Source of the DNA: an uncultured Pseudomonadota bacterium
GTDB taxonomy: Bacteria; Pseudomonadota; Gammaproteobacteria; Steroidobacterales; Steroidobacteraceae
DNA length: 64,000 nt
Reading direction: 5' to 3'
Assembly: GCA_903838705.1 (NCBI GenBank)
Contig: CAILZL010000014.1
Location: 1 to 64,000 of the forward strand
Position numbers and translations under genes: made by a program
Notes under the pieces: generated by a model
What the model was told of the DNA's origin: nothing
The model's database searches: none
Seen by the model: the letters and a program-made list of their open reading frames with translations, nothing else
Shown here: one piece after another, positions 1 to 64,000 of the stretch
Layout of the letters: each line of letters begins with the position of its first letter
How positions within the stretch are numbered: position 1 is the stretch's first letter

Positions 1-421
1 CAAGCCTGACGAATCGATCAAGGTGTATGAGCAGTGGTTGCAGCGTGAGCCGAAGTCGATGGTGGCGGCGAATAATCTGGTGATGCTGCTGCTGAACTAC
101 CGCAATGACAAGGCCAGTCTGGACCGGTCGGTGAAGCTGGCTGAAGGGCTGGTCAGTGCCACCGATCCTGCGTTGCTGGATACCCGCGGCTGGGTGAAGT
201 ACCGGGTGGGGGATTATCCGGGAGCGGTGAACCTGTTGCAGCAGGCCTCGAAGGCGGCGCCGGCTAACCGGACGATGAGTTATCACCTTGGGATGGCGCA
301 GTGGAAGGCGGGGAATGTGGCGGAGGCGAAACTGAATCTGCAGGCGGCGGTGAAGGACAATGTACCGTTTGTGGGCAATGAAGAAGCCCGCAAGGCACTG
401 GCCGCCATCGGTACAAAGTAA
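1..421 (+). CDS. TPR-repeat protein, C-terminal part (5' end outside window)
   Basis: The frame is open from the first bases of the window, so only the last ~140 residues are seen and the true start lies upstream. The visible part has helical 34-residue TPR-type units, for example around DTRGWVKYRVGDYPGAVNLL and SYHLGMAQWKAGNVAEAKLN, separated by proline-containing turns. TPR arrays mediate protein-protein contacts. Such C-terminal arrays are common in exported TPR proteins of polysaccharide and exosortase loci, but nothing visible here fixes a pathway. The gene is followed by a strong hairpin at 480-526. Confidence 0.8.
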   Translation, partial: KPDESIKVYEQWLQREPKSMVAANNLVMLLLNYRNDKASLDRSVKLAEGLVSATDPALLDTRGWVKYRVGDYPGAVNLLQQASKAAPANRTMSYHLGMAQWKAGNVAEAKLNLQAAVKDNVPFVGNEEARKALAAIGTK

Positions 422-479
422 AAGCACCGCTTGGTCAACTGCGCAGATAAAGGCATACAAGATATTCGTGCAAGCGTTT

Positions 480-526
480 GCACTCGCTGCATTTGAAATC
501 GACATGGGTTTCAATGCAGCGAGTGC
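480..526. other. Strong hairpin downstream of the TPR gene
   Basis: A perfect 13-bp stem (480-492 with 514-526, arm GCACTCGCTGCAT) extends with one bulge through TTGAAA/TTTCA, leaving a short loop. No T-tract follows, so it is not a classic intrinsic terminator. It may stabilise the 3' end of the upstream transcript or act as an attenuator. Confidence 0.6.
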
Positions 527-771
527 TTGAGTGATGTGCACATGAAGCAACCTTGCTTGCATACTTGGTGATGATGCGAACAAAGTTTGTAATAGCGTCA
601 TATCACGCCAACGATAAATTCGGCGTTTCACTCTGTTGGCAACATTTTGTTTCTTCGTGTATGATTTGCACCGTTCTGGTATCTGATGTCGTTGTTTTTA
701 TTGGAGCTTGGCCACTGTGCCAAAATGAGAGCGAGGCCTAACCTTGTTGTCTGGTTCCAGTACGATTAATG

Positions 772-796
772 CAAACCCCGGTACTCCCGGGGTTTG
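772..796. terminator. Terminator-like perfect hairpin before tRNA-Cys
   Basis: CAAACCCCGG (772-781) and CCGGGGTTTG (787-796) form a perfect 10-bp GC-rich stem with a 5-nt loop. There is no long T-tract afterwards, so a terminator role is inferred from stem strength and position only. Confidence 0.4.
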
Positions 797-814
797 GTGC
801 ATCTAGCAGGTCAA

Positions 815-834
815 TTTTGCATTTTGATGCAAAA
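815..834. repeat. 8-bp inverted repeat just upstream of tRNA-Cys
   Basis: TTTTGCAT (815-822) and ATGCAAAA (827-834) are perfect inverted copies with a 4-nt centre. They end 13 bases before the tRNA. This could be an operator or part of the tRNA promoter region, but no regulator is identified. Confidence 0.35.
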
Positions 835-847
835 CGTTATGTTGATA

Positions 848-921
848 GGCCAGGTGGCAGAGTGGTCATGCAGCGGCCTGCAAAGCCGTCTACGCCGGTT
901 CGATTCCGACCCTGGCCTCCA
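848..921 (+). tRNA. tRNA-Cys (GCA)
   Basis: A 74-nt cloverleaf. The 7-bp acceptor stem is GGCCAGG (848-854) with CCTGGCC (911-917), followed by a T discriminator and an encoded CCA (919-921). The anticodon stem is GCGGC/GCCGT with loop CTGCAAA and anticodon GCA at 880-882. The T-loop TTCGATT is intact. Confidence 0.95.
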
Positions 922-1007
922 TCAACAATAAACAGGGAAACGATCTGCAAGACCTGAATCACCGTCCGGTTTCAATAGCGGCGGAATGACCACAAGGTAA
1001 GTTGATC

Positions 1008-1481
1008 ATGAGCGAGCATCCCGAGAAGAATGCTGCGCCGGAACAGGCGCCATCACAAAAGACCGGATCAGATGATCCCGGCTTGTATATCGGCTATCTG
1101 GTCACTGGTGTGCGAACACGAATGATGCAGGAAATGGACTCCTGTCTGACACCGCATGGTTTGACCGGTGCCCAGTTCATTATCCTGAGGCGAATTGCAG
1201 AAGGCGTTGCGACGACTGCTGCCGATCTTTGTCGTGTGCTTGAATACGATACGGGTTCAATGACACGGATGCTGGATCGTCTGGAAGAGAAATGTGTCAT
1301 CATCCGTGAACGGTCATCAGATGATCGACGTGTGATTAATATACAGCTCACCGCTCAGGGTGCAGAGCAGTATCCCAGATTGAAAGATGAAGTGAGCCGG
1401 GTATTCAACCGTCGCCTGGCGTCGCTGAATGAGCAGGAACTGATAGAGCTGCGCAGCATGCTGGAAAGGCTGGCCAAATAA
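1008..1481 (+). CDS. MarR-family transcriptional regulator
   Basis: 157 aa. It has the MarR winged-helix layout: an N-terminal dimer helix (GYLVTGVRTRMMQEMDSCL), the HTH around TTAADLCRVLEYDTGSMTRM, and a wing with SSDDRRVINIQLTAQG, the DxR-x(n)-LT signature of the family. Such proteins repress nearby efflux or stress genes until a small aromatic ligand binds. The start is the ATG at 1008, preceded by AAGG at proper spacing; a TTG at 1002 in the same frame has poorer spacing. No obvious divergent target gene lies next to it. The next gene (histone-deacetylase-like, 1748) is 266 bases downstream, so the regulon is unknown. Confidence 0.85.
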   Translation: MSEHPEKNAAPEQAPSQKTGSDDPGLYIGYLVTGVRTRMMQEMDSCLTPHGLTGAQFIILRRIAEGVATTAADLCRVLEYDTGSMTRMLDRLEEKCVIIRERSSDDRRVINIQLTAQGAEQYPRLKDEVSRVFNRRLASLNEQELIELRSMLERLAK

Positions 1482-1747
1482 AATCTGGCGGTTTGCATAG
1501 TTGTACGCCCGAATGCTGTTGTGGTCGATAGCGGGTTCCGTTCGGATGTTTCTCAAAATCAGCACTTATAAGCACCGGTCTGCCTTAAATTATTAATTTC
1601 TGATCTGGCGCATTTCCTTGCCAGCAGAATAGTCAATCAGCTGATTGAATTTGTCTATGAACTCACTGTAAGGTCTGTTGGTAATTGCCGGGTGAATGGC
1701 GTCAGGACGCGTAATAGTCTGAAGGTAACGAGAGACCGTAAGGCGTA

Positions 1748-2701
1748 ATGATTCCACAAAATAAACCGGTGCTACTCGTTGCAGGTGAGGCAATCGCCCG
1801 CTATGGTTTTCCGGGTGGTCATCCCTTCGGCACAGACCGGCATGAGGTGTTCATGACGGAGTTGAAGCATGCTGGCCTGGAATCAAGGCTGCAGCACGCT
1901 GATCCACGAATGGCAACACGTGAAGAAATGGAGCTGTTTCATCATGCCGCTTATATTGATCTGTTGATCGAGCGTTCCCAGACCGGGATGGGATTTCTGG
2001 ATACGGGCGATACACCTGCATTCAAGGGTGTATATGAAGCAGCAGCGAACGTTGTCGGTAGTACGTTACTGGGTGTGGAAGCGTTGATGGATGGCACAGC
2101 GCGTCGCGCATTTATTCCCATTGCCGGGCTGCATCATGCAACACGCGCAGGTGCGGCAGGTTTCTGTGCACTGAATGATTGTGGTATTGCTATCGAAGTG
2201 CTGAGACGTCGTTATGGACTGAGACGGGTGGTTTACGTTGATATTGATGCACACCATGGTGACGGTGTGTATTACGGATTTATTGATGATCCGGATCTGC
2301 TGATTGTAGATATTCATGAGGATGGAAGCAGTCTTTATCCCGGTACCGGTACGGCTAGTGAAACCGGTCAGGGAGAGGCAATCGGTACTAAGCTCAATAT
2401 TCCCTTACCAGCAGGGTCCGGCGACAAGAAGTTCTTCGAGGTATGGCAGCAGGTTGAACGTTTTCTGGAAGCGAAACAGCCGGATTTCATCCTGTTTCAA
2501 TGTGGGGCGGACAGTCTGGAGGGCGATCCGATCACTCACCTGTGTCTGACCGAGGAGGCACACGCACATGCCGCGCAGCGGCTATGCCAGCTGGCCGACA
2601 GAATGGGCCATGGTCGAGTGCTGGCTATGGGCGGGGGTGGCTATAACCGCCGCAATCTGGCGCGTGCGTGGACGCGGGTCGTGCAGGCGCTGGCAGCATA
2701 A
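1748..2701 (+). CDS. Histone deacetylase / acetylpolyamine amidohydrolase family enzyme
   Basis: 317 aa. This family uses a Zn-bound water to remove acetyl groups from acetyl-lysine or acetylated polyamines. Expected active-site motifs are present: GLHHA (catalytic His129/His130), DIDAHHGDG (zinc ligands Asp167 and His169), GADSLEGDP (third ligand Asp255), and GGGGY with Tyr299, which stabilises the oxyanion. The length fits a single-domain bacterial class II/AcuC-like enzyme. In bacteria, substrates are usually acetylated small molecules or enzymes such as acetyl-CoA synthetase rather than histones; which one applies here is not visible. The gene converges on the DUF3108 gene with only 3 bases between the stop codons. 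Confidence 0.9.
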   Translation: MIPQNKPVLLVAGEAIARYGFPGGHPFGTDRHEVFMTELKHAGLESRLQHADPRMATREEMELFHHAAYIDLLIERSQTGMGFLDTGDTPAFKGVYEAAANVVGSTLLGVEALMDGTARRAFIPIAGLHHATRAGAAGFCALNDCGIAIEVLRRRYGLRRVVYVDIDAHHGDGVYYGFIDDPDLLIVDIHEDGSSLYPGTGTASETGQGEAIGTKLNIPLPAGSGDKKFFEVWQQVERFLEAKQPDFILFQCGADSLEGDPITHLCLTEEAHAHAAQRLCQLADRMGHGRVLAMGGGGYNRRNLARAWTRVVQALAA

Positions 2702-2704
2702 TCA

Positions 2705-3427
2705 TTACAGGAACTGAATTGATTTCAGTTCCATCACGACATCAACTTTGCCCTTGCTGGTTCGTTCAGCACGTACAGGCAGATAACCCAGTCTGGCAGC
2801 GTACCAGTAGCGGGTAATGCGGCTGCTTCCAGCGCGCTCACTCTTCAGTACCACGGTATCGAATTCACCGGCTTGAGTGCGGATATGTTCGGTGCCCTGT
2901 CTGGTAATCATGAATTCCTGTAACTCGTTTTTTTCGAGCATGATCAGTTTGCCGGGTTCCTTGCCAGTTTGAAGGGCTAGCGAGGCGCTGAGCTGGATGC
3001 TTAACCGGTCCTGTACGCCATGTGGAACAGTCATGATGAAATCCTGATCTTTGTAATGACCTTTTACCTGATTGTTGTTCCAGTCAAAAATGTAGCTGAT
3101 GTCATCTTCTGTTTTTTTACTGCCGTCTTCTGAATTGAAATGCAGTGGTTTAATGTCAACTCCATCCAGTATTAATATGCTGGTGTCTTCGGCCTGATCG
3201 CTGGTGAACAGGCTGCCCAGGAAATTTGGCAGGAGCCGTGAGCTGAAAACAAATTGATCTGTGTTTTGTTTATTCAGAGAAAACTCAATGTCGCCGCCAC
3301 TCAGGCCGCGAAATTTCACGTTGTAAAGCGCTTTGTAGGGTTTAAGAACAGGGTTGCTTTGCGCAACTGCACCCTGCGATAACAGCAGCAGTGTGATTGG
3401 CAGCAGGGTTTTGATGTTGAATAGCAA
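2705..3427 (-). CDS. DUF3108 periplasmic protein
   Basis: 240 aa. A Sec signal peptide covers about residues 1-22 (MLFNIKTLLPITLLLLSQG, cleavage after AVA). The mature part reads like DUF3108: YKALYNVKFRGLSGGDIEFS near the N-terminus, a beta-rich middle, and the C-terminal block ITRYWYAARLGYLPVRAER. The molecular role of the family is unknown; it is an exported beta-sheet protein. It follows purN by 15 bases on the same strand, so it is probably the last gene of the purM-purN-DUF3108 transcript, a linkage common in gammaproteobacteria. Confidence 0.85.
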   Translation of the reverse strand: MLFNIKTLLPITLLLLSQGAVAQSNPVLKPYKALYNVKFRGLSGGDIEFSLNKQNTDQFVFSSRLLPNFLGSLFTSDQAEDTSILILDGVDIKPLHFNSEDGSKKTEDDISYIFDWNNNQVKGHYKDQDFIMTVPHGVQDRLSIQLSASLALQTGKEPGKLIMLEKNELQEFMITRQGTEHIRTQAGEFDTVVLKSERAGSSRITRYWYAARLGYLPVRAERTSKGKVDVVMELKSIQFL

Positions 3428-3442
3428 GGCACTGCTCTTGGT

Positions 3443-4111
3443 TTAGGGTGTTTTTCCATTCATGACCTGCAACGGGGCATTCAGTTCCCTGTCATCCAGC
3501 CAGACCTTACCGGAACGCAAGCGCAGGCGACCTTCTGCAAACAGTTGTACTGCCAGCGGATAGATGTGATGTTCCTGCTGCAGCACTCGCTCGGCCAGTG
3601 ACTCGGCACTGTCATCTTTCAGCACGGGAACCCTTGCCTGTATCACAACAGGGCCGCCGTCCAGCTCTGGTGTGACGAAATGCACGCTGGCACCATGTAC
3701 CTCATCACCCGCATCAAGTGCCCGCTGATGAGTGTGCAGGCCGGGATACCTGGGCAGCAAGGATGGATGGATATTCAGCATTCTGTCAGTGAAACGGGAT
3801 ACAAACTGGCTGTCAAGGATGCGCATGAATCCGGCTAGAATCACAAGTTCAGGTTCATAGCTGGAGACCTTCTTTGCGAGTGCTGCATCAAACTCACTGC
3901 GTTGTGCAAAGGCCTTCGGGTTGAGTGATTCGGTCTTGATGCCCATGCCTGATGCCGTAACCAGGCCCTTGGCATCGGCTCTGTCACTGATCACTGCCCT
4001 GATTTCGATTGGCAGCTCGCCCGTTTGCATCAGCTCAGCCAGGCGGCACATGTTGCTACCCGTGCCTGATATCAGGATGACAACCGGCAGTTTCCTGTCA
4101 GTCACAGTCAT
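3443..4111 (-). CDS. purN: Phosphoribosylglycinamide formyltransferase PurN
   Basis: 222 aa. It transfers the formyl group of 10-formyl-THF to GAR, the third step of de novo purine synthesis. The nucleotide-binding N-terminus LISGTGSNM is present, as is the catalytic set Asn113-His115 (LNIHPSLLP) and Asp151 (ELDGGP). The length is near the usual 210-220 aa. Its ATG overlaps the purM stop codon (TAATG), so translation is probably coupled and the two enzymes, two steps apart in the pathway, are made together. Confidence 0.96.
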   Translation of the reverse strand: MTVTDRKLPVVILISGTGSNMCRLAELMQTGELPIEIRAVISDRADAKGLVTASGMGIKTESLNPKAFAQRSEFDAALAKKVSSYEPELVILAGFMRILDSQFVSRFTDRMLNIHPSLLPRYPGLHTHQRALDAGDEVHGASVHFVTPELDGGPVVIQARVPVLKDDSAESLAERVLQQEHHIYPLAVQLFAEGRLRLRSGKVWLDDRELNAPLQVMNGKTP

Positions 4112-5145
4112 TAACCCTGCACTACCACGCCACCATTACCCGCACGTACTTTACCGATGATAAAGGCAGGTTCGTTCAGTGATTTCAGTATGGAAAGTGC
4201 CTTGTCTGCATTCTCTGGTGCTACGCAAATGGTCATGCCCACGCCACAGTTGAAGGTGCGCAGCATTTCATGTTCATTAATGTTGCCCTGCTGTTGCAAC
4301 CACTGAAACACGGGTGGCAGAGTCCAGCTATTGCGATCAATGACGACTTCAAGACCATCTGGCACTACACGTGGAATGTTTTCCAGTAACCCGCCGCCCG
4401 TGATATGGGCTACACCGTGTACCGGTACCTGTTGCATTAATGCCAGCACGCTTTTCACATAGATGCGTGTCGGAGCCAGCAGGGCGTCATATAACAATCC
4501 GTTACTGAGTTTTGTGTCGGGAGTGGCATGTGCACGCTCCAGTAATTTACGGATCAGTGAATAACCATTGGAATGCGGACCCGATGAGGGCAGGGCAATC
4601 AGTATGTCGCCGGCACTGGTTTTACTGCCATCGATGATCTGATCCTTTTCAACAATGCCAACACAGAATCCGGCCAGATCGTAATCACCAGCGGCATACA
4701 TGCCCGGCATTTCTGCTGTTTCACCGCCAATCAATGCGCAGCCTGAAAGAATACAGCCATCCACGATACCCTTGATGACTGACTCGGCTACATCCACGCT
4801 CAATTTGCCGGTGGCGTAGTAGTCCAGAAAAAATAATGGCTCGGCACCCTGTACCACCACATCGTTGACACACATGCCAACCAGATCGATACCGATAGTG
4901 TCATGGCGTCCGGTTTCAATTGCCAGTCGCAGTTTGGTGCCCACTCCATCTGTTCCGGAAACCAGTACCGGCTTGCGATAACGATCCAGAGGTACTTCGA
5001 ACAGCGCCCCGAATCCACCCAGACCACCCATGACTTCGCGGCGCATTGATCGTTTGACGTGCGGTTTGATGCGTTCGACCAGCGCCTCGCCTGCGTCAAT
5101 ATCTACACCGGCATCGCGGTAAGTCAGTGATTGTTGATCAGACAT
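4111..5145 (-). CDS. purM: Phosphoribosylformylglycinamidine cyclo-ligase PurM
   Basis: 344 aa, full length. It closes the imidazole ring of FGAM to give AIR using ATP, the fifth step of de novo purine synthesis. Family signatures are visible: [20 protein letters not shown] at the N-terminus, the ATP/phosphate loop [24 protein letters not shown], and [10 protein letters not shown] near the C-terminal half. It is the first gene of a minus-strand operon with purN and the DUF3108 gene, and is divergent from the DUF2066 gene across a 161-bp intergenic region that must hold both promoters. Confidence 0.97.
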
Positions 5146-5306
5146 GAATTGCTCTTTTGCTCAGTACAATTGACAACGGGTTTTTGCAATGCTGTGCCCG
5201 GGAACGGGTGCAGCCGGCAAGGGGTGTGCTATTTTACACGCTAGGGCTCTAACACAGAATGCAAATCGCACCGCCACACAAGCAATCCTGAGCAATCGGC
5301 AGAATA

Positions 5307-6299
5307 ATGCAGCAAATTCAAGCAATGGTTTCCGGGCTGGTCGGAAAATGCAGCGTAAAAATGTGGCTTTGTCTGATCATCATGGGTCTGGTGCCCGGCT
5401 GGGCGGCAGCCATAAATGTAACTGATCTTTATGTGGCCACGGTTCGAGTGACTGACCGGAGCGAAACGGCCCGTAACCTCGCCGTAGCTAACGCGTTGGG
5501 GGTGGTACTGGCCAGGCTTAGCGGTCAGCAAGAAAAGGCAACCCGGCTGGCGACAACACAGACTAATGCTGCACGTCTTGTTCAACGGGTTGGTTATGTG
5601 GCGGGTGGACAACTGGAAGTGGGGTTTGACAGTGCAGCGATTAATGCTCTGCTGGAGCAGGCGGGCTTGCCGTTGTGGGATCGTATCCGGCCTGCCACAT
5701 TGATCGTGTTGCCTGCTGCTCTGCAGGCCATGACTGAAGTGCGTGCAACTGTTGAACAGGCTGCCAAAGATCGTGGCTTGCCGCTGGTCTGGTCAACGGC
5801 CGAAAGCAGTGAGCAATTTTCTATCAATAGTCTGGGCCAGTTGCAGACACTGGCCCGGCAGTATCAGGCCGAAACGGTGTTGCTGGTGCGCACCACGACT
5901 GGTGAGCCGGTGGCCACCAACTTGCGCTGGCAACTTGTATTCCGGGGTGCGAGCCAGGAAGTGAGTGGGGGAGTAGAAGAGGGTCTCAATTTCGCGGCCG
6001 ATCAGATCAGTCGGTACTATGCGGTTGCAGGCAGACAGACATCAAGACAGATACTGGAAGTAGCAGGTGTGGATACTGTTGAGGCCTATGCCGGTGCTCT
6101 GAATTACCTCAACAGTATGCTGGTGGTGCGTGCTGTTTCAATGCAATCCTTGCAGGGTGATGTGGTGCGCTTGCAGGTTGATTTGCGCGGCAATCAGGAG
6201 ACATTACGCCGGGTGCTGTCTGTGGAGCAGGTTCTGACTGCACAGCCTTCCTCTACAGCAGAGGCCAGCTCTACCTTGAGTTATCGTTACAATCATTAG
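5307..6299 (+). CDS. DUF2066 exported protein
   Basis: 330 aa. A hydrophobic stretch at residues ~18-35 (VKMWLCLIIMGLVPGWAAA) is a signal peptide, followed by NVTDLYVATVRVTDRSETAR, the start of the DUF2066 domain. The family is conserved next to purM, a CDP-alcohol phosphatidyltransferase and hda in many gammaproteobacteria, and has no assigned biochemical role. The chosen ATG has only a weak upstream ribosome site; internal Met codons at 5325 or 5349 would give a shorter signal peptide. The gene is followed 29 bases later by the phosphatidyltransferase gene. Confidence 0.8.
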   Translation: MQQIQAMVSGLVGKCSVKMWLCLIIMGLVPGWAAAINVTDLYVATVRVTDRSETARNLAVANALGVVLARLSGQQEKATRLATTQTNAARLVQRVGYVAGGQLEVGFDSAAINALLEQAGLPLWDRIRPATLIVLPAALQAMTEVRATVEQAAKDRGLPLVWSTAESSEQFSINSLGQLQTLARQYQAETVLLVRTTTGEPVATNLRWQLVFRGASQEVSGGVEEGLNFAADQISRYYAVAGRQTSRQILEVAGVDTVEAYAGALNYLNSMLVVRAVSMQSLQGDVVRLQVDLRGNQETLRRVLSVEQVLTAQPSSTAEASSTLSYRYNH

Positions 6300-6328
6300 G
6301 AAACAGCCGGGTCAACTGAAACCTTCTT

Positions 6329-6919
6329 ATGAATTTGCGCTGGTTACCGAATGGTTTGTGTGTATTGCGGATGCTGTTAGTGCTGCCGGTGGCGTGGCTG
6401 TTGCTGCGCGGCGAATTTATTCTGACGCTGGTGGTGTTTTTCATTGCAGCAGTGACTGATGCCGCCGATGGGTTTCTGGCAAAGCGATATCACTGGGAAT
6501 CCGAGCTTGGCAAAATACTGGATCCGCTGGCAGACAAGCTGCTGTTGATAACCGTGTTTGTAACCCTGGCAAATCTGCAACTGGTGCCGGTCTGGCTGGC
6601 AGCACTGGCTGTGCTGAGAGATTTAATCATTACTATCGGTGCCATTTTCTATCGAGTGCTGTATGGCCCTATTGTTGGTGCGGCTCCGACTCTGCTCAGC
6701 AAACTGAATACCCTGGTGCAGATCATGTACGTATGCGGTGTAGTTTCAGCTGCTGCATTGCATGGTATGGATATCAGCTGGCCGCCAGCCTGGCTATTAA
6801 ATTCTGGATCCGGGGTGGTCGTATTGACCACATTGTTCAGCGGTTCTGATTACGTGCTGACATACAGCAAACGTGCTGCGCTGGCTCATCGCGAAAAACG
6901 TTTAACGCGAGGTCATTGA
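6329..6919 (+). CDS. CDP-alcohol phosphatidyltransferase family membrane protein
   Basis: 196 aa with several membrane segments (about residues 9-27, 30-46, 74-95, 130-145, 160-172). It carries the CDP-alcohol phosphotransferase motif as DAADGFLAK, then eight residues, then GKILDPLAD. The four Asp metal ligands are intact, while the Arg usually following Ala is Lys. Members displace CMP from CDP-diacylglycerol with an alcohol phosphate. This one may be a PgsA-type enzyme making phosphatidylglycerophosphate or a paralogue of it, so no symbol is given. The stop is 6 bases before the hda-like start, so they form an operon. Confidence 0.85.
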   Translation: MNLRWLPNGLCVLRMLLVLPVAWLLLRGEFILTLVVFFIAAVTDAADGFLAKRYHWESELGKILDPLADKLLLITVFVTLANLQLVPVWLAALAVLRDLIITIGAIFYRVLYGPIVGAAPTLLSKLNTLVQIMYVCGVVSAAALHGMDISWPPAWLLNSGSGVVVLTTLFSGSDYVLTYSKRAALAHREKRLTRGH

Positions 6920-6925
6920 AATTTC

Positions 6926-7651
6926 ATGGCCAGCAATCGTGATGTTTTGCGTCAGATTCCTTTGCCGATTCAGCTGCGCCCCGGTTCTGTATTCAGCAGT
7001 TACTATGCTGGTGCAAATCATGAAGCATTGAGTGTTCTGCAGAATCTGACTGGTACAGGTCCTAACCCCGTAATTTTTCTCACTGGTATCAGCGGAACGG
7101 GCAAGACACATCTGTTGCAGGCTGCCTGCGTAGCTGCGAGTGACCAGGCGCAGCAGGCGTGTTATCTGCCCCTGCGTGAGTTACATCATTATGGTCCGGA
7201 GTTGTTGCAGGGAACCGAACACATGAATCTGGTGTGTCTGGATGATGTCAGTCATATACTGCATCAGCCGGACTGGTCAAGAGCCCTGTTCAATCTGTAT
7301 CGCGAGATGGAAGAGAAGGGTGGCAAGCTCTTGCTGGCGGATGCACAGGCACCAGTGGCATTGACGATTGCTCTGCCGGATCTGGCTTCCCGTATTCTGG
7401 CCGGGGCCATTCTGCGATTACAGCCTCTGGATGAGCTCGCCCAGACGGAAGCCCTGCAGTTACATGCAAGGCTGCGTGGTCTTATTCTTCCGGATGACGT
7501 GCTGAACTACATACTGCGGCGTCTGCCGAGGGATATGCACACACTGTGTGGTTTTCTGGACGACATGGATATTGCCTCCCTGTCATCGCAACGCAAACTG
7601 ACTGTTCCTTTCGTGAAGCAGGTGCTGCTCGAAGCAGGCACCACTGCTTAG
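6926..7651 (+). CDS. hda: DnaA-related regulatory inactivator Hda
   Basis: 241 aa. Hda binds the DNA-loaded sliding clamp and stimulates hydrolysis of DnaA-bound ATP, preventing over-initiation. The N-terminus carries a clamp-binding-like motif (RQIPLPIQL), then Walker A GISGTGKT (54-61) and Walker B LVCLDD (Asp106-Asp107). The C-terminal AAA lid resembles DnaA domain III, and the DNA-binding domain IV of DnaA is absent, as expected. It lies directly after the phosphatidyltransferase gene, a linkage typical of gammaproteobacteria. A hairpin plus T-tract just past the stop (7658-7686) likely ends the transcript. Confidence 0.92.
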   Translation: MASNRDVLRQIPLPIQLRPGSVFSSYYAGANHEALSVLQNLTGTGPNPVIFLTGISGTGKTHLLQAACVAASDQAQQACYLPLRELHHYGPELLQGTEHMNLVCLDDVSHILHQPDWSRALFNLYREMEEKGGKLLLADAQAPVALTIALPDLASRILAGAILRLQPLDELAQTEALQLHARLRGLILPDDVLNYILRRLPRDMHTLCGFLDDMDIASLSSQRKLTVPFVKQVLLEAGTTA

Positions 7652-7657
7652 CGCGGT

Positions 7658-7686
7658 GCAATCAGTCATGTTTGCGATTGCTTTTT
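7658..7686 (+). terminator. Likely intrinsic terminator after hda
   Basis: GCAATC (7658-7663) pairs with GATTGC (7676-7681) and is followed by TTTTT (7682-7686). The stem is short and lies within the 3' end of the convergent permease gene, so support is moderate. Confidence 0.5.
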
Positions 7687-8433
7687 ACCCAGTGTCGCTG
7701 CCGCTAACCCGCATGCAGCCAGTGTCCAGACAATGACTGCCCCTGAGGGCAGGTCAAGTACAGCTGACAATGATAATCCAGCAGCGTAACCCGTGACCCC
7801 GATCAGATAGGCCTTTCTATACCGGCTGAAGCCGGATAGCTTGCGCGTGGCCAGCGCAGGAATAATCAGGCTTGAGAACACGAGGTACACGCCCACGAGC
7901 TGTACGGATGCGGTCACGGCAAGGGCGAAGATGCCATAAAAACCGAACCGTCCCAGTTTCTGTACCCAGCCTTGCCACAGAGCCAGCAGGATGAATGCTG
8001 ACAGGCCTCCCAGCCAGAACAACTGTGTGCTGTTCACCCACAGGATTTGCCCTACCAGCAGATCCTGCAAATGTTCGCCACCATGTGGGTTATTTGCCAA
8101 CAGCAGAATACCGCCACATGCCGCCAGAATGAACATGACGCCGATTAATGCCTCCTGATGTTCTGGTACCTTGCGTTCGGTCCAGGTCAGCAGCAGTGCA
8201 CCCAGCAGAGCAGCCACAATCGCGGCCAGCTGAACATACAGGCCACCTTCCGGTAGACCCAGTGCATCTGCCGCAATGACGCCCAATCCTGCAATCTGAG
8301 CAATGGCAAGATCAATGAAAACGATGCCACGGTCAAGTACCTGTGTACCCAATGGCACGTGTGTGAGGAGCACCAGCAGCCCTGCGATGAGCGCAGGGCC
8401 GAGAATTGCCCAGTCGAGAGCACTGAAATTCAT
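7666..8433 (-). CDS. ZnuB-like metal ABC transporter permease
   Basis: 255 aa, almost entirely hydrophobic, with seven to eight membrane helices. It belongs to the ABC-3 permease family used for Zn2+/Mn2+ import: FIDLAIAQIAGLGVIAADAL near residue 40 and VYLVFSSLIIPALATRK near residue 180 are the family's conserved cytoplasmic and membrane blocks. Its start overlaps the stop of the substrate-binding gene by 4 bases (ATGA). No ATP-binding subunit is encoded in this operon, so the transporter must use an ATPase encoded elsewhere or be incomplete. Zinc is the most likely ion, judging from the neighbours, but this is inferred. Confidence 0.88.
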   Translation of the reverse strand: MNFSALDWAILGPALIAGLLVLLTHVPLGTQVLDRGIVFIDLAIAQIAGLGVIAADALGLPEGGLYVQLAAIVAALLGALLLTWTERKVPEHQEALIGVMFILAACGGILLLANNPHGGEHLQDLLVGQILWVNSTQLFWLGGLSAFILLALWQGWVQKLGRFGFYGIFALAVTASVQLVGVYLVFSSLIIPALATRKLSGFSRYRKAYLIGVTGYAAGLSLSAVLDLPSGAVIVWTLAACGLAAATLGKKQSQT

Positions 8434-9347
8434 TTGGTTTTTGCTCCGGCAAGGAGTTGTGCAAGGGTGTCGTCGAACAGGCCGAACAGATCTTTCGCTG
8501 CATCACTACCGCCTACGGTGAAGGGTAATCTGACTGCGGGAATTCCTCCGTTCTTGCTCAGCCATTCGGATGGTTTTGGATCCTGGTAGGCTGAATAGAG
8601 GGTCATACGAGCATGAGTGCTTTTCAGCGATGCCACTACCTCCTGCAAATGGGAGGCGGTGGGTTCAACACCCGGTTTGGGCTCCAGCACAGCTACTTCC
8701 TTCAGGCCCAGCCAGTCATACAGATAGACATAGGCCTTGTGGCGTGACACTACAGGCACGTCTCGTAATGGAGCGGCCATTGTTTTCCAGCGTGTCATGG
8801 CCTGCTGCCAGCGTTGCGAAAAGCTGGCCAGGTTCTGCGCGTATTGACTGGCATTTCCACTATCGATCTGTTGCAGACGCGCACCGAGTGCTGTGGCTAC
8901 CAGTGCAATATTGCGTGGATCAGTCTGAATATGAGGATTACCAGCGGCATGGACATCACCCTGTGAACGATCAAGCTGAGTCGGTACTTCCAGCTTGTGT
9001 ACATAATCAGCCGCTGCGAAATTTCCCGGCTGTCCAGTTTGTACTTTTGCATTGCCAGATTGCTGCAACAGTACTGGCAGCCAGCCTATTTCGAGTTCGG
9101 CGCCTGTGCAGACAACTAGGTCAGCATTGCGCACCCGGGCAATCAAGCTGGGCTTGGCCTGGATCTGATGCGGATCCTGTAATGCGCTGGTGGCTACCGT
9201 GACTTCCACCAGCTTGCCTCCGAGCTCCTGTGCCAGTGAGCCCCATTCGGGTTCGCAGGCCAGAATGCGCAGTGCAGCGTGGGCGCTATTACCCAGAGCG
9301 AAGAATGAAATGGCAGTCAGGCCAATCAAGAAATTCTTTTTTAACAT
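8430..9347 (-). CDS. ZnuA-like periplasmic metal-binding protein
   Basis: 305 aa from the ATG at 9347, chosen because AGGAG sits 6 bases upstream and a clean signal peptide follows (MLKKNFLIGLTAISFFALG, then NSAHA). An earlier in-frame ATG at 9374 has no such support. The mature protein is a cluster A-I solute-binding protein, with candidate metal-ligand segments LQDPHQIQAKPS, AGNPHIQTDPRN and SRHKAYVYLYDW and the C-terminal VEPTASHLQE. It lacks the long His-rich loop of many ZnuA proteins. It would bind a divalent metal, probably zinc, and hand it to the permease encoded by the overlapping next gene. Confidence 0.88.
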   Translation of the reverse strand: MLKKNFLIGLTAISFFALGNSAHAALRILACEPEWGSLAQELGGKLVEVTVATSALQDPHQIQAKPSLIARVRNADLVVCTGAELEIGWLPVLLQQSGNAKVQTGQPGNFAAADYVHKLEVPTQLDRSQGDVHAAGNPHIQTDPRNIALVATALGARLQQIDSGNASQYAQNLASFSQRWQQAMTRWKTMAAPLRDVPVVSRHKAYVYLYDWLGLKEVAVLEPKPGVEPTASHLQEVVASLKSTHARMTLYSAYQDPKPSEWLSKNGGIPAVRLPFTVGGSDAAKDLFGLFDDTLAQLLAGAKTK

Positions 9348-9374
9348 GTGATGCTCCTGAATTTTAAATTGCAA

Positions 9375-10601
9375 TCAGTAACTGTGAGCGCCGTGTGCGC
9401 CCAGGCTCATCTGATACTGCAAAAACATCTGATTATCGGCTGCATCGCCTCTTGCATAGTCCTTGGCGAATTGCAGACGCACGCGGGAAAATTCGCTGGG
9501 GCTGTAATCCAGCATAATCGTATGTTTGTGCGCCTGATCAGTTGAAATGACTACGTTTGCCTGATTGTTTCCGTAGTCTGGTGAGCCTGAATCGAGGCGT
9601 TCAGTGCGCAGGCCGACGCGCCAGCGAGGCATGAATTGATAAATGCCCTGCAGGTACCAGCCTGATTGTGTGACGGAGTAAGCGTCTGTCGAACTGGTGT
9701 TGTACGTGAAATCTCCGTCACGTTTGCTGCGCAGGTACTCGCCTTGCAGTTTAAAATTGGTGCGGGTGGCATTGCCATTGGGCGCCCATTTCCAGATGCC
9801 ATCTGCTATCCATACATGCGTACTGCCAGTGAAGGTGTTTGTGACCTTTTTATCAGATGTGTCAACTGATTCAAAAGTCTGATCCGTGGCTTTTGCATTT
9901 AAAGCTGAAATACCGGCACGCCAGCTGTTGCTGTCGCCCACATCACCACCCGTATGTAAGATGAATGCAGTGGAGCCGGCACCGTTGCGGCTGGAGTCCG
10001 TACCAGGAAAACTCCGGCCACGCCCCAGCTCTATGCCTAATTGAATAAACTGATCTGTTGGTGCTAACAGGTTTAGTTGTATGCCGTCGTCGGCATATTG
10101 CGTACCCAGCATGGCCTGATACGCCAGTGGATTATCGACAAAATCCCACGTGTGCGAATGTTGTGAGTTCAGATAACCGATGCCTGAAAAAAAGCGTCCT
10201 GCTTTGACAGACAGACCATAGCCAAGTGAAGTGGTTTGGATAAAGGCTTCTTCCACTGAGACTGAGTTGTCGGGTGCCAGTGAAATATTCGCAGTTCCAC
10301 GCAACCATGGGTCTATATTAGCACTTATACCCAGTTCAGACTCAGCGAGGCTGAAGCCACGTGAGCCAGGGCCGGCTTCTGCATCTGGAGGAAGATCAAA
10401 GCCAGCGATGTGATAGTTCACTGGATCCAGTGATGTATGGGTGTAGCCCCCTGATAAAATCAGTGACATTGCCGGATTGAATGCATTGTCAGAGACGGGT
10501 GCAGAACCTGTCGAAGTGGGCGTGTCGGATGCCGCTTGCGTGAGCGGGCTTAAGGTCAGGCCAATAGCAATGCCAAGACCATAGACGATAGAAAACTTCA
10601 T
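9375..10601 (-). CDS. Putative outer-membrane beta-barrel protein of the metal-uptake operon
   Basis: 408 aa with a signal peptide (MKFSIVYGLGIAIGLTLSPL, then TQAAS). The mature part alternates polar and hydrophobic residues in strand-length segments, for example WLRGTANISLAPDN and FKLQGEYLRSKRDGDFTYN, and ends in an aromatic residue (HSY), as barrels recognised by the Bam complex do. It lacks a TonB box and plug domain, so it looks like a porin or small barrel rather than a TonB-dependent receptor. It lies 27 bases upstream of the ZnuA-like start, so a role as an outer-membrane metal channel is inferred from context. A strong AGGAG lies before its ATG. Confidence 0.7.
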   Translation of the reverse strand: MKFSIVYGLGIAIGLTLSPLTQAASDTPTSTGSAPVSDNAFNPAMSLILSGGYTHTSLDPVNYHIAGFDLPPDAEAGPGSRGFSLAESELGISANIDPWLRGTANISLAPDNSVSVEEAFIQTTSLGYGLSVKAGRFFSGIGYLNSQHSHTWDFVDNPLAYQAMLGTQYADDGIQLNLLAPTDQFIQLGIELGRGRSFPGTDSSRNGAGSTAFILHTGGDVGDSNSWRAGISALNAKATDQTFESVDTSDKKVTNTFTGSTHVWIADGIWKWAPNGNATRTNFKLQGEYLRSKRDGDFTYNTSSTDAYSVTQSGWYLQGIYQFMPRWRVGLRTERLDSGSPDYGNNQANVVISTDQAHKHTIMLDYSPSEFSRVRLQFAKDYARGDAADNQMFLQYQMSLGAHGAHSY

Positions 10602-10691
10602 GGATCTCCTCCAAACTTACTGGAATCAAATTCTGAATGACATGCGAACTCGAACCGACCTGCACGTTGCAGGCTGGATCGGGAGAATTCG

Positions 10692-11039
10692 TTAACTCAG
10701 AACTGGAGGAGGAGCCTGACTTTGATAGGGACGTATCATGCCTGCGTGTTCAGTCGAGTGTTCAATGAACAACGGGGCAGGATCAGCGGAAACGGTAAGA
10801 ACAATCTGGGTGGTTGTGGCTAGTGGAGCTCCACCTAGCACCGTCTGAGCACTGGAGCAGAAGCTGCAATAGGTTGCGTGAACCGCATTACGGACCACGC
10901 TGTGTGCATTTTCTGACTGAGTGTGCTGCGACAGTGAATGGATCATCGCCATTGACTGAGCCAGCGGCAGAATCAGTGCAAGGCTCAACAGCCCGATACG
11001 CAGGCGTCTGGTGAACTTGTTGATTCTGAAAAGTCGCAT
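10692..11039 (-). CDS. DUF2946-like small exported protein
   Basis: 115 aa. An N-terminal signal/anchor (about residues 14-32, RIGLLSLALILPLAQSMAM) is followed by HATYCSFCSSAQTVLGG, the CxxC-containing core seen in DUF2946-type proteins, and a proline-rich end. The family is often found beside TonB receptors and metal transport genes, and its function is unknown; the CxxC could bind metal. It is the first gene of the minus-strand group that continues with the barrel, ZnuA-like and ZnuB-like genes, although a 90-bp gap with a small hairpin (10659-10673) separates it from the barrel gene. Confidence 0.65.
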   Translation of the reverse strand: MRLFRINKFTRRLRIGLLSLALILPLAQSMAMIHSLSQHTQSENAHSVVRNAVHATYCSFCSSAQTVLGGAPLATTTQIVLTVSADPAPLFIEHSTEHAGMIRPYQSQAPPPVLS

Positions 11040-11305
11040 TATTTCTAGGTTGTATCCAGTCAGCTTTTATGAGCGGCCTGAATTCTATGGTTAACCTGAT
11101 TGGGTTTATTTGATCTTGCGACAGAAAACAGTCTAATTCAATACTTTTCAATTCTTTAACATCAGGTTTGCTTGCCCTGTATGAATTCAGGCGATTATGC
11201 TGCGCTATGTTCAATACTTGGAAATATTTTTTCGCTGATTAAGTTCGGCTGCATGGTCTAAGAAATTGAGAGAGATTCATTTCACACAGACAGGGGGATA
11301 ACACT

Positions 11306-12202
11306 ATGGTTTCCAAGACGCCAAAGGTTCCGCGTGAGGCGGTAGAACTCTACGATCAATTTATTCACGGACATATCACTCGCCGTTCGTTTCTGGATGG
11401 CGTTCAGAAATATGCCATTGGAGGATTGGCGGCTTCTGCAATTGTTGATGCGCTGATGCCAAATTATGCGCTCGGCCAGCAAGTTCCAAAGACCGATGCC
11501 CGCTTGAAAACAGAGTATGTAACTGTGCCCTCGCCGCAGGGGAACGGGAGTATCAAGGGCTACTTCGTTCGACCTGCTAATGCGGGTAATGCGAAGCTGC
11601 CGGGTATCCTCGTTGTTCACGAGAACCGAGGGTTGAATCCACATATTGAAGATATCGCGCGCCGGTTTGGACTGGCCAATTTCATGGCCTTTGCGCCGGA
11701 TGGCCTTACATCTGTCGGTGGTTACCCGGGTGACGATGAAAAGGGTGGTCAACTATTCACAACAGTTGATCGTACCAAGATGGGCGAGGATTTTTATGCT
11801 GCGGCACTCTGGTTGAAGAATCGTCCGGATTGCACAGGCAAGATTGGTGCAACCGGTTTCTGCTTCGGTGGAGGTGTTGCCAATTCGCTGGCTGTCAGGA
11901 TGGGATCAGACTTGGCGGCCGCAGCTCCTTTTTATGGGGCTGCACCTGCGACTGCCGATGTACCGAAGATCAAGGCTGCGATCCTTGTTCATCATGGAGA
12001 GATGGATACGCGGCTGGTTGCTGCCTGGCCGGCGTTTGACGCGGCGATGACGGCCGCAGGCGTAGTCCATGAAGGGCACATCTATCCCGGGGCAGTGCAT
12101 GGCTTTAACAATGACACGACTGCTGAGCGCTACAACAAAGATGCAGCCGACAAAGCTTGGGCAAGCACGATTGGCTGGTTCAATAAATACGTACGTGGAT
12201 AA
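11306..12202 (+). CDS. Dienelactone hydrolase family protein with Tat-type signal
   Basis: 298 aa. The N-terminus holds a twin-arginine motif (TRRSFLDG, residues 25-32) and a hydrophobic stretch, so export by Tat is likely. The alpha/beta-hydrolase core has Cys186 in GFCFGGG as nucleophile, Asp234 in GEMDTR and His265 in GAVHGFNND, plus the family's HENRG segment (Glu106, Arg108), which controls the Cys. This is the Cys-His-Asp triad of dienelactone hydrolases, which open lactones in chlorocatechol breakdown, but many family members act on other esters and no aromatic degradation genes are near. A terminator-like hairpin follows at 12215-12238. Confidence 0.9.
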   Translation: MVSKTPKVPREAVELYDQFIHGHITRRSFLDGVQKYAIGGLAASAIVDALMPNYALGQQVPKTDARLKTEYVTVPSPQGNGSIKGYFVRPANAGNAKLPGILVVHENRGLNPHIEDIARRFGLANFMAFAPDGLTSVGGYPGDDEKGGQLFTTVDRTKMGEDFYAAALWLKNRPDCTGKIGATGFCFGGGVANSLAVRMGSDLAAAAPFYGAAPATADVPKIKAAILVHHGEMDTRLVAAWPAFDAAMTAAGVVHEGHIYPGAVHGFNNDTTAERYNKDAADKAWASTIGWFNKYVRG

Positions 12203-12214
12203 TTGAAAAAATAA

Positions 12215-12238
12215 CGGGACATCCCTGCAGATGTCCCG
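12215..12238 (+). terminator. Hairpin after the dienelactone hydrolase gene
   Basis: CGGGACATC (12215-12223) and GATGTCCCG (12230-12238) form a perfect 9-bp stem with a 6-nt loop, 13 bases after the stop codon. An A-rich run precedes it and only scattered T residues follow. Confidence 0.6.
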
Positions 12239-12313
12239 CTCTGTGCTGTGGTTCAGGATAATAAGTTTGGCTGACTAACCTGAATGAGCGATCTTGATTG
12301 TCAGAGTGTATAA

Positions 12314-13054
12314 CTACGGTCTTGCTGCCTGCATGCCCTGACCCTGTTGTGGTGCGCTGGAGTTTGAACCTGAATTAGTTCCGGTCGTGCCATTGCCAGC
12401 TGCTCCCATGGCATTTGCACCGGGATTACCAGTGCTGCCTGCACCATTACCGGCGGCGCCCATTGCAGCATTTGGCGCAAGTGCACCACGCAGGTATGTG
12501 ACATCCAGATAGGTGGATGCGAGTACCTTGCCCTGAATGGCTGCGAGTAATTGTTCTCTTGTCGCCATGCCGGGTGGTGCATCTATTTTGATTTCAGGTA
12601 CGGACAGCGCAAACAGTGTGGCGGTATAAATTTTCGCGCCACCACCACCTGAGCACGGAGGCGTATAGCCTGATTCCTTTTTACGCATGGTGTGCTGCCC
12701 CCAGGTGCCTATGTCCTTTGAGCCTTCAGGGAGAGCTCGAACATTTCCGGGAATATTGTAGAGTACGATGTACACATGTTCGGCTTCATCGCCGGGTGGA
12801 ATGTGATGCATGGTCAAAGCGAAGGACTTGGTGCCCGCAGGTGGTTCATTCCAGGTGAAGGGCGGCGAGATGCTTTCACCATCGCAGGTATATTTAATCG
12901 GCAAAGCTCCGCCATTATTCGGGACTGCTGGACTTTTCAGCCGGAAACGTACGGGACCGGGTGGTGAACCGATCTGTGCCAAGGCAAGTCCGGTCAATGA
13001 CAGCAGGCTGGCCGTCAGAAGAGCGAATCGAATTTTACTGATGCTTATCTTCAT
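12314..13054 (-). CDS. YbhB/YbcL-type PEBP-like exported protein with Gly/Asn-rich tail
   Basis: 246 aa. A signal peptide (residues 1-26, ending GLALA) precedes a phosphatidylethanolamine-binding-protein-like fold: FRLKSPAVPNNGGALPIKYT, then the ISPPFTW block, the HVYIVLYNIP strand and a C-terminal GAKIYTATLFAL block. The DPDAP ligand-site motif of typical members is replaced by MHHIPPGDEAEH, so ligand binding may be altered. The last ~50 residues are low-complexity (Gly, Ala, Asn, Ser, with repeated MGAAGNG units). Bacterial members have no firmly known function. It stands alone on the minus strand between two plus-strand exported-protein genes. Confidence 0.8.
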   Translation of the reverse strand: MKISISKIRFALLTASLLSLTGLALAQIGSPPGPVRFRLKSPAVPNNGGALPIKYTCDGESISPPFTWNEPPAGTKSFALTMHHIPPGDEAEHVYIVLYNIPGNVRALPEGSKDIGTWGQHTMRKKESGYTPPCSGGGGAKIYTATLFALSVPEIKIDAPPGMATREQLLAAIQGKVLASTYLDVTYLRGALAPNAAMGAAGNGAGSTGNPGANAMGAAGNGTTGTNSGSNSSAPQQGQGMQAARP

Positions 13055-13271
13055 GGATATGATCCCCTTGTACTTGTTACGCTGAGCGAACTTCGACTTA
13101 CGTATTGATACTACGTTGCCTTGAATTGAATGTCGTGTGATATTGCGTCAATTTTTATTTACTGCTTCCGGTTTTCTGTCTCGGAAGTTGCTGGGGAATA
13201 CATTTTGGTTAGGTCATCTGAATGTCGAATTTCTCCAAAAAAATTTGTCTGCTGATAAGGCTGGGGGATGT

Positions 13272-14201
13272 ATGAGTAAACTGACTTTCAGTATTTATGG
13301 GTTGTCATCGCTGCTGGTTTTTAGCAGCGGGATGTTCAATTTGCAGCAGGCAGCTGCTTCCGAAAAAGTTCTGTTTGAGAATGACCATGTACGTTTGATG
13401 GAGGTAACCCATCTGCCCGGTGAGACCTTCACCACGCCAGCGCAGAAACTACCCACCATCGTGGCTGTGGACGCTGCCCAGCCTGAGATATCTATCCCAA
13501 GCTCTGCGAAACAGACTTCTGTTGCTATGGGGAATCGTGGAATTCCTCCGCTGGATCGTCCCTATCCATGGTGTCAGGTTCAAGCAAGCAAGCTGGCACA
13601 GACAAGTACGGTTAAAGGGGATTTTGCGCTTCACTATTATCGGATGGAGTACAAGCGAATCGATGGAGATGCATTCGCTGCAAACTGGCAGAAGTGGTAT
13701 CCATGGGTATTGCAGGCACCTGTAAAAAAACAGAATCTGGGCACTCAGCCTCAACCGGGTGAGCCTTATTCCAGGGACTTCCCATATCCTATCGTTTACG
13801 ATGCCCTGACTGCTGCTCCCGCTAATCATTTCCTGCGCTACAGGGATGATCATGTTGAGCTGGTGGAAGTATTTATCCGTCCCGGGGAAAGTGAGAATTT
13901 CCATGGCCATCCGCTATCGTCGGTGTTTTTTGATGATGGGGGAGGCTTTTATCCAGCAATCGAAGCCACCAACAATTACTTGAATCCGGATACTCCTTTG
14001 CCACGTGGAGCTGTAGGTAATCCGCCAGCGGGGTCTGTTTATCCAAGCTGCTATGGCGCTATACCTCAGTGGCCGCATTCGGTTACGGTGACAGGCAAAG
14101 TGCCGCAGCATTTTTTCCGGTTACAGTTCAGGCGTATGGATGGCGAGGATATCCGTCAGCAATGGAGGCAGTTATATGCACAGCCTAAATCATCAACTTA
14201 A
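13272..14201 (+). CDS. Exported protein with internal duplication (cupin-like halves)
   Basis: 309 aa from the ATG at 13272, which follows GGGGGA and starts a signal peptide (SIYGLSSLLVFSSG). An upstream in-frame start at 13137 would give an N-terminus without a signal peptide at its front. The mature protein is built of two related halves. Each begins with a DHV(R/E)L(M/V)EV strand and a PGE turn, and each ends with a YYRMEYKRIDG or FFRLQFRRMDG block followed by WQKWY/WRQLY. The second half has a cupin-like His pattern (ENFHGHP). No enzyme class is recognised. A bidirectional terminator separates it from the convergent phosphoesterase gene. Confidence 0.75.
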   Translation: MSKLTFSIYGLSSLLVFSSGMFNLQQAAASEKVLFENDHVRLMEVTHLPGETFTTPAQKLPTIVAVDAAQPEISIPSSAKQTSVAMGNRGIPPLDRPYPWCQVQASKLAQTSTVKGDFALHYYRMEYKRIDGDAFAANWQKWYPWVLQAPVKKQNLGTQPQPGEPYSRDFPYPIVYDALTAAPANHFLRYRDDHVELVEVFIRPGESENFHGHPLSSVFFDDGGGFYPAIEATNNYLNPDTPLPRGAVGNPPAGSVYPSCYGAIPQWPHSVTVTGKVPQHFFRLQFRRMDGEDIRQQWRQLYAQPKSST

Positions 14202-14260
14202 TTGATCATTTGATTTCAGATGAAATAAAGATTTATTAAATTCAGATTGGTTTGAAATAG

Positions 14261-14293
14261 AAAACCCCGGAAGCTAAAAGCTACCGGGGTTTT
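14261..14293. terminator. Bidirectional intrinsic terminator
   Basis: AAAACCCCGG (14261-14270) pairs with CCGGGGTTTT (14284-14293), with an inner AGCT/AGCT extension. A- and T-tracts on opposite sides let it serve both converging genes (stops at 14201 and 14315). Confidence 0.85.
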
Positions 14294-14314
14294 ATTTGCA
14301 GTACCCGTAGAGGA

Positions 14315-15916
14315 CTATTTTGCTGCTTTAATGGTGTAGGTATCTGCCACCATTCGGTTCTTTTGAGTTGCGGTTTCCTTCGAGGGCGTCCAGGTTTGGA
14401 CGTAGTCTGTCTTGACCTGATCTGGTGATACGGTCACACGAATATAGCCCACGCCACCCAGTACGGTGCCATGGACGTAATTGTATTGCTTACCGCGATT
14501 TCCCAGGTTTGTGTTAGCGGCACTTGGTTGTGGGCCGGCTTGATAGACGATGCCATCAAGATCCTGCTTGGCATAGGTGTGGTCGTGACCGTGGAAGAAA
14601 ATGGTGACTTTGTTATCTACCAGCAGTTGATGGATTGGCTTGCCCCAGCCTGGACGAGCTTTATCAAATCCGTAGGTGCCATCAAGATTATAGCCACCCC
14701 ATTCAAGGTACTTGGCGGCCTCAATGCCACCACGCATGGTGCCTGCCATATCCAGCCCGCCAATCAGGTTGTGGGAGAACACGAACTTGTACTTGGCCTT
14801 GCTGGTTTCGAGAGTTTTCTTTAGCCAGTCATATTGTTCTTTACCCAAAGTCAGGTTCCAGTCACCTGACAATTCAGGTGCAGTCGGCTTGTTCCAGTAG
14901 GGATCCAGTACGATAAACAGTGCATCGCCCCACTGCCAGGCAAAGTTGGCTTCTCGTACACCCACAATGTCTTCGTTGCGATTGCTACCAGTGTAGAAGT
15001 CGTTAGGAAACGGGTTAGGAAAGTAACGCTTACGTTCGAGGGCGTTCATGATGCCGATGTTGTTGATGTTGGCCGGACCCTTCTCACCTTCGTGATTGCC
15101 TAAGCCAAGGTACATCGCTGCGGAGTGGGTGAGCAGGTCAAAATAAGAGCGTTGCAGCTGAGCGCGTTGCTCTACCTGCAGACGAGAAGCATCCATTCCT
15201 AATTTATCAACAAACGTATTATCACCTACGTCGATGATGAAATCAGGTTTATCAGCCTGCATGTTGAGCAGACTGAGCTTATAGGCTTCTTCGTCCGTTA
15301 CTTCATCAAGGTGAGGATCGAATTGCACCGTGAAGGTGTAAGTGCTGCCTGGTGCACGTTGAGTCCAGAAGGAATGTTCGGCACGAGCGGTGAAGGCTTG
15401 TGTACCTGGTTCGCGATAATTAAGACGATAGAAGTATTGGGTATTACCCTTGAGGCCTTCGATGGTTGTGTCTACAGGTTCAGTGGCTTTATGCAGCACG
15501 ACAGGCGTCTTGCCGGTATAGCTGCCCGACTTGGTGCCATATTCATAGAATATTTCCAGATCTTTGCGAGGTGCCACATTGATTGTGATGGATTTGTCAG
15601 TAGGGCGACCGAGCATTTCCTGCGCAATGAAAACCGGATCATTAGTGGCGCGCTGGCGGTTACCCAGGCCGCTGGTTGAGCGTGCAGGGTTATATACCGC
15701 AGCAGGATCGGCAGCTTGCTGGAATTGTCCACCCATACCCTGAGCTGCCCCATTTGCACCGTCTGCGGGAGCTTGAGCGGCCATGCCACCTCCGCCCATG
15801 CCGCCTGCACCCATGCCTTCGGCCGATTGTGATTGTGCACCTGTATCCTGAAAAGCGATGATCGCGCCGGCGGCGAGTGCCAACCCTACAAGAAGGCCGT
15901 GGTTTTTAACTTTCAT
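14315..15916 (-). CDS. Exported metallophosphoesterase (purple-acid-phosphatase-like), paralogue 1
   Basis: 533 aa from the ATG at 15916, four bases after GAGGAG. A signal peptide (to about residue 27) is followed by a low-complexity Gly/Met/Ala segment (residues ~32-63). Next is a fibronectin-like N-terminal domain (YEYGTKSGSYTGK, NTQYFYRLNYREPG), as in purple acid phosphatases, then the calcineurin-like core: Asp200-x-His202, GDN (231-233), GNHEG (His275) and GHDHTY. It should hydrolyse phosphate esters using two metals in the periplasm or outside; the substrate is unknown. A second copy lies at 33420-34856. It is probably a single-gene transcript ending at the bidirectional terminator. Confidence 0.88.
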   Translation of the reverse strand: MKVKNHGLLVGLALAAGAIIAFQDTGAQSQSAEGMGAGGMGGGGMAAQAPADGANGAAQGMGGQFQQAADPAAVYNPARSTSGLGNRQRATNDPVFIAQEMLGRPTDKSITINVAPRKDLEIFYEYGTKSGSYTGKTPVVLHKATEPVDTTIEGLKGNTQYFYRLNYREPGTQAFTARAEHSFWTQRAPGSTYTFTVQFDPHLDEVTDEEAYKLSLLNMQADKPDFIIDVGDNTFVDKLGMDASRLQVEQRAQLQRSYFDLLTHSAAMYLGLGNHEGEKGPANINNIGIMNALERKRYFPNPFPNDFYTGSNRNEDIVGVREANFAWQWGDALFIVLDPYWNKPTAPELSGDWNLTLGKEQYDWLKKTLETSKAKYKFVFSHNLIGGLDMAGTMRGGIEAAKYLEWGGYNLDGTYGFDKARPGWGKPIHQLLVDNKVTIFFHGHDHTYAKQDLDGIVYQAGPQPSAANTNLGNRGKQYNYVHGTVLGGVGYIRVTVSPDQVKTDYVQTWTPSKETATQKNRMVADTYTIKAAK

Positions 15917-16217
15917 AAAACTCCTCAACTGAATGTCATCTGGTCGCAGACTGGTTTATATGGTCTGTTTCCTAGGGAAAACGAAATGAACCTGTATGTG
16001 TGAATTTTAACTGAGGTAACGGGTTGATAAACATTCATAAAGGCCAAAATAAGATGAAGAAATCATAATGACCCTTGTGCTGGGTGACGGCTCAGCCGTT
16101 TGGATAACGCTGGCGAGTAGACCCCGACTATATCAACCGGATACGAATTCTGGCGCTCAGAATCGTGTAATTACATTCAGTCTTGGTCGGGCGGGTGCTA
16201 ACTGTTGTTTGTCAAGG
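15917..16217. other. Intergenic region between phosphoesterase and OGT-like genes
   Basis: About 300 bases with no credible gene. It must hold the phosphoesterase promoter and the 3' end of the OGT-like transcript. No clear terminator hairpin or promoter hexamer pair stood out. A plus-strand opening from 16068 runs antisense into the OGT-like gene and is treated as a shadow. Confidence 0.5.
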
Positions 16218-18194
16218 CTATCCACCTACCTGGATATGAATTGGTTCAAGGCCGGCATGGTAGCGTTCATGCATTTGCTGGTAAACAGTTTCGATGTGTT
16301 TTGTGAATCTGGCTGTATCAAACAGGCCTGTGGTTGTTCTGTTGCGTTGCATTTTCTCCTTGATGGTGCGCAGCAATTCTGGATTGTTCGCCAGTTCAAT
16401 CGCACGAGCTTCATACTCTGCCTGCGATCTTGTGATCAGTTCTGGCAATTCAATGGCATTGAGAAGGCTTGCTGCAACCCTGGATGGAAAACTGTTTCCC
16501 AAGTGAGTTAGCACTGGTAGCCCGCTCCAGAGTGCGTCGCTGGCAGTGGCGCCTGCATTGTAGGGCAGTGTATCAAGGAAAAGATCCATGGACTTATACC
16601 TTGCCAGGTATTCGCTGTATTCGAGCCGTTCGCAAAAGATCAATCGGCTAGTATCTACTTTCCTCGCTGTTGCTTCTTTCTGCAGGTTATTCTTTACAGT
16701 CTGATTGTCGGTATAGAGCATCAATACGCTGTCAGGGACTGCTTTCAGAATGTTCATCCAGCTGTCGAATACAGTGGGGGTGATTTTGTAAGGGTTATTC
16801 AAGCAGCAATACACAAATCCTGTTGCTGGCAAATTGAGTTCTCCTCTGGAGAATGTTTTATCTGATGCAGGTCTTTTAGAGTCGTTTGCCTGGTAGCTTG
16901 GTAGGTACGCAATTTTTTCAATGTAGGATGATTGAGATTCGTCCGGAATAACAGTTTTGTCAGCAATCAGGTAATCGTAATAGCTGGCACCCATTGTACC
17001 AAGGTAGCCAAGGTAGCTCACCTGGACTGGAGCCGCTCTGTAAGAAAAAATGCCGACTCTTGAGCCATTGGTATGGCCGCCCAGATCAATTGCGATATCA
17101 ATATCAAGCTGCCTGGCCAAGGATGCGGCGTCCATGTCTGACATATTGCTGATATCGATGAATTGATCGAATGAAGATTTGACTCTCTCGTGCAATGAAT
17201 CCCCGGTTTCAGGCCCGGATGAAAATGCAATCAGTTCAAATCTGGCTTTATCGTGAGTTTCAAATAGCTCGGATAACAGTCTCGAAACGGGGTGATGCCT
17301 GAAATCGGATGAAAAATATCCCAGTTTTATTTTGGCTGATTTGTTGTGTTTAAGGATGGGGCCCAGCGACGAATTATAAGGGTATTTGTCATTCACCCAT
17401 ATTTCGGCGGCTTTGCGATGCAGGCTTGAATCATCTGTCAATGTCTGTACGGAAAAGCTTGAAGCGCATTTCTGATTGTTCTGAATTCTTGCTTTAAGTT
17501 CCGTGATGTTATGATTAAAATTATTCCAGCTGCATAGCCTCATGTTGGTATGCATCATCAAGCCAAGCATGTAGTCGTAATCAGGCTTTATTTCCAGTGT
17601 CTTTTTAAATAAAGCTGCCGCATCCTCCAGTTTTTGCAGGGCAAGCAGGGCAGTGCCGCAGCTGTGATATGCATCCGCATATTGCGGATCAATGCCAATC
17701 GCTGTGTTAAAGCTTGCAACGGCATCTTCAAGTTGATGGAGGCTAAGCTGGGCAGTGCCTCTGCCGTAATATGCTTCTGCGTAATCAGGATAAATGCTGA
17801 TTGCATGGTTGTAGCTGACTATTGCCGAATCCAGTCGATTCATCAATTGAAGAACGATGGCCTGACTGTAGTGAGCTTCCGGGAGGTCGGGCTGTAGTTC
17901 TATTGCCTTGTTGTAACTGGTCAGGGCGGTTTCGAGTTGGCCGAGTTCCTTCAGTGCGTTGCCATGATTGATAAAAAGGGCAGCAACATCAGGGTTGATG
18001 GATATTGCTTTGGCTATCAGGTCTACTGCACGCTGATAGTTACCGGTTTGTGCGGCGGCGACACCTAGAAGATGCAGTGCATCGAGGTGATCAGGACTGA
18101 TGGTCAGTATCGATTGGTATATCGCCTGTGCTTCTGGGATTTTGCCTTCCTGATGAAAAGTTAAGGCTTGGGCGAGTTGGTTGTTGTGGTCCAT
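16218..18194 (-). CDS. TPR/O-GlcNAc-transferase-like (GT41) glycosyltransferase, shorter paralogue
   Basis: 658 aa. About six TPR units (residues ~5-215, e.g. LHLLGVAAAQTGNYQ, AYYGRGTAQLSLHQ) lead into a GT41/SPINDLY-type catalytic region: IKLGYFSSDFRHHPVS (the His region of the family), IDIAIDLGGHTNG, VSYLGYLGTMGASYYDYLIA, FVYCCLNNPYKITP (conserved Lys), and the donor-site block FLDTLPYNAGATASDALW. Such enzymes transfer a sugar from a UDP- or GDP-donor to Ser/Thr of proteins such as flagellin, adhesins or other surface proteins. It lies 18 bases after the longer paralogue, so they share a transcript. Protein glycosylation is likely; the target is unknown. Confidence 0.9.
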   Translation of the reverse strand: MDHNNQLAQALTFHQEGKIPEAQAIYQSILTISPDHLDALHLLGVAAAQTGNYQRAVDLIAKAISINPDVAALFINHGNALKELGQLETALTSYNKAIELQPDLPEAHYSQAIVLQLMNRLDSAIVSYNHAISIYPDYAEAYYGRGTAQLSLHQLEDAVASFNTAIGIDPQYADAYHSCGTALLALQKLEDAAALFKKTLEIKPDYDYMLGLMMHTNMRLCSWNNFNHNITELKARIQNNQKCASSFSVQTLTDDSSLHRKAAEIWVNDKYPYNSSLGPILKHNKSAKIKLGYFSSDFRHHPVSRLLSELFETHDKARFELIAFSSGPETGDSLHERVKSSFDQFIDISNMSDMDAASLARQLDIDIAIDLGGHTNGSRVGIFSYRAAPVQVSYLGYLGTMGASYYDYLIADKTVIPDESQSSYIEKIAYLPSYQANDSKRPASDKTFSRGELNLPATGFVYCCLNNPYKITPTVFDSWMNILKAVPDSVLMLYTDNQTVKNNLQKEATARKVDTSRLIFCERLEYSEYLARYKSMDLFLDTLPYNAGATASDALWSGLPVLTHLGNSFPSRVAASLLNAIELPELITRSQAEYEARAIELANNPELLRTIKEKMQRNRTTTGLFDTARFTKHIETVYQQMHERYHAGLEPIHIQVGG

Positions 18195-18212
18195 ATTTTT
18201 TATAGGTGCTCG

Positions 18213-20795
18213 CTATTGATTTATGGTGATATGAGCCGGAGGTAAGCCGGCCAGTTGGCGTTCATGTATCTGATTATATGCGGCTTCAAGGTGTCGGGTG
18301 AATCGCCTGGTGTCAAACAGTAGTGATGTTTGTCTGTTGCGTACCAGTCTTTCCTTAATGGCGTTAAGTTTTTCAGGGTTGGTCGCCAGTTCAATGGCCA
18401 GTTTTTCATAATCTTCCTGTGAATGTGTGATGAGTTCTGGTGACTCCATGGCGTTGAGCAGACTGGCTGCGTACCGGCTGGCGAAGCTCTCTCCCATGCA
18501 CGTCAGTACAGGCAGACCTGCCCAGAGTGCGTCACTGGCTGTGGCGCCTGCGTTGTAAGGCAGTGTGTCAAGAAACAGATCCATGCTGCGATAGCGGGCC
18601 AGATGGTCACTATAGGCAAGTGAAGAGCCGAATATGATTCTGTCCGGATTGATGCCTCGGGCTCTGGCTTCATTTTTCAGATTATTTTGTGCTGTTGTGT
18701 AATCGGCAAATAGTAAAAGTACGCTGTCAGGCACTGCTGTCAATATTCTCATCCAGCTGTCAAATGTGGCTGGCGTGATTTTTATCGGGTTGTTGAAGCA
18801 GCAGTAGATAAATGCATTATCGGGCAGATTCATTTCTTCCTTTGTAAATACCCTGTCAGAAGATTGTCTTTTGGAATCATTAACCTGGTAACAGGGCAGG
18901 TAAATTATCTTTTCTGAATAGTGTTTTATGGCGTCTTCTGGAATGAGGGTTCTGTCGGCAATGAGGTAGTCATAGTATTGCGCGCCCATTGTGCCGAGAT
19001 AGCCGATGTAACTTAATTGTATTGGTGCAGCACGGTAAGAAAAAATGCCCATCCGGGTGTCAGAAGTGTACCCGCCAAGATCGATGGCAATGTCAATCTG
19101 GTGTTGTCTGGACAGAAGTGCTGCTTCTTTGTTCGAAAGTTGATTGATGTCAATGAAATGGTGGAAGGCGGATTTGACCCGCTGTCGCATTGGGTCAGAT
19201 GTGTCGGGTCCAGAAGAAAAGGCAAATAGCTCAAAACTGTCTTTATCATGAGATTCAAAAAGACCGGCAAGTAATATTGAAACAGGATGCTGGCGGAAAT
19301 CAGCGGAAAAATAGCCAATTCTGATTTTCTGTTTCCTCGACCTTCTTGTGATGTCTCCCAGGGATGCATCGTATGGGTGTTTGTCTGCTGACCATATTTC
19401 AGCAGCTTTCCGATGAACGTGGGGGGCATCACTGACAACAAGCATGGTAAAGCTTGAGGCCATTCTCTTGTTCGCAATGATGCCATCGATTAGATGGCTG
19501 CATTGACTGTCAAACCCTCGCCAGTCACATACCTTCATCCTGGTATGGAATATTGTGCCGGGCAGGTATTCGAATTCAGGAAGTAACTCGAGAGCGGATT
19601 TGTAACTGGTTATTGCTTCCTCAAACTTGTTTTGTGATTGCAGGGCGTTGCCCAGATTGAAGTAGGCAGATGGATAGTCAGGCTTATAACGTACGGCCAT
19701 TTTATGGCTGTGTTCTGCAGCGGCATATTCATGCAACTCCGTTAGTGAGCTGCCGCGGTTGTTATATGCCTCTGCATAGTCACTTTTGTGAAGGATGGCT
19801 TGGTCGAAGCTCCTTACTGCATCAACAAGTCTTCTGAGTGCTGCAAGCGTGCTGCCTCTGTTGAAGTGAGCTTCCGCATAATTGGATTTCAGCTTGATCG
19901 CCTGATCAAAGTTTTCAAGCGCCATCTCAAGATTACCGAGTGATTGTGCCGCAACACCCCTGTTGGAGTAGGCCTCTGCGTAGTCAGGCTTGAGGATAAT
20001 GGCCTGATCATAGCTTGCAATGGCCTTGTCGAGCAGGCGTGATGCCTGTAATGCGTTGCCTAGATTGTAATGAGCTTCTGCATACAGCGGGTTGATGTTA
20101 ATGGCCTGGTTGTAACTGGCAATGGCCGCGTCCAGCCTTTTCAGTGATTGCAATGCTATCCCTCTATTGCAGTGTGCTTCGGCGGAGGTGGGTATCAGCC
20201 GGATGGTATTGTTATAGCTGTCCAGTGCTTCTTCATGTTTTTTTAGCTTCAGTAAGGCATTTCCCAGGTTGAAATGGGCTGGGGCGTAATCAGGATCTAT
20301 GCTGATGACGTTTTTATAGCATGGTATGGCATCCTGCGGTCTGTTGAGTTCCATTAGCACATTGCCGCGATTGTATTGTGGCTCAATATACTGAGGGTTG
20401 GCTCTGGAGGCGTGTGCATAGCTGGTCATGGCTTCATCAAATCGTCTGAGTGCTTGCAGGGCATTGCCGCGGTTTGTATGAGCCTCCACATAATCTGCTT
20501 GCAGCGAGATGGCGCGTTCATAGCTTGCTATTGCTTCCTCAAGCCGGTTAAGTGATGCGAAGGTGTTGCCAAGGTTATTGTGATACATGGCATTTTCGGG
20601 ATTAATACCAATCGCCATTGAAATTAATTCAATTGAGCGTTGAGTGTTCCCGGTTTGTGCTGCGATCACACCAAGAAGATGCAGCGTGTCACTGTTCTGA
20701 GGGTAGAGTTTGAGGATTGCCTCGTAAGCTGCCCGTGCTTCCAATAGCCTTCCCTGCTGATGTAGCATGATGGCGTTCATTAGTTTTTCTTGCAC
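18213..20795 (-). CDS. TPR/O-GlcNAc-transferase-like (GT41) glycosyltransferase, longer paralogue
   Basis: 860 aa. Twelve TPR units of 34 residues occupy residues ~5-415, twice the number in the downstream paralogue. Their DNA shows the same ~102-base periodicity. The catalytic half repeats the paralogue's blocks: RIGYFSADFRQHPVS, IDIAIDLGGYTSD, LSYIGYLGTMGAQYYDYLIA, FIYCCFNNPIKITP and FLDTLPYNAGATASDALW. The differing repeat number but near-identical catalytic blocks point to gene duplication followed by change in the TPR array, which in OGT selects protein substrates. The start is the ATG at 20795; the divergent glycosyltransferase gene begins 238 bases away. Confidence 0.9.
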   Translation of the reverse strand: MQEKLMNAIMLHQQGRLLEARAAYEAILKLYPQNSDTLHLLGVIAAQTGNTQRSIELISMAIGINPENAMYHNNLGNTFASLNRLEEAIASYERAISLQADYVEAHTNRGNALQALRRFDEAMTSYAHASRANPQYIEPQYNRGNVLMELNRPQDAIPCYKNVISIDPDYAPAHFNLGNALLKLKKHEEALDSYNNTIRLIPTSAEAHCNRGIALQSLKRLDAAIASYNQAININPLYAEAHYNLGNALQASRLLDKAIASYDQAIILKPDYAEAYSNRGVAAQSLGNLEMALENFDQAIKLKSNYAEAHFNRGSTLAALRRLVDAVRSFDQAILHKSDYAEAYNNRGSSLTELHEYAAAEHSHKMAVRYKPDYPSAYFNLGNALQSQNKFEEAITSYKSALELLPEFEYLPGTIFHTRMKVCDWRGFDSQCSHLIDGIIANKRMASSFTMLVVSDAPHVHRKAAEIWSADKHPYDASLGDITRRSRKQKIRIGYFSADFRQHPVSILLAGLFESHDKDSFELFAFSSGPDTSDPMRQRVKSAFHHFIDINQLSNKEAALLSRQHQIDIAIDLGGYTSDTRMGIFSYRAAPIQLSYIGYLGTMGAQYYDYLIADRTLIPEDAIKHYSEKIIYLPCYQVNDSKRQSSDRVFTKEEMNLPDNAFIYCCFNNPIKITPATFDSWMRILTAVPDSVLLLFADYTTAQNNLKNEARARGINPDRIIFGSSLAYSDHLARYRSMDLFLDTLPYNAGATASDALWAGLPVLTCMGESFASRYAASLLNAMESPELITHSQEDYEKLAIELATNPEKLNAIKERLVRNRQTSLLFDTRRFTRHLEAAYNQIHERQLAGLPPAHITINQ

Positions 20796-21033
20796 TTGGG
20801 CAGGTCCTCAAAGGTCAGCAGGTTGGATGCTTGCGTAAGTATCAGTATTTTTGAGAACTGCTGGCAAGAGAAAGTAGACTTCATGAGGCAATGACGGTCA
20901 AGGAATGCCTGTTAATATGCGCTGCAATCCGGCGGTAAGATTATTAATGGCGGCAGGTCTTCTGTGAAGTCGCAAGAAAGTCGGATATCAGCTGTCTTGA
21001 GTTAATCTAAGGCTGGGCGGGCATAAGTTACAA

Positions 21034-21714
21034 ATGAAAATCAGATTTGTGGTTGCGACAAGAGCCTCGGAGACGGAGTTCTTCACGCATACGGCGACCG
21101 GCCGCACATTAAAAATGATACAGGCCTCCGAGATGGAGTTATGTTTATTTCCGAATAACAGAGAGAGCTTGTCGACCATCTATAATGAGGTAATCAGGCA
21201 GTCACTGAGTGAGCAGATTTTGCTGGTTTTTGCACATGATGATCTGCATTTCATGGATTACTACACATGCAGTCGTATCATGGAAGGGCTTACAAAATTC
21301 GGGGTGCTGGGGATTGCGGGCAATCGACGCCGGCTACCTCGACAGCCATCATGGAATTTTATCGATGCCAGTCACACCTGGGATAGCCCGGAAAATCTGA
21401 GTGGTGTGGTTGGGCATGGTAATAGTTTCCCACCGGGGAATATCAGCGTATTCGGGCCTCCCCGACAGAAAGTAGCATTGCTCGACGGGTTGCTCCTCGC
21501 ATGTGATAGCAGAACGTTGCTGGCTAATAATCTGTTTTTTGACGAAAGATTCGCGTTCCATTTTTATGATGTGGATTTTTGCCGGCAGGCAGAGATGAGG
21601 GGTGTTTCCTGCGGCACATGGGATCTTTCAGTCATACATGAGAGCAGCGGTGGTTTTTACAATGACGGATGGCGGAATGCATATCAGCTGTATCTGGAAA
21701 AATGGGGTGAGTAG
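21034..21714 (+). CDS. Small glycosyltransferase-like protein
   Basis: 226 aa. The pattern resembles GT-A glycosyltransferases of the Glyco_tranf_2_5 group: an opening strand MKIRFVVATRAS, LLVFAHDDLHFMD (a DD pair in the DxD position), VALLDGLLLACD, then FAFHFYDVDFCRQAEMRG and VIHESSGG near the C-terminus. It is short and lacks membrane segments, so it is a soluble enzyme. It is divergent from the two GT41 genes, suggesting it works with them in glycan or glycoprotein assembly, which is inference. A usual ribosome site is not obvious before its ATG. Confidence 0.7.
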   Translation: MKIRFVVATRASETEFFTHTATGRTLKMIQASEMELCLFPNNRESLSTIYNEVIRQSLSEQILLVFAHDDLHFMDYYTCSRIMEGLTKFGVLGIAGNRRRLPRQPSWNFIDASHTWDSPENLSGVVGHGNSFPPGNISVFGPPRQKVALLDGLLLACDSRTLLANNLFFDERFAFHFYDVDFCRQAEMRGVSCGTWDLSVIHESSGGFYNDGWRNAYQLYLEKWGE

Positions 21715-21930
21715 GTTGTCGGGCCTGTTGCCTTTGCTTCAGTGGGTTCAACAAGTAATATATTAAGCTCAAGCAGGGGAAAATTATTTGTTTTGATTGG
21801 TGGGCAGGTTGGGGTGACGGTATTTCCTGAAGTTTCAGATTGGTTGCCTCAGACTTAACAGAATAGAAAGGAATCGCTGGAATTCACAAATTTCAGGAGG
21901 TGGGGTACCATTCGCAAGAACGGAGAGAAC

Positions 21931-24900
21931 ATGAATTATTATAATGTCCGTGTTTTGCTAACCCTGTTATTGCTCGTCTCGCTTGCAGGGATTGTCCCGG
22001 CCAATGCACAGGTTGCTTTTACTGTCGGCGGACAGGCTGCCAGTTCAGGTGGACTTTCCGGGCTTGCTCCGGGAAAGACCGTTATTCTGGTCAACAATGG
22101 TGGCGATTCCTTGCCCCTTGGTACCAATGGTGATTTCACTTTTCCGACGCCGCTGGCTTCAGGTTCAAGCTACTCGGTGACCATCGCCGTACAGCCGGGC
22201 GGCCAAGTATGTGCTGTGACTAACGGTTCCGGCATTCTTAACGCAAATGTCACCAATGTCGGTATCAACTGTGTCAGCACCTATACGGTAGGTGGCTCAA
22301 TCACTGGGCTTGCCGTATCTGGTCTGGTGCTCAAGCTTAATAATTCCACAACCAAGATCATCGCCAGTGGTGCGAGTGGCTATGTATTCTCGACAGCCCT
22401 GCCTGCCGGCACAAATTATACGGTCAGTGTCGGCATCCAGCCTGCTGGCTACAGCTGTACGCTGATCAATGGTACAGGCATGATTTCAGGTGCGGTTACT
22501 AACGCAAATGTAAGCTGCTCCAAAACCTATACGGTAGGGGGCACAATTTCCGGCCTTACTGCATCAGGGCTGATTCTCAAGCTGAATGGAAGTGGTTCAA
22601 AGATTATTTCCAGTAGTGCAAGTTCGTATGTGTTTTCGACTGCGCTGATCTCTGGCACCAGCTATGCGGTTACCATCCAGAATCAGCCTTCAGGTCTGAT
22701 CTGTCTGGTATTAAATGCGAGTGGTACTGTTGGTCTCGCCAATGTCGTGGATGCCAATGTGTCCTGTGCTCCCATTACATACACTGTGGGCGGGAGTGTG
22801 ACTGGTCTGGGCAGTGGCAAGTCCGTGACGCTGCTGAATAATGGCAGTGATGCATTATTGATCTCGGCTAATGGGCAGTTTAATTTTGCCGCTGCTCTGC
22901 CTAATGCGTCGACTTATAACGTGACGGTGAGTGCTCAGCCGACTGCTCAATTCTGTTCAGTGACTAATGGAGCCGGTAGCATTGCCGGAGCCAATGTTAC
23001 AGGAATTAGTGTGGTGTGTGTCACTGCCTATTCGGTTGGTGGGACAATCTCCGGATTGACGGTTCCCGGTCTTGAGCTTTTATTGAATGGCGCCAGCACT
23101 CAGACCATTCCGGGTGGTGCATCATCATTTACATTCAGTAACGGGCTGCCGACAGGTGCGGCCTATGTTGTGTCTGTTGGTAGTCAACCTTCAGGTCAGG
23201 TCTGCTCAGTTACGAATGGTGCCGGAAATATCAGTAATGTGGCAGTCACCAGTGTTCTGGTGCTCTGCAAAGCATCTTATTCGCTGGTGAATGGTGATAT
23301 AGGTATGGTCAGCGATCCGCTTGTTAGCCAGCAGTGGCATCTCCTGAACACCGGGCAGACGGGTTACTCGGATATATCCGGTATTGCCGGAAGCGATATC
23401 AATGCCAATCCTGTTTACAAGTCTTACGGATTTGGGGGGAAGGGTGTCACTGTTGCAGTAGTGGATTCTGGCCTGGAAATAGCCCATGAGGATCTTGCGG
23501 CAAATGTAGTGCCGGGTGGATCCTGGAATTTCACTAACAGTACAACCGATCCGACCAATACAGTCGATACAACCGGTGATCATGGAACCAGTGTAGCGGG
23601 GTTGATTGCCATGGCACGTAATACGGTTGGAGGAATCGGTGTTGCATCGGAGGCAAGGCTCAAGGGCTTCAATTATCTTTCGACACAGACAACTGCTAAT
23701 CGTATCGCTTCTCTTGGAGGATCTTCCTCCAATCCCACCAGCAATGATGTGTTCATATTCAATCAGAGTTTTGGTTCATACAACACCAGCGACACGGTCA
23801 TCAGTTCTACCGTCGAGGCGCAATACGCATCCGGTGTGACAAATTTGCGGGCTGGCAAAGGTGCCATATATGTGAAGGCATCCGGAAATGGATTTAACGC
23901 GTATGGGACGGCGGATTGTTCGGCCGCAAATAACTTGGCTTTAAGTTGCGATAATTCGAACTTTGACCCGTACAACACGATTCCTTACCAGATAGTCGCC
24001 GGGGCAGTGGATGCTTCTGGCAGCAGTTCCTATTACTCGACAGCGGGATCGTCTCTATGGGTAAGCGCACCCGGTGGTGAGTATGGTTTTAATGCGTCAG
24101 TTGCTCCTGGATATCTCGGGGTGGCGTATCAGCCTGCTATGGTCACAACGGATCAATCCGGTTGCACTAACGGCTATGCTCGTAATACGGCTGCCAGCAG
24201 TACCTTCAATCTGGGCGGTGCAAATAATTCTGGTGAAAATGCTGAATGTAATTATACAAACACATTCAATGGCACTTCTTCAGCGACGCCAGTCGTATCA
24301 GGCGTGGTTGCCTTAATTCTTGAGGCGAACCCTGCGTTAACCTGGCGCGATGTGAAATACATTCTTGCAAAGACATCTGTCAAAGCCGAGCCGAATCTCC
24401 CCGCCAAGTTCATTTCGCTCTCTAATGGATCCTATGAGGTAGTGCCTGCCTGGAAAACCAATGCTGCAGGATTCAATTATCATAATCGTTATGGTTTCGG
24501 AGTGGTGGATGCGAAAGCTGCGGTTGATCTTGCTCGTAATTACTCTTCAGGACAGTTGGGTGCATTCGCCAATACAGGCTGGATAGCCAGTTCCAACATG
24601 TCCTTGGCTATTCCAGATAACAGTGTCACAGGTGTAAACAGTTCGTTGAATGTTTCAGTGCCGGCAGTTGGTGTGGTTGAGGCTGTGCAGATCAGGGTGT
24701 CAGCGACGCATCCTAATACGGGGGATCTTGCCATTGAGCTTGTTTCGCCTTCTGGGGCACGTAGTGTGTTGAAAACAGGCGCAGATGGGTTCACGTCCAA
24801 TGCAAATCTTTCAAATATGGTGTTGCTAAGTAACGCCTTTTACGGTGAATCTGCCGCAGGTGCATGGACAATCAAGCTGGTAGATGTGGCCTCTGGCAAT

Positions 24901-24945
24901 ACGGGAACTTTTACCCGCTGGTCGGTTCGTATCTATGGCCATTGA
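21931..24945 (+). CDS. Secreted subtilisin-family (S8) protease with N-terminal repeats and P domain
   Basis: 1004 aa. A signal peptide (residues 1-27, ending VPANA) is followed by five repeats of ~80 residues, each starting YTVGG-x-I-x-GL and ending in a Cys (residues ~30-455). The S8 catalytic domain carries Asp512 (AVVDSG), His551 (GDHGTSVAG) and Ser783 (GTSSATPVVSG). A proprotein-convertase P domain closes the protein (from ~WIASSNMSLAIPD to RWSVRIYGH). No inhibitor I9-type prodomain is seen between signal and catalytic domain; a prodomain-like protein is encoded by the next gene. Extracellular proteolysis is the expected role, and the repeats may anchor the protein or bind the surface. 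Confidence 0.9.
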   Translation: MNYYNVRVLLTLLLLVSLAGIVPANAQVAFTVGGQAASSGGLSGLAPGKTVILVNNGGDSLPLGTNGDFTFPTPLASGSSYSVTIAVQPGGQVCAVTNGSGILNANVTNVGINCVSTYTVGGSITGLAVSGLVLKLNNSTTKIIASGASGYVFSTALPAGTNYTVSVGIQPAGYSCTLINGTGMISGAVTNANVSCSKTYTVGGTISGLTASGLILKLNGSGSKIISSSASSYVFSTALISGTSYAVTIQNQPSGLICLVLNASGTVGLANVVDANVSCAPITYTVGGSVTGLGSGKSVTLLNNGSDALLISANGQFNFAAALPNASTYNVTVSAQPTAQFCSVTNGAGSIAGANVTGISVVCVTAYSVGGTISGLTVPGLELLLNGASTQTIPGGASSFTFSNGLPTGAAYVVSVGSQPSGQVCSVTNGAGNISNVAVTSVLVLCKASYSLVNGDIGMVSDPLVSQQWHLLNTGQTGYSDISGIAGSDINANPVYKSYGFGGKGVTVAVVDSGLEIAHEDLAANVVPGGSWNFTNSTTDPTNTVDTTGDHGTSVAGLIAMARNTVGGIGVASEARLKGFNYLSTQTTANRIASLGGSSSNPTSNDVFIFNQSFGSYNTSDTVISSTVEAQYASGVTNLRAGKGAIYVKASGNGFNAYGTADCSAANNLALSCDNSNFDPYNTIPYQIVAGAVDASGSSSYYSTAGSSLWVSAPGGEYGFNASVAPGYLGVAYQPAMVTTDQSGCTNGYARNTAASSTFNLGGANNSGENAECNYTNTFNGTSSATPVVSGVVALILEANPALTWRDVKYILAKTSVKAEPNLPAKFISLSNGSYEVVPAWKTNAAGFNYHNRYGFGVVDAKAAVDLARNYSSGQLGAFANTGWIASSNMSLAIPDNSVTGVNSSLNVSVPAVGVVEAVQIRVSATHPNTGDLAIELVSPSGARSVLKTGADGFTSNANLSNMVLLSNAFYGESAAGAWTIKLVDVASGNTGTFTRWSVRIYGH

Positions 24946-24973
24946 GATGTGGGCGAATTTCAGGGTGGATGCA

Positions 24974-25570
24974 ATGAAAAACCGGATGATTGCTGCATGT
25001 ATGTTGCTATTCAGCTTGCCATGCATTGCGCAAATGGCAGTCTCATCAGCAGAACAGAGAGCGGCACTGATCCATAGTCTTGAGCGTGGCAGGGTAACGA
25101 ACGTAAATGGCGAGCAGTATCAGCATCTTCCAGGCGTGCTGGCAGTAGAGCGCCAAAGGCACGGCCAGAGTGCAGATCAGCTGTTGGCGCTTGTGGGTGC
25201 GGACTCTGGTGCTTTCATCGAGAATAAAGGCGAATTCGTGTTGTTCCGCTCCTCGCGAGGTTGGCAGACGGCCACGCTATCTACGTCGGGTGCAGGAGTG
25301 GTTTATCCGGCTGTACTCAATACGCGTACTAACACAATTGGATTGCTGCTGGGCACCCTGGAGGTCAAGCTCAACAACATGTCGAATGTTGAAGCAATTG
25401 CAACTGCCCATTCGCTGGAGCTGGTTAAAGCATTTCCGCATCTTGGGACTGTCTATTACAGAGTAAAAGCCGGTTCGGATGTGCTCGATGCGGCCGCTGT
25501 GGTCGGTTCTGATTCCCGGGTTGTAAGCGCAAACCCTGAGATACTTGAAAGCGTTCAGGTCCCGTTTTGA
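24974..25570 (+). CDS. Exported prodomain-like protein downstream of the S8 protease
   Basis: 198 aa from the ATG at 24974, which has AGGG upstream and begins a signal peptide (MKNRMIAACMLLFSLPCIAQ). Earlier in-frame ATGs lie inside the protease gene or give no signal. The second half has the pattern of fervidolysin-type subtilase prodomains: TLEVKLNNMSNVEAIATAHS, LELVKAFPHLGTVYYRVKAG, and VVGSDSRVVSANPEI. Such domains fold and inhibit their protease. Because the upstream protease has no such domain of its own and the gap is only 28 bases, this may be a prodomain acting in trans, as chaperone or inhibitor. That is inferred from order and pattern. Confidence 0.65.
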   Translation: MKNRMIAACMLLFSLPCIAQMAVSSAEQRAALIHSLERGRVTNVNGEQYQHLPGVLAVERQRHGQSADQLLALVGADSGAFIENKGEFVLFRSSRGWQTATLSTSGAGVVYPAVLNTRTNTIGLLLGTLEVKLNNMSNVEAIATAHSLELVKAFPHLGTVYYRVKAGSDVLDAAAVVGSDSRVVSANPEILESVQVPF

Positions 25571-25856
25571 GAGGGTTCAGTTTGTCTGCTTAACATAGGA
25601 AGGTCATGCGAAAGACATTAACTATGCTTTATGGGTGTTACTTGACACTATCAAATCAAAGAATGCACTCTTGGATTTTATCGGGGTAAGCAGAAATTTA
25701 TGTGGCTGTATTTAACATGGAGGTTGAGGGTTGAATGGAAGTAAGTGAGCCGGAGGATCTGCCGCTAAGTTTGTGCATGACTAAATGAATCACACTGCGC
25801 CCCTGAGTACATTCAATCAGGGTGATCAGGTTAATAATTATTGTGCGGGGGAGAAT

Positions 25857-28256
25857 ATGAATAGGTTAGGCCGCAGCTTGCTGGCTCTGCTGGCGTTTGC
25901 ACATTTGATGTGTTTATCTGTTGTAGAGGCGCAAGTCACTTATTCCATTGGAGTTAATCTCAATGGGCTTTCCGGTGGCACAGTAATCCTGAAGAATGGC
26001 AGCGACACCCTGCCTCTTGGTACCAATGGCAGTTATTCCTTCGCTACTCCTCTTGCGTCAGGGTCACCTTACGCTGTCAGCGTGCTGATCCAGCCACCCA
26101 GCCAGACCTGTTCTGTATCCGGTGGCGATAATGGAAATGGCTCCGGAACGGTTGCTGGGGCAAGCGTTATTGTCGGCGTCAATTGTGTCAGCGCCTATAC
26201 CGTGAGTGGCACTATTTCTGGGCTGGCCGGCTCGGGGCTGGTTCTAAGATTGAATTCCACCAGTCTGATCGTTGCCAATGGTGCAAACAGCTTCAAGTTT
26301 GCGACGGCCCTCACTGACGCGGCACCCTATCAGGTCAGCGTTGGCATTCAGCCTGTTGGATATACCTGCCTGGTAACGAACGGTTCAGGCAACATTGCTG
26401 GTGCAAACGTCACTAATGTGTTGGTTGCCTGCGCGAAGACCTATACCGTGGGTGGTGCGATTACCGGACTTACCGGGTCAGGTCTGAGACTCGCATTGAA
26501 CGGTGGTGCAAGCAAGCTGATTGCCAGCAATGCAACTTCGTATGTTTTCTCAACGGCATTAACTTCTGGCACAGCCTACTCAGTCGCCATACAGACTCAA
26601 CCTTCAGGCCAGTTCTGTTCAGTATCAGGTGGTGACAGTGGGACTGGATCAGGTGCGATTGCCAGTGCCAATGTCACCAATGTTGGAATAACCTGTAGCA
26701 GTGTTCATTCTGCGGCTATTTTGGGAACTGTTTTCTATAGCGGTACTAAAACGGGGCGGGTGTACCTGTCGGTGACAGATCAGAGTTGTGCATGTACCGC
26801 CGCCGGAACCAGCATTGTATTAACGGGATCGCCCGGCAGTTATAGTGGCAACTATGTAATCAGAGGGATTCCTGCTGGAACAACTCCGACCAGTTATACA
26901 GTGACTGCTTTGCTGGATACAGTCGGATATGGGTATGACAATGCTTCAGATCCAGCTGCCACGAGTCCTGTTACAGATTTAATTGCCGGAAATAATAGCA
27001 CTGGGTTGAATTTGAATCTTGTAGAACCGGCTACACCATTGCCATTAACGCCTGCAATCTCTTCAGTCAATGCTGGTAGCGGTTTTGCCATGATCGAGTA
27101 TGACACTCCATACAATAATAATGGACAGGAACTGGCCACCTCGTACAAGGTTTACTGGGGTACCGACGCAGCTGCTTCGAACGGTGGATCAAAGGTGATA
27201 CCCGCAGGTGCTTACGATTGTTTTGTGGGTGGCCTTACAAATGGTACCCTGTACTACTTTAAAATGAGCGCTTTAGTGGGCGGCACGGAAAGTGCGCCAT
27301 CGAAAATTGTTTCGAAAACGATCAATGCAGGGACTGGCGGGCGCACCGTATCCGGTACGATTTCATTTGCAGGTGCTGCAAATTCCGGGGCTCCTCTGTA
27401 TGTGAACGTGGTGAATAATGTTACAGGGAAAATCTATGTGACCAGAGTGACAGGACCTTTAACCAGTCCGGTGGCATATACAATCACCGGCGTCCCCAAT
27501 GGTTTCTACTATGTTCAGGCATTCGTCGATAACAATTCGGATGGCACATATGACGTAGGTGATTTCAGTCTCACCTATAACATTCAAAATGTACCCATGG
27601 TGGCAGTGAATGGCAATGTCAATATTGGCAACATTGCTATTCCATCCGGGAATGCTGATATCAGTCTCACTACTTATACCTATACAGATACGCCGAATAT
27701 ATTTTCACTTTATATGCTTCATCAGGACGAGCTGAAACACGCTGTTGGGTTGACGCTGATTTCCGGTCCGGGCGTTGACGTACCGTTTGATATTGGTTTT
27801 GATAACTATCCGTCCGGTGATGGAATTTCCATCCAGCTGGGAGATGGAAGTGGCTTGGTCACACCGGCGGTCAATGACACCTATATATTTAATGTTACTT
27901 ATTCAGATGGGACTTCAGAGAATCTGTCTGCCAAAGTGACGGGTGTATTGAATATCAGTAATGCAGTCACGAGTGTCACAGTGACAGGAGGGGCGACTCC
28001 CTTGGTTCCAACTATTTCATGGTCAGCTCCTCCGTCATTACCTGCGGGTGGGTATTACGTTGTGAATCTGAGTGGCAGTGACGGAAATAGCTGGACTTCC
28101 AGTCCAATCAATCTGACCAGTGTGGCGTATAACTTCGATGGGTATGCAGGCAGTGCGAGTTTGACAGCAGGCCAGAGCTATTCGGTATACATTACTGTCT
28201 ATGATGCTTATGGAAACAGCGTTGATTCAACGGCAGAAGCGATTTACAACCCCTAG
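25857..28256 (+). CDS. Large secreted repeat protein sharing repeats with the S8 protease
   Basis: 799 aa from the ATG at 25857, placed after GGGGAG and starting a signal peptide (MNRLGRSLLALLAFAHLMCL, ending VVEAQ). Three repeats of ~85-90 residues (about residues 27-300) match those of the protease 1 kb upstream, sharing DTLPLGTNG, SYVFSTAL and YTVGG-x-I-x-GL. The rest has bacterial Ig/fibronectin-like segments: SSVNAGSGFAMIEYDTPYNN with SYKVYWGTDAA is a fibronectin type III pattern, and YYVQAFVDNNSDGTYDVGDF looks like a calcium-type carboxypeptidase-regulatory-like loop. There is no catalytic motif. It probably acts at the cell surface or outside; the shared repeats suggest a common location or partner with the protease. 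Confidence 0.75.
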   Translation: MNRLGRSLLALLAFAHLMCLSVVEAQVTYSIGVNLNGLSGGTVILKNGSDTLPLGTNGSYSFATPLASGSPYAVSVLIQPPSQTCSVSGGDNGNGSGTVAGASVIVGVNCVSAYTVSGTISGLAGSGLVLRLNSTSLIVANGANSFKFATALTDAAPYQVSVGIQPVGYTCLVTNGSGNIAGANVTNVLVACAKTYTVGGAITGLTGSGLRLALNGGASKLIASNATSYVFSTALTSGTAYSVAIQTQPSGQFCSVSGGDSGTGSGAIASANVTNVGITCSSVHSAAILGTVFYSGTKTGRVYLSVTDQSCACTAAGTSIVLTGSPGSYSGNYVIRGIPAGTTPTSYTVTALLDTVGYGYDNASDPAATSPVTDLIAGNNSTGLNLNLVEPATPLPLTPAISSVNAGSGFAMIEYDTPYNNNGQELATSYKVYWGTDAAASNGGSKVIPAGAYDCFVGGLTNGTLYYFKMSALVGGTESAPSKIVSKTINAGTGGRTVSGTISFAGAANSGAPLYVNVVNNVTGKIYVTRVTGPLTSPVAYTITGVPNGFYYVQAFVDNNSDGTYDVGDFSLTYNIQNVPMVAVNGNVNIGNIAIPSGNADISLTTYTYTDTPNIFSLYMLHQDELKHAVGLTLISGPGVDVPFDIGFDNYPSGDGISIQLGDGSGLVTPAVNDTYIFNVTYSDGTSENLSAKVTGVLNISNAVTSVTVTGGATPLVPTISWSAPPSLPAGGYYVVNLSGSDGNSWTSSPINLTSVAYNFDGYAGSASLTAGQSYSVYITVYDAYGNSVDSTAEAIYNP

Positions 28257-28408
28257 GTAGTTGAACTGACCACGTGTTCACGTGTTAAGGGTTGATGAAG
28301 TCAATTTTAAGATCCGTAAGGCTAAATGTGTGAGAGGCACTCGTTGCAATATACGACGAGATAGGCGGCGATTCCTCCGAACAGGGTGGTATTTGGAAAG
28401 TTGGTTAA

Positions 28409-28630
28409 ATGAATAGACTGCATCCAAAAAAACTGCTGAATACAAAGTGGACGGCTGTTCTACCGGTCAATAAGGAAAGGCACTTTATTGTTACCAAGGT
28501 GATCGATCCTGATAGTCCCGACGAACAGGTAGAACGACTTGAGATTGAGGCTGTGTACTCACGGCGCATTAAAAGTATAGCCTGGGAAGAACTGCGGAAT
28601 ACCAAGATATGGAAACGGGGTTGGGTATGA
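28409..28630 (+). CDS. TIGR02450-type small Trp-rich protein
   Basis: 73 aa, no signal peptide. It matches the pattern of TIGR02450 proteins: MNRLHPKKLLNTKWTAVLPV, HFIVTKV, then LEIEAVYSRR and WEELRNTKIWKRGW, with conserved Trp residues. The family is small, cytoplasmic and of unknown function. It is preceded by GGAAAG and followed 49 bases later by the membrane protein gene, so the two may be co-transcribed. Confidence 0.8.
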   Translation: MNRLHPKKLLNTKWTAVLPVNKERHFIVTKVIDPDSPDEQVERLEIEAVYSRRIKSIAWEELRNTKIWKRGWV

Positions 28631-28679
28631 GCTTGATAATGGAGGGGCTGTCCTGGCTGTATGCATGTGACTTATAGTC

Positions 28680-29204
28680 GTGGCTGAGCAGGTTGATAAA
28701 GCTGGAGTTGATGTGGATCAAAGTCAGGATAATCTGGCCAGTGTTTCAGATGAGGCCATACAGTTAAGCCGTAAATCCTGGACGGCTTATGTGGGTATGA
28801 TCGTTCGATTGCTGGTGTTGCTGGCGCTGGCTGCTGCCGCTATGTACTGGCAATCCAGGTACTGGTCCATCATTGCAATGGTGATTGTTATTCCCCTACT
28901 GCTGGTCGGGTATCAGGTCTGGCTGCTAAGTAGTTACAAGCTTTACTACGATGAAGCAGGTGTATGGGTGTACTCAGGGGTCCTGCCGTGGAAGCGTGGC
29001 GTATCAGGTGTCAAGTGGCGTGATCTGGATGAAGCGGTTTTCGTCAATAATTTTTTGAGCTGGATGACAAATTCCTACACGGTGCAATTAAAGCATCGCT
29101 TCACCAAAGCCATTGAGATTTCAGAGCCAAGTATGGCGCAAGGGAAACGTGTGGCAATTCTTATTAATCAGGAGCAGCGTAAGCGATTGGGATATATGGA
29201 TTAG
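28680..29204 (+). CDS. Membrane protein with PH-like domain
   Basis: 174 aa using a GTG start at 28680; no strong ribosome site is seen, so the start is uncertain. Two adjacent membrane helices (about residues 38-56 and 61-82) are followed by a soluble beta-rich domain: YKLYYDEAGVWVYSGVLPWK, GVKWRDLDEAVFVNN, SYTVQLKHRFTKAIEI. This order resembles small bacterial membrane proteins with a PH-like (bPH) domain. No catalytic residues or partners are recognised. Confidence 0.65.
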   Translation: MAEQVDKAGVDVDQSQDNLASVSDEAIQLSRKSWTAYVGMIVRLLVLLALAAAAMYWQSRYWSIIAMVIVIPLLLVGYQVWLLSSYKLYYDEAGVWVYSGVLPWKRGVSGVKWRDLDEAVFVNNFLSWMTNSYTVQLKHRFTKAIEISEPSMAQGKRVAILINQEQRKRLGYMD

Positions 29205-29320
29205 TAAATGTTGCAGTGTAATATTTTCTAAGCTCGGGTGATCGCTATTGTCTTGTACTGACAAGTAAGGCAAGTGTTCAGTGTTTTTCAGATAGGTGTC
29301 TCTAAGAAAGCGGGTTTAAA

Positions 29321-30049
29321 ATGGTATTGATACGCGGACTAATACTTGGCGGGTTGGTGGCATTGTTGGCTGCTTGCGTCAATACAATCACAATTGTGCC
29401 AGATGTGACAAAAATTGAACGCAGCTCGCCATCGTCTGCGCGTATTCCTCTCAATGTGGGATATTTTATTCCAGAAACATCAATTGCTGCGCCTCATGTA
29501 GATGAAAATAATCTCCGGTATTTTCCCTACCGTGATATAGAACTTGGCTACCAGAAAATGCTATCAAATGTATTCAGTAGTGCCACAAGGCTTTCCTCTA
29601 TGCAGGATCAGGCGTCTATGGCTACAGGCCATCTTGACCTCATCATTGTGCCTGAAATATCAACGCGGTCAGGTGGTAGTGATTTCATGACGTGGCCACC
29701 TTCCAGCTTTGTTGTTGATTTAACGAGCAATATTAAAGATGCGGCCGGCAAGCCGATTGCGACCCCGATAGTTGCTGGTATGGGAAGCGCTAATAGTGGA
29801 GAAAGGCTCAAAATAACAGGCATTGCTGGCAGCCGTGCTATGGAGGATGCGTTGTTGAAAATGCAGTCTGCTCTGCTTGCAACCAGCTATGGCGATGGGA
29901 CCGCTGGCGCAGCTCAGTCATCGTCCGCAGCCATACCAGCAAAAACATTTAGTGAGCGTCTGATTCGTCTTAATGAACTGAAAGATAATGGACTAATAAC
30001 GCAGAAGGAATATGATGATAAAAGGAAGGAGATTCTTGATGCGTTATAG
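29321..30049 (+). CDS. Lipoprotein with C-terminal SHOCT motif
   Basis: 242 aa. A lipobox (ALLAAC) puts the lipidated Cys at residue 19. The middle (GHLDLIIVPEISTRSGG, FVVDLTSNIKDAAG) resembles lipoproteins that assemble beta-sheet periplasmic domains. The last ~33 residues (FSERLIRLNELKDNGLITQK) are a SHOCT motif, a short helical oligomerisation or binding segment typical of bacterial proteins of many kinds. The function is unknown. It is probably transcribed alone; a 116-bp gap precedes it. Confidence 0.75.
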   Translation: MVLIRGLILGGLVALLAACVNTITIVPDVTKIERSSPSSARIPLNVGYFIPETSIAAPHVDENNLRYFPYRDIELGYQKMLSNVFSSATRLSSMQDQASMATGHLDLIIVPEISTRSGGSDFMTWPPSSFVVDLTSNIKDAAGKPIATPIVAGMGSANSGERLKITGIAGSRAMEDALLKMQSALLATSYGDGTAGAAQSSSAAIPAKTFSERLIRLNELKDNGLITQKEYDDKRKEILDAL

Positions 30050-30241
30050 TCAATAAGCTGATGCTTGATAGGAAATCTGATTTTTACATATTAACTCATT
30101 TTCTATGGCTGAAGGGTTTCCCGGCTTTCTTGATTTTGCTTCACTATTAATGGCTGGGATGTAGCTGGTTAACGCTGCCGATTGGCGGGTTCATGCCCAC
30201 TATAATGATTGGTCTTCCGAAGTGGTGATGACTGCTCTGCC

Positions 30242-30937
30242 TCAAGATTCATGCTTCTGTCGTTTTGTGTTACCGATACCCATGCGCGCCAATTCGGCGT
30301 CACCATCGAGGTACTGATGTTTTAATGCACCGAGTATGTGCAGGAGTAGCAACGCGGTGGTAAGAAATGCTCCCATCGCATGCCATTTTATGAACTCATC
30401 ATGCATGGCTTTCTGTAGTGGAATACCTTCCGGTGTCGCACCGAGGTGCTGGAGTATTCCGATTTCCGGCAGAACAATAATGCCCCAGATCATTCTGGGG
30501 CCAGTACGCGATGCGCGCCGGACTTCAGCATCACCGCCCGGTAACCCCGCCCGCTTTGCCACGACCGATGCTGCGCCAGCTGACCCGATGGGCGGGTTAG
30601 CGGATATGATGGATAAGCCAGTGAGTGGCATCAGTACCATTGCCATATAGAGCGCAAAATGTGCCAGCGTTGCGGCATGTTGTTCCCACGGTTTCATCGA
30701 TGCCGAATGAGGTGGCGGTGTATGAGTCAGTCGCCAGAGCACTCGCACTATCGTGAGAGCCAGCACCGTCATGCCTGACGATAGATGGAATGCAATAGCA
30801 CTGCTACGCAACGACCCTGTCAGGCCTTCCATGTAAAAGCCGACCACCAGGTTGGCAAAAATCAGTGCTGCAATAACCCAGTGCAGAATTATTGCAACGC
30901 GGCTGTAGCGGTTGCCTTTATTCTCCGTTCTCTTCAT
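30242..30937 (-). CDS. Cytochrome b561-type diheme membrane protein
   Basis: 231 aa with four or five membrane segments. The pattern is that of prokaryotic cytochrome b561: RYSRVAIILHWVIAALIFAN with His19, IAFHLSSGMTVLALTIVRVLW with His51, FIKWHAMGAF and LLLLHILGALKH, giving the paired His ligands for two b hemes. It would pass electrons between quinol and a periplasmic or superoxide acceptor in the inner membrane. An insertion of about 35 residues between helices 3 and 4 (IGSAGAASVVAKRAGLPGG) is longer than in compact members. It is on the minus strand, divergent from the 31061 gene. Confidence 0.88.
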   Translation of the reverse strand: MKRTENKGNRYSRVAIILHWVIAALIFANLVVGFYMEGLTGSLRSSAIAFHLSSGMTVLALTIVRVLWRLTHTPPPHSASMKPWEQHAATLAHFALYMAMVLMPLTGLSIISANPPIGSAGAASVVAKRAGLPGGDAEVRRASRTGPRMIWGIIVLPEIGILQHLGATPEGIPLQKAMHDEFIKWHAMGAFLTTALLLLHILGALKHQYLDGDAELARMGIGNTKRQKHES

Positions 30938-31060
30938 GCTGCCTCCTAATATTGTTCATCAATGAATAGCAGATGATACTTCAATAGTCTGAAATCTTGG
31001 CGGTCTGCTGTTAGTTTTCATTGATAAAAATGCGAGATTTGTCAACGAGGAAATGCGGTT

Positions 31061-31708
31061 ATGATGCTCAACCCTTCTCCAGGTGAAGTGACAACGGCTG
31101 AAACTGACACAATGATTTTCGTTGAATGCTTGATCATCATTGCAATTCTGTCTCGCAGAGTGTCGGTGGATCGATTCAGGAACAGGCTCTGGTTCTGGAT
31201 AATTGTCTTGCTGGCGTTTTCATCACTTCTTGGGGCGATCACGCATGGCTTGGTAATTCCGGACTCATTTCGTAACGGACTCTGGAAGCCATTGTATTTG
31301 TGCTTGGGATTTGTTGTTGGCCTGTTTGTCGTTGGCGCGGTTTATGACTGGCAAGGGCGTACCGTTGCCATTCGGCTTTTACCGTGGATTATTGGCGCAG
31401 CACTTGTCTTCTATGGGTTGACTGAGGTATTCAAAGGCGCATTCCTTGTGTTTTTGCTATACGAGATCACAGGTATGATTGCCGCATTATTGATCTACCT
31501 GTTTCTGGCGGTAAAACGAAAGATTGTCGGTGCTGGTGTCATGGCAATAGCGATATTGATGACCCTGCTGGCTTCTCTGGTCCAAGCGAGTAGTATTTCG
31601 CTCACTTTGCTGGTTTACTTCGATCACAATGGCCTGTTTCATCTGGTGCAGATAGTCGCTTTAGTCGTACTGGCGACTGGATTACGGATGATTGAAGGCG
31701 CCGTATAG
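31061..31708 (+). CDS. DUF6962-like multi-helix membrane protein
   Basis: 215 aa with about seven membrane helices and few charged residues between them. The start TTAETDTMIFVECLIIIAIL, the GAITHGLVI motif and the C-terminal YFDHNGLFHLVQIVALVVLA resemble the DUF6962 family. The conserved THG, DHN and FHLVQ His/Asp residues sit near membrane ends, as in CREST-superfamily hydrolases, so a metal-dependent lipid hydrolase is possible but speculative. GAGG lies upstream of the ATG. The rhomboid gene follows 56 bases later. Confidence 0.6.
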   Translation: MMLNPSPGEVTTAETDTMIFVECLIIIAILSRRVSVDRFRNRLWFWIIVLLAFSSLLGAITHGLVIPDSFRNGLWKPLYLCLGFVVGLFVVGAVYDWQGRTVAIRLLPWIIGAALVFYGLTEVFKGAFLVFLLYEITGMIAALLIYLFLAVKRKIVGAGVMAIAILMTLLASLVQASSISLTLLVYFDHNGLFHLVQIVALVVLATGLRMIEGAV

Positions 31709-31764
31709 CTCAATACATTTGTGAGTATGGACAGGTAACAATTATATATTGAGTTGGTTGACTA

Positions 31765-32373
31765 ATGATTACCCATGCGCCGGCTACGTTCTGCATATTA
31801 TTGCTGACCGCCATCATCAGTCTGTTAGCACTGAAGTCAAAGCCGCAGCTGATCCCACTGTGTGCATTTCATCCTTACGAGCTGCAACGTAGAAAGCGTT
31901 ACTACACCTTGTTGAGCAGCGGTTTCGTGCATGGCAGTGTTATCCATCTGTTTTTCAACATGATGACTCTGTATTTCTTCGGGCCGTCCCTGGAGCAAAC
32001 CATTGGTGCTGCATCATTTCTGGCACTGTACATATTGGCTCTGATGCTGAGTGAGGTGCGAACCTTTTTTCAGCAGCGCGATAATTATTATTATTCGGCT
32101 ATAGGTGCTTCAGGTGCTATAAGCGCTGTCCTGTTTGCCTCGATCGTGTACTTCCCGGGTCAATCCATCATCATTCTGCCGATTCCTGTACCAATACCTT
32201 CGCCCCTGTTTGCTGTCTGCTATCTGTTGTATTCGTGGTATGCCGCCAGGCGTGGAGGTGATGGGATCAACCACACCGCCCACATTGATGGTGCCATTAC
32301 AGGACTGTTGTTTGTGGCGATCACGGATTGGGCTGCTTATCGCAGTCTGCCCGGATTGTTTGGCGGGTCATGA
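31765..32373 (+). CDS. Rhomboid-family intramembrane serine protease
   Basis: 202 aa with about six membrane helices. The rhomboid active site is complete: His61-x-x-x-Asn65 (HLFFN) in the second helix region, the GxSG motif as GASG with Ser116, and His173 (HTAHIDG) in the last helix, the Ser-His dyad. Rhomboids cut single-pass membrane proteins inside the bilayer; the substrate is unknown. It follows the DUF6962-like membrane protein and may share its transcript. Confidence 0.9.
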   Translation: MITHAPATFCILLLTAIISLLALKSKPQLIPLCAFHPYELQRRKRYYTLLSSGFVHGSVIHLFFNMMTLYFFGPSLEQTIGAASFLALYILALMLSEVRTFFQQRDNYYYSAIGASGAISAVLFASIVYFPGQSIIILPIPVPIPSPLFAVCYLLYSWYAARRGGDGINHTAHIDGAITGLLFVAITDWAAYRSLPGLFGGS

Positions 32374-32580
32374 TGGTTACTGCCTTACAAGGGAGGCTTG
32401 TTGTTCCTGTGTGAAAAAAATTCAACATTCGGCAGGCTTTGTGGCTAGCGGCATTGACTTGAGGTAGCATCCGGGACGATAAGTGCGAGCAATAGCCCGG
32501 TGCGTGGGTGGTTTGTGACAATGACGCGCGATAATGACGGTGCTGTGATCATCGGTTGGATTTGTCCGGAGGGGGAGTAA

Positions 32581-33372
32581 ATGCAAAGAGCGACCTTGGC
32601 GATACTTGCTGCGCTGCTGAGCGGCGTTGCGTTGTCCGCAAATAATGACCAGATTGGTGAGATGGTCAGCATCAAGGCTGGCGAATTCATGATGGGTGAT
32701 AGCGTGGGCGATGGCTCGCGAGAAGAAAAACCCGTCCATAAGGTTCAGATCAAGGCATTCAAGATGGGTGCCAGAGAGGTCACCTTTGATCAGTACGATG
32801 CCTATGCCCGTTCCGTGGGTGATGCGGCCTCGAAGAATAACGATCATTTGAATAGTAATCTTCCGGATGATAATGGCTGGGGTCGAGGCAAGCGGCCGGC
32901 AATCAATATCAGCTGGGAAGAGGCACACATGTACATTGAGTGGCTCAACAAGCAGACCGGCCAGAAGTTCCGCCTGCCCACCGAAGCTGAATGGGAGTAT
33001 GCCGCCCGTGCGGGAGCTGCAACCAATTTTCCATGGGGCAACAAATTCTCCGATACAAATGCCAATGGCAGCAGTGCCAGTCCGCTGGGGAAGACCTCAG
33101 AAGTTGGAATATTCCCGCCGAACAAGTTCGGTCTGTATGACATGATTGGCAATGTCAATGAATGGGTTGAAGACTGTTATCACGACAGCTACGTGGGCGC
33201 GCCCGCCGACGGTTCCGCGTGGGTCGTAGGCGAGACTTGCAGTGGCCGGCGTATCAGCCGTGGCGGGTCCTGGTATAGCGACTTCACCAATCTGCGTGTG
33301 TCGCAGCGCAACGGAATCAACATTACCTCTCGCAACGGGAATCTGGGCTTTCGGCTTGCCCAGGACGAATGA
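32581..33372 (+). CDS. Sulfatase-modifying-factor (SUMF1) domain protein lacking the catalytic cysteines
   Basis: 263 aa with a signal peptide (residues 1-20, ending ALSA). The SUMF1/FGE fold is clear: FMMGDSVGDGSREEKPVHKV, EVTFDQYDAYARS, the KFRLPTEAEWEYAARAG block, NVNEWVEDCY, and ISRGGSWYSDFTNLRVSQRN near the end. In true formylglycine-generating enzymes that last block has the catalytic Cys pair; here it has none, so Cys-to-formylglycine conversion is unlikely. Exported SUMF1-domain proteins often act as binding proteins. Its stop lies about 48 bases before the start of phosphoesterase paralogue 2, so the two are probably expressed together. Confidence 0.85.
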   Translation: MQRATLAILAALLSGVALSANNDQIGEMVSIKAGEFMMGDSVGDGSREEKPVHKVQIKAFKMGAREVTFDQYDAYARSVGDAASKNNDHLNSNLPDDNGWGRGKRPAINISWEEAHMYIEWLNKQTGQKFRLPTEAEWEYAARAGAATNFPWGNKFSDTNANGSSASPLGKTSEVGIFPPNKFGLYDMIGNVNEWVEDCYHDSYVGAPADGSAWVVGETCSGRRISRGGSWYSDFTNLRVSQRNGINITSRNGNLGFRLAQDE

Positions 33373-33419
33373 CGGATCCGAAAGTGTACGCAGCAAGAAC
33401 TGAAGCAGGAAACTACATC

Positions 33420-34856
33420 ATGAACAGACTACGAAACTACTGCACCGCTGTCGTCCTGATTCTGACCAGCATGGGTGCGAATGCGCAGAACGGGCTCGGT
33501 CCACATGTACGAGGGAGTGATGATCCATTGTTCATCGCCACTGAAATGCTGGGACGGCCAACAGATACTTCGATCACGGTCAATGCGGCAGCAAAAAAGA
33601 ATCTGGAGGCCTACTACGAGTACGGCACCAAGGCTGGTACCTACACAGGCAAGACCGACATCGTGCTGTTTCAGGCCAATGCAGGTGTCAATGTTGAAAT
33701 CAGCAAGCTGAAACCAAATACCCGCTATTTCTACCGCATGCGTTATCGCGAACCCGGTACCACGGTTTTCAGTTCCCGTCCGGAGTATTCGTTCATGACG
33801 CAGCGTACTCCCGGCAGCACTTTTACCTTCGTGGTGTCGTTTGATGATCATCTGGATGACAACTCGGATGACGCGACCATGAAGCTGACCATGCAGAATA
33901 TTGCTGCCGAGCGGCCGGATTTCTATCTCTCTGTGGGTGACAACTTTTTCACGGACAAGCTGAATCCGGTGACCGGACCGGCAGTTGAGGATCGCGTGCA
34001 GTTGCTGCGTTCTTACTATCAGCTCATGAATCACTCCACCTCCATGTTCCTCACACTGGGCGGACATGAAGGGGAGAACCCCGGTCGTCTGAACGGTACG
34101 CCTAACAATCTTGCCGTATGGGGTACGCAGTACCGCAAGAAGTACATTCCGAATCCGGAGCCGAACGGCTTCTACACAGCCTCTGGCAAACCTGAGCCAT
34201 TCATGGGTTTACGGCAGTCCAATTACGCCTGGACCTGGGGTGATGCGTTGTTCATCGTGCTGGACCCATACTGGAACAAGCCTGTTGCGCCGGAGATTGG
34301 CAGTGGCGATTGGGGCTTCTCGCTGGGTCGTGAACAATATGAATGGATGAAAAAGACTCTCGAAACCAGCAAGGCCAAGTACAAATTTGTATTTGCTCAC
34401 AGTCTCATTGGTGGACAGAAGCTTCCCTCTGGTGGAGCACGCGGCGGCATTGAGGGGATGAAACTTCTGGAGATGGGCGGCTACAACACCGACGGCACCT
34501 GGGGTTGGGACAAGGCTCGTCCGGGCTGGTCGAAACCCATTCACAACGTACTGGCCGATAACAAGACCACCATCTTCTTCAAGGGTCACGACCACACTTA
34601 CGTCAAGCAGGAGCTGGATGGCGTGATTTATCAAACCGGCCCACAGCCCAGTGCCAGCAACGTAGAGCTCAATGACCGTGCCCGTATCTACAATTACGAA
34701 AGCGGCACCGTTAAGGGTGGTACCGGCTATGCTCGCGTCACCGTATCACCAGAAAACGTCAAGGTTGAATACGTTGAGACTTGGCTGCCTGCCAAGGAAA
34801 CCAATACACGCAAGAACCGGATGATTGCGGATTCCTACACGGTTAAGCCGCGATAG
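33420..34856 (+). CDS. Exported metallophosphoesterase (purple-acid-phosphatase-like), paralogue 2
   Basis: 478 aa from the ATG at 33420, which has AGGA upstream and begins a signal peptide (MNRLRNYCTAVVLILTSMGA, cleaved after NAQ). An in-frame ATG at 33369 overlaps the previous gene and gives no signal. It repeats the domain order of the gene at 14315-15916, without the Gly/Met-rich segment: the fibronectin-like part (YEYGTKAGTYTGK, NTRYFYRMRYREPG), then the phosphoesterase core with Asp142/His144 (FDDHLDD), GDN (173-175) and GHDHTY. The GNHE motif is GGHEG here, so a metal-bridging Asn is lost (residue 215). Reduced or changed activity is possible. A hairpin follows at 34877-34894. Confidence 0.85.
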   Translation: MNRLRNYCTAVVLILTSMGANAQNGLGPHVRGSDDPLFIATEMLGRPTDTSITVNAAAKKNLEAYYEYGTKAGTYTGKTDIVLFQANAGVNVEISKLKPNTRYFYRMRYREPGTTVFSSRPEYSFMTQRTPGSTFTFVVSFDDHLDDNSDDATMKLTMQNIAAERPDFYLSVGDNFFTDKLNPVTGPAVEDRVQLLRSYYQLMNHSTSMFLTLGGHEGENPGRLNGTPNNLAVWGTQYRKKYIPNPEPNGFYTASGKPEPFMGLRQSNYAWTWGDALFIVLDPYWNKPVAPEIGSGDWGFSLGREQYEWMKKTLETSKAKYKFVFAHSLIGGQKLPSGGARGGIEGMKLLEMGGYNTDGTWGWDKARPGWSKPIHNVLADNKTTIFFKGHDHTYVKQELDGVIYQTGPQPSASNVELNDRARIYNYESGTVKGGTGYARVTVSPENVKVEYVETWLPAKETNTRKNRMIADSYTVKPR

Positions 34857-34876
34857 TAGTGGGAATGTTGGAATGA

Positions 34877-34894
34877 GCGCCGCGCTCGCGGCGC
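34877..34894 (+). terminator. GC-rich hairpin after phosphoesterase paralogue 2
   Basis: GCGCCGCG (34877-34884) and CGCGGCGC (34887-34894) are inverted copies with a 2-base centre. Only a short GCTT follows. It probably ends the SUMF1/phosphoesterase transcript and insulates the defence operon that starts at 34970. Confidence 0.55.
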
Positions 34895-34969
34895 GCTTGA
34901 TCGATTCTCTGAGCATGCTGGTAAAGGATGGGAGAGAGTTGCTAACAGACTGACAATGGATATTGGTGC

Positions 34970-37900
34970 ATGAAAATAATTAAGAACCTTGCCAATGACA
35001 GGGTTATGGATGCAATCAAGCCAAACTTGAAGCATCGTTATCAGTTTGATTGCATCACGTCGAAGTTTTCCTTGTTTGCTTTTGAAGAACTAAAGGAGTC
35101 GCTTCAAGGTTTAAGTGCTGCCAAGATGATTTTACCGGGCGAAGAGCAAAACCTGAATTTGCTTGGTGGCGACGGGGACCGCTCTGCCAGAAATCGACTG
35201 CAGGCCAGGTGGCTGGCTAATGAGTGCTCTAAGTGGATCACCAGTAAAGTCGACGTTCGACAAGCCACGGGTCCGGTACCTCAAGGTGCTGCTGTACTAC
35301 GTAACGAGTTAAGCATTCCGGAGCAAGTAGTACTTGGCTCGTTTGCGTTCAGTACGGATGGGCTCGGAATAACACCCGGAAATCCACTCAATCTCATTCA
35401 TGTGTCGGAAACGGCTGATGAAGCGGGTCAACTTGCTCAGTGGTTCGATCAGCAGTGGGCGCGGTTCCACAATAAGCCAGATGTTCGCGACTGGTTTATC
35501 AAGCAGCTCCGGATGCTTTCTGACTTCCAGGCTCCCTTTACTGTTTATGCCCTGATTCTTAACCATGTTTTTGGCGATAGGGATGACACCTTTGATGAGG
35601 AGCGCATCATCAAATCTGCCACCGGTATCCGCAATACTGTGGTTTGGAAAAAGCTCTTCAAATTTCAGCGAGATGGTGTTGTTGGCGCTATTGATAAGCT
35701 GGCGCGATTCGGCGGCTGCATCATCGCGGACAGCGTGGGTCTAGGTAAAACCTTCGAAGCATTGGCGGTGATCAAGTACCACGAGCTACGTAATGACCGT
35801 GTGCTGGTGCTGGCGCCTAAGCGGCTGCGCGAAAACTGGACTCTCTACAAAATCAACGACAAGCGAAACATCTTGGCGGCTGATCGATTTAACTATGATG
35901 TACTGAATCACACCGACTTATCACGTGAAAATGGTCATTCTGGCGATATTGATTTATCGCATGTGAATTGGGGTAACTACGATCTGGTCGTTATCGATGA
36001 GTCCCACAATTTTCGTAACAAGGCCGCTAATAAGGGAAAAGAATCCCGCTATCACCGTCTGATGCGGCAGATCATCAAGGAAGGTGTGAAGACCCGAGTG
36101 CTGATGTTGTCTGCCACGCCCGTAAATAACCGCCTGGCTGACCTTCGCAACCAAATTTCCTTTGTTACCGAAGGTGATGATACGGCCCTTCAGGAGCATG
36201 GCATCGCTAGCGTTGAACAGACTACGCGCAAGGCGCAGCTACAGTTCAATCGTTGGCTGGATCTTCAGGAACAAGACCGAACACCAACTCGTTTAGTTGA
36301 GATGCTAGGCTTCGACTACTTCACTTTGCTCGATCATTTGACCATTGCCCGCTCGCGTCGGCACGTTGAAAAATACTATGGCATACAGGAAACGGGACGC
36401 TTCCCAGATCGCTTGCGGCCCATCAATATCAAGTCCGACGTGGATCTGGCGGGGCAGTTCAGGGCTATCAAAGACATCAATCTGGAAATCCGCCGACTCA
36501 ACTTGGCTAGCTACGCTCCGCTCCGCTATGTGCTGCCAAATAAGCAGGCTGCCTACGACGCCAAATACAGCACCGAGATTCGTGATGGCGAGAGCTTCTT
36601 CCGTCAGGCGGACCGTGAAGAGAGCTTGATCCATTTACTGCGGGTTAATGTGCTTAAGCGGATGGAGAGTGCCGTGTCTTCGTTCTCGCTGACTGTGCGG
36701 CGCCAGCTCAAGGATGTAGAGGCCACGCTCGCGCAAATCGACAGTCACGTGGATGGTATCGAAGAGCTGGACATTGCTGATGTTGATATTGATGACCCTG
36801 CATTCGAGTCACTGCTGGTCGGCCGCAAAGTGAAGGTGCTATTAAGTGATGTGGATATGATCCGGTGGAAGCAGGATCTCATCGAGGACCGCAACCGCCT
36901 GGCTACATTGTTGGCTGCCGCACAACTGGTAGATGCCAGTCGCGATGCCAAACTCGCCAAGCTGCGTAACATGATTCAGCAGAAGTGTGCTAACCCGATC
37001 AATGCTGGCAATCGCAAGATTATCGTCTTCACCGCATTTTCAGACACGGCGCAATATCTCTACGCTCAGCTCGCCCAATGGGCGAAATCCACCTTGGGCA
37101 TCGACGCGGCGTTGGTTACGGGTGCGGCGGGCATTCAGACCACATTGCCGGGTCTGCGCAAGAATATGAGCTCTGTGCTGTCGGCTTTTGCGCCTCGCGC
37201 CAAGGAGCGGCCTGCAGAAATGTCAGACGAAGGTGAAATCGATCTGCTTATCGCCACCGACTGTATTTCAGAAGGTCAAAATCTCCAGGACTGTGACTGG
37301 CTTATTAATTACGATATTCACTGGAATCCTGTACGCATCATTCAGCGCTTCGGTCGAATTGATCGAATTGGCTCGCCCAACCATAGTATCCAGCTCGTCA
37401 ATTTCTGGCCCAATATGGAACTGGAGGAATACATTGGCCTGGAACAGCGTGTCAGCGGGCGCATGGTGCTGCTGGACGTGTCTGCCACAGGTGAAGAAAA
37501 TCTCATCGAGCAACAGTCTGGCGACCCCATGAATGACCTGGAGTACCGACGTAAGCAACTGCTGAAGCTGCAAGACACCGTGATCGATATGGAAGATCTG
37601 TCCAGTGGTGTGTCCATCACCGATCTGACATTAACTGACTTCCGTATCGATCTGGCTCAGTACTTAAAAGAACACCCCGGCAAGCTTGAGGCCTTACCGA
37701 TGGGTGCTTATGCGGTTACCACTAGCATCGATGCCGACATCGCTCCCGGGGTTATCTTCTGTCTGCGTGCGGAAGGTTCTGCGGCAGCCAAGGGCCAATC
37801 TTCCGATTACCCATTAACGCCTATATACCTGGTGCATGTTGGCGACGATGGCTCTGTACTTCTGCCCTATACCCAAGCCAAGCGAGTCATGGACCACTTG

Positions 37901-38164
37901 AAGCGATTGGCGCTGGGCCGAGAATTGCCCGACGACGGCGCCTGTGCCCGGTTCGATAAGCAGACCCGACAAGGCCAGGACATGAGCCACGCGCAGAAGC
38001 TGTTGGCTGCTGCAGTGGCCTCAGTGGTGGGCAAGAATGAGGAGCGGGCTGTCGCGAGTTTGTTCTTGCCCGGTGGTACACATGCAATGAAAGGCGAATT
38101 CGCTGGAAGCGGCGACTTCGAAGTCATGGCATTCATGGTAATTCTTCCCGGAACGCCAGTGTAA
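34970..38164 (+). CDS. SNF2-family helicase with degenerate PLD-like N-terminus
   Basis: 1064 aa. Superfamily 2 Snf2/RapA-type motor: DSVGLGKT (254-261), DESH (343-346), SATP (381-384), and late motifs ATDCISEGQNLQDCDWLIN and IIQRFGRIDRIGS. The first ~170 residues resemble a phospholipase-D-like nuclease domain (HRYQFDCITSKFSLFAFEEL, then VVLGSFAFSTDGLG), but the HxK catalytic pair is missing. It opens a seven-gene run and its stop overlaps the next ATG (TAATG). A dsDNA translocase is expected; a role in defence is inferred from the neighbours. The start could also be the ATG at 35006, which has GGGTT just upstream. Confidence 0.85.
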   Translation: MKIIKNLANDRVMDAIKPNLKHRYQFDCITSKFSLFAFEELKESLQGLSAAKMILPGEEQNLNLLGGDGDRSARNRLQARWLANECSKWITSKVDVRQATGPVPQGAAVLRNELSIPEQVVLGSFAFSTDGLGITPGNPLNLIHVSETADEAGQLAQWFDQQWARFHNKPDVRDWFIKQLRMLSDFQAPFTVYALILNHVFGDRDDTFDEERIIKSATGIRNTVVWKKLFKFQRDGVVGAIDKLARFGGCIIADSVGLGKTFEALAVIKYHELRNDRVLVLAPKRLRENWTLYKINDKRNILAADRFNYDVLNHTDLSRENGHSGDIDLSHVNWGNYDLVVIDESHNFRNKAANKGKESRYHRLMRQIIKEGVKTRVLMLSATPVNNRLADLRNQISFVTEGDDTALQEHGIASVEQTTRKAQLQFNRWLDLQEQDRTPTRLVEMLGFDYFTLLDHLTIARSRRHVEKYYGIQETGRFPDRLRPINIKSDVDLAGQFRAIKDINLEIRRLNLASYAPLRYVLPNKQAAYDAKYSTEIRDGESFFRQADREESLIHLLRVNVLKRMESAVSSFSLTVRRQLKDVEATLAQIDSHVDGIEELDIADVDIDDPAFESLLVGRKVKVLLSDVDMIRWKQDLIEDRNRLATLLAAAQLVDASRDAKLAKLRNMIQQKCANPINAGNRKIIVFTAFSDTAQYLYAQLAQWAKSTLGIDAALVTGAAGIQTTLPGLRKNMSSVLSAFAPRAKERPAEMSDEGEIDLLIATDCISEGQNLQDCDWLINYDIHWNPVRIIQRFGRIDRIGSPNHSIQLVNFWPNMELEEYIGLEQRVSGRMVLLDVSATGEENLIEQQSGDPMNDLEYRRKQLLKLQDTVIDMEDLSSGVSITDLTLTDFRIDLAQYLKEHPGKLEALPMGAYAVTTSIDADIAPGVIFCLRAEGSAAAKGQSSDYPLTPIYLVHVGDDGSVLLPYTQAKRVMDHLKRLALGRELPDDGACARFDKQTRQGQDMSHAQKLLAAAVASVVGKNEERAVASLFLPGGTHAMKGEFAGSGDFEVMAFMVILPGTPV

Positions 38165-38949
38165 TGGTGCTGGTATTGCGAGATGCACTTCTGGATGCCT
38201 TGGGCCTGCCCGAAAGTTGCCGGGTGGACCAGCGCGTGCCGAAGAAAATGTTGGTTGAGTATGGGGCGCCAACCACCATTGATAAGCGCTTGCTGAATGA
38301 TGCCATCGAAGAAGTAAGATGGGTTGCTGCGCTCAAACCTGGCAATATTGCTGTGCCGGCCTATCGAGATGAATCGCACGAGTACCTTGAGGTTGCGGTG
38401 CTGGTCGTGCAGGTTCGGCTATCTCATAGTCGAGAACCTCAGGTTCAGCGACTGGCGGAGCTGGTGCACCGTGCGGTACCTTATCCGGTGATACTGATGC
38501 TGGATGGGCCGCAAGGAGTAACAGTATCCCTGGCTCACAAGCGTGCAGCTCAGAACGAGGCAGGCAAGGTCGTGTTGGATGGCGACGTGCACAGCGTGGT
38601 CGTCGAAACGATTGCGCCATTCGAGGAGGCGTTCTTTCGAGCGCTTGCGCTGGATAAGCAGCCGCACGCAAATTTGATGGCCCTATATCAAGGCTGGATG
38701 GACTGTCTGACTGCTGCCGATGTTGCGCAGGTTACGGGCCAATTTAAAGTGTCGGTAGATGCCGCTACAGCTACTGCACGCAGATCGGCCCTTCAGGAAT
38801 ATCAGCGCCTTGAGCAAGAGGCGGCACGATTGCACGCGATGGCGAGCAAAGAAAAACAGATTGCAAAACAGATAGATTTCAATCTAGCGTTTAAAAGGGC
38901 TCAGACCGACTTGGCCGCAATACAGGATCAGCTGAAGGAAAGTCCATGA
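38164..38949 (+). CDS. DUF4391 protein
   Basis: 261 aa. The N-terminus resembles DUF4391: RVPKKMLVEYGAPTTIDKRL, then DAIEEVRWVAALKPGNIAVP, a central LEVAVLVVQVRLSHSREPQV and AVPYPVILML. The C-terminal ~60 residues are charged and helical, likely a coiled coil (EYQRLEQEAARLHAMASKEK). The family's role is unknown; it recurs with helicases in defence loci. It overlaps the helicase gene at its start and the DUF262 gene at its end (ATGA), so the three are translationally coupled. The size and coupling suggest a subunit or adaptor of the helicase. Confidence 0.75.
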   Translation: MVLVLRDALLDALGLPESCRVDQRVPKKMLVEYGAPTTIDKRLLNDAIEEVRWVAALKPGNIAVPAYRDESHEYLEVAVLVVQVRLSHSREPQVQRLAELVHRAVPYPVILMLDGPQGVTVSLAHKRAAQNEAGKVVLDGDVHSVVVETIAPFEEAFFRALALDKQPHANLMALYQGWMDCLTAADVAQVTGQFKVSVDAATATARRSALQEYQRLEQEAARLHAMASKEKQIAKQIDFNLAFKRAQTDLAAIQDQLKESP

Positions 38950-41072
38950 AGGCAACAGAAGCAAACTTACTCAAGTTCCTGAGAAAGTCTCCGCAGTTTG
39001 TCATCCCGATCTATCAGCGAAACTATTCGTGGACAGCAGAGCAGTGCCGGCAACTATGGTCTGACCTCATGCGTGCGGGGCGTGACGAAAAAGTCAATGG
39101 GCACTTTATTGGTTCTATCGTCTACGTGGAACGAGGGCTGTCTTCTGTCACTAGCCAAGAGGCGCTGTTGGTCATCGACGGACAGCAACGCCTGACCACC
39201 AGTACTCTGCTTATTGAGGCACTGGCCAAGCACTTTGAGGAACAAGGAATAGGCGAGTTGCTGGAGGCCTTCTCCAGCAAAAAGTTGCGCAATTACTACT
39301 TGCTGAATCCGGATGAAGACGGCGAGCGACATTTCAAACTGCTTCTGTCCGAAACAGATAAAGACACTTTGTTGGCTCTTTTGCAAAATACGCCCATGCC
39401 TGCTGAGGCGAGCAACCGCATCAATGAAAACTTCACCCTGTTTCAGGAGTTGATCGCCACCCACAAGAATGAGCTGGAGGTAATCTGTCAGGGTCTGGCC
39501 AAGCTGGTTATCGTGGATGTATCTCTGGATCGCACTCAAGACAACCCGCAATTGATCTTTGAGAGCATGAATTCCACGGGGCTAGAGCTCAGTCAGGCCG
39601 ACCTCATTCGCAACTACATCCTGATGGGTCTGGAGCCCAAGTTGCAAACCGAGTTGTACAAGGTCTACTGGCGGCCCATGGAGCGGTCGTTCGGCCAGGC
39701 AGCCTACGTGGTTCACTTCGATGCCTTCATGCGCCACTACTTGACAGCCAGGACGGGTGAAATTCCCAACGTGCGTGAGGTGTACGTAGCCTTCAAAAGC
39801 TTCGCACGTGGCCTCAAGGGCGACACTCGTGACCTGGTTACTGATATTCATGCTTATGCTTCGTATTACTGTGCCATGGCGCTGGGTACCGAGACGGATA
39901 CTGCACTCAAGCAAGCATTTCACGACTTGCGCGAGTTGAAGGTGGACGTTGCCTATCCTTTCCTGCTCGACGTCTATCACGACTACAAGCAAGGTCGCTT
40001 GGCTGCCGAGGAGGTGTTGCAAGTCGTGCGGCTGGTTGAAAGCTACGTGTTCCGACGGGCTATTTGCGCCATCCCGACGAACTCACTGAACAAGACCTTT
40101 GCCGGCATGGGGCGCACGCTCAAGAAAGATCGTTATCTGGAAAGTGTACAGGCGGCATTCCTCATGCTGCCCTCGTATCGCCGTTTCCCAACCGACGACG
40201 AGTTTGAGCGTGAAATCAAGGTCCGCGACCTGTACAACTTCCGTAGCCGCAGCTACTGGTTACGTCGCCTGGAAAACCACGGCCGCAAAGAGCGTGTCGT
40301 AGTGGAGGATTACACCATAGAGCACATCCTGCCGCAGAATGAAGTACTGTCGGGTGAGTGGCAAACAGAGTTAGGTGTAGACTGGAAGCGCATCCAGCAA
40401 ACCTGGTTGCACAGCTTGGGTAACCTCACTTTGACTGGCTACAATAGCGAATACCGCGATTATCCCTTTGCGTACAAGCGTGACAAAGTTAACGACAGGG
40501 ACGGCAACCCGGTTGGATTTGCTCATAGCCCGCTCAGGCTCAATGCCGGGCTTGGTCAAGTCAGCACCTGGAACGAAGCGGCTATCAAGTCACGCGCTGA
40601 TCGCCTTGCCACCGAGGCAGTCAAGGTATGGAGTGCACCACAACTGGCAGCAGATGTGCTGGAGGCTTATCGGCCTACTGATTCTGGTTTCATGATTAAG
40701 GAATACAGCCTCTCAGACCATCCGTATCTGGCCTCTGGTCCCATGCGTGAGCTGTTTGAGTCCCTGCGCGAAACAATACTCGCGTTGGACCCGTGCGTTA
40801 GTGAAGAATTCAAGAAGCTGTATGTCGCCTACAAGGCCGAGACCAATTTTGTTGATGTGGTGCCGCAAGCCAGGCGTTTGCGGTTATCACTGAATATGCC
40901 GTTTCACGAAATAGACGACCCCAAGGGAGTCTGTGCAGATGTCACCAATCTTGGTCGTTGGGGTAATGGCGATGTAGAGGTCGGTCTGAGCCGCCCGGAT
41001 GAACTGCCCTATGTGCTGGGTTTGATTCGTCAGTCTTTCGACCGTCAGATGGGCGGACCTCAAGACGCCTGA
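38946..41072 (+). CDS. GmrSD-like DUF262/DUF1524 protein (predicted modification-dependent nuclease)
   Basis: 708 aa. The N-terminal DUF262 (ParB-like NTPase) is seen in IPIYQRNYSW and VIDGQQRLT (DGQQR at 78-82). A DUF1524 HNH-type nuclease follows, with YTIEHILPQN (His460) and LGNLTLTGYNSEY. The last ~120 residues look like DUF5655 (MRELFESLRETILALDPCVS). GmrSD and relatives (SspE, BrxU) cut phage DNA carrying modified bases or act with phosphorothioate systems; here the two halves are fused. Placement between a helicase/DUF4391 pair and a type III methyltransferase suggests it covers phages that hide their DNA from ordinary restriction. The gap to mod is 37 bases. Confidence 0.85.
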   Translation: MKATEANLLKFLRKSPQFVIPIYQRNYSWTAEQCRQLWSDLMRAGRDEKVNGHFIGSIVYVERGLSSVTSQEALLVIDGQQRLTTSTLLIEALAKHFEEQGIGELLEAFSSKKLRNYYLLNPDEDGERHFKLLLSETDKDTLLALLQNTPMPAEASNRINENFTLFQELIATHKNELEVICQGLAKLVIVDVSLDRTQDNPQLIFESMNSTGLELSQADLIRNYILMGLEPKLQTELYKVYWRPMERSFGQAAYVVHFDAFMRHYLTARTGEIPNVREVYVAFKSFARGLKGDTRDLVTDIHAYASYYCAMALGTETDTALKQAFHDLRELKVDVAYPFLLDVYHDYKQGRLAAEEVLQVVRLVESYVFRRAICAIPTNSLNKTFAGMGRTLKKDRYLESVQAAFLMLPSYRRFPTDDEFEREIKVRDLYNFRSRSYWLRRLENHGRKERVVVEDYTIEHILPQNEVLSGEWQTELGVDWKRIQQTWLHSLGNLTLTGYNSEYRDYPFAYKRDKVNDRDGNPVGFAHSPLRLNAGLGQVSTWNEAAIKSRADRLATEAVKVWSAPQLAADVLEAYRPTDSGFMIKEYSLSDHPYLASGPMRELFESLRETILALDPCVSEEFKKLYVAYKAETNFVDVVPQARRLRLSLNMPFHEIDDPKGVCADVTNLGRWGNGDVEVGLSRPDELPYVLGLIRQSFDRQMGGPQDA

Positions 41073-41109
41073 ATTGTCTGAGCAAAAGAACGCGAAGAGA
41101 TAGCAATAC

Positions 41110-43041
41110 ATGACCATGCAGAAGATCGAAGCAAGCAGCCCTGAATCGCAGTCGGCAGATTTGGTGTCTGGAAACATCGAACAGCTCAAGGCGCTATTCC
41201 CGGAGTTGATCACCGAGGGCGAACATGGCGCAGCGGTGAATGTGGATGTGCTCAAGGCGCTGGTGGGCGACCAGACCATCACCGATGCTGATGAAAAGTA
41301 TGGCCTGAACTGGCACGGCAAACGCCGTGCTCGCCAGCTGGCGTTGACCCCTAGCACGGGCACGTTGCGCCCATGTCCCGAAGAGAGTGTGGATTGGGAT
41401 ACCACCCAGAACCTGATGATCGAAGGTGACAACCTTGAGGTGCTGAAGCTATTGCAGAAGAGCTATGCCGGAAAGGTGAAGCTTATTTATATCGATCCGC
41501 CATATAACACCGGCAAGGATTTCGTTTATCCGGATAACTTCCAGGACAACATTAAGAACTACCTGGAGTTGACTGGTCAGGTGGAAGGCGGACAGAAGAT
41601 CAGCAGCAATACCGAAGCCAGCGGGCGGTTTCATACCGACTGGCTAAATATGATCTCCCCTAGACTAAAGCTAGCAAGAAACTTGCTGCGCGAGGATGGA
41701 GCGATATTTGTATCTCTTGATGATGGTGAGGTTGCTCATCTTCGGATCATCATGAATGAAATATTTGGCCAAGAAAACTTTATTGCAACTGTAATTTGGG
41801 AGAAGAAATTTGCACCCCAGAATGACGAAAAATACTTCTCAGAGCGACATGACTTCATTATGGTGTTCGCAAAAAGCAAAGAAGAATGGCGAAGGAACCT
41901 GCTTCCGAGAAGCGAGGATGCGCAGGCACGTTACAAGAATCCAGATAATGACCCACGCGGGCCTTGGGCGTCTAGCGACCTACTTCGGATAGAGCATCGT
42001 GACAACTGTGTCTACACAATAATTTCACCTACAGGTGCAAGGTGGGTGCCTGAAGCCGGTACAAGTTGGCGACATCCCGAAGATGAAATGATGCAGCTTG
42101 TTCGGTCGGGTCAAATTTGGTTCGGTGCGGATGGCAGCAGTAAACCTAGGCGTAAGAGATATTTAGCCGAGGTAAGCGAAGGTGTTGTGCCTGAAACCAT
42201 GTGGTTCCACAAAGATTGCGGCCATAATCAGGAGGCAACTCAAGAGATAAAAACTCTCTTTAGCGATGTCGGCGTGCCATTCTCAAATCCCAAACCTGTT
42301 CGGCTTCTAAAGAGGGTTTTGGAGGTGGCTACTAATCCAAGAGCAGACGATATTGTTGTCGATTTTTTTGCTGGGTCTGGCACTACTGGGCATGCGCTTT
42401 TAGCTAAGAATGCAGAAGACGGAGCGAATAGGCGTTTTATCTTAATACAACTTCCGGAAATGCTGGATCCAAGTGTTAAGGAGCAGAGATTTGCTTCGGA
42501 GTGCTGCTCAAATCTAAGTAAGCCGCTAAAGATATCTGAACTGACCAAAGAGCGCCTGCGTCGCGCGGCTGCCAAGGTCAAAGCCGACAACCCGTTGTTT
42601 GCCGGTGATACTGGCTTTCGCGTTTTCAAACTCGATACCTCCAATATTCGAGCTTGGACTCCGCAACCCAAGGTTCTGGCGCAAGCGTTGCTGGACCACC
42701 AAGATCATTTGCTCGAAGGGCGTACAGAAACTGAGTTGCTCTATGAACTGTTGCTAAAGCTCGGTCTCGATTTGTGCGTGCCAATTGCTAAACAAGATAT
42801 CGCTGGAAAGGCGGTTCACTCAGTGGGCGGCGGCGTGTTGATGGCCTGTCTGGCAGAAAAAATCACCGCACACGAAGTCGAGGCGCTGGCCAATGGCATT
42901 GTGGCCTGGAATAAGGGGCTGGCGCCGGCCGGTGACACCACCTGCGTATTCCGCGACAGCGCCTTCGCCGATGACGTTGCCAAGACCAACATGGCAGCAA
43001 TCCTGGAGCAGAACGGCATCGCTAACGTGCGGAGCTTGTGA
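41110..43041 (+). CDS. mod: Type III restriction-modification methyltransferase subunit (Mod)
   Basis: 643 aa. Beta-class N6-adenine methyltransferase order: catalytic DPPY (129-132, in IYIDPPYNTG) comes before the SAM site FAGSGTTGHA (from 420). Between them lies the variable target-recognition region (~190-410), whose DNA is more AT-rich than both ends of the gene, hinting at exchange by recombination. A C-terminal helical part of ~150 residues follows, as in Mod proteins. It methylates adenine in a short asymmetric site, protects the host and tells Res where to act. The site cannot be predicted from sequence alone. The stop is 10 bases before the next start. Confidence 0.92.
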   Translation: MTMQKIEASSPESQSADLVSGNIEQLKALFPELITEGEHGAAVNVDVLKALVGDQTITDADEKYGLNWHGKRRARQLALTPSTGTLRPCPEESVDWDTTQNLMIEGDNLEVLKLLQKSYAGKVKLIYIDPPYNTGKDFVYPDNFQDNIKNYLELTGQVEGGQKISSNTEASGRFHTDWLNMISPRLKLARNLLREDGAIFVSLDDGEVAHLRIIMNEIFGQENFIATVIWEKKFAPQNDEKYFSERHDFIMVFAKSKEEWRRNLLPRSEDAQARYKNPDNDPRGPWASSDLLRIEHRDNCVYTIISPTGARWVPEAGTSWRHPEDEMMQLVRSGQIWFGADGSSKPRRKRYLAEVSEGVVPETMWFHKDCGHNQEATQEIKTLFSDVGVPFSNPKPVRLLKRVLEVATNPRADDIVVDFFAGSGTTGHALLAKNAEDGANRRFILIQLPEMLDPSVKEQRFASECCSNLSKPLKISELTKERLRRAAAKVKADNPLFAGDTGFRVFKLDTSNIRAWTPQPKVLAQALLDHQDHLLEGRTETELLYELLLKLGLDLCVPIAKQDIAGKAVHSVGGGVLMACLAEKITAHEVEALANGIVAWNKGLAPAGDTTCVFRDSAFADDVAKTNMAAILEQNGIANVRSL

Positions 43042-43051
43042 GGAACCCAGT

Positions 43052-44077
43052 ATGAGCAAGGACCTGACTAATTCGCCGGTCGACCGGCAGAACATCCTGA
43101 ACAACCCCTATGCACTGGCGGAAATTGAGAAGGCGGCCGGTATTCAGGGCATTCCCTTCGAGGGGAAAACGGTGGTGCTCAAGGAGCAGGTGGCGGCGTT
43201 TTTTGAGGTTACCGTCCGAACCGTGGAAAACTACCTGGAGGGCCACGCCGAAGAGCTGGCTCGCAACGGCTATGAGGTGCTGAAGGGTAACCGGCTGAAA
43301 GTATTGAAAGAATCGATTCAGGGGCTGTATGTTCCCGAAACCGATTTCGGGAACATCGCCAAGGCCCCCCAGCTGGGGGTGTTCGACTTCCGGGCTTTCC
43401 TGAACCTGGCCATGCTGGTGTCCGAAAGCGAGCGGGCCAAGTTGTTGCGCCAAGCCATTCTGGACATTGTGATCGACACGATCAACCAGCGCACCGGCGG
43501 GGGCACCAAGTACATCAACCAGCGGGACGAGGACTTCCTGCAATCTGCTTTCGTCGAGGAAAACTACCGTAAGCAGTTCACTGATGCGTTACGGGACTGC
43601 GTGGCGATGGGCAACTTCAAGTACGCCCTGTACACCGACAAGATTTACGTCAGTATTTTTCGTGAGCAGGCCAAGGAGTATCGCAAGGTGCTGCGTCTGG
43701 AACACACCGACAGCGTGCGATCTACCTTCTATGCCGAAGTGCTGGATCTGATCGCTGCTTATGAATGTGGGTTGGGCGATGCGCTGCAAAAAGAATTGAC
43801 TGCCAAGGGGCATAAGCTGAGTTATGCCGAAGTGGATGCGGTCTTTCTGGCGTTTGAGCAGCAGGCGCACTGGCGACCGCTGATCGAGAAAGCACGCCTG
43901 AAGATGGCCAGTCGCGATTTGGCCTTTCGTGATGCCTTGCATCTGCAGCTGAAGGAGTATTTAGCTCCGATACAGCGCGACGACTACGAACGCTTTCTAG
44001 GTGAGCGCAGCAAGGAGCTATCTGAGCGCCTGGAAGAAGCTAAGGATGTGATGAAACGTCTGAAGGAGCGTGGCTAG
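43052..44077 (+). CDS. RhuM-like DNA-binding protein, putative partner of the Doc toxin
   Basis: 341 aa from the ATG at 43052. The N-terminus has a helix-turn-helix pattern, VLKEQVAAFFEVTVRTVENY, as in RhuM-like and other phage-type regulators. The middle (FDFRAFLNLAMLVSESERAK) matches the block seen in RhuM-type proteins, and a charged coiled coil closes the protein (from ~SKELSERLEEAKDVMKRL). It is directly followed by a Doc toxin whose GTG start overlaps this stop (TAGTG). That order fits an antitoxin/regulator-toxin pair, but antitoxin activity is inferred from position only. A role as a regulator of the RM operon is an alternative. Confidence 0.6.
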   Translation: MSKDLTNSPVDRQNILNNPYALAEIEKAAGIQGIPFEGKTVVLKEQVAAFFEVTVRTVENYLEGHAEELARNGYEVLKGNRLKVLKESIQGLYVPETDFGNIAKAPQLGVFDFRAFLNLAMLVSESERAKLLRQAILDIVIDTINQRTGGGTKYINQRDEDFLQSAFVEENYRKQFTDALRDCVAMGNFKYALYTDKIYVSIFREQAKEYRKVLRLEHTDSVRSTFYAEVLDLIAAYECGLGDALQKELTAKGHKLSYAEVDAVFLAFEQQAHWRPLIEKARLKMASRDLAFRDALHLQLKEYLAPIQRDDYERFLGERSKELSERLEEAKDVMKRLKERG

Positions 44078-44517
44078 TGTTGCTGGTTTATCTGACCCTC
44101 GATCAAGCCATCGATATTCATGCAAAGACGGTCGAAGTCAGTGGTGGCGGTGCGCTGGGAAAACTGGACATAGGCCTCCTGGATGGAGTTCTGCAGAACA
44201 TCCAGAACGACGTTTACTATCCAACCATCGAAGATAAACTTACTCATCTGTTTTTCAGCGCCTGCAAGTTCCATTGTTTTCAAGATGGTAACAAACGGAT
44301 TGCAATTACATTGTGCGCGCAGATGCTGCTATTTAATGGATATCTGTACTGTGTTTCCAGTTTCTTGAGGGAAATGGAAAACATCAGCTATCACGTCGCG
44401 GCCGGTAATATTGATAAGGCGTTGTTGCACGAAGTGATCACCGCACATTTGAACGAAGCATCGGACAATGAAGAATTGAAAATGAAGATTTGGCATGCCA
44501 TGTCGAGGAGCGCGTAG
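44077..44517 (+). CDS. Death-on-curing (Doc) family toxin
   Basis: 146 aa with a GTG start overlapping the previous stop. It carries the Fic/Doc active site HCFQDGNKR (66-74), the Doc form HxFx(D/N)xNKR. P1 Doc phosphorylates EF-Tu and halts translation, and other Fic proteins add AMP; the Lys-containing motif favours the kinase type. The gene sits between mod and res, so the toxin could punish loss of, or damage to, the restriction system. The partner that silences it is probably the upstream RhuM-like protein, since no small Phd-type antitoxin is present. Confidence 0.85.
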   Translation: MLLVYLTLDQAIDIHAKTVEVSGGGALGKLDIGLLDGVLQNIQNDVYYPTIEDKLTHLFFSACKFHCFQDGNKRIAITLCAQMLLFNGYLYCVSSFLREMENISYHVAAGNIDKALLHEVITAHLNEASDNEELKMKIWHAMSRSA

Positions 44518-44519
44518 AC

Positions 44520-47500
44520 ATGAAGCTGCATTTTGAGCCAAACCTGGACTACCAGCTACAGGCTATCGAGTCGGTGTGCGACCTGTTCCGCGGCCAAGAG
44601 GCCTGCCGAACCGAGTTCACCGTGACCATGAAGCGACCTGATTCAAGCGGTCCGCAGCAATTTTCGCTGGGCGTGGCCGACACCGACTTAGGATTGGGCA
44701 ACCGTCTGACACTGCTGGATGATCAGTTGTTGCAGAATTTGCGCGACGTGCAGTTGCGTAATGGACTTGCGCCGGCCAGCGTGCTGGCATCCGGTGACTT
44801 CACCGTAGAAATGGAGACCGGCACCGGTAAGACCTATGTCTATCTGCGCACGATTTTCGAGTTGAACAAGCGCTACGGCTTTACCAAGTTCGTCATCGTG
44901 GTGCCGTCGGTGGCCATTAAGGAGGGCGTCTACAAGTCGCTGCAGATCACCGAAGAGCATTTCAAGAGCATGTACGCCGGCGTGCCGGTGGACTTCTTCC
45001 TGTACGACTCCAGCAAGCTGGGTCAGGTACGCAACTTTGCCACCAGTGCCAATATTCAGGTGATGGTGGTGACCGTGGGCGCTATCAATAAGAAGGAGGT
45101 GAATAACCTCTACAAGGATAGCGAGAAGACCGGCGGCGAGCGACCCATCGACTTGATCAAGGCCACTCGCCCGATTGTTATTGTGGATGAGCCACAAAGC
45201 GTGGATGGCGGTCTTAGTGGTGCCGGTAAGACGGCGCTGGATGCGATGAATCCACTTTGCACGCTACGCTATTCGGCAACCCATGCTGATAAACATCACA
45301 TGGTGTATCGCCTGAATGCGGTGGACGCGTATGAGCGCAAGTTAGTAAAGCAGATCGAAGTGGCGGCAGCCACGGTGGAGGACGCATACAACAAGCCCTA
45401 TGTGCGGCTGACCGGGGTGAGCAACAAAAGGGGCAGCATTACCGCCAAAGTAGAATTGCATGTTCGAACGGCCAGTGGCGTTAAGCCGCAGGAGCTGACT
45501 GTTAGTGATGGTGATGATCTTGAGCAATGGGCCAAGCGTGCCATCTATGCCGACTTCCGCATTGGTGAAATCAGCACGGCCAAAGGCAGTGAGTTCATGG
45601 GGCTGCACTTTCCCGGTGGTGAGGTTTATCTGGCGATCGGTCAGGCGCATGGTGATGTAGATGCACTGGCTATACAGCGGCAGATGATTCGTCGCACGAT
45701 CAGGGAGCATCTGGAAAAGGAAAAGCTGCTCAAGCCAAAGGGCATTAAGGTGTTGTCGCTTTTCTTCGTTGAATCAGTGGCTCGCTACCGCCAGTACGAT
45801 GCAGATGGCAATGCAAAGAAAGGCGACTATGCGCGAATCTTCGAAGAAGAGTATCGGCACGCAGCTAAGCTGCCGACATTTCAGGGGCTGTTCGACAAGG
45901 TTGATCTGAACCAGGCGGTCGAAGAAGTGCACGACGGCTACTTTTCTATCGACAAGAAGGGACGCTGGGCTGAACCTGAACTCGACAAGGACGGTGCCCT
46001 GAAGAACGAAGGCAGTCGAGCGGACGCAGAGCGCGGCTACAACTTGATCATGAAAGAAAAGGAAAAATTGCTGAGTTTCGAAACGCCGCTCAAGTTCATC
46101 TTCTCCCATTCGGCCCTGAAGGAGGGCTGGGATAGTCCCAATGTATTTCAGATATGCGCACTGCGTGAAATGGGAAGCGAGCGCGAACGTCGGCAGACGT
46201 TGGGTCGTGGCTTGCGCCTGTGTGTAAACCAGAACGGCGAACGGGTACGTGGCTTTGAGGTCAACCGGCTGACTGTCATCGCCATGGAGTCCTACGAAGA
46301 ATTTGCCGAGAATCTGCAAAAGGAAATCGAAGCCGACACCGGCATTCGTTTCGGCATTGTCGAGCTGCATCAGTTCGCCAACATTACCGTGACCACAGAC
46401 GGCAAGATGACACCTTTGGGCGTGGATCAATCCAAAACTCTATGGGACCACCTGAAGGCTGCCGGCCATATCGATGCTAAGGGCAAGGTGCAAGACTCGT
46501 TGAAGCAAGCCCTGAAAGACGGCGCGCTTGTGTTACCTGAAGCTTTTGAGCCATATCGCGGACAGGTCGCCGATTTGCTGCGCAAGGTGACGGGTCGTAT
46601 TGAAATTAAAAATGCCGATGAGCGCCAGCCAGTTGCCTTGCGCAAGAGTGCTGATGGCAAGGCGATTGTCTTGAGTGATGACTTTAAGCAGCTATGGAAT
46701 CGCATCAAACACAAGACCACCTATCGTGTTCAATTCGATAACGCCAGACTCATTAAGGATTGCACGTTTGAAGTTGCGAAGGCCCCGGCCATCGCCAAAG
46801 CACGATTGCAGTGGCGTAAGGCTGACATTGCGATTGGTAAGGCTGGAGTCGAAGCGATTGAGAAGGCAGGTGCAGCGACCATAGTGCTGGGTGAGGCTGA
46901 TGTTGAGCTACCAGACTTGTTGACTGACCTGCAGGATCGCACCCAGCTGACGCGACGCACGCTGGTGAGGGTGCTAACCGAGTGCGGACGCCTCGATGAC
47001 TTCAAGCGAAACCCGCAACAGTTCATCGAGCAAACGGCCGAAATCATCAATCGCTGCAAGCGTATGGCATTGGTCGACGGCATCCGCTACGAAAAATTGG
47101 GTGACGATCATGTCTATGTGCAGGAGCTCTTCGAGCAGGAGGAGCTGAGTGGTTACTTGAAGAACATGCTCCGCGACACCAGGAAGTCAATTTACGAGCA
47201 TGTGGTTTTTGATTCGTCCATCGAGCGCGACTTTGCGGATGCGCTGGAAAAGAACCAAGATGTATTGCTGTACGCCAAGCTACCGGGCTGGTTCAAGGTG
47301 CCCACCCCATTGGGTAGCTACAACCCTGACTGGGCTGTGCTGATCCAGAAGGACGGTATGCAACGGCTCTATTTCGTGGTCGAGACCAAGAGCAGCCTAT
47401 TCACTGGTGACATGCGTAACAAGGAAAGCGCCAAGATCGAGTGTGGTAAGGCGCACTTCAAAGCGCTCGCGGTGGGTGAAAATCCGGCGCGTTATGAGGT

Positions 47501-47531
47501 TGCCAGATCGATCAATGATTTTATTGTTTGA
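44520..47531 (+). CDS. res: Type III restriction endonuclease subunit (Res)
   Basis: 1003 aa from the ATG at 44520, 2 bases after the Doc stop, with GAGGAG upstream. SF2 helicase motifs: Walker A METGTGKT (98-105), DEPQ (223-226), and motif VI ERRQTLGRGLRL. A PD-(D/E)xK nuclease is at the C-terminus: NPDWAVL with Asp937, then FVVETKSS with Glu955 and Lys957. Res binds Mod dimers, hydrolyses ATP, and cuts near sites once complexes on inversely oriented sites meet. All expected residues are present, so a working endonuclease is likely. In classical loci res directly follows mod; here two genes separate them. Confidence 0.93.
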   Translation: MKLHFEPNLDYQLQAIESVCDLFRGQEACRTEFTVTMKRPDSSGPQQFSLGVADTDLGLGNRLTLLDDQLLQNLRDVQLRNGLAPASVLASGDFTVEMETGTGKTYVYLRTIFELNKRYGFTKFVIVVPSVAIKEGVYKSLQITEEHFKSMYAGVPVDFFLYDSSKLGQVRNFATSANIQVMVVTVGAINKKEVNNLYKDSEKTGGERPIDLIKATRPIVIVDEPQSVDGGLSGAGKTALDAMNPLCTLRYSATHADKHHMVYRLNAVDAYERKLVKQIEVAAATVEDAYNKPYVRLTGVSNKRGSITAKVELHVRTASGVKPQELTVSDGDDLEQWAKRAIYADFRIGEISTAKGSEFMGLHFPGGEVYLAIGQAHGDVDALAIQRQMIRRTIREHLEKEKLLKPKGIKVLSLFFVESVARYRQYDADGNAKKGDYARIFEEEYRHAAKLPTFQGLFDKVDLNQAVEEVHDGYFSIDKKGRWAEPELDKDGALKNEGSRADAERGYNLIMKEKEKLLSFETPLKFIFSHSALKEGWDSPNVFQICALREMGSERERRQTLGRGLRLCVNQNGERVRGFEVNRLTVIAMESYEEFAENLQKEIEADTGIRFGIVELHQFANITVTTDGKMTPLGVDQSKTLWDHLKAAGHIDAKGKVQDSLKQALKDGALVLPEAFEPYRGQVADLLRKVTGRIEIKNADERQPVALRKSADGKAIVLSDDFKQLWNRIKHKTTYRVQFDNARLIKDCTFEVAKAPAIAKARLQWRKADIAIGKAGVEAIEKAGAATIVLGEADVELPDLLTDLQDRTQLTRRTLVRVLTECGRLDDFKRNPQQFIEQTAEIINRCKRMALVDGIRYEKLGDDHVYVQELFEQEELSGYLKNMLRDTRKSIYEHVVFDSSIERDFADALEKNQDVLLYAKLPGWFKVPTPLGSYNPDWAVLIQKDGMQRLYFVVETKSSLFTGDMRNKESAKIECGKAHFKALAVGENPARYEVARSINDFIV

Positions 47532-47717
47532 TGGCTCTGTTGGCAGGTTGGTTGAGACTGGAGCTGGCATTGCGGTACGGGACCTAATTCTGACTTGGAT
47601 GATGGCAGCGTGATTTAGCGTAAAATATGTCTGGAAGCGACACAGTCGGCGCTTCTCGTTTTGTCTCCATACATATGGTTTTGACTGCCTTGAATGGTAA
47701 CGAAGTTATTGGTTTAT

Positions 47718-47794
<77 letters not shown>

Positions 47795-47827
47795 AAGTAA
47801 ACCGGATGCGGGATATGGTTGGATTAA

Positions 47828-48811
47828 TCAGTAACCGCGATTCACTGCAAATTCAGCAAGGCCAGCCAGGGCTTTTTTGTATATCGAGTCGGGCAGAGCA
47901 GCGAGTGATGCAATAGCAAGTTCTGTCTGCTGTCGCGCGAGACGGGCAGTGTACTCAAGGCCTCCAGTCGATTCAATTATCTGTGTGACGTCTGCAATTG
48001 AATCCAGACCACCATTTTCGATGGCGGTGCGGATCACCTGCTGTTGTTCTGTAGTGCCATGCTTGAGTGCATAAATCAGCGGCAAAGTAGGTTTGCCTTC
48101 TGCCAGATCGTCGCCCAGATTTTTACCCATTTCTTCGGCGCTGGCGCGATAGTCAAGCACGTCATCAACCAGCTGGAATGCAGTGCCCAGATACTTGCCA
48201 TACTGGGCCAGTGCCTGTTCGTGTGCGGCATCTGCTTTGGCAACGATGGCGGCAATCTGTGCGCCGGCTTCAAACAGCTTGGCGGTTTTGCGATAGATCA
48301 CTTCGAAATAGCGTTCCTCGGTTGTGTCGGGGTCATGTGCATTCATCAGCTGCAGCACTTCACCTTCGGCGATCTTGTTGGTGGCACTGGCCATTACGTC
48401 CATGACGCGCATGCTGCCCAATTCAACCATCATCTCGAACGCGCGTGAATAAAGATAATCACCCACCAGTACGCTGGCCTGATTGCCCCAGACTGCATTG
48501 GCTGTATCCTGACCCCGTCGCAGCTCGGAACCGTCCACTACATCGTCGTGCAATAAAGTGGCGGTATGAATGAACTCGACAACAGCTGCAGTACTGGCCA
48601 GTCTTTCGTCGGAAAGGGAATTGCCCGTGAGGGTACAGGCTTTACCGGCCAGCACCGCAACCAGCGGTCTGACCCGTTTGCCACCTGATTGAATGATGTA
48701 TTCGGCCACCTGGTTGACCAGTACGACATCGCTGGCCAGCCTTGCGCGAATCACCTGATCTACGGACGCCAGTTCAGCTATAACGGGTTGTTTGATCGAA
48801 TCGAGACTCAT
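47828..48811 (-). CDS. ispB: Octaprenyl/polyprenyl diphosphate synthase
   Basis: 327 aa from the ATG at 48811; a longer frame exists but this start gives the usual MSLDSIKQPVIAELA N-terminus. It builds the long isoprenoid chain of ubiquinone or menaquinone from FPP and IPP. Both aspartate-rich motifs are present, DDVVD (89-93) and DDVLD (216-220), with GGKRVRP at the IPP site. It is divergent from rplU across a 331-bp region, the common arrangement in gammaproteobacteria. The side chain length made cannot be told from the sequence. Confidence 0.95.
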   Translation of the reverse strand: MSLDSIKQPVIAELASVDQVIRARLASDVVLVNQVAEYIIQSGGKRVRPLVAVLAGKACTLTGNSLSDERLASTAAVVEFIHTATLLHDDVVDGSELRRGQDTANAVWGNQASVLVGDYLYSRAFEMMVELGSMRVMDVMASATNKIAEGEVLQLMNAHDPDTTEERYFEVIYRKTAKLFEAGAQIAAIVAKADAAHEQALAQYGKYLGTAFQLVDDVLDYRASAEEMGKNLGDDLAEGKPTLPLIYALKHGTTEQQQVIRTAIENGGLDSIADVTQIIESTGGLEYTARLARQQTELAIASLAALPDSIYKKALAGLAEFAVNRGY

Positions 48812-49143
48812 GAGCTCTGTTTCGGGCCAAAAGGTTGGCAATAGTAGCTGAACAATACGCATTTGGCGGCAACTGCTGATCCTCTGCAGAAAATTCTGTC
48901 AAGGCATGGTCTTGAGGTGGGGAAGGGAACTGGTTAAACGTTTGGGTGCTCTGCTGAATGCTTCGTACTGCAATCTGCAGGTTGATCGGAGGATAATCTG
49001 CCGATTGATTTTTCAGAAAAATCCTTGCTCCGACGGGCGCTTATCCGTAAACTTCGCGACCTTTCGCCGGGCGTGTACCGGTAATTCAGTCTGATGCCAC
49101 CCCGGTTGGAGTGAGCAACAGGTTATTCGGAGTGAGTTCAATT
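48812..49143. other. Divergent ispB/rplU intergenic region
   Basis: About 330 bases with no gene. It holds the rplU promoter (listed separately) and must hold the ispB promoter on the other strand. No clear leader structure beyond small hairpins was seen. Confidence 0.6.
49025..49053 (+). promoter_or_regulatory. Sigma70-like promoter of rplU-rpmA
   Basis: TTGCTC (49025-49030), a 17-base spacer and TAAACT (49048-49053) match the -35/-10 layout. A start site near 49060 would give an untranslated leader of about 85 bases before the rplU ATG. Confidence 0.6.
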
Positions 49144-49458
49144 ATGTACGCTGTGATCGCCACTGGTGGCAAGCAGTATCGGGTCAGTGTAGACACCGTG
49201 CTGCGCATTGAGAAGCTGGATGCCGAAGCCGGTTCACCGGTAGAGTTTGACCAGGTATTGCTGGTTGCCAATGGTGACAAGATCGCCGTTGGTGCTCCGC
49301 TGGTAGCAGGTAGCAAAGTCACCGCCACCGTGCAAAAACATGGTCAGGGCGACAAGGTCTCGTTCGTGAAATTCCGCCGTCGCAAGCACTACATGCGTCG
49401 TGGTGGACACCGTCAGCAGTACACCGAAATCAAAGTCACCGGCATCACCGGCGCTTAA
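49144..49458 (+). CDS. rplU: Ribosomal protein L21
   Basis: 104 aa. The family start [14 protein letters not shown] and the C-terminal [20 protein letters not shown] are intact; L21 binds 23S rRNA in the large subunit. The ATG at 49144 gives the standard length, and an in-frame upstream ATG at 49111 is not needed. It is followed by rpmA with 18 bases between, the normal operon. Confidence 0.97.
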
Positions 49459-49476
49459 TTTTAGAGGGCTTCAGCA

Positions 49477-49734
<258 letters not shown>

Positions 49735-49754
49735 GGTTCACCCTTAAGGGTATG

Positions 49755-49784
49755 AAAAACCCCAGCAAGGCTGGGGTTTTTTTT
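49755..49784 (+). terminator. Intrinsic terminator of rplU-rpmA
   Basis: CCCCAGC (49760-49766) pairs with GCTGGGG (49770-49776), flanked by AAAAA and an eight-T tract (49777-49784). This is a textbook Rho-independent terminator that works mainly on the plus strand. Confidence 0.95.
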
Positions 49785-49901
49785 GCCCGGGTGATTTGAT
49801 TACGTTTGATTGTATGGGCGACAAATAACTGGTCGCTGTCATGCGTGTCGCGTGATAATGACTGACAGTTTTTTACAGCATCTCAATACCGGCTGTGTTT
49901 C

Positions 49902-50957
49902 ATGAAATTCGTCGACGAAGCGATCATTAAGGTTCAGGGTGGAAATGGTGGGTCTGGCGCCATCAGCTTCCGTCGCGAAAAATTCATTCCCTTCGGAGGT
50001 CCGGATGGTGGTGATGGCGGTCTCGGCGCCAGCATCTATCTGGAGGCGAAGGCCGGTATCAATACCTTGGCAGATTTTCGCTATAACCGCTCTTACCGTG
50101 CACAGCATGGTACGGCCGGCAGTGGTAATGACTGCACGGGGGCGGGTGGTGAGGATCTGATTGTGCATGTGCCGGTAGGCACAGTGATTTTCGATACCGA
50201 AACAGAAGAGCAGCTGGGGGATCTGACGGAAGTCGGGCAGCGGGTGCTGGTGGTCAAGGGTGGCAAGGGAGGCTGGGGTAATGCGCGCTTCAAGAGCAGC
50301 ACCAATCGCACCCCGCGCAAGGCCATGCCGGGTCTGCCGGGTGAAAAGCGGGAATTGCGTCTGGAAATGCGGGTGATTGCCGATGTGGGGTTGCTGGGTT
50401 TGCCCAATGCGGGTAAATCCACCCTGATCCGGGCGGTATCGGCAGCCAAACCCAAGGTGGCGGATTATCCCTTCACCACCCTGCATCCTAATCTGGGGGT
50501 CGTGTCAGTAGGGCTTCATCGCAGTTTCGTCATGGCGGATATTCCAGGAGTCATTGAAGGCGCGGCCGAGGGCGCAGGTCTGGGTTTGCGCTTCCTGAAG
50601 CATCTGCAACGCACCCGGGTTTTGCTGCACCTGGTGGATATCATGCCGCCCGATCCGGAGGCTGACCCGGTCAAGGATGTGCGGGTGATTGCTGCCGAAT
50701 TGAAGAAATACAGTCCGGCTCTGGCCAAGAAGCCGCGCTGGCTGGTGTTGAACAAAATTGATGCCATGCCGGAAGACGAGGCTGATAACCAATGCAAGGA
50801 CATCGTGCGCCGGCTGCGCTGGAAGGGACCTGTCTATCGGATTTCCGGCCTGGCCCGTATCGGCACTGAGCGGTTATGCCAGGACATCATGAAGCTCATT
50901 GAAGAGATGACCGAGCAGGAACGGCAAGCTGCGCTGGATGAAGAAGCGCGGAATTAA
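49902..50957 (+). CDS. obgE: GTPase Obg (ObgE/CgtA)
   Basis: 351 aa. The glycine-rich Obg fold ([20 protein letters not shown], residues 1-160) precedes the GTPase domain with G1 GLPNAGKS (166-173), G3 [14 protein letters not shown] and NKID near residue 285. Obg assists 50S subunit maturation and links growth to nucleotide levels. A C-terminal charged tail replaces the longer acidic tail of E. coli. It follows rpmA after a terminator, so it has its own promoter in the short gap at 49785-49901. Confidence 0.96.
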
Positions 50958-51064
50958 AGCCTGAAGCGCTTTGAGGCGCTGATCAGAGGGGGCCGGGATT
51001 AAGTCTTACTGAAGAGCGTGGCAGTTTTAAGGGCCATTCGCTTCTTTAAGGGGAATCTTCAGAG

Positions 51065-51091
51065 AGGCCAGACAGGAAGGGCGTCTGGCCT
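51065..51091 (-). terminator. Hairpin after rpsT
   Basis: AGGCCAGAC (51065-51073) and GTCTGGCCT (51083-51091) form a perfect 9-bp stem 15 bases past the rpsT stop on the minus strand. A clear T-tract is absent. Confidence 0.6.
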
Positions 51092-51106
51092 TCAATAGCG
51101 GAATGA

Positions 51107-51373
51107 TTATCCGACCAGTGCTTTCACACGTGCATTCAGCTGGCTCTTGTGGCGAGCTGCTTTATTGCGATGGATGATGCCTTTGTTGACCATGGCATCA
51201 ATCACCGGCACGGCGATTTTCAGGTTGCTTACGGCTGCTTCCTTTTCACCAGCTTCGGCCGAAATCAGCACGTTCTTGATGACGGTACGCAGACGTGAGC
51301 GGGCAGCCATGTTGGCAGAGCGACGCACGATGGTCTGGCGGGCACGCTTGATTGCAGATTTGATATTGGCCAC
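51107..51373 (-). CDS. rpsT: Ribosomal protein S20
   Basis: 88 aa, a helical, Lys/Arg-rich protein of the small subunit (MANIKSAIKRARQTIVRRSA, then the C-terminal HRNKAARHKSQLNARVKALV). The length is standard. It is divergent from murJ across ~190 bases, as in many gammaproteobacteria. Confidence 0.97.
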   Translation of the reverse strand: MANIKSAIKRARQTIVRRSANMAARSRLRTVIKNVLISAEAGEKEAAVSNLKIAVPVIDAMVNKGIIHRNKAARHKSQLNARVKALVG

Positions 51374-51563
51374 GGGCGCAGTGACTCCAGAAAAGGGGAC
51401 TCAAAATGAGGCGCGAATTCTGCCGATGCAATCGGCCAAAGGCAAGGGGTAGTCGGCTGTTTCCTCAGGATTTCTCCATAAAAGTCTCGACTCGGGGCTA
51501 TCGGCTTGTGCACGCTCCCGATACCATTGCCGGTCTTTGTGGCAACGGTTGTTTCAGACACAC

Positions 51564-53123
51564 ATGAGTCGACGCATTTTTCGCAGCATGAGCGTGTTTG
51601 GGATGATGACCCTGCTGTCACGGATCACGGGGCTGTGGCGTGACGTGGTCTATGCCAGTGCTTTTTCGGTGCTGGTCACTGATGCCTGGCTGACGGCATA
51701 TCAGATACCCAATTTCCTCAGGCGGTTATTTGCCGAGGGCGCGTTTTCCCAGGCATTCGTGCCGGTGGTGTCGGAATATCGAACCAGAAATACCAACGAA
51801 GAAACCCGGGATCTGGTGGATAGCGTTGCAGGCACGCTGGGTGGGTTTCTGCTGGTGGTGTCCCTGCTGGGATCATTGTGTGCGCCCTTGCTGATCTGGA
51901 TCATGGCGCGTGGATTTCCGGTGGGTAGCGAAAAATTTACCATCGCAGTCGAAATGCTGCGCTGGACTTTTCCGTATCTATTTTTTGTATCCATGACCGC
52001 GCTCGCCGGAGGGGTGCTGAACAGTTACGGCAACTTTGCGATACCGGCATTCAGTTCGGTGTTGCTCAATGTCGTGATGATCGTGGCAGCGTTGTGGGTG
52101 TCGCCACATCTGCAAAAGCCATACATGGCATTGGGTGTGGGTGTTTTCATTTCGGGGATTGCGCAGGTATTGATTCACTTGCCGGTGTTGTTGAAATTGA
52201 AGTTGTTGCGCAGGCCACGCTGGAATTTCAGGCATGAAGGTGTGCAGCGTATCGGTAAGCTGATGCTGCCTGCCATTGTCGGTTCCTCCATGGGGCAGAT
52301 CAGTGTCATGATCAGTGCTGCCATTGCGACCTGTCTGGCAGAGGGTAGCGTCACGTGGCTGTATCTGGCCGATCGCATTGTGGAATTTCCTTTGGGGATC
52401 TTCAGCATCGGACTGGCAACTGTCATTCTGCCCAGCCTTTCTGCACATCATGCGGCTGAATCTCCTGAGCGTTTCACAGCAACGCTGGATTGGTCCCTGC
52501 GTCTTATATTCCTGATCGTGGCGCCTGCTGCGGTGGCGTTATTTGTACTGGCGGGACCGATGACGGCACTGATGTTTTATCGAGGTAAATTTTCCACAGC
52601 CAGCGTGAGCATGACGACACAAGCCACCATGGCATATGCAGTCGCGCTGATGGGCTGGTCTCTGGTCAAAGTGCTGGCGCCGGGATTCTTTGCCCGGCAG
52701 GACACCCGGACACCGGTTCGCACCGCCATGTGGTCATTCGGGCTGACCATGACCATCAATCTACTTGCGATCACTATGCTGTTGATGACCGGTCGCAGGC
52801 TGGAACCCGGAATGCATATTTTACTGGCGCTGGCGACCGCAGCCGGTGCCAGCCTGAATCCCTGGTTACTGTATCGCGGCCTGCGCAGGCAGGGGGCGTA
52901 TCGTCCTGCACCGGGGTGGCTGGCGTTTCTGGTTCGTATCCTGATTGCCTGTGTTGTGATGGCTGTATTTCTGCATTACCTGGCAGGCGATATCCAGCAT
53001 TGGCTGCAAGTGGGTACTGGTAAACGGATCATGTGGATGGCTGAGTTAATTGCTGGCGGTGCGGTGATGTACTTTGCCAGTCTGTGGCTGTCCGGATTGC
53101 GACCTGTTCATCTGAAGCATTGA
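51564..53123 (+). CDS. murJ: Lipid II flippase MurJ
   Basis: 519 aa, about 14 membrane helices, MOP superfamily. It moves lipid II across the inner membrane for peptidoglycan synthesis. The N-terminus MMTLLSRITGLWRDVVYASA and the RRLFAEGAFSQAFVPVVSEY block with its conserved Arg and Glu residues match the family. The ATG at 51564 gives the family N-terminus; a TTG at 51537 is less likely. Its stop overlaps the ribF start (TGATG), so both belong to the murJ-ribF-ileS-lspA-ispH operon. Confidence 0.96.
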   Translation: MSRRIFRSMSVFGMMTLLSRITGLWRDVVYASAFSVLVTDAWLTAYQIPNFLRRLFAEGAFSQAFVPVVSEYRTRNTNEETRDLVDSVAGTLGGFLLVVSLLGSLCAPLLIWIMARGFPVGSEKFTIAVEMLRWTFPYLFFVSMTALAGGVLNSYGNFAIPAFSSVLLNVVMIVAALWVSPHLQKPYMALGVGVFISGIAQVLIHLPVLLKLKLLRRPRWNFRHEGVQRIGKLMLPAIVGSSMGQISVMISAAIATCLAEGSVTWLYLADRIVEFPLGIFSIGLATVILPSLSAHHAAESPERFTATLDWSLRLIFLIVAPAAVALFVLAGPMTALMFYRGKFSTASVSMTTQATMAYAVALMGWSLVKVLAPGFFARQDTRTPVRTAMWSFGLTMTINLLAITMLLMTGRRLEPGMHILLALATAAGASLNPWLLYRGLRRQGAYRPAPGWLAFLVRILIACVVMAVFLHYLAGDIQHWLQVGTGKRIMWMAELIAGGAVMYFASLWLSGLRPVHLKH

Positions 53124-54067
53124 TGATGGAGCTGATCAGAGGTTTGCACAATCTACCTGATGCAGGCACCGGCTCCGTGAAACCCGGGTTGGTGGCTACG
53201 ATCGGCGGCTTTGATGGCGTGCATCGTGGTCATCAGGCTTTGCTGGCAGCCCTCAGGAACAAGGCTAATGAGCTGGCATTGCCTGCAACAGTGATTTCAT
53301 TTGAGCCCAGTCCACGTGAGTTTTTCATGGGTAAGTCGGCGCCCGCGCGCCTGCAACACTTTCGCGAAAAATTCGCTTCTCTGGCGGCCTGTGGTGTGCA
53401 GCGTTTCGTTTGCCTGCGTTTCAATGAACAGCTGCGCAGATTGACTGCGGCGGAGTTTGTCGAACAGGTTTTACGTGATGCACTGGGCGTGCGTTGGCTG
53501 GTGGTGGGACACGATTTCAAGTTTGGCCGGGGTCGGGAAGGATGTGTGTCGGTTCTGAAAGAGATGGGACCACGTTGTGGCTTCGGCGTGGATGAGTTCG
53601 CGCCGCACCTGCTGGAGCAGGAACGGGTCAGCAGCACGCTGGTCAGAGAGGCTCTGGCGACCGGCGATCTGCTGCGCGCAGAGCGTTTGCTCGGCAGACC
53701 GTATTCAATTTCAGGCCGTGTAGTTCATGGTCAGAAACTGGGTCGCACACTGGGATATCCAACTGCCAATATGCGGTTAAAGCGACGGGTCATTCCACTT
53801 AATGGCATATTTGCAGTGCGCGTGACGGGTGCTGGTCTGAAATCGGCTGCGGCAGTGGCCAGTCTGGGTACCCGGCCCGTAGTGAATGGCGTGGAACCGC
53901 TACTGGAAGCACATGTATTCGACTTCGATGGTGACCTGTATGGTCAGCAATTACAGATAGAATTCATTGCTCGTCTGCGTGATGAGCGATGGTTTCCTAC
54001 TCTGGATGCACTGGTTGATCAGATGCATCTGGATGCGGCGCAGGCACGCAAGATTTTAAGTGGCTAG
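53123..54067 (+). CDS. ribF: Bifunctional riboflavin kinase / FAD synthetase
   Basis: 314 aa. The N-terminal FAD synthetase domain has GGFDGVHRGHQ (nucleotidyl-transferase GxFDGxHxGH form); the C-terminal riboflavin kinase domain has GRTLGYPTANM and a Glu-containing LLEAHVFDFDGDLYG block. It turns riboflavin into FMN, then FAD. The start overlaps the murJ stop; the ATG at 53126 is an alternative start two codons shorter in practice. ileS begins 29 bases after the stop. Confidence 0.96.
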   Translation: MMELIRGLHNLPDAGTGSVKPGLVATIGGFDGVHRGHQALLAALRNKANELALPATVISFEPSPREFFMGKSAPARLQHFREKFASLAACGVQRFVCLRFNEQLRRLTAAEFVEQVLRDALGVRWLVVGHDFKFGRGREGCVSVLKEMGPRCGFGVDEFAPHLLEQERVSSTLVREALATGDLLRAERLLGRPYSISGRVVHGQKLGRTLGYPTANMRLKRRVIPLNGIFAVRVTGAGLKSAAAVASLGTRPVVNGVEPLLEAHVFDFDGDLYGQQLQIEFIARLRDERWFPTLDALVDQMHLDAAQARKILSG

Positions 54068-54096
54068 ATTCATAGATTTAACGACAGGCTTTTTTG

Positions 54097-56955
54097 ATGA
54101 CTATCGATTACAAGCAAACCCTCAATCTGCCCAGTACGGATTTTCCGATGAAGGGCGATCTGGCGCGTCGTGAGCCGGAGATGCTCAAGGCCTGGCAGGA
54201 AGGGCAGATTTATCAGAAGCTGCGTGCCAGGGCCAAAGGCCGGCCGCAGTTCATACTTGCCGATGGTCCGCCGTATGCAAATGGCTCGATTCACCTTGGA
54301 CATGCTATCAACAAGGTGCTCAAAGACATCGTGGTCAAGTCACGATCACTTGATGGTTACGATGCACCTTTTATTCCGGGATGGGATTGTCATGGCTTGC
54401 CAATCGAACATCAGATAGAAAAAGCACGTGGCAAGGAAGTGAAACATCTTGAACCGCGCGTGTTCCGCCAGGCCTGTCGTGAATATGCTGCTGAACAGGT
54501 GAATGGTCAGCGTGAAGACTTCAAGCGACTGGGCGTGATGGCAGACTGGGATAATCCCTATCTCACCATGCAACCCGGATTCGAAGCTGAGCAGTTGCGA
54601 GCCTTTGCGCAGATTCTTCGCAATGGACATCTCTACAAAGGCCTGAAGCCCGTGCACTGGTGCATGGATTGCGGTTCGGCTCTGGCTGAAGCCGAGGTTG
54701 AATATGAAGACCGCACTTCACCAGCCATTGATGTGCGGTTTACGATTACTCAAAACCATCTCCCGGGCTTTTTGGGATTGTTAGATGAGCAAAGTCGACT
54801 GCGCATTGGTTCCAAGCCAGTTAGTATCGTGATCTGGACCACAACACCGTGGACCTTGCCGGCCAATCAGGCGGTCGCGCTGGGTGAAAAAATTGGATAC
54901 GGCGTATATGAACTTACAGATGAAGTACTGATTGTTGCAAAAGAACTGGCAGTCAGTTTCTTTGAGCGCATCAAGATTGATATGCCAGTGCCTTCATCAA
55001 CCTTATTTGGTTCGATGCTCGGATGGGATATCGAGACTTTCCCATTGGAGACGAAAGCAGATCGATTGCATTTGCAGCATCCATTTCTGAATCGCACCGT
55101 ACCGGTCATTCTCGGCGATCACGTTACGCTCGATGCCGGTACCGGTGCTGTGCACACCGCACCCGGGCATGGTCAGGAAGACTATGTGGTGGGGGCGAAG
55201 TATGGTTTGCCGATTGATAATCCAGTGGGCGGTGATGGGCGCTTCCTGCCGAATACTGAATTCTTTGCCGGCGAAAAAGTATTTGATGCCAATGCTAAAG
55301 TCATCGAACTGCTCAAGGAGCGTGGCAAGCTGGTGCATCAGCAAAAGTTGCAACACAGCTATCCGCATTGCTGGCGGCACAAAACGCCGGTGATTTTCCG
55401 TGCGACCCCGCAATGGTTTATCAGCATGGAGCAGGCCGGACTGCGTGCGGGTGCATTGCGTGAAATCGACAAGGTAAAGTGGATGCCGGGCTGGGGGCAG
55501 AACCGGATTGGCAGCATGATTGCCAATCGTCCTGACTGGTGTATTTCGCGTCAACGCATGTGGGGCGTACCCATTGCCCTGTTCCTGCATAACGTGTCGG
55601 GTGAGCTTCATCCAAAGTCAGCTGAGTTGATTGAAGCGGTCGCCAGACTGGTTGAAAAGCAGGGCATTGATGCGTGGTTTGAACTCAATCCAGTTGATCT
55701 GCTGGGTGCGGAAGCAGAGCAGTATGAAAAAGTCACTGACATTATGGATGTGTGGTTTGACTCGGGTGTGGTGCATCACTGCGTGCCTGCGCTCCGCTCT
55801 GAAATCGTTGCACCGGCTGATCTGTATCTGGAAGGCTCAGATCAGCATCGTGGCTGGTTTCATAGCTCATTGCTTACGTCGGTAGCCATGCATGATCGCG
55901 CACCATACAAGGCCGTACTGACGCATGGATTTACCATTGATGACAAGGGTCGCAAGATGTCCAAGTCTCTGGGCAATGTCATTGTGCCGCAGAAGGTTGT
56001 GGGTACATTGGGCGCCGATGTATTGCGCCTGTGGGTGGCTGCTACGGACTACTCCAATGAAATGAGCCTTTCGGATGAGATCCTCAAGCGCGTGACGGAT
56101 TCCTATCGTCGCACCCGCAACACAGTGCGGTTTCTGCTGAGCAACCTCGCTGGCTTTGAACAGTTGAAGCATGCAGTGGCAGTGGCGGATATGGTGGATC
56201 TGGATCGCTGGGCTGTCTGGCGCACGCAGCAGCTGCAACAGGAAATGCTGGTAGCCTATCGTAATTACGAGTTTCATCTGATCTATCAGAAACTGCACAA
56301 CTTCTGCAGTGTGGATCTTGGCGCCTTCTATCTGGATGTGCTCAAGGATCGTCTTTACACAACCAGAGCAGATAGCCATGCGCGTCGATCAGCGCAAACT
56401 GCCATGCAGATCATTGTCGAAGCGATGGTGCGCTGGCTGGCACCCGTCTTGTCATTCACTGCGGATGAAATCTGGAAGTACATGCCCGGTCAGCGTGAAG
56501 AATCTGTGTTTTTATCTGGCTGGTACGAGTTCCCTGCTGTGTCGAATCCGGGAATTGAATGGAGTCAGTTGCTGGAATTGCGGGCTGCGGTGTCACGCGA
56601 GCTGGAGCAGCTGCGAGTAACGGGTGCCATCGGAGCGCCGCTGGATGCAGGTGTAATTCTGTATGCCAGTGAATCGGCATATTCGTTGCTGCACAGGCTG
56701 GGCGATGAGCTGCGCTTTGTCTTCATTACCTCTGAAGCGCGCGTGTTGCCGGCAGCGGATCGTCCTGCAGATGCAGTGCCCGCTCAGGCTACTGAAACTG
56801 CTGTGTGGATCAAAGTGCAGGCGCTTGATCATGGCAAGTGTGTGCGTTGCTGGCAGAAGCGTCATGATGTCGGTGCGAATGCGGCTCATCCGGAATTGTG
56901 TGGACGCTGTGTCAGCAATGTGGATGGTGCGGGTGAGGAGCGTCGTTATGTCTGA
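54097..56955 (+). CDS. ileS: Isoleucyl-tRNA synthetase
   Basis: 952 aa. Class I synthetase with HLGH (66-69, in GSIHLGHA), KMSKS (620-624), the editing domain between them (including [15 protein letters not shown]), and a C-terminal zinc-ribbon (CVRCWQKR and CGRCVSNV). It charges tRNA-Ile and hydrolyses mischarged Val-tRNA-Ile. The length and order match the bacterial type found in gammaproteobacteria. It overlaps lspA by 8 bases, coupling the two. Confidence 0.97.
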
Positions 56956-57523
56956 GCCCGGTAACGCTGATAACAAAGCTGATAAATCCTGGCCTGTCAG
57001 AAGCTGGTTTACGCCCACCAGAGGCGCGACGGGCTGGCTGTGGTTATCAGGGCTGGTTATTCTGCTTGATCAGATCACCAAGGCGCTGGTTGCCAGCAGT
57101 CTTGATCTATATCAGAGCATTGAGCTTTTACCCGTGCTGAATCTGACGCATCTGCATAACACAGGCGCGGCGTTCAGCATGCTGGCCAGTGCCACAGGCT
57201 GGCAGCGCTGGTTTTTTACGGTGCTGGGTGTGATCGTCAGCATTGTGCTGATGATCTGGCTGCGCCGTATCAACAGCAAGGAACAGACTTTGCTGGCACT
57301 GGGGTTGTCACTGATACTGGGCGGTGCGCTGGGAAATGTAATTGATCGTGTCTGGCTGGGGTATGTGATCGACTTCATCCATGTGCACTGGGACAGCATC
57401 GGCTTCAGTTTTGCTGCGTTCAATGTAGCGGACAGTGCGATCAGTATCGGTGCCGCCTGCCTGTTGCTGGACTCCTTTTTTGAAGGCCGGAAAACCAGTC
57501 GAACTGAGCCGGAAGGAAAGTGA
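56948..57523 (+). CDS. lspA: Lipoprotein signal peptidase LspA
   Basis: 191 aa, four membrane helices. It cuts the signal peptide of lipidated prolipoproteins. The catalytic aspartates are Asp133 (GNVIDR) and Asp162 (FNVADSAIS). The ATG at 56948 lies inside the end of ileS. An N-terminal ~25-residue polar extension ([20 protein letters not shown]) is longer than in E. coli. ispH begins 4 bases after the stop. Confidence 0.95.
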
Positions 57524-57527
57524 TCTG

Positions 57528-58472
57528 ATGCAAATCCTGCTTGCCAATCCGCGTGGCTTCTGTGCCGGTGTTGATCGTGCTATTGAAATTGTCGAACGCG
57601 CCATTGAGCTGTTCGGTGCGCCAATTTATGTGCGTCATGAGGTGGTGCATAACCGCTATGTAGTCGATCAATTGCGCAAAGCCGGTGCCGTGTTCGTTGA
57701 AGAACTGCGTGATGTACCCGACAACTGCCATGTCATATTCAGTGCGCATGGTGTTTCACGCGCGGTACAGGAAGAAGCCAGAGGGCGCGGCCTCAAGGTT
57801 TTTGATGCAACGTGTCCGCTGGTGACCAAGGTTCATATGGAAGTGACGCGCTATGCGCGTGAGGCGCGTGAAGTGGTATTGATCGGACATGCCGGTCATC
57901 CCGAAGTGGAAGGTACTATGGGGCAGTTTGATGAAACCTTCGGTGGGCACATCTATCTCGTGGAAACGCCGGAGGATGTTGCGAAACTGCCGATCCGTGA
58001 CGCATCCACGCTGGCCTTTGTCACACAGACAACCTTGTCAGTGGATGATACGCAGAAGGTTGTGGATGCTCTCAGGCAGCGGTTTCCGACACTGAGCAGT
58101 CCACGCAAGGAAGATATCTGCTACGCCACTCAGAATCGACAGGATGCAGTCAAACGTCTGGTGCAGCAATGTGATCTGATTCTGGTCGTGGGTTCGCCCA
58201 GCAGTTCAAATTCAAATCGTCTGCGGGAAATTGCAGAGAAAGCCGGTATCCCCGGTTATCTGATCGATGGCCCTGAAGATTTGCGCGAAGAATGGTTTAC
58301 CGGCAAACAGTCTGTGGGCTTGACCGCGGGCGCTTCGGCACCCGAAGTGCTGGTGCAGCGCGTGGTGGCGAAAATCCGTGAGTGGGGCGGCGAGTTGCCG
58401 GTTGAAGCAGAGGGGCAGATTGAGCGGGTGATGTTCAGCCTGCCGCGTGAGCTGCGACCGAATCAGTCGTAG
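57528..58472 (+). CDS. ispH: 4-hydroxy-3-methylbut-2-enyl diphosphate reductase IspH
   Basis: 314 aa. Final step of the MEP isoprenoid pathway, making IPP and DMAPP with an iron-sulfur cluster held by Cys12 (GFCAGVD), Cys96 (DATCPLV) and Cys198 (ICYATQN). The start has GGAAGGAAAG upstream. Its last 38 bases overlap the end of the convergent pilV-like gene. Confidence 0.97.
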
Positions 58473-58926
58473 CCGCAGATTGTGCGACACGCAGTACATA
58501 GCTGGCTGTACCGGTTCGCGGTTCAGACCAGCTGACAATGATCACGTATTGCGCCGGCAGGGTGGTTCGATCCAGCGAAATACGCGCGCTTCCGTTGGTG
58601 AGATCCTGTTCAACCTTATCCTGCCAGCAGGCTACTATTGAAGTGGCGGTTGAGGGCTTGGCCGCTTTGGGGTCGCAGTTCGCACCCAGAACCGTTTCGT
58701 AATTGCGCCTGGTGTTGGTATCGCTTCTTATCTGGCCCGCCATCTCCTGAGCGAGTTGCACGGCACGTTCATGCAGTCGTCCGCCGCGCACAATGTTCTG
58801 ACGTTGCGTGTACAGAGTGGCAACACCAATCACACAGCTGGCCAGAATCAATACGGCAAAAATTCCCTCGATCAGGGTCAGGCCTGATTGCTTTGAATTC
58901 GGTTGGATTTGCTGGGTTGGGGGCAT
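58435..58926 (-). CDS. PilV-like type IV pilus minor pilin
   Basis: 163 aa. A class III prepilin signal is present: cut in [15 protein letters not shown] between Gly and Leu, with Glu at +5, followed by the hydrophobic helix that packs the pilus core. The rest matches the PilV type ([21 protein letters not shown]-terminal [18 protein letters not shown]). It is processed by PilD and primes pilus assembly. It follows the FimT-like gene by 38 bases on the minus strand. Its end overlaps ispH tail to tail, which is unusual for coding economy in this window. Confidence 0.88.
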
Positions 58927-58964
58927 ACTGGTGTTTATTGAATCAGAACCAAGCTTACACGCAG

Positions 58965-59519
58965 TCAGCTGACAGAAACAGGGCAGGTCAGGGCGTGATT
59001 GCTGGCATCAACCGTAGATTGTCGTGGTCGTCCTGTATGGCTGATGATAATGGCGCGAGCCGCGCTGCTGCCGCGACTGTCACAGAATACGATGGTGCCG
59101 TTCACAGCGCCCTGGGCAAACGGCCTGAAACTGAAATTGTCGCGGTTGGAGCGGATGCTGATGCCACGAGTGGGATTGTAGTTGTGCAGTACCGGTTCGT
59201 TGCTGTCGCGTTGGGCGGGTTCATCGTGATCCAGATTGTCAAACACAATCCAGCCCGCTGACCATTCTTCATCGGTATTCTGGCAGGTCTGTCCATCAAT
59301 ACTCTTGCACAACACCACTACACTGTTGCGCTTGATGGCCTCATTGCGCGCCAGAAAAATCGCATGCCAGTAATCATTGAGTGCAGTGCGGCGGATCGAG
59401 TTCTGCCGCATTTCTGTAAATGACGGTATCGCCAGCCCGAACAATATCGCGACGATTGAAATCGTGATTAGCAGTTCAATCAGCGTGAACCCGATCTGAC
59501 GATGATGATGTGCGTCCAT
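58965..59519 (-). CDS. FimT/GspH-type pseudopilin
   Basis: 184 aa from the ATG at 59519, chosen for AAGGAG upstream. The prepilin motif QIGFTLIELLITISIVAIL is at residues ~8-26 and is cut after Gly. The body matches GspH/FimT: PSFTEMRQNSIRRTALNDYW, the C-x(n)-C pair in VVLCKSIDGQTC, and GTIVFCDSRGSS. It is the first gene of the two-gene pilin operon, a minor pilin for type IV pili and DNA uptake. Confidence 0.88.
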   Translation of the reverse strand: MDAHHHRQIGFTLIELLITISIVAILFGLAIPSFTEMRQNSIRRTALNDYWHAIFLARNEAIKRNSVVVLCKSIDGQTCQNTDEEWSAGWIVFDNLDHDEPAQRDSNEPVLHNYNPTRGISIRSNRDNFSFRPFAQGAVNGTIVFCDSRGSSAARAIIISHTGRPRQSTVDASNHALTCPVSVS

Positions 59520-59631
59520 AGTGGCTCCTTGCCACAGCAACCTGAATGCCGTGGTGGAAGCATCTTATGAGCGCTACCTGATATGCAGATTGTGCATTTC
59601 TGGTGGTTCAGCCCGGAAATGCAGTGTGTGA

Positions 59632-60249
59632 TTAGAACCAGTTGTAATTGAAGCTGATGCTGATGCGCTCGGTTTTAACGGGGTTGGGCGCCACTTCATG
59701 ACGCAACCAGCTTTCGAATAGCACCAGTTTGCCGGCTTCGGCGGGCACAATGAACCAGGGGCGCTGCTCAGGTTTGCAGTCGCTGCGGCGAGGCGGTGCA
59801 GCCATGAAGCGATCCAGCCGTGGGTCTTCAAATTTGATGGCTGAGCAGCCTTTGGGTGTCTGCACGTAGTAAGTCCCGCTGATGGTGGAGAGCGGATGCA
59901 GGTGCAAACCATGCACCACCAGCTGCGGCATGATATTGACCCAGCAATCCGTCATGGCGAGCTGCCGCCCCTCCAGATCAAGAGCCAGGGCACGGGCATA
60001 ACTGGCCACATGCCGGTTCAGCTTTCTTTCCAGTGCGGCAAAAGTCGGCGACATCTGCTGCATGCGGCATACCGAGTTGTAGGAAGTGTAGCCGCCCGGA
60101 TAGTTTTTCGCGGACCAGCGCTGGCCAGCCAGATCATCATGGGCTAGTTGGTGACACTCACTCAGTAACTGCCGGTTGAAGGCAGCCCAGTCTTTGTCAG
60201 CCAGTCTGGCGGTGTGAATGAGGGTAGGAAACAGGGATTGTGTAGGCAT
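59632..60249 (-). CDS. TIGR02466-type putative 2OG-Fe(II) oxygenase
   Basis: 205 aa. The jelly-roll iron site is visible: HLHPLSTISGTYYV (His116, His118), the distal His184 in LFESWLRHEVAPN, and Arg195 before the terminal ISISFNYNW, which would bind 2-oxoglutarate. The family is thought to hydroxylate an unknown substrate. The stop precedes the pilin promoter region; the 3' end lies 112 bases from the FimT-like start. The upstream tRNA-Thr is 114 bases away on the plus strand. Confidence 0.8.
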   Translation of the reverse strand: MPTQSLFPTLIHTARLADKDWAAFNRQLLSECHQLAHDDLAGQRWSAKNYPGGYTSYNSVCRMQQMSPTFAALERKLNRHVASYARALALDLEGRQLAMTDCWVNIMPQLVVHGLHLHPLSTISGTYYVQTPKGCSAIKFEDPRLDRFMAAPPRRSDCKPEQRPWFIVPAEAGKLVLFESWLRHEVAPNPVKTERISISFNYNWF

Positions 60250-60362
60250 TCCGCAAGGCTAATGCTTCGCTGCGATGCTGGGAAGTCTTGCAGCTGAATC
60301 AATTCGCTTTTCCGTCGCCCCCCGAATCCGTATACTGCGCAGCCTCACATACGTGGTCCCCG

Positions 60363-60438
60363 GCCGGTGTAGCTCAGCTGGTAGAGCAGCGCATTCGTAA
60401 TGCGAAGGTCGTAGGTTCGACTCCTATCTCCGGCACCA
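60363..60438 (+). tRNA. tRNA-Thr (CGT)
   Basis: A 76-nt cloverleaf with loop TTCGTAA, anticodon CGT and an encoded CCA at 60436-60438. The acceptor pairs GCCGGTG with CTCCGGC except for one T-T mismatch (60368 and 60429). The anticodon stem has a G-A mismatch at its base, also seen in E. coli tRNA-Thr. The gene lies 82 bases from the left end of the IS element. Confidence 0.9.
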
Positions 60439-60520
60439 TTAGCACTTTCGAAGACGTCTAAGAGCGTTTGGTCAATCGAAAAAATCAATAGTTTAGGTGC
60501 GTTTATTGTCAGAGGTTGTC

Positions 60521-60547
60521 TGGCCTGCCACCGATTTCGTTGACACC
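60521..60547 (+). repeat. Left terminal inverted repeat of the IS3 element
   Basis: 27 bases starting TGGCCTGCCACCGATTTCGT; identical to the reverse complement of 61741-61767. Confidence 0.95.
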
Positions 60548-60551
60548 GACT

Positions 60552-61448
60552 TTAGCCTGATTGCCTCTGTTGTTCATGCTCCAAGGGACTCAGGTAACCC
60601 AATGTTGAATGCCTTCGTTTAGGATTGTAGAAGCACTCAATATAGTCAAACACATCAGCCCTTGCTTCATCCGGTGTCCGATACACCTTGCGGCTGGTTC
60701 GCTCGGTTTTCAGTGTCGAGAAGAAGCTTTCCATCGCTGCATTGTCCCAACAGTTGCCAGACCGACTCATGCTGCACGTTACGCCATGTTCAATCAGCAG
60801 GTTCTGGAACTGCTCGCTGGTGTACTGACTGTCCAGATCCGAATGATGCAGCAGCGCCGTACCAGGCTGACGCCGCCAGATGGCCATGAGCATGGCATTC
60901 GTGACCAGTTACGATTTCATCTGTGATTGCATCGACCAGCCCACGACATACCGTGAGTACAAATCGAGTACTACGGCAACATACAGCCAGCCTTCGTTCG
61001 TCCACAGGTATGTGAAGTCAGCTGCCCGAACGTCGGTTCGGTTGGTCCGCCTGGAACTGCCGATCTAATATATCGGCTGCGATGGTCTCTGCATTGCGCC
61101 AGCCGGTATCGAACGGCATGCGCTGCCTTCGGTGACGTGCCGACAGGCCTGCCTGCTGCATCAGCCGCGTCACACGATGGATGCCGCAAGGTTCGCCCCA
61201 TGCGCGCAGATCGCGACGTACCCGACGGGCGCCATAGGTCTGATCGCTCTCAACAAAGCTACGCCTGATCGGCACCAGCAACTGCTCATCGCGCAGCGAT
61301 CGTTGGCTGCGCGGCCGCCGCAGCCACGCGTAATAACCACCCGGCGAGACATCGAGCATCTCGCACATCCACCGTATCGGCTAGATCCCTCGATGCTTCG
61401 CCATGAATCCAAACCTCAGTTCGATTCTTTCGCGAAGTAGGCCGCAGC
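60552..61448 (-). pseudogene. IS3-family transposase orfB, broken by three lesions
   Basis: The catalytic DDE region is still readable: [29 protein letters not shown], and NCWDNAAMESFFSTLKTE. Three lesions break it. A TAG at 61381-61383 follows MAKHRGI, where a Trp is expected. A one-base shift near 61022-61040 (after QADQPNR) moves the frame, so translation would end after RRSGS. A TAA at 60909-60911 (after MQSQMKS) then interrupts the corrected frame. Normally this part is made by -1 slipping from orfA. Complementation by an intact copy elsewhere in the genome would be needed for movement. Confidence 0.92.
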
Positions 61449-61706
61449 TTTTTTTAGGATATCCCGCTCCGCCTTGAGCCGGACAATCTCGCGCTTAAGT
61501 TGCTCAATCTCAGCCTGATCAGCCTTCATCTGGCCCTGACCGGGAAATGCTTGTAATGGATCCGCCTGGTTCTCGCGAACCCAACGGTTCAGAATGTTGG
61601 CCCTCAAACCCAGCTCACGCGCTACCTGTGCACAGGGAATACCACGATCCAATACCTGCTTCACTGCCGCCTGCTTGTACTCGCGGCTGTACTTCTGTCG
61701 CTTCAT
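61416..61706 (-). CDS. IS3-family orfA (transposase N-terminal, HTH and leucine zipper)
   Basis: 96 aa. The helix-turn-helix (EYKQAAVKQVLDRGIPCAQV) and the leucine-zipper-like IEQLKREIVRLKAERDILKK are intact. It normally binds the IS ends and, in excess over OrfAB, represses movement. A -1 frameshift at the A7 run (61449-61455) would extend it into orfB. It may still be expressed, but the fused product would be truncated. Confidence 0.9.
   Translation of the reverse strand: MKRQKYSREYKQAAVKQVLDRGIPCAQVARELGLRANILNRWVRENQADPLQAFPGQGQMKADQAEIEQLKREIVRLKAERDILKKAAAYFAKESN
61449..61455 (-). promoter_or_regulatory. A7 programmed -1 frameshift site
   Basis: Seven A on the minus strand within codons ILKK of orfA. 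The -1 frame from here runs on as SCGLLRERIELRFGFMAKHR, the expected orfAB junction of this IS family. Confidence 0.8.
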
Positions 61707-61740
61707 TTAATACCGCGTTACACATCATCGCTCTTAACAA

Positions 61741-61767
61741 GGTGTCAACGAAATCGGTGGCAGGCCA
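61741..61767 (-). repeat. Right terminal inverted repeat of the IS3 element
   Basis: 27 bases, the exact inverted copy of 60521-60547; the homology stops at both edges of this span. Confidence 0.95.
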
Positions 61768-61858
61768 CAATGATGGCGCACTTACTGTTGACGAGTTCAC
61801 CTCAATGGTAGAGAAGATAAGAGAATCAGGCCGGTCTGGCGGTGGCATGGGAGCGTGA
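61763..61858 (+). pseudogene. 3' remnant of an EF-hand protein gene cut by the IS element
   Basis: Directly past the right IS end the plus strand reads HNDGALTVDEFTSMVEKI and stops at 61856-61858 after a Gly-rich tail (SGGGMGA). NDGALTVDEF is the second half of an EF-hand calcium loop (DxNxDGxLxxxEF). The upstream half is replaced by IS sequence, and no matching 5' part is found left of the IS, where tRNA-Thr lies. The remnant is too short to function. Confidence 0.75.
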
Positions 61859-62144
61859 TTGAAGTAAGCATCCGCCCTGGATGCATTGGATTTGCGACGC
61901 ATCGCAATCCCAAGCTTAAAAATAATTAAGCCTCCCGATCGCGCTGGGCAGGTGTGTGGGTTGCCTGGGTACCTGGTAACTAGACCCCTTAAAAATGCCA
62001 AGCAGTTCAACATTTCATTACCCTTAGTGTCTGTTATGTCGGGCGGCTGGTAAAGCGCTGCCTCTGTTCATCTAGCATTCATCAATGCTTGGTTAAAGTC
62101 ATTCCATCCCTACTTCTACTGACTATATCCTTGAGGTATCTCCA

Positions 62145-64000
62145 ATGAATGGTATCGGCACCTGCAAGCCGCAATATGCAATCGGTGTTTCAATGAAACA
62201 AACCCTCATCGCCATGCTTTCCATATTCATAGCATTCATTCTGAGTGCCTGTGGTGGTTCTGGTACGGGTTCTACTACTTCAAATCTGGTGCCGATGTCC
62301 TGTACAGGCACCAACTGTGGCGGTGCTCAATTGTCGCTCACGGATGCGCAGGGTGATTTCCTCACGTATACCGTGGATGTGGCTTCGCTGAAGCTCAACC
62401 GCATAGACGGTACTACAGTCGAAACGATTCCAATGTCGACCAAGGTCGATTTCGCGACCCTTGTTAATCTCAGTGAAGTTATCGGAAATGGTCAAGTGCC
62501 CGCTGGCAACTATTCCAGTGCCACTATCACGCTCGACTATTCAAACGCGAATATAGTGGTTGATGATGGCAGTGCCAGTGGCCTGGCCGTTTCCGCCATA
62601 GACAGTAATGGCAACCCGATTACTCAGATCACGCTTAATGTGCAGCTGGATGGGAGCAACAGACTGGTCATCTCACACGGTAGAACTTCACACCTCAGTC
62701 TCGATTTTAATCTGCTGGCTTCTAATTCAGTTGATACTGCGACAGCGAAGGTCACTGTCAATCCGGTACTGGTAGCAAGCCTGGTGCCTCCTGCTTCCAA
62801 GCCATTCAGGATACGCGGTCCTTTGGTGAGCGTTGATACGGCAGCGGCAAGTTACATTGTCAATGTGAGGCCATTCCACAACAACAAGGGTGAGGGCGGT
62901 CAACAGGTCGTCAGCACAACCAATAGCACGACTTATTCAATTGACGGCGTGACGTACTCTGGTAGTGCCGGTCTGACGCAACTGTCTTCTGTCGCGCCAG
63001 GGGCCTTGGTAGTGGCCTATGGTCAGATTTCTACCTCTGACCATTCTTTCACCGCCACAAACGTACTGGCCGGTACCAGTGTCGTTCAGCCCCATCAGGA
63101 CAGCATTGAGGGTGATGTCATTGCCCGCACTGGCAATACACTCACCATTCGTGGGGTCACCTTCAGTCGTGAGGTTTCTGGTAGCAATGAAACAGAGCCG
63201 GACTATGCGTATCAGCGTGGTGATGTCACAGCAACCATCGGAGAGGGCACTCAGGTCACTAAAGATGGTCATACGGGCGCGCTGAACATCGCAGATATAT
63301 CAGTAGGTCAACACGTTGTGCTGTTTGGGACTGCCACGATTACGGGCAGTGGATCTAGCTCATCCTCCTCTTCCTCTTCCAGCAGTTCTTCACTGCCTCC
63401 CATTGTTCCGATGTTTGCCCAGCTTTACCCACAGAATTCTATTGTCACACTGGATGCTACGGCCGGTAGAGCACGGTTGATGGCGAGTTCCATGTGGGGA
63501 ATAGTCACCTCTAAGGCAATCGGTACGATTACCATCAATCTGAAAGCGCTTGATGGCCGGACCCCCTCTGATTTCAACTTCTCCGGAACCGGTCTGAGCA
63601 GTGCAACTGATGCCAACCCTGCTTCATATATAGTCAATACAGGTAATCTGGATCTGACTGATGTGAACCTAGGTACTGCAGTGAGGGTTATTGGTTTTGT
63701 TGAGCCCTTTGGCACCGTTGCCCAGGGTGCGGATTTTGATGCCGAAACACTGGTTAACTTCACCGCTACAGAGGCGAGGTTACTGATTCAGTTTGCCCGT
63801 CCTGGACTGGTCTACCCGTTCACATCAGTGGACAATTCTGGTCTACTTGTTTCTCAAAGCGTATTGGCAAGTAGTCCGGTTCACACTTTGATGATCGGTC
63901 CACAGGCGGTGGATGTTTCCTTACAGCCAGCGGGACTACTGATTACATCCAGTACATCGCCGGCAGCGGGTTCCTTTGTGATCAACCATCGCGCTAGCCG
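62145..64000 (+). CDS. DUF4382-type lipoprotein, N-terminal part (runs off window)
   Basis: At least 618 codons with no stop before the window ends. The start at 62145 has GAGG 8 bases upstream; the ATG at 62193 (MKQTLIAMLSIFIAFILSAC) is an alternative with a more standard signal. A lipobox (ILSAC) is visible. A DUF4382-like domain follows (AQLSLTDAQGDFLTYTVDVA, LNRIDGTTVET, ATLVNLSEVIGNGQVPAGNY), then DUF5666-like beta units (GDVIARTGNTLTIRGVTFS) and a Ser-rich linker coded near 63355-63396. These lipoproteins are outer-membrane or surface proteins of unknown function. Confidence 0.8.
   Translation, partial: MNGIGTCKPQYAIGVSMKQTLIAMLSIFIAFILSACGGSGTGSTTSNLVPMSCTGTNCGGAQLSLTDAQGDFLTYTVDVASLKLNRIDGTTVETIPMSTKVDFATLVNLSEVIGNGQVPAGNYSSATITLDYSNANIVVDDGSASGLAVSAIDSNGNPITQITLNVQLDGSNRLVISHGRTSHLSLDFNLLASNSVDTATAKVTVNPVLVASLVPPASKPFRIRGPLVSVDTAAASYIVNVRPFHNNKGEGGQQVVSTTNSTTYSIDGVTYSGSAGLTQLSSVAPGALVVAYGQISTSDHSFTATNVLAGTSVVQPHQDSIEGDVIARTGNTLTIRGVTFSREVSGSNETEPDYAYQRGDVTATIGEGTQVTKDGHTGALNIADISVGQHVVLFGTATITGSGSSSSSSSSSSSSSLPPIVPMFAQLYPQNSIVTLDATAGRARLMASSMWGIVTSKAIGTITINLKALDGRTPSDFNFSGTGLSSATDANPASYIVNTGNLDLTDVNLGTAVRVIGFVEPFGTVAQGADFDAETLVNFTATEARLLIQFARPGLVYPFTSVDNSGLLVSQSVLASSPVHTLMIGPQAVDVSLQPAGLLITSSTSPAAGSFVINHRAS

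Follow-up and report, generated by a model that had tools for sequence, protein, structure and literature searches.

A putative extended type III restriction-modification operon with a SNF2-DUF4391 pair and interchangeable guest defence genes

In the 64,000-nt stretch of DNA from an uncultured bacterium of the family Steroidobacteraceae analyzed here (hereinafter, the window), seven intact open reading frames follow one another on the plus strand between positions 34970 and 47531. The question raised by this locus is whether the seven genes make up a single compound defence system or a smaller conserved system with other defence genes lodged in it. In gene order, the junctions measure -1 (TAATG), -4 (ATGA), 37, 10, -1 (TAGTG) and 2 nt, which confirms the same-strand, tightly packed arrangement reported in a preliminary description of this DNA. 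Matches to promoter and terminator consensus sequences show no excess here over shuffled sequences (8 versus 9.1 and 11 versus 12.5, respectively) and hence carry no information on transcripts, and the only Rfam family found in the region is a tRNA-Pro (CGG; 47718..47794, minus strand) located behind the operon.

The four genes that turn out to be constant among relatives are the first, second, fourth and seventh. Gene 1 (34970..38164) encodes a SNF2-type helicase/translocase of 1064 amino acids that matches the PADLOC model C3a139 ('HKD+Snf2') and contains the GLGKT and DESH motifs, and gene 2 (38164..38949) encodes a DUF4391 protein of 261 amino acids (PF14335, 212 bits). Mod (41110..43041, 643 amino acids; MTase_III, 778 bits) is a type III N6/N4 methyltransferase, with DPPY and FAGSG in place, whereas Res (44520..47531, 1003 amino acids; REase_III, 1337 bits) is a type III restriction subunit that combines a helicase motor with a PD-(D/E)XK endonuclease domain (ResIII and RE_endonuc in Pfam), contains TGTGKT, DEPQ, PDW and ETK, and has the Res subunit of EcoP15I (4zcf) as its closest solved structure by sequence (6.5e-63). 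The remaining genes occupy two of the junctions. Between DUF4391 and Mod (slot B) lies a GmrSD-type type IV restriction enzyme with a C-terminal DUF5655 domain (38946..41072, 708 amino acids; PADLOC Orf5, 621 bits, and HEC-06, 229 bits), which contains both GmrSD domains (PF03235, 6e-37; PF07510, 3.5e-22) along with DGQQR and an HNH-type segment. Between Mod and Res (slot C) lie two neighboring genes that together correspond to the PADLOC candidate system PDC-M59, namely PDC-M59A (43052..44077, 341 amino acids; 2.3e-100) and its Doc-family partner PDC-M59B (44077..44517, 146 amino acids; 1.5e-37). The latter matches PF02661 (2.8e-11) and carries HCFQDGNKR, which fits the HxFx[DN]xNKR pattern, although its score against TIGR01550 (34.9 bits) is under the cut-off of 38.65. 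We take all the motifs spelled out above, and the HNH-type segment, to be catalytic.

Thus, the Pfam and PADLOC matches back the families that had been proposed for this locus, i.e. a SNF2 helicase, DUF4391, GmrSD with DUF5655, type III Mod and Res, and Fic/Doc, and with them the recognition of a defence operon that has type III restriction-modification (RM) as its basis, with a type IV enzyme and a toxin-type unit inside. The exception is gene 5, previously labeled RhuM-like: it has no match in Pfam, RhuM (PF13310) included, and comparison of its profile with seven RhuM-cluster proteins using hhalign yields a probability of 4%, so that this label has no sequence support and the assignment to RhuM is ruled out in favor of PDC-M59A. 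The DUF4391 protein itself offers few clues beyond its own family, with no match among the PADLOC and NCBIfam models or in a phage collection, no second credible family in Pfam and nothing of use among solved structures (best E-value of 0.18); in a body of 5.39 million papers, DUF4391 surfaces in one, as a table entry. Three relatives of the protein were seen in viral contigs.

The constancy of the four genes becomes apparent from genome comparison. Among the 80 nearest DUF4391 loci (the best 80 of 301, chosen via DUF4391), 63 contain SNF2, DUF4391, Mod and Res in this order on one strand, and the 17 incomplete ones consist of 14 loci cut by contig ends, one interrupted after DUF4391, and two near-identical loci (L089 and L090) in which SNF2 has decayed while DUF4391 and Mod are retained. 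An evenly drawn sample of 398 genomes from the phylum, this time searched via SNF2, contains the helicase in 21 genomes, with all four genes in 16, a cut locus in 4 and a variant in 1; DUF4391 adjoins SNF2 in 20 of these 21 loci. In a sample of 369 genomes from the class, DUF4391 scores above the cut-off in 13 genomes and SNF2 in 15, with both found in 11; this sample also includes a locus with the deviating order Mod-x-Res-SNF2-DUF4391 (L027) and a DUF4391 fragment lacking a core neighbor (L031). The succession of helicase, DUF4391 and methyltransferase is present in all 12 annotated plasmid records that were opened (nine from among the 12 retrieved via DUF4391, together with three retrieved via SNF2), an archaeon and E. 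coli among them, and in 10 of these, a DEAD/DEAH helicase of the size of Res is listed next. Pairwise distances among SNF2, DUF4391 and Res are strongly correlated (r of 0.82-0.85), and those involving Mod less so (r of 0.54-0.62), with none of 2000 permutations reaching the observed value in each case; these figures, from 56 rows, include the effect of shared ancestry, and common inheritance of one island could also produce such correlations. Taken together, these comparisons suggest that SNF2, DUF4391, Mod and Res form a conserved and widespread four-gene anti-virus core that apparently has no name. The preliminary description, which left the guests unseparated from the core, was right to point out that these four genes turn up repeatedly in defence islands.

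In contrast to the core, the contents of its junctions vary. Defining a slot as a gap of at least 400 nt, and guest families by plus-strand frames of at least 140 amino acids starting near the gap, we find at least one such junction in 49 of the 63 complete loci and none in 14. The three junctions carry differing defence genes among the loci, including IetAS, AbiL, SoFic, RhuM, YhcG, DarG and Schlafen (20 representatives, rather than every copy, were named with Pfam, and 10 of them also with PADLOC), and on the SNF2 tree, their contents changed at least 13, 15 and 21 times. This strict rule codes some gene-bearing slots as empty in the tree (L065 and L069, with a frame of ~166 amino acids); under a looser rule, plus-strand frames of at least 80 amino acids fill at least half of all 63 gaps of at least 400 nt, although such short frames can occur by chance. 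The cargo families are slot-specific (66 placements, matched in none of 5000 shuffles that leave shared ancestry in place) and can be drawn on directly as candidate defence genes. A GmrSD of the window type occurs in two of the 63 complete relatives (L069 and L084), in slot B as in the window and with 78% identity, and PDC-M59 in two others (L075 and L104), the two never together. In comparison with L075, M59A and M59B are 83% and 81% identical, whereas SNF2 and Res are 75% and 67% identical. The M59A-M59B pair is adjacent also in L032-L034, L075, L104, L115, L179 and L183, and in L033 and L034 it is lodged in type I systems, flanked by hsdS and hsdR. The junctions of the core, as judged from these gene contents, appear to hold interchangeable extra defence genes, with the window representing one combination among many.

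These observations bear directly on the proposal that all seven genes work as one integrated compound system, with which the preliminary description began and which we now consider very improbable. The tight same-direction junctions speak for it, as does the multi-level logic that PMC3710099 puts forward for RM operons carrying RhuM or Doc. However, the full set occurs in none of the 63 complete relatives, in none of the 15 other complete loci of the phylum sample, and in no other locus examined, while GmrSD and M59A/B are found apart from each other and in other hosts. Genome comparison, the check that the preliminary description had itself put forward, thus largely goes against it: four genes are conserved together, the other three come and go, and a conserved seven-gene system is ruled out by the gene content of the relatives.

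A subtler possibility is that the true host is Mod-Res alone, and SNF2-DUF4391 is an independent two-gene defence system that rides on it, like the guests. Among 26 class genomes with a type III Res of the window's family (E-values to 1e-60), 16 lack a DUF4391 match, so SNF2-DUF4391 is not required for the type III enzyme as such; moreover, the Mod/Res junction bears cargo in 5 of 7 opened loci without the pair, and the gene order in L027 differs. Nevertheless, the pair keeps its place in the 63 complete relatives while the cargo of each slot has changed a minimum of 13 to 21 times, it is seen without a DNA methyltransferase gene only at contig ends or in the interrupted locus, and the SNF2-chosen phylum sample (16 of 21 complete, 4 cut) agrees with the set chosen via DUF4391, so we regard independence of the pair as unlikely. 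Far less probable still, the helicase might be the centerpiece of a DISARM, Hma or BREX-type system that has diverged. Gene 1 does score against the DrmD, HmaA and BrxHI models, but far below its score against C3a139 and the NCBIfam cut-off (for DrmD, 152 versus 610 bits), and among the best 25 matches listed for each of the other six proteins, there is none to DISARM, Hma or BREX. Accordingly, DrmA, DrmB, DrmC or DrmMI do not accompany the DrmD-like match as DISARM demands, the weak HmaA match of gene 1 comes without the methylase and ATPase of Hma, and BREX membership is ruled out by the low BrxHI score and the lack of any further core gene of that system in the operon.

We therefore favor the reading of the locus as an extended type III RM operon, in which a SNF2-DUF4391 module probably acts with Mod and Res and two guests are embedded. 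A hint at how such a module might have arisen comes from the N-terminus of gene 1. The description of this protein as PLD-like holds as far as the domain is concerned, but in the HxK(x)nGSxN motif, PQG replaces HxK, with GS retained, and there is no PLD match in Pfam for gene 1 of the window; the absence of HxK rules out an active PLD nuclease. The same absence is observed in 104 of the 108 SNF2 proteins in which this region is covered, 103 of which adjoin DUF4391 and 98 have a Mod frame in view. The four proteins with HxK come from L116, L117, L182 and the distant L120; the partner of SNF2 in L116 and L182 is a type IIG-like methylase, as it probably is in L117, where the frame is truncated. 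No type III Res is present over ~4 kb downstream in L182, and the sequences of L116 and L117 extend no further than the partner gene. The methylase-fused N-terminus of the L116 partner resembles DUF4391 weakly (Pfam 8e-5, below the cut-off), and L182 shows the likeness via its match to L116 alone, with no report from the DUF4391 profile. By eye, the DUF4391-like stretch of L116 displays a possible nuclease-like pattern. Neither the SNF2 N-terminus nor the L116 partner matches any solved structure. The apparent link between the absence of HxK and DUF4391, and between the presence of HxK and a type IIG-like methylase partner, is, as far as these sequences go, new here, and the absence of HxK suggests, in a form open to testing, how a nuclease role may have moved between subunits.

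In type III enzymes, Mod marks the host DNA and, together with Res, recognizes and cuts unmarked DNA. Given the family assignments and the intact motifs, Mod and Res of the window are predicted to do the same. SNF2-DUF4391 would be a constant motor-plus-adaptor module working with them, whereby SNF2 might translocate on, or remodel, DNA at Mod-bound sites and DUF4391 might link it to the methyltransferase. The nuclease job of the former PLD domain of SNF2 would have been taken over by Res once the motor module joined the type III enzyme. The guests presumably share the core transcript, yet can be exchanged between loci: GmrSD, whose family cleaves glucosylated hydroxymethylcytosine DNA, would attack phage DNA that carries modifications, and PDC-M59A/Doc would be a toxin unit in which Doc is restrained by its partner. 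More speculatively, and with somewhat less than even confidence, we propose that SNF2-DUF4391-Mod-Res is a distinct mobile class of ATP-driven restriction, present in ~5% of the sampled phylum genomes, that derives from a SNF2-PLD/type IIG-methylase system in which the DUF4391 domain became a separate protein, a type III Mod-Res pair was acquired and the PLD nuclease was allowed to decay; each of the three junctions would be a bay with its own address, open to exchangeable guest defences. If SNF2-DUF4391 is indeed part of the enzyme, this would be type III restriction with a second motor, for which we found no assay.

The genomic site of the operon appears variable as well. In six of seven stretches from the window's family, tRNA-Pro is found at most 3 kb downstream of ispB, directly adjoining it in four, and the genes beyond ispB/tRNA-Pro differ among the seven, which suggests that the tRNA-Pro flank behind the operon is a variable site; no repeat of tRNA-Pro of at least 12 nt was found elsewhere in the 64,000-nt window.

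Among the known systems, type III RM of the EcoP15I/EcoP1I type (a Mod2Res1 complex with ATP-dependent cleavage that requires two sites) has Mod and Res in common with the locus, where both show the domains and motifs to be expected; the locus adds two constant genes, SNF2 and DUF4391, and the guests inside the operon. A plain 'type III RM' annotation would overlook these constant partners, which together mark the system in 20 of the 398 phylum genomes and on plasmids of hosts as different as E. coli and an archaeon. The loci with an HxK-bearing SNF2 and a type IIG-like methylase (L116, L182 and, probably, L117) have a homologous helicase and, in L116, a DUF4391-like stretch; unlike in the window, the PLD motif is intact, that stretch is methylase-fused, and no type III Res is seen. 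Payne et al. reportedly introduced 'guilt-by-embedding' in a preprint, for defence genes lodged within Hma and further immune operons; the window resembles such cases in having guests between core genes, and its guests match PADLOC HEC-06 and PDC-M59, but its host operon is of type III, with SNF2-DUF4391, three slots and differing guest sets. That preprint is cited for defence-gene embedding in immune operons in PMC12255303, which itself describes a type I RM system in which DarTG2 separates hsdS from hsdR. The likeness there is a toxin unit within an RM operon; the differences are the type I host and a regulator as the first gene, for which the 113 nt upstream of the operon in the window are too short. 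R-M operons with RhuM/Doc and PrrC/RloC, for which multi-level defence is proposed in PMC3710099, so that this idea is already in print, likewise combine RM with a Doc-type toxin; the operon in the window, with no HEPN match in Pfam among its seven genes and PDC-M59A in place of RhuM, differs from them in being a type III operon with SNF2-DUF4391.

The seven genes at 34970-47531 (+ strand) are intact and share one strand, and the junctions between them (-1, -4, 37, 10, -1 and 2 nt) are as the preliminary description gave them. Pfam and PADLOC matches identify them, in order, as SNF2 helicase, DUF4391 (PF14335 at 1e-62), GmrSD with DUF5655 at its C-terminal end, type III Mod, PDC-M59A, Doc (PDC-M59B) and type III Res. 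Gene 5 had been called RhuM-like: it is without a Pfam match, and a profile of gene 5 with six relatives, compared with one built from seven RhuM-cluster proteins found in related loci (PF13310 was checked for three), gave a probability of 4% over 29 columns. By its sequence match, gene 5 is the PADLOC candidate PDC-M59A.

A DUF4391 alignment used as query against 84,980 species genomes yielded 301 relatives, and the best 80 of the 301 were analysed together with up to 10 kb of flanking sequence on either side. The order SNF2, DUF4391, Mod, Res, all on the same strand, is present in 63 of these 80. The 17 incomplete loci are cut by a contig end in 14 cases, two of them within a gene inserted between SNF2 and DUF4391; in another (L063), a long opposite-strand frame, a transposase by eye, soon follows the SNF2-DUF4391 pair, and the near-identical loci L089 and L090 from Chlorobiaceae MAGs retain Mod, with SNF2 reduced to a 52-residue remnant and DUF4391 split.

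This set of 80 was chosen via DUF4391 and favours close relatives, so two even samples were added. In the class sample (369 genomes including the window's own; SNF2 called by the PADLOC model C3a139, E to 1e-60), DUF4391 is above the cut-off in 13 genomes, SNF2 is present in 15 and both in 11. All four genes occur in 8 of the 13 DUF4391 loci, seven times in the usual order (L027 has Mod-x-Res-SNF2-DUF4391); elsewhere the locus starts at a contig end (L026), is cut (L028, L029) or in pieces (L030), or consists of a DUF4391 fragment without a core neighbour (L031). Four class genomes have SNF2 only (G183, G254, G329, G046), at a contig end in G329 and as a distant SNF2, with no DUF4391, in G046. 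The phylum sample (398 genomes, the window's own and one more common to the class sample) has SNF2 in 21, with all four genes in view in 16, a contig-end cut in four and one variant (L182).

Plasmids carry the same set. DUF4391 is present in 12 plasmid records, 10 of which, one without annotation, were examined; the nine annotated ones all have helicase, DUF4391 and methyltransferase, followed in seven by a Res-sized DEAD/DEAH helicase. An SNF2 search matched 108 plasmid records (E to 1e-60; best 40 of 108 listed), and three further plasmids from it, one from E. coli, have all four core genes. The E. coli plasmid, pHS30-1 (L193), carries the plain four-gene core, and SNF2 of this kind occurs in at least 14 E. 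coli plasmid records among the matches listed; the core would thus be easy to study in the laboratory. Directly upstream of SNF2 in eight plasmid copies (L140, L142, L143, L145-L148, L195) lies a short frame of about 65-85 aa whose annotation is HTH, transcription factor or hypothetical and that could be a regulator; the 113 nt before SNF2 in the window leave no room for it. Pairwise distances of the core proteins (56 rows including the window) correlate within the trio SNF2, DUF4391 and Res at r 0.82 to 0.85, and between these three and Mod at 0.54 to 0.62, as is expected of parts that travel together; this alone does not prove contact.

Between the core genes lie three slots for guests: A (SNF2/DUF4391), B (DUF4391/Mod) and C (Mod/Res). 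With a slot called occupied at a junction of 400 nt or more, 14 of the 63 complete loci have no such junction and 49 have at least one (slot A in 18, slot B in 16, slot C in 29). Twenty guest representatives were scanned with Pfam, ten of them also with PADLOC, and among these the slot B guests of L077 and L082 gave no match. Slot A holds a GmrSD_N/HEC-05 protein, IetA with IetS, UvrD-like and AAA_12 proteins; slot B, AbiLi/AbiLii (RloA/RloB), window-type GmrSD, DUF6988, an SF1-type helicase and Abi_2; slot C, SoFic, true RhuM, YhcG, DarG, Schlafen AlbA_2, PLD, Abi_2, Bro-N and PDC-M59A/B. Guest families are mostly slot-bound (66 placements; 0 of 5000 shuffles), with three families in two slots, and many fit tightly: of 64 occupied slots, 50 have an upstream junction no longer than 60 nt and 43 a downstream junction within that limit, often -4. 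On the tree of 61 SNF2 proteins, at least 13, 15 and 21 guest changes are required in slots A, B and C, counts that are rough because some occupied slots were coded empty. A slot C frame of about 166 aa (L065 12819-13325, L069 14883-15389), overlooked in the coding, is one that we take by eye to resemble a gamma-glutamylcyclotransferase-like protein. Another possible guest is a DUF2130 protein between DUF4391 and Mod (L177 6371-7780, minus strand). Among 16 class genomes having type III loci without DUF4391, the Mod/Res junction is occupied in 5 of 7 examined.

The window's guests show the same turnover. The window GmrSD shares 78% identity with its counterparts in L069 and L084; relative to L075, identity is 83% for M59A and 81% for M59B, compared with 75% for SNF2 and 67% for Res. 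M59A, found in 4 of the 369 class genomes, occupies slot C with M59B also in L104, L179 and L183; in L033 and L034 the pair is flanked by hsdS and hsdR, and on an Ilyobacter plasmid it follows a type III Res. In L032 (9476-12759; genome G323), it stands without a core match in a 20 kb stretch, the genome's core being about 2 Mb away on the same contig. A GmrSD_N-like gene adjoins it there (133 bits to a slot guest family). The full seven-gene set is absent from every other locus examined, the closest being L123 with GmrSD, Mod, RhuM and Res. The proposal of a seven-gene compound system is therefore not borne out: the observed genes are a four-gene core with two guests, GmrSD in slot B and PDC-M59A/Doc in slot C.

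Downstream of the operon lies tRNA-Pro (47718-47794). In 6 of 7 same-family stretches, tRNA-Pro is found downstream of ispB at a distance of no more than 3 kb, directly adjoining it in four; beyond tRNA-Pro, the window's other proteins were not found in the seven stretches (two of them short). The position looks like a variable site, and no repeat marking integration at tRNA-Pro was found. Elsewhere in the window, two adjoining minus-strand genes (16218-20795) contain a glycosyltransferase family 41 domain and TPR repeats, and 21931-24945 encodes a large subtilase carrying a proprotein-convertase P-domain.

Near relatives of the SNF2 protein have an N-terminal domain with an invariant P-Q where HxK of the PLD nuclease motif would be, the GS of the motif being mostly kept; farther relatives have other letters, likewise without HxK. 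Among the 108 SNF2 proteins with the PLD region covered (L091 and L104 left out), HxK occurs in four: L116, L117, L182 and the distant L120. The 104 without HxK are adjoined by DUF4391 in 103 cases and have a Mod frame in view in 98, the exceptions lying at contig ends or at the insertion in L063. In L116 (4604-10802), where SNF2 matches PLDc_2 at 6e-10, and L182 (7954-15237), the helicase with the intact motif is paired with a type IIG-like Eco57I methylase; in L117 (2-5144), with a truncated frame whose N-terminus is similar to the L116 partner. The N-terminal part of the L116 methylase is weakly DUF4391-like (Pfam 8e-5, below the cut-off), and that of L182 matches it. In L182 the roughly 4 kb downstream contain no Res; it is the only one of the three to show this absence, because the sequences of L116 and L117 stop at the partner gene. 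Such loci may represent a defence pair of two genes that is related to the form linked to type III.

The HxK pattern and the methylase partners with a DUF4391-like N-terminus suggest a hand-over of the nuclease role. The PLD domain would do the cutting in the HxK-bearing relatives; in the type III branch, the cutting would fall to Res, the decayed PLD domain would serve for binding, and DUF4391 would be a link, now separate, that joins methylase and motor. The HxK pattern itself is observed; which way the change ran and what each protein does are our inference.

For the SNF2-DUF4391-Mod-Res set, no paper was found in open-licence PMC; subscription papers or REBASE may have it. Among the PADLOC models, C3a139 covers the SNF2 protein and none matches DUF4391. 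Of most interest are these two subunits, constant and with no known function, and the nuclease role that has apparently been handed over. That defence genes can be embedded in immune operons is established; passages of PMC12255303 cover the term and the Payne preprint and also place DarTG2 inside a type I operon. The relevant parts of other papers treat PDC and HEC candidates, with antiviral activity stated for HEC-06 (PMC12988326), a multi-level role of RM operons with RhuM or Doc (PMC3710099), BREX loci with nuclease effectors inside (PMC12839542) and Dnd systems with nucleases (PMC10853773).
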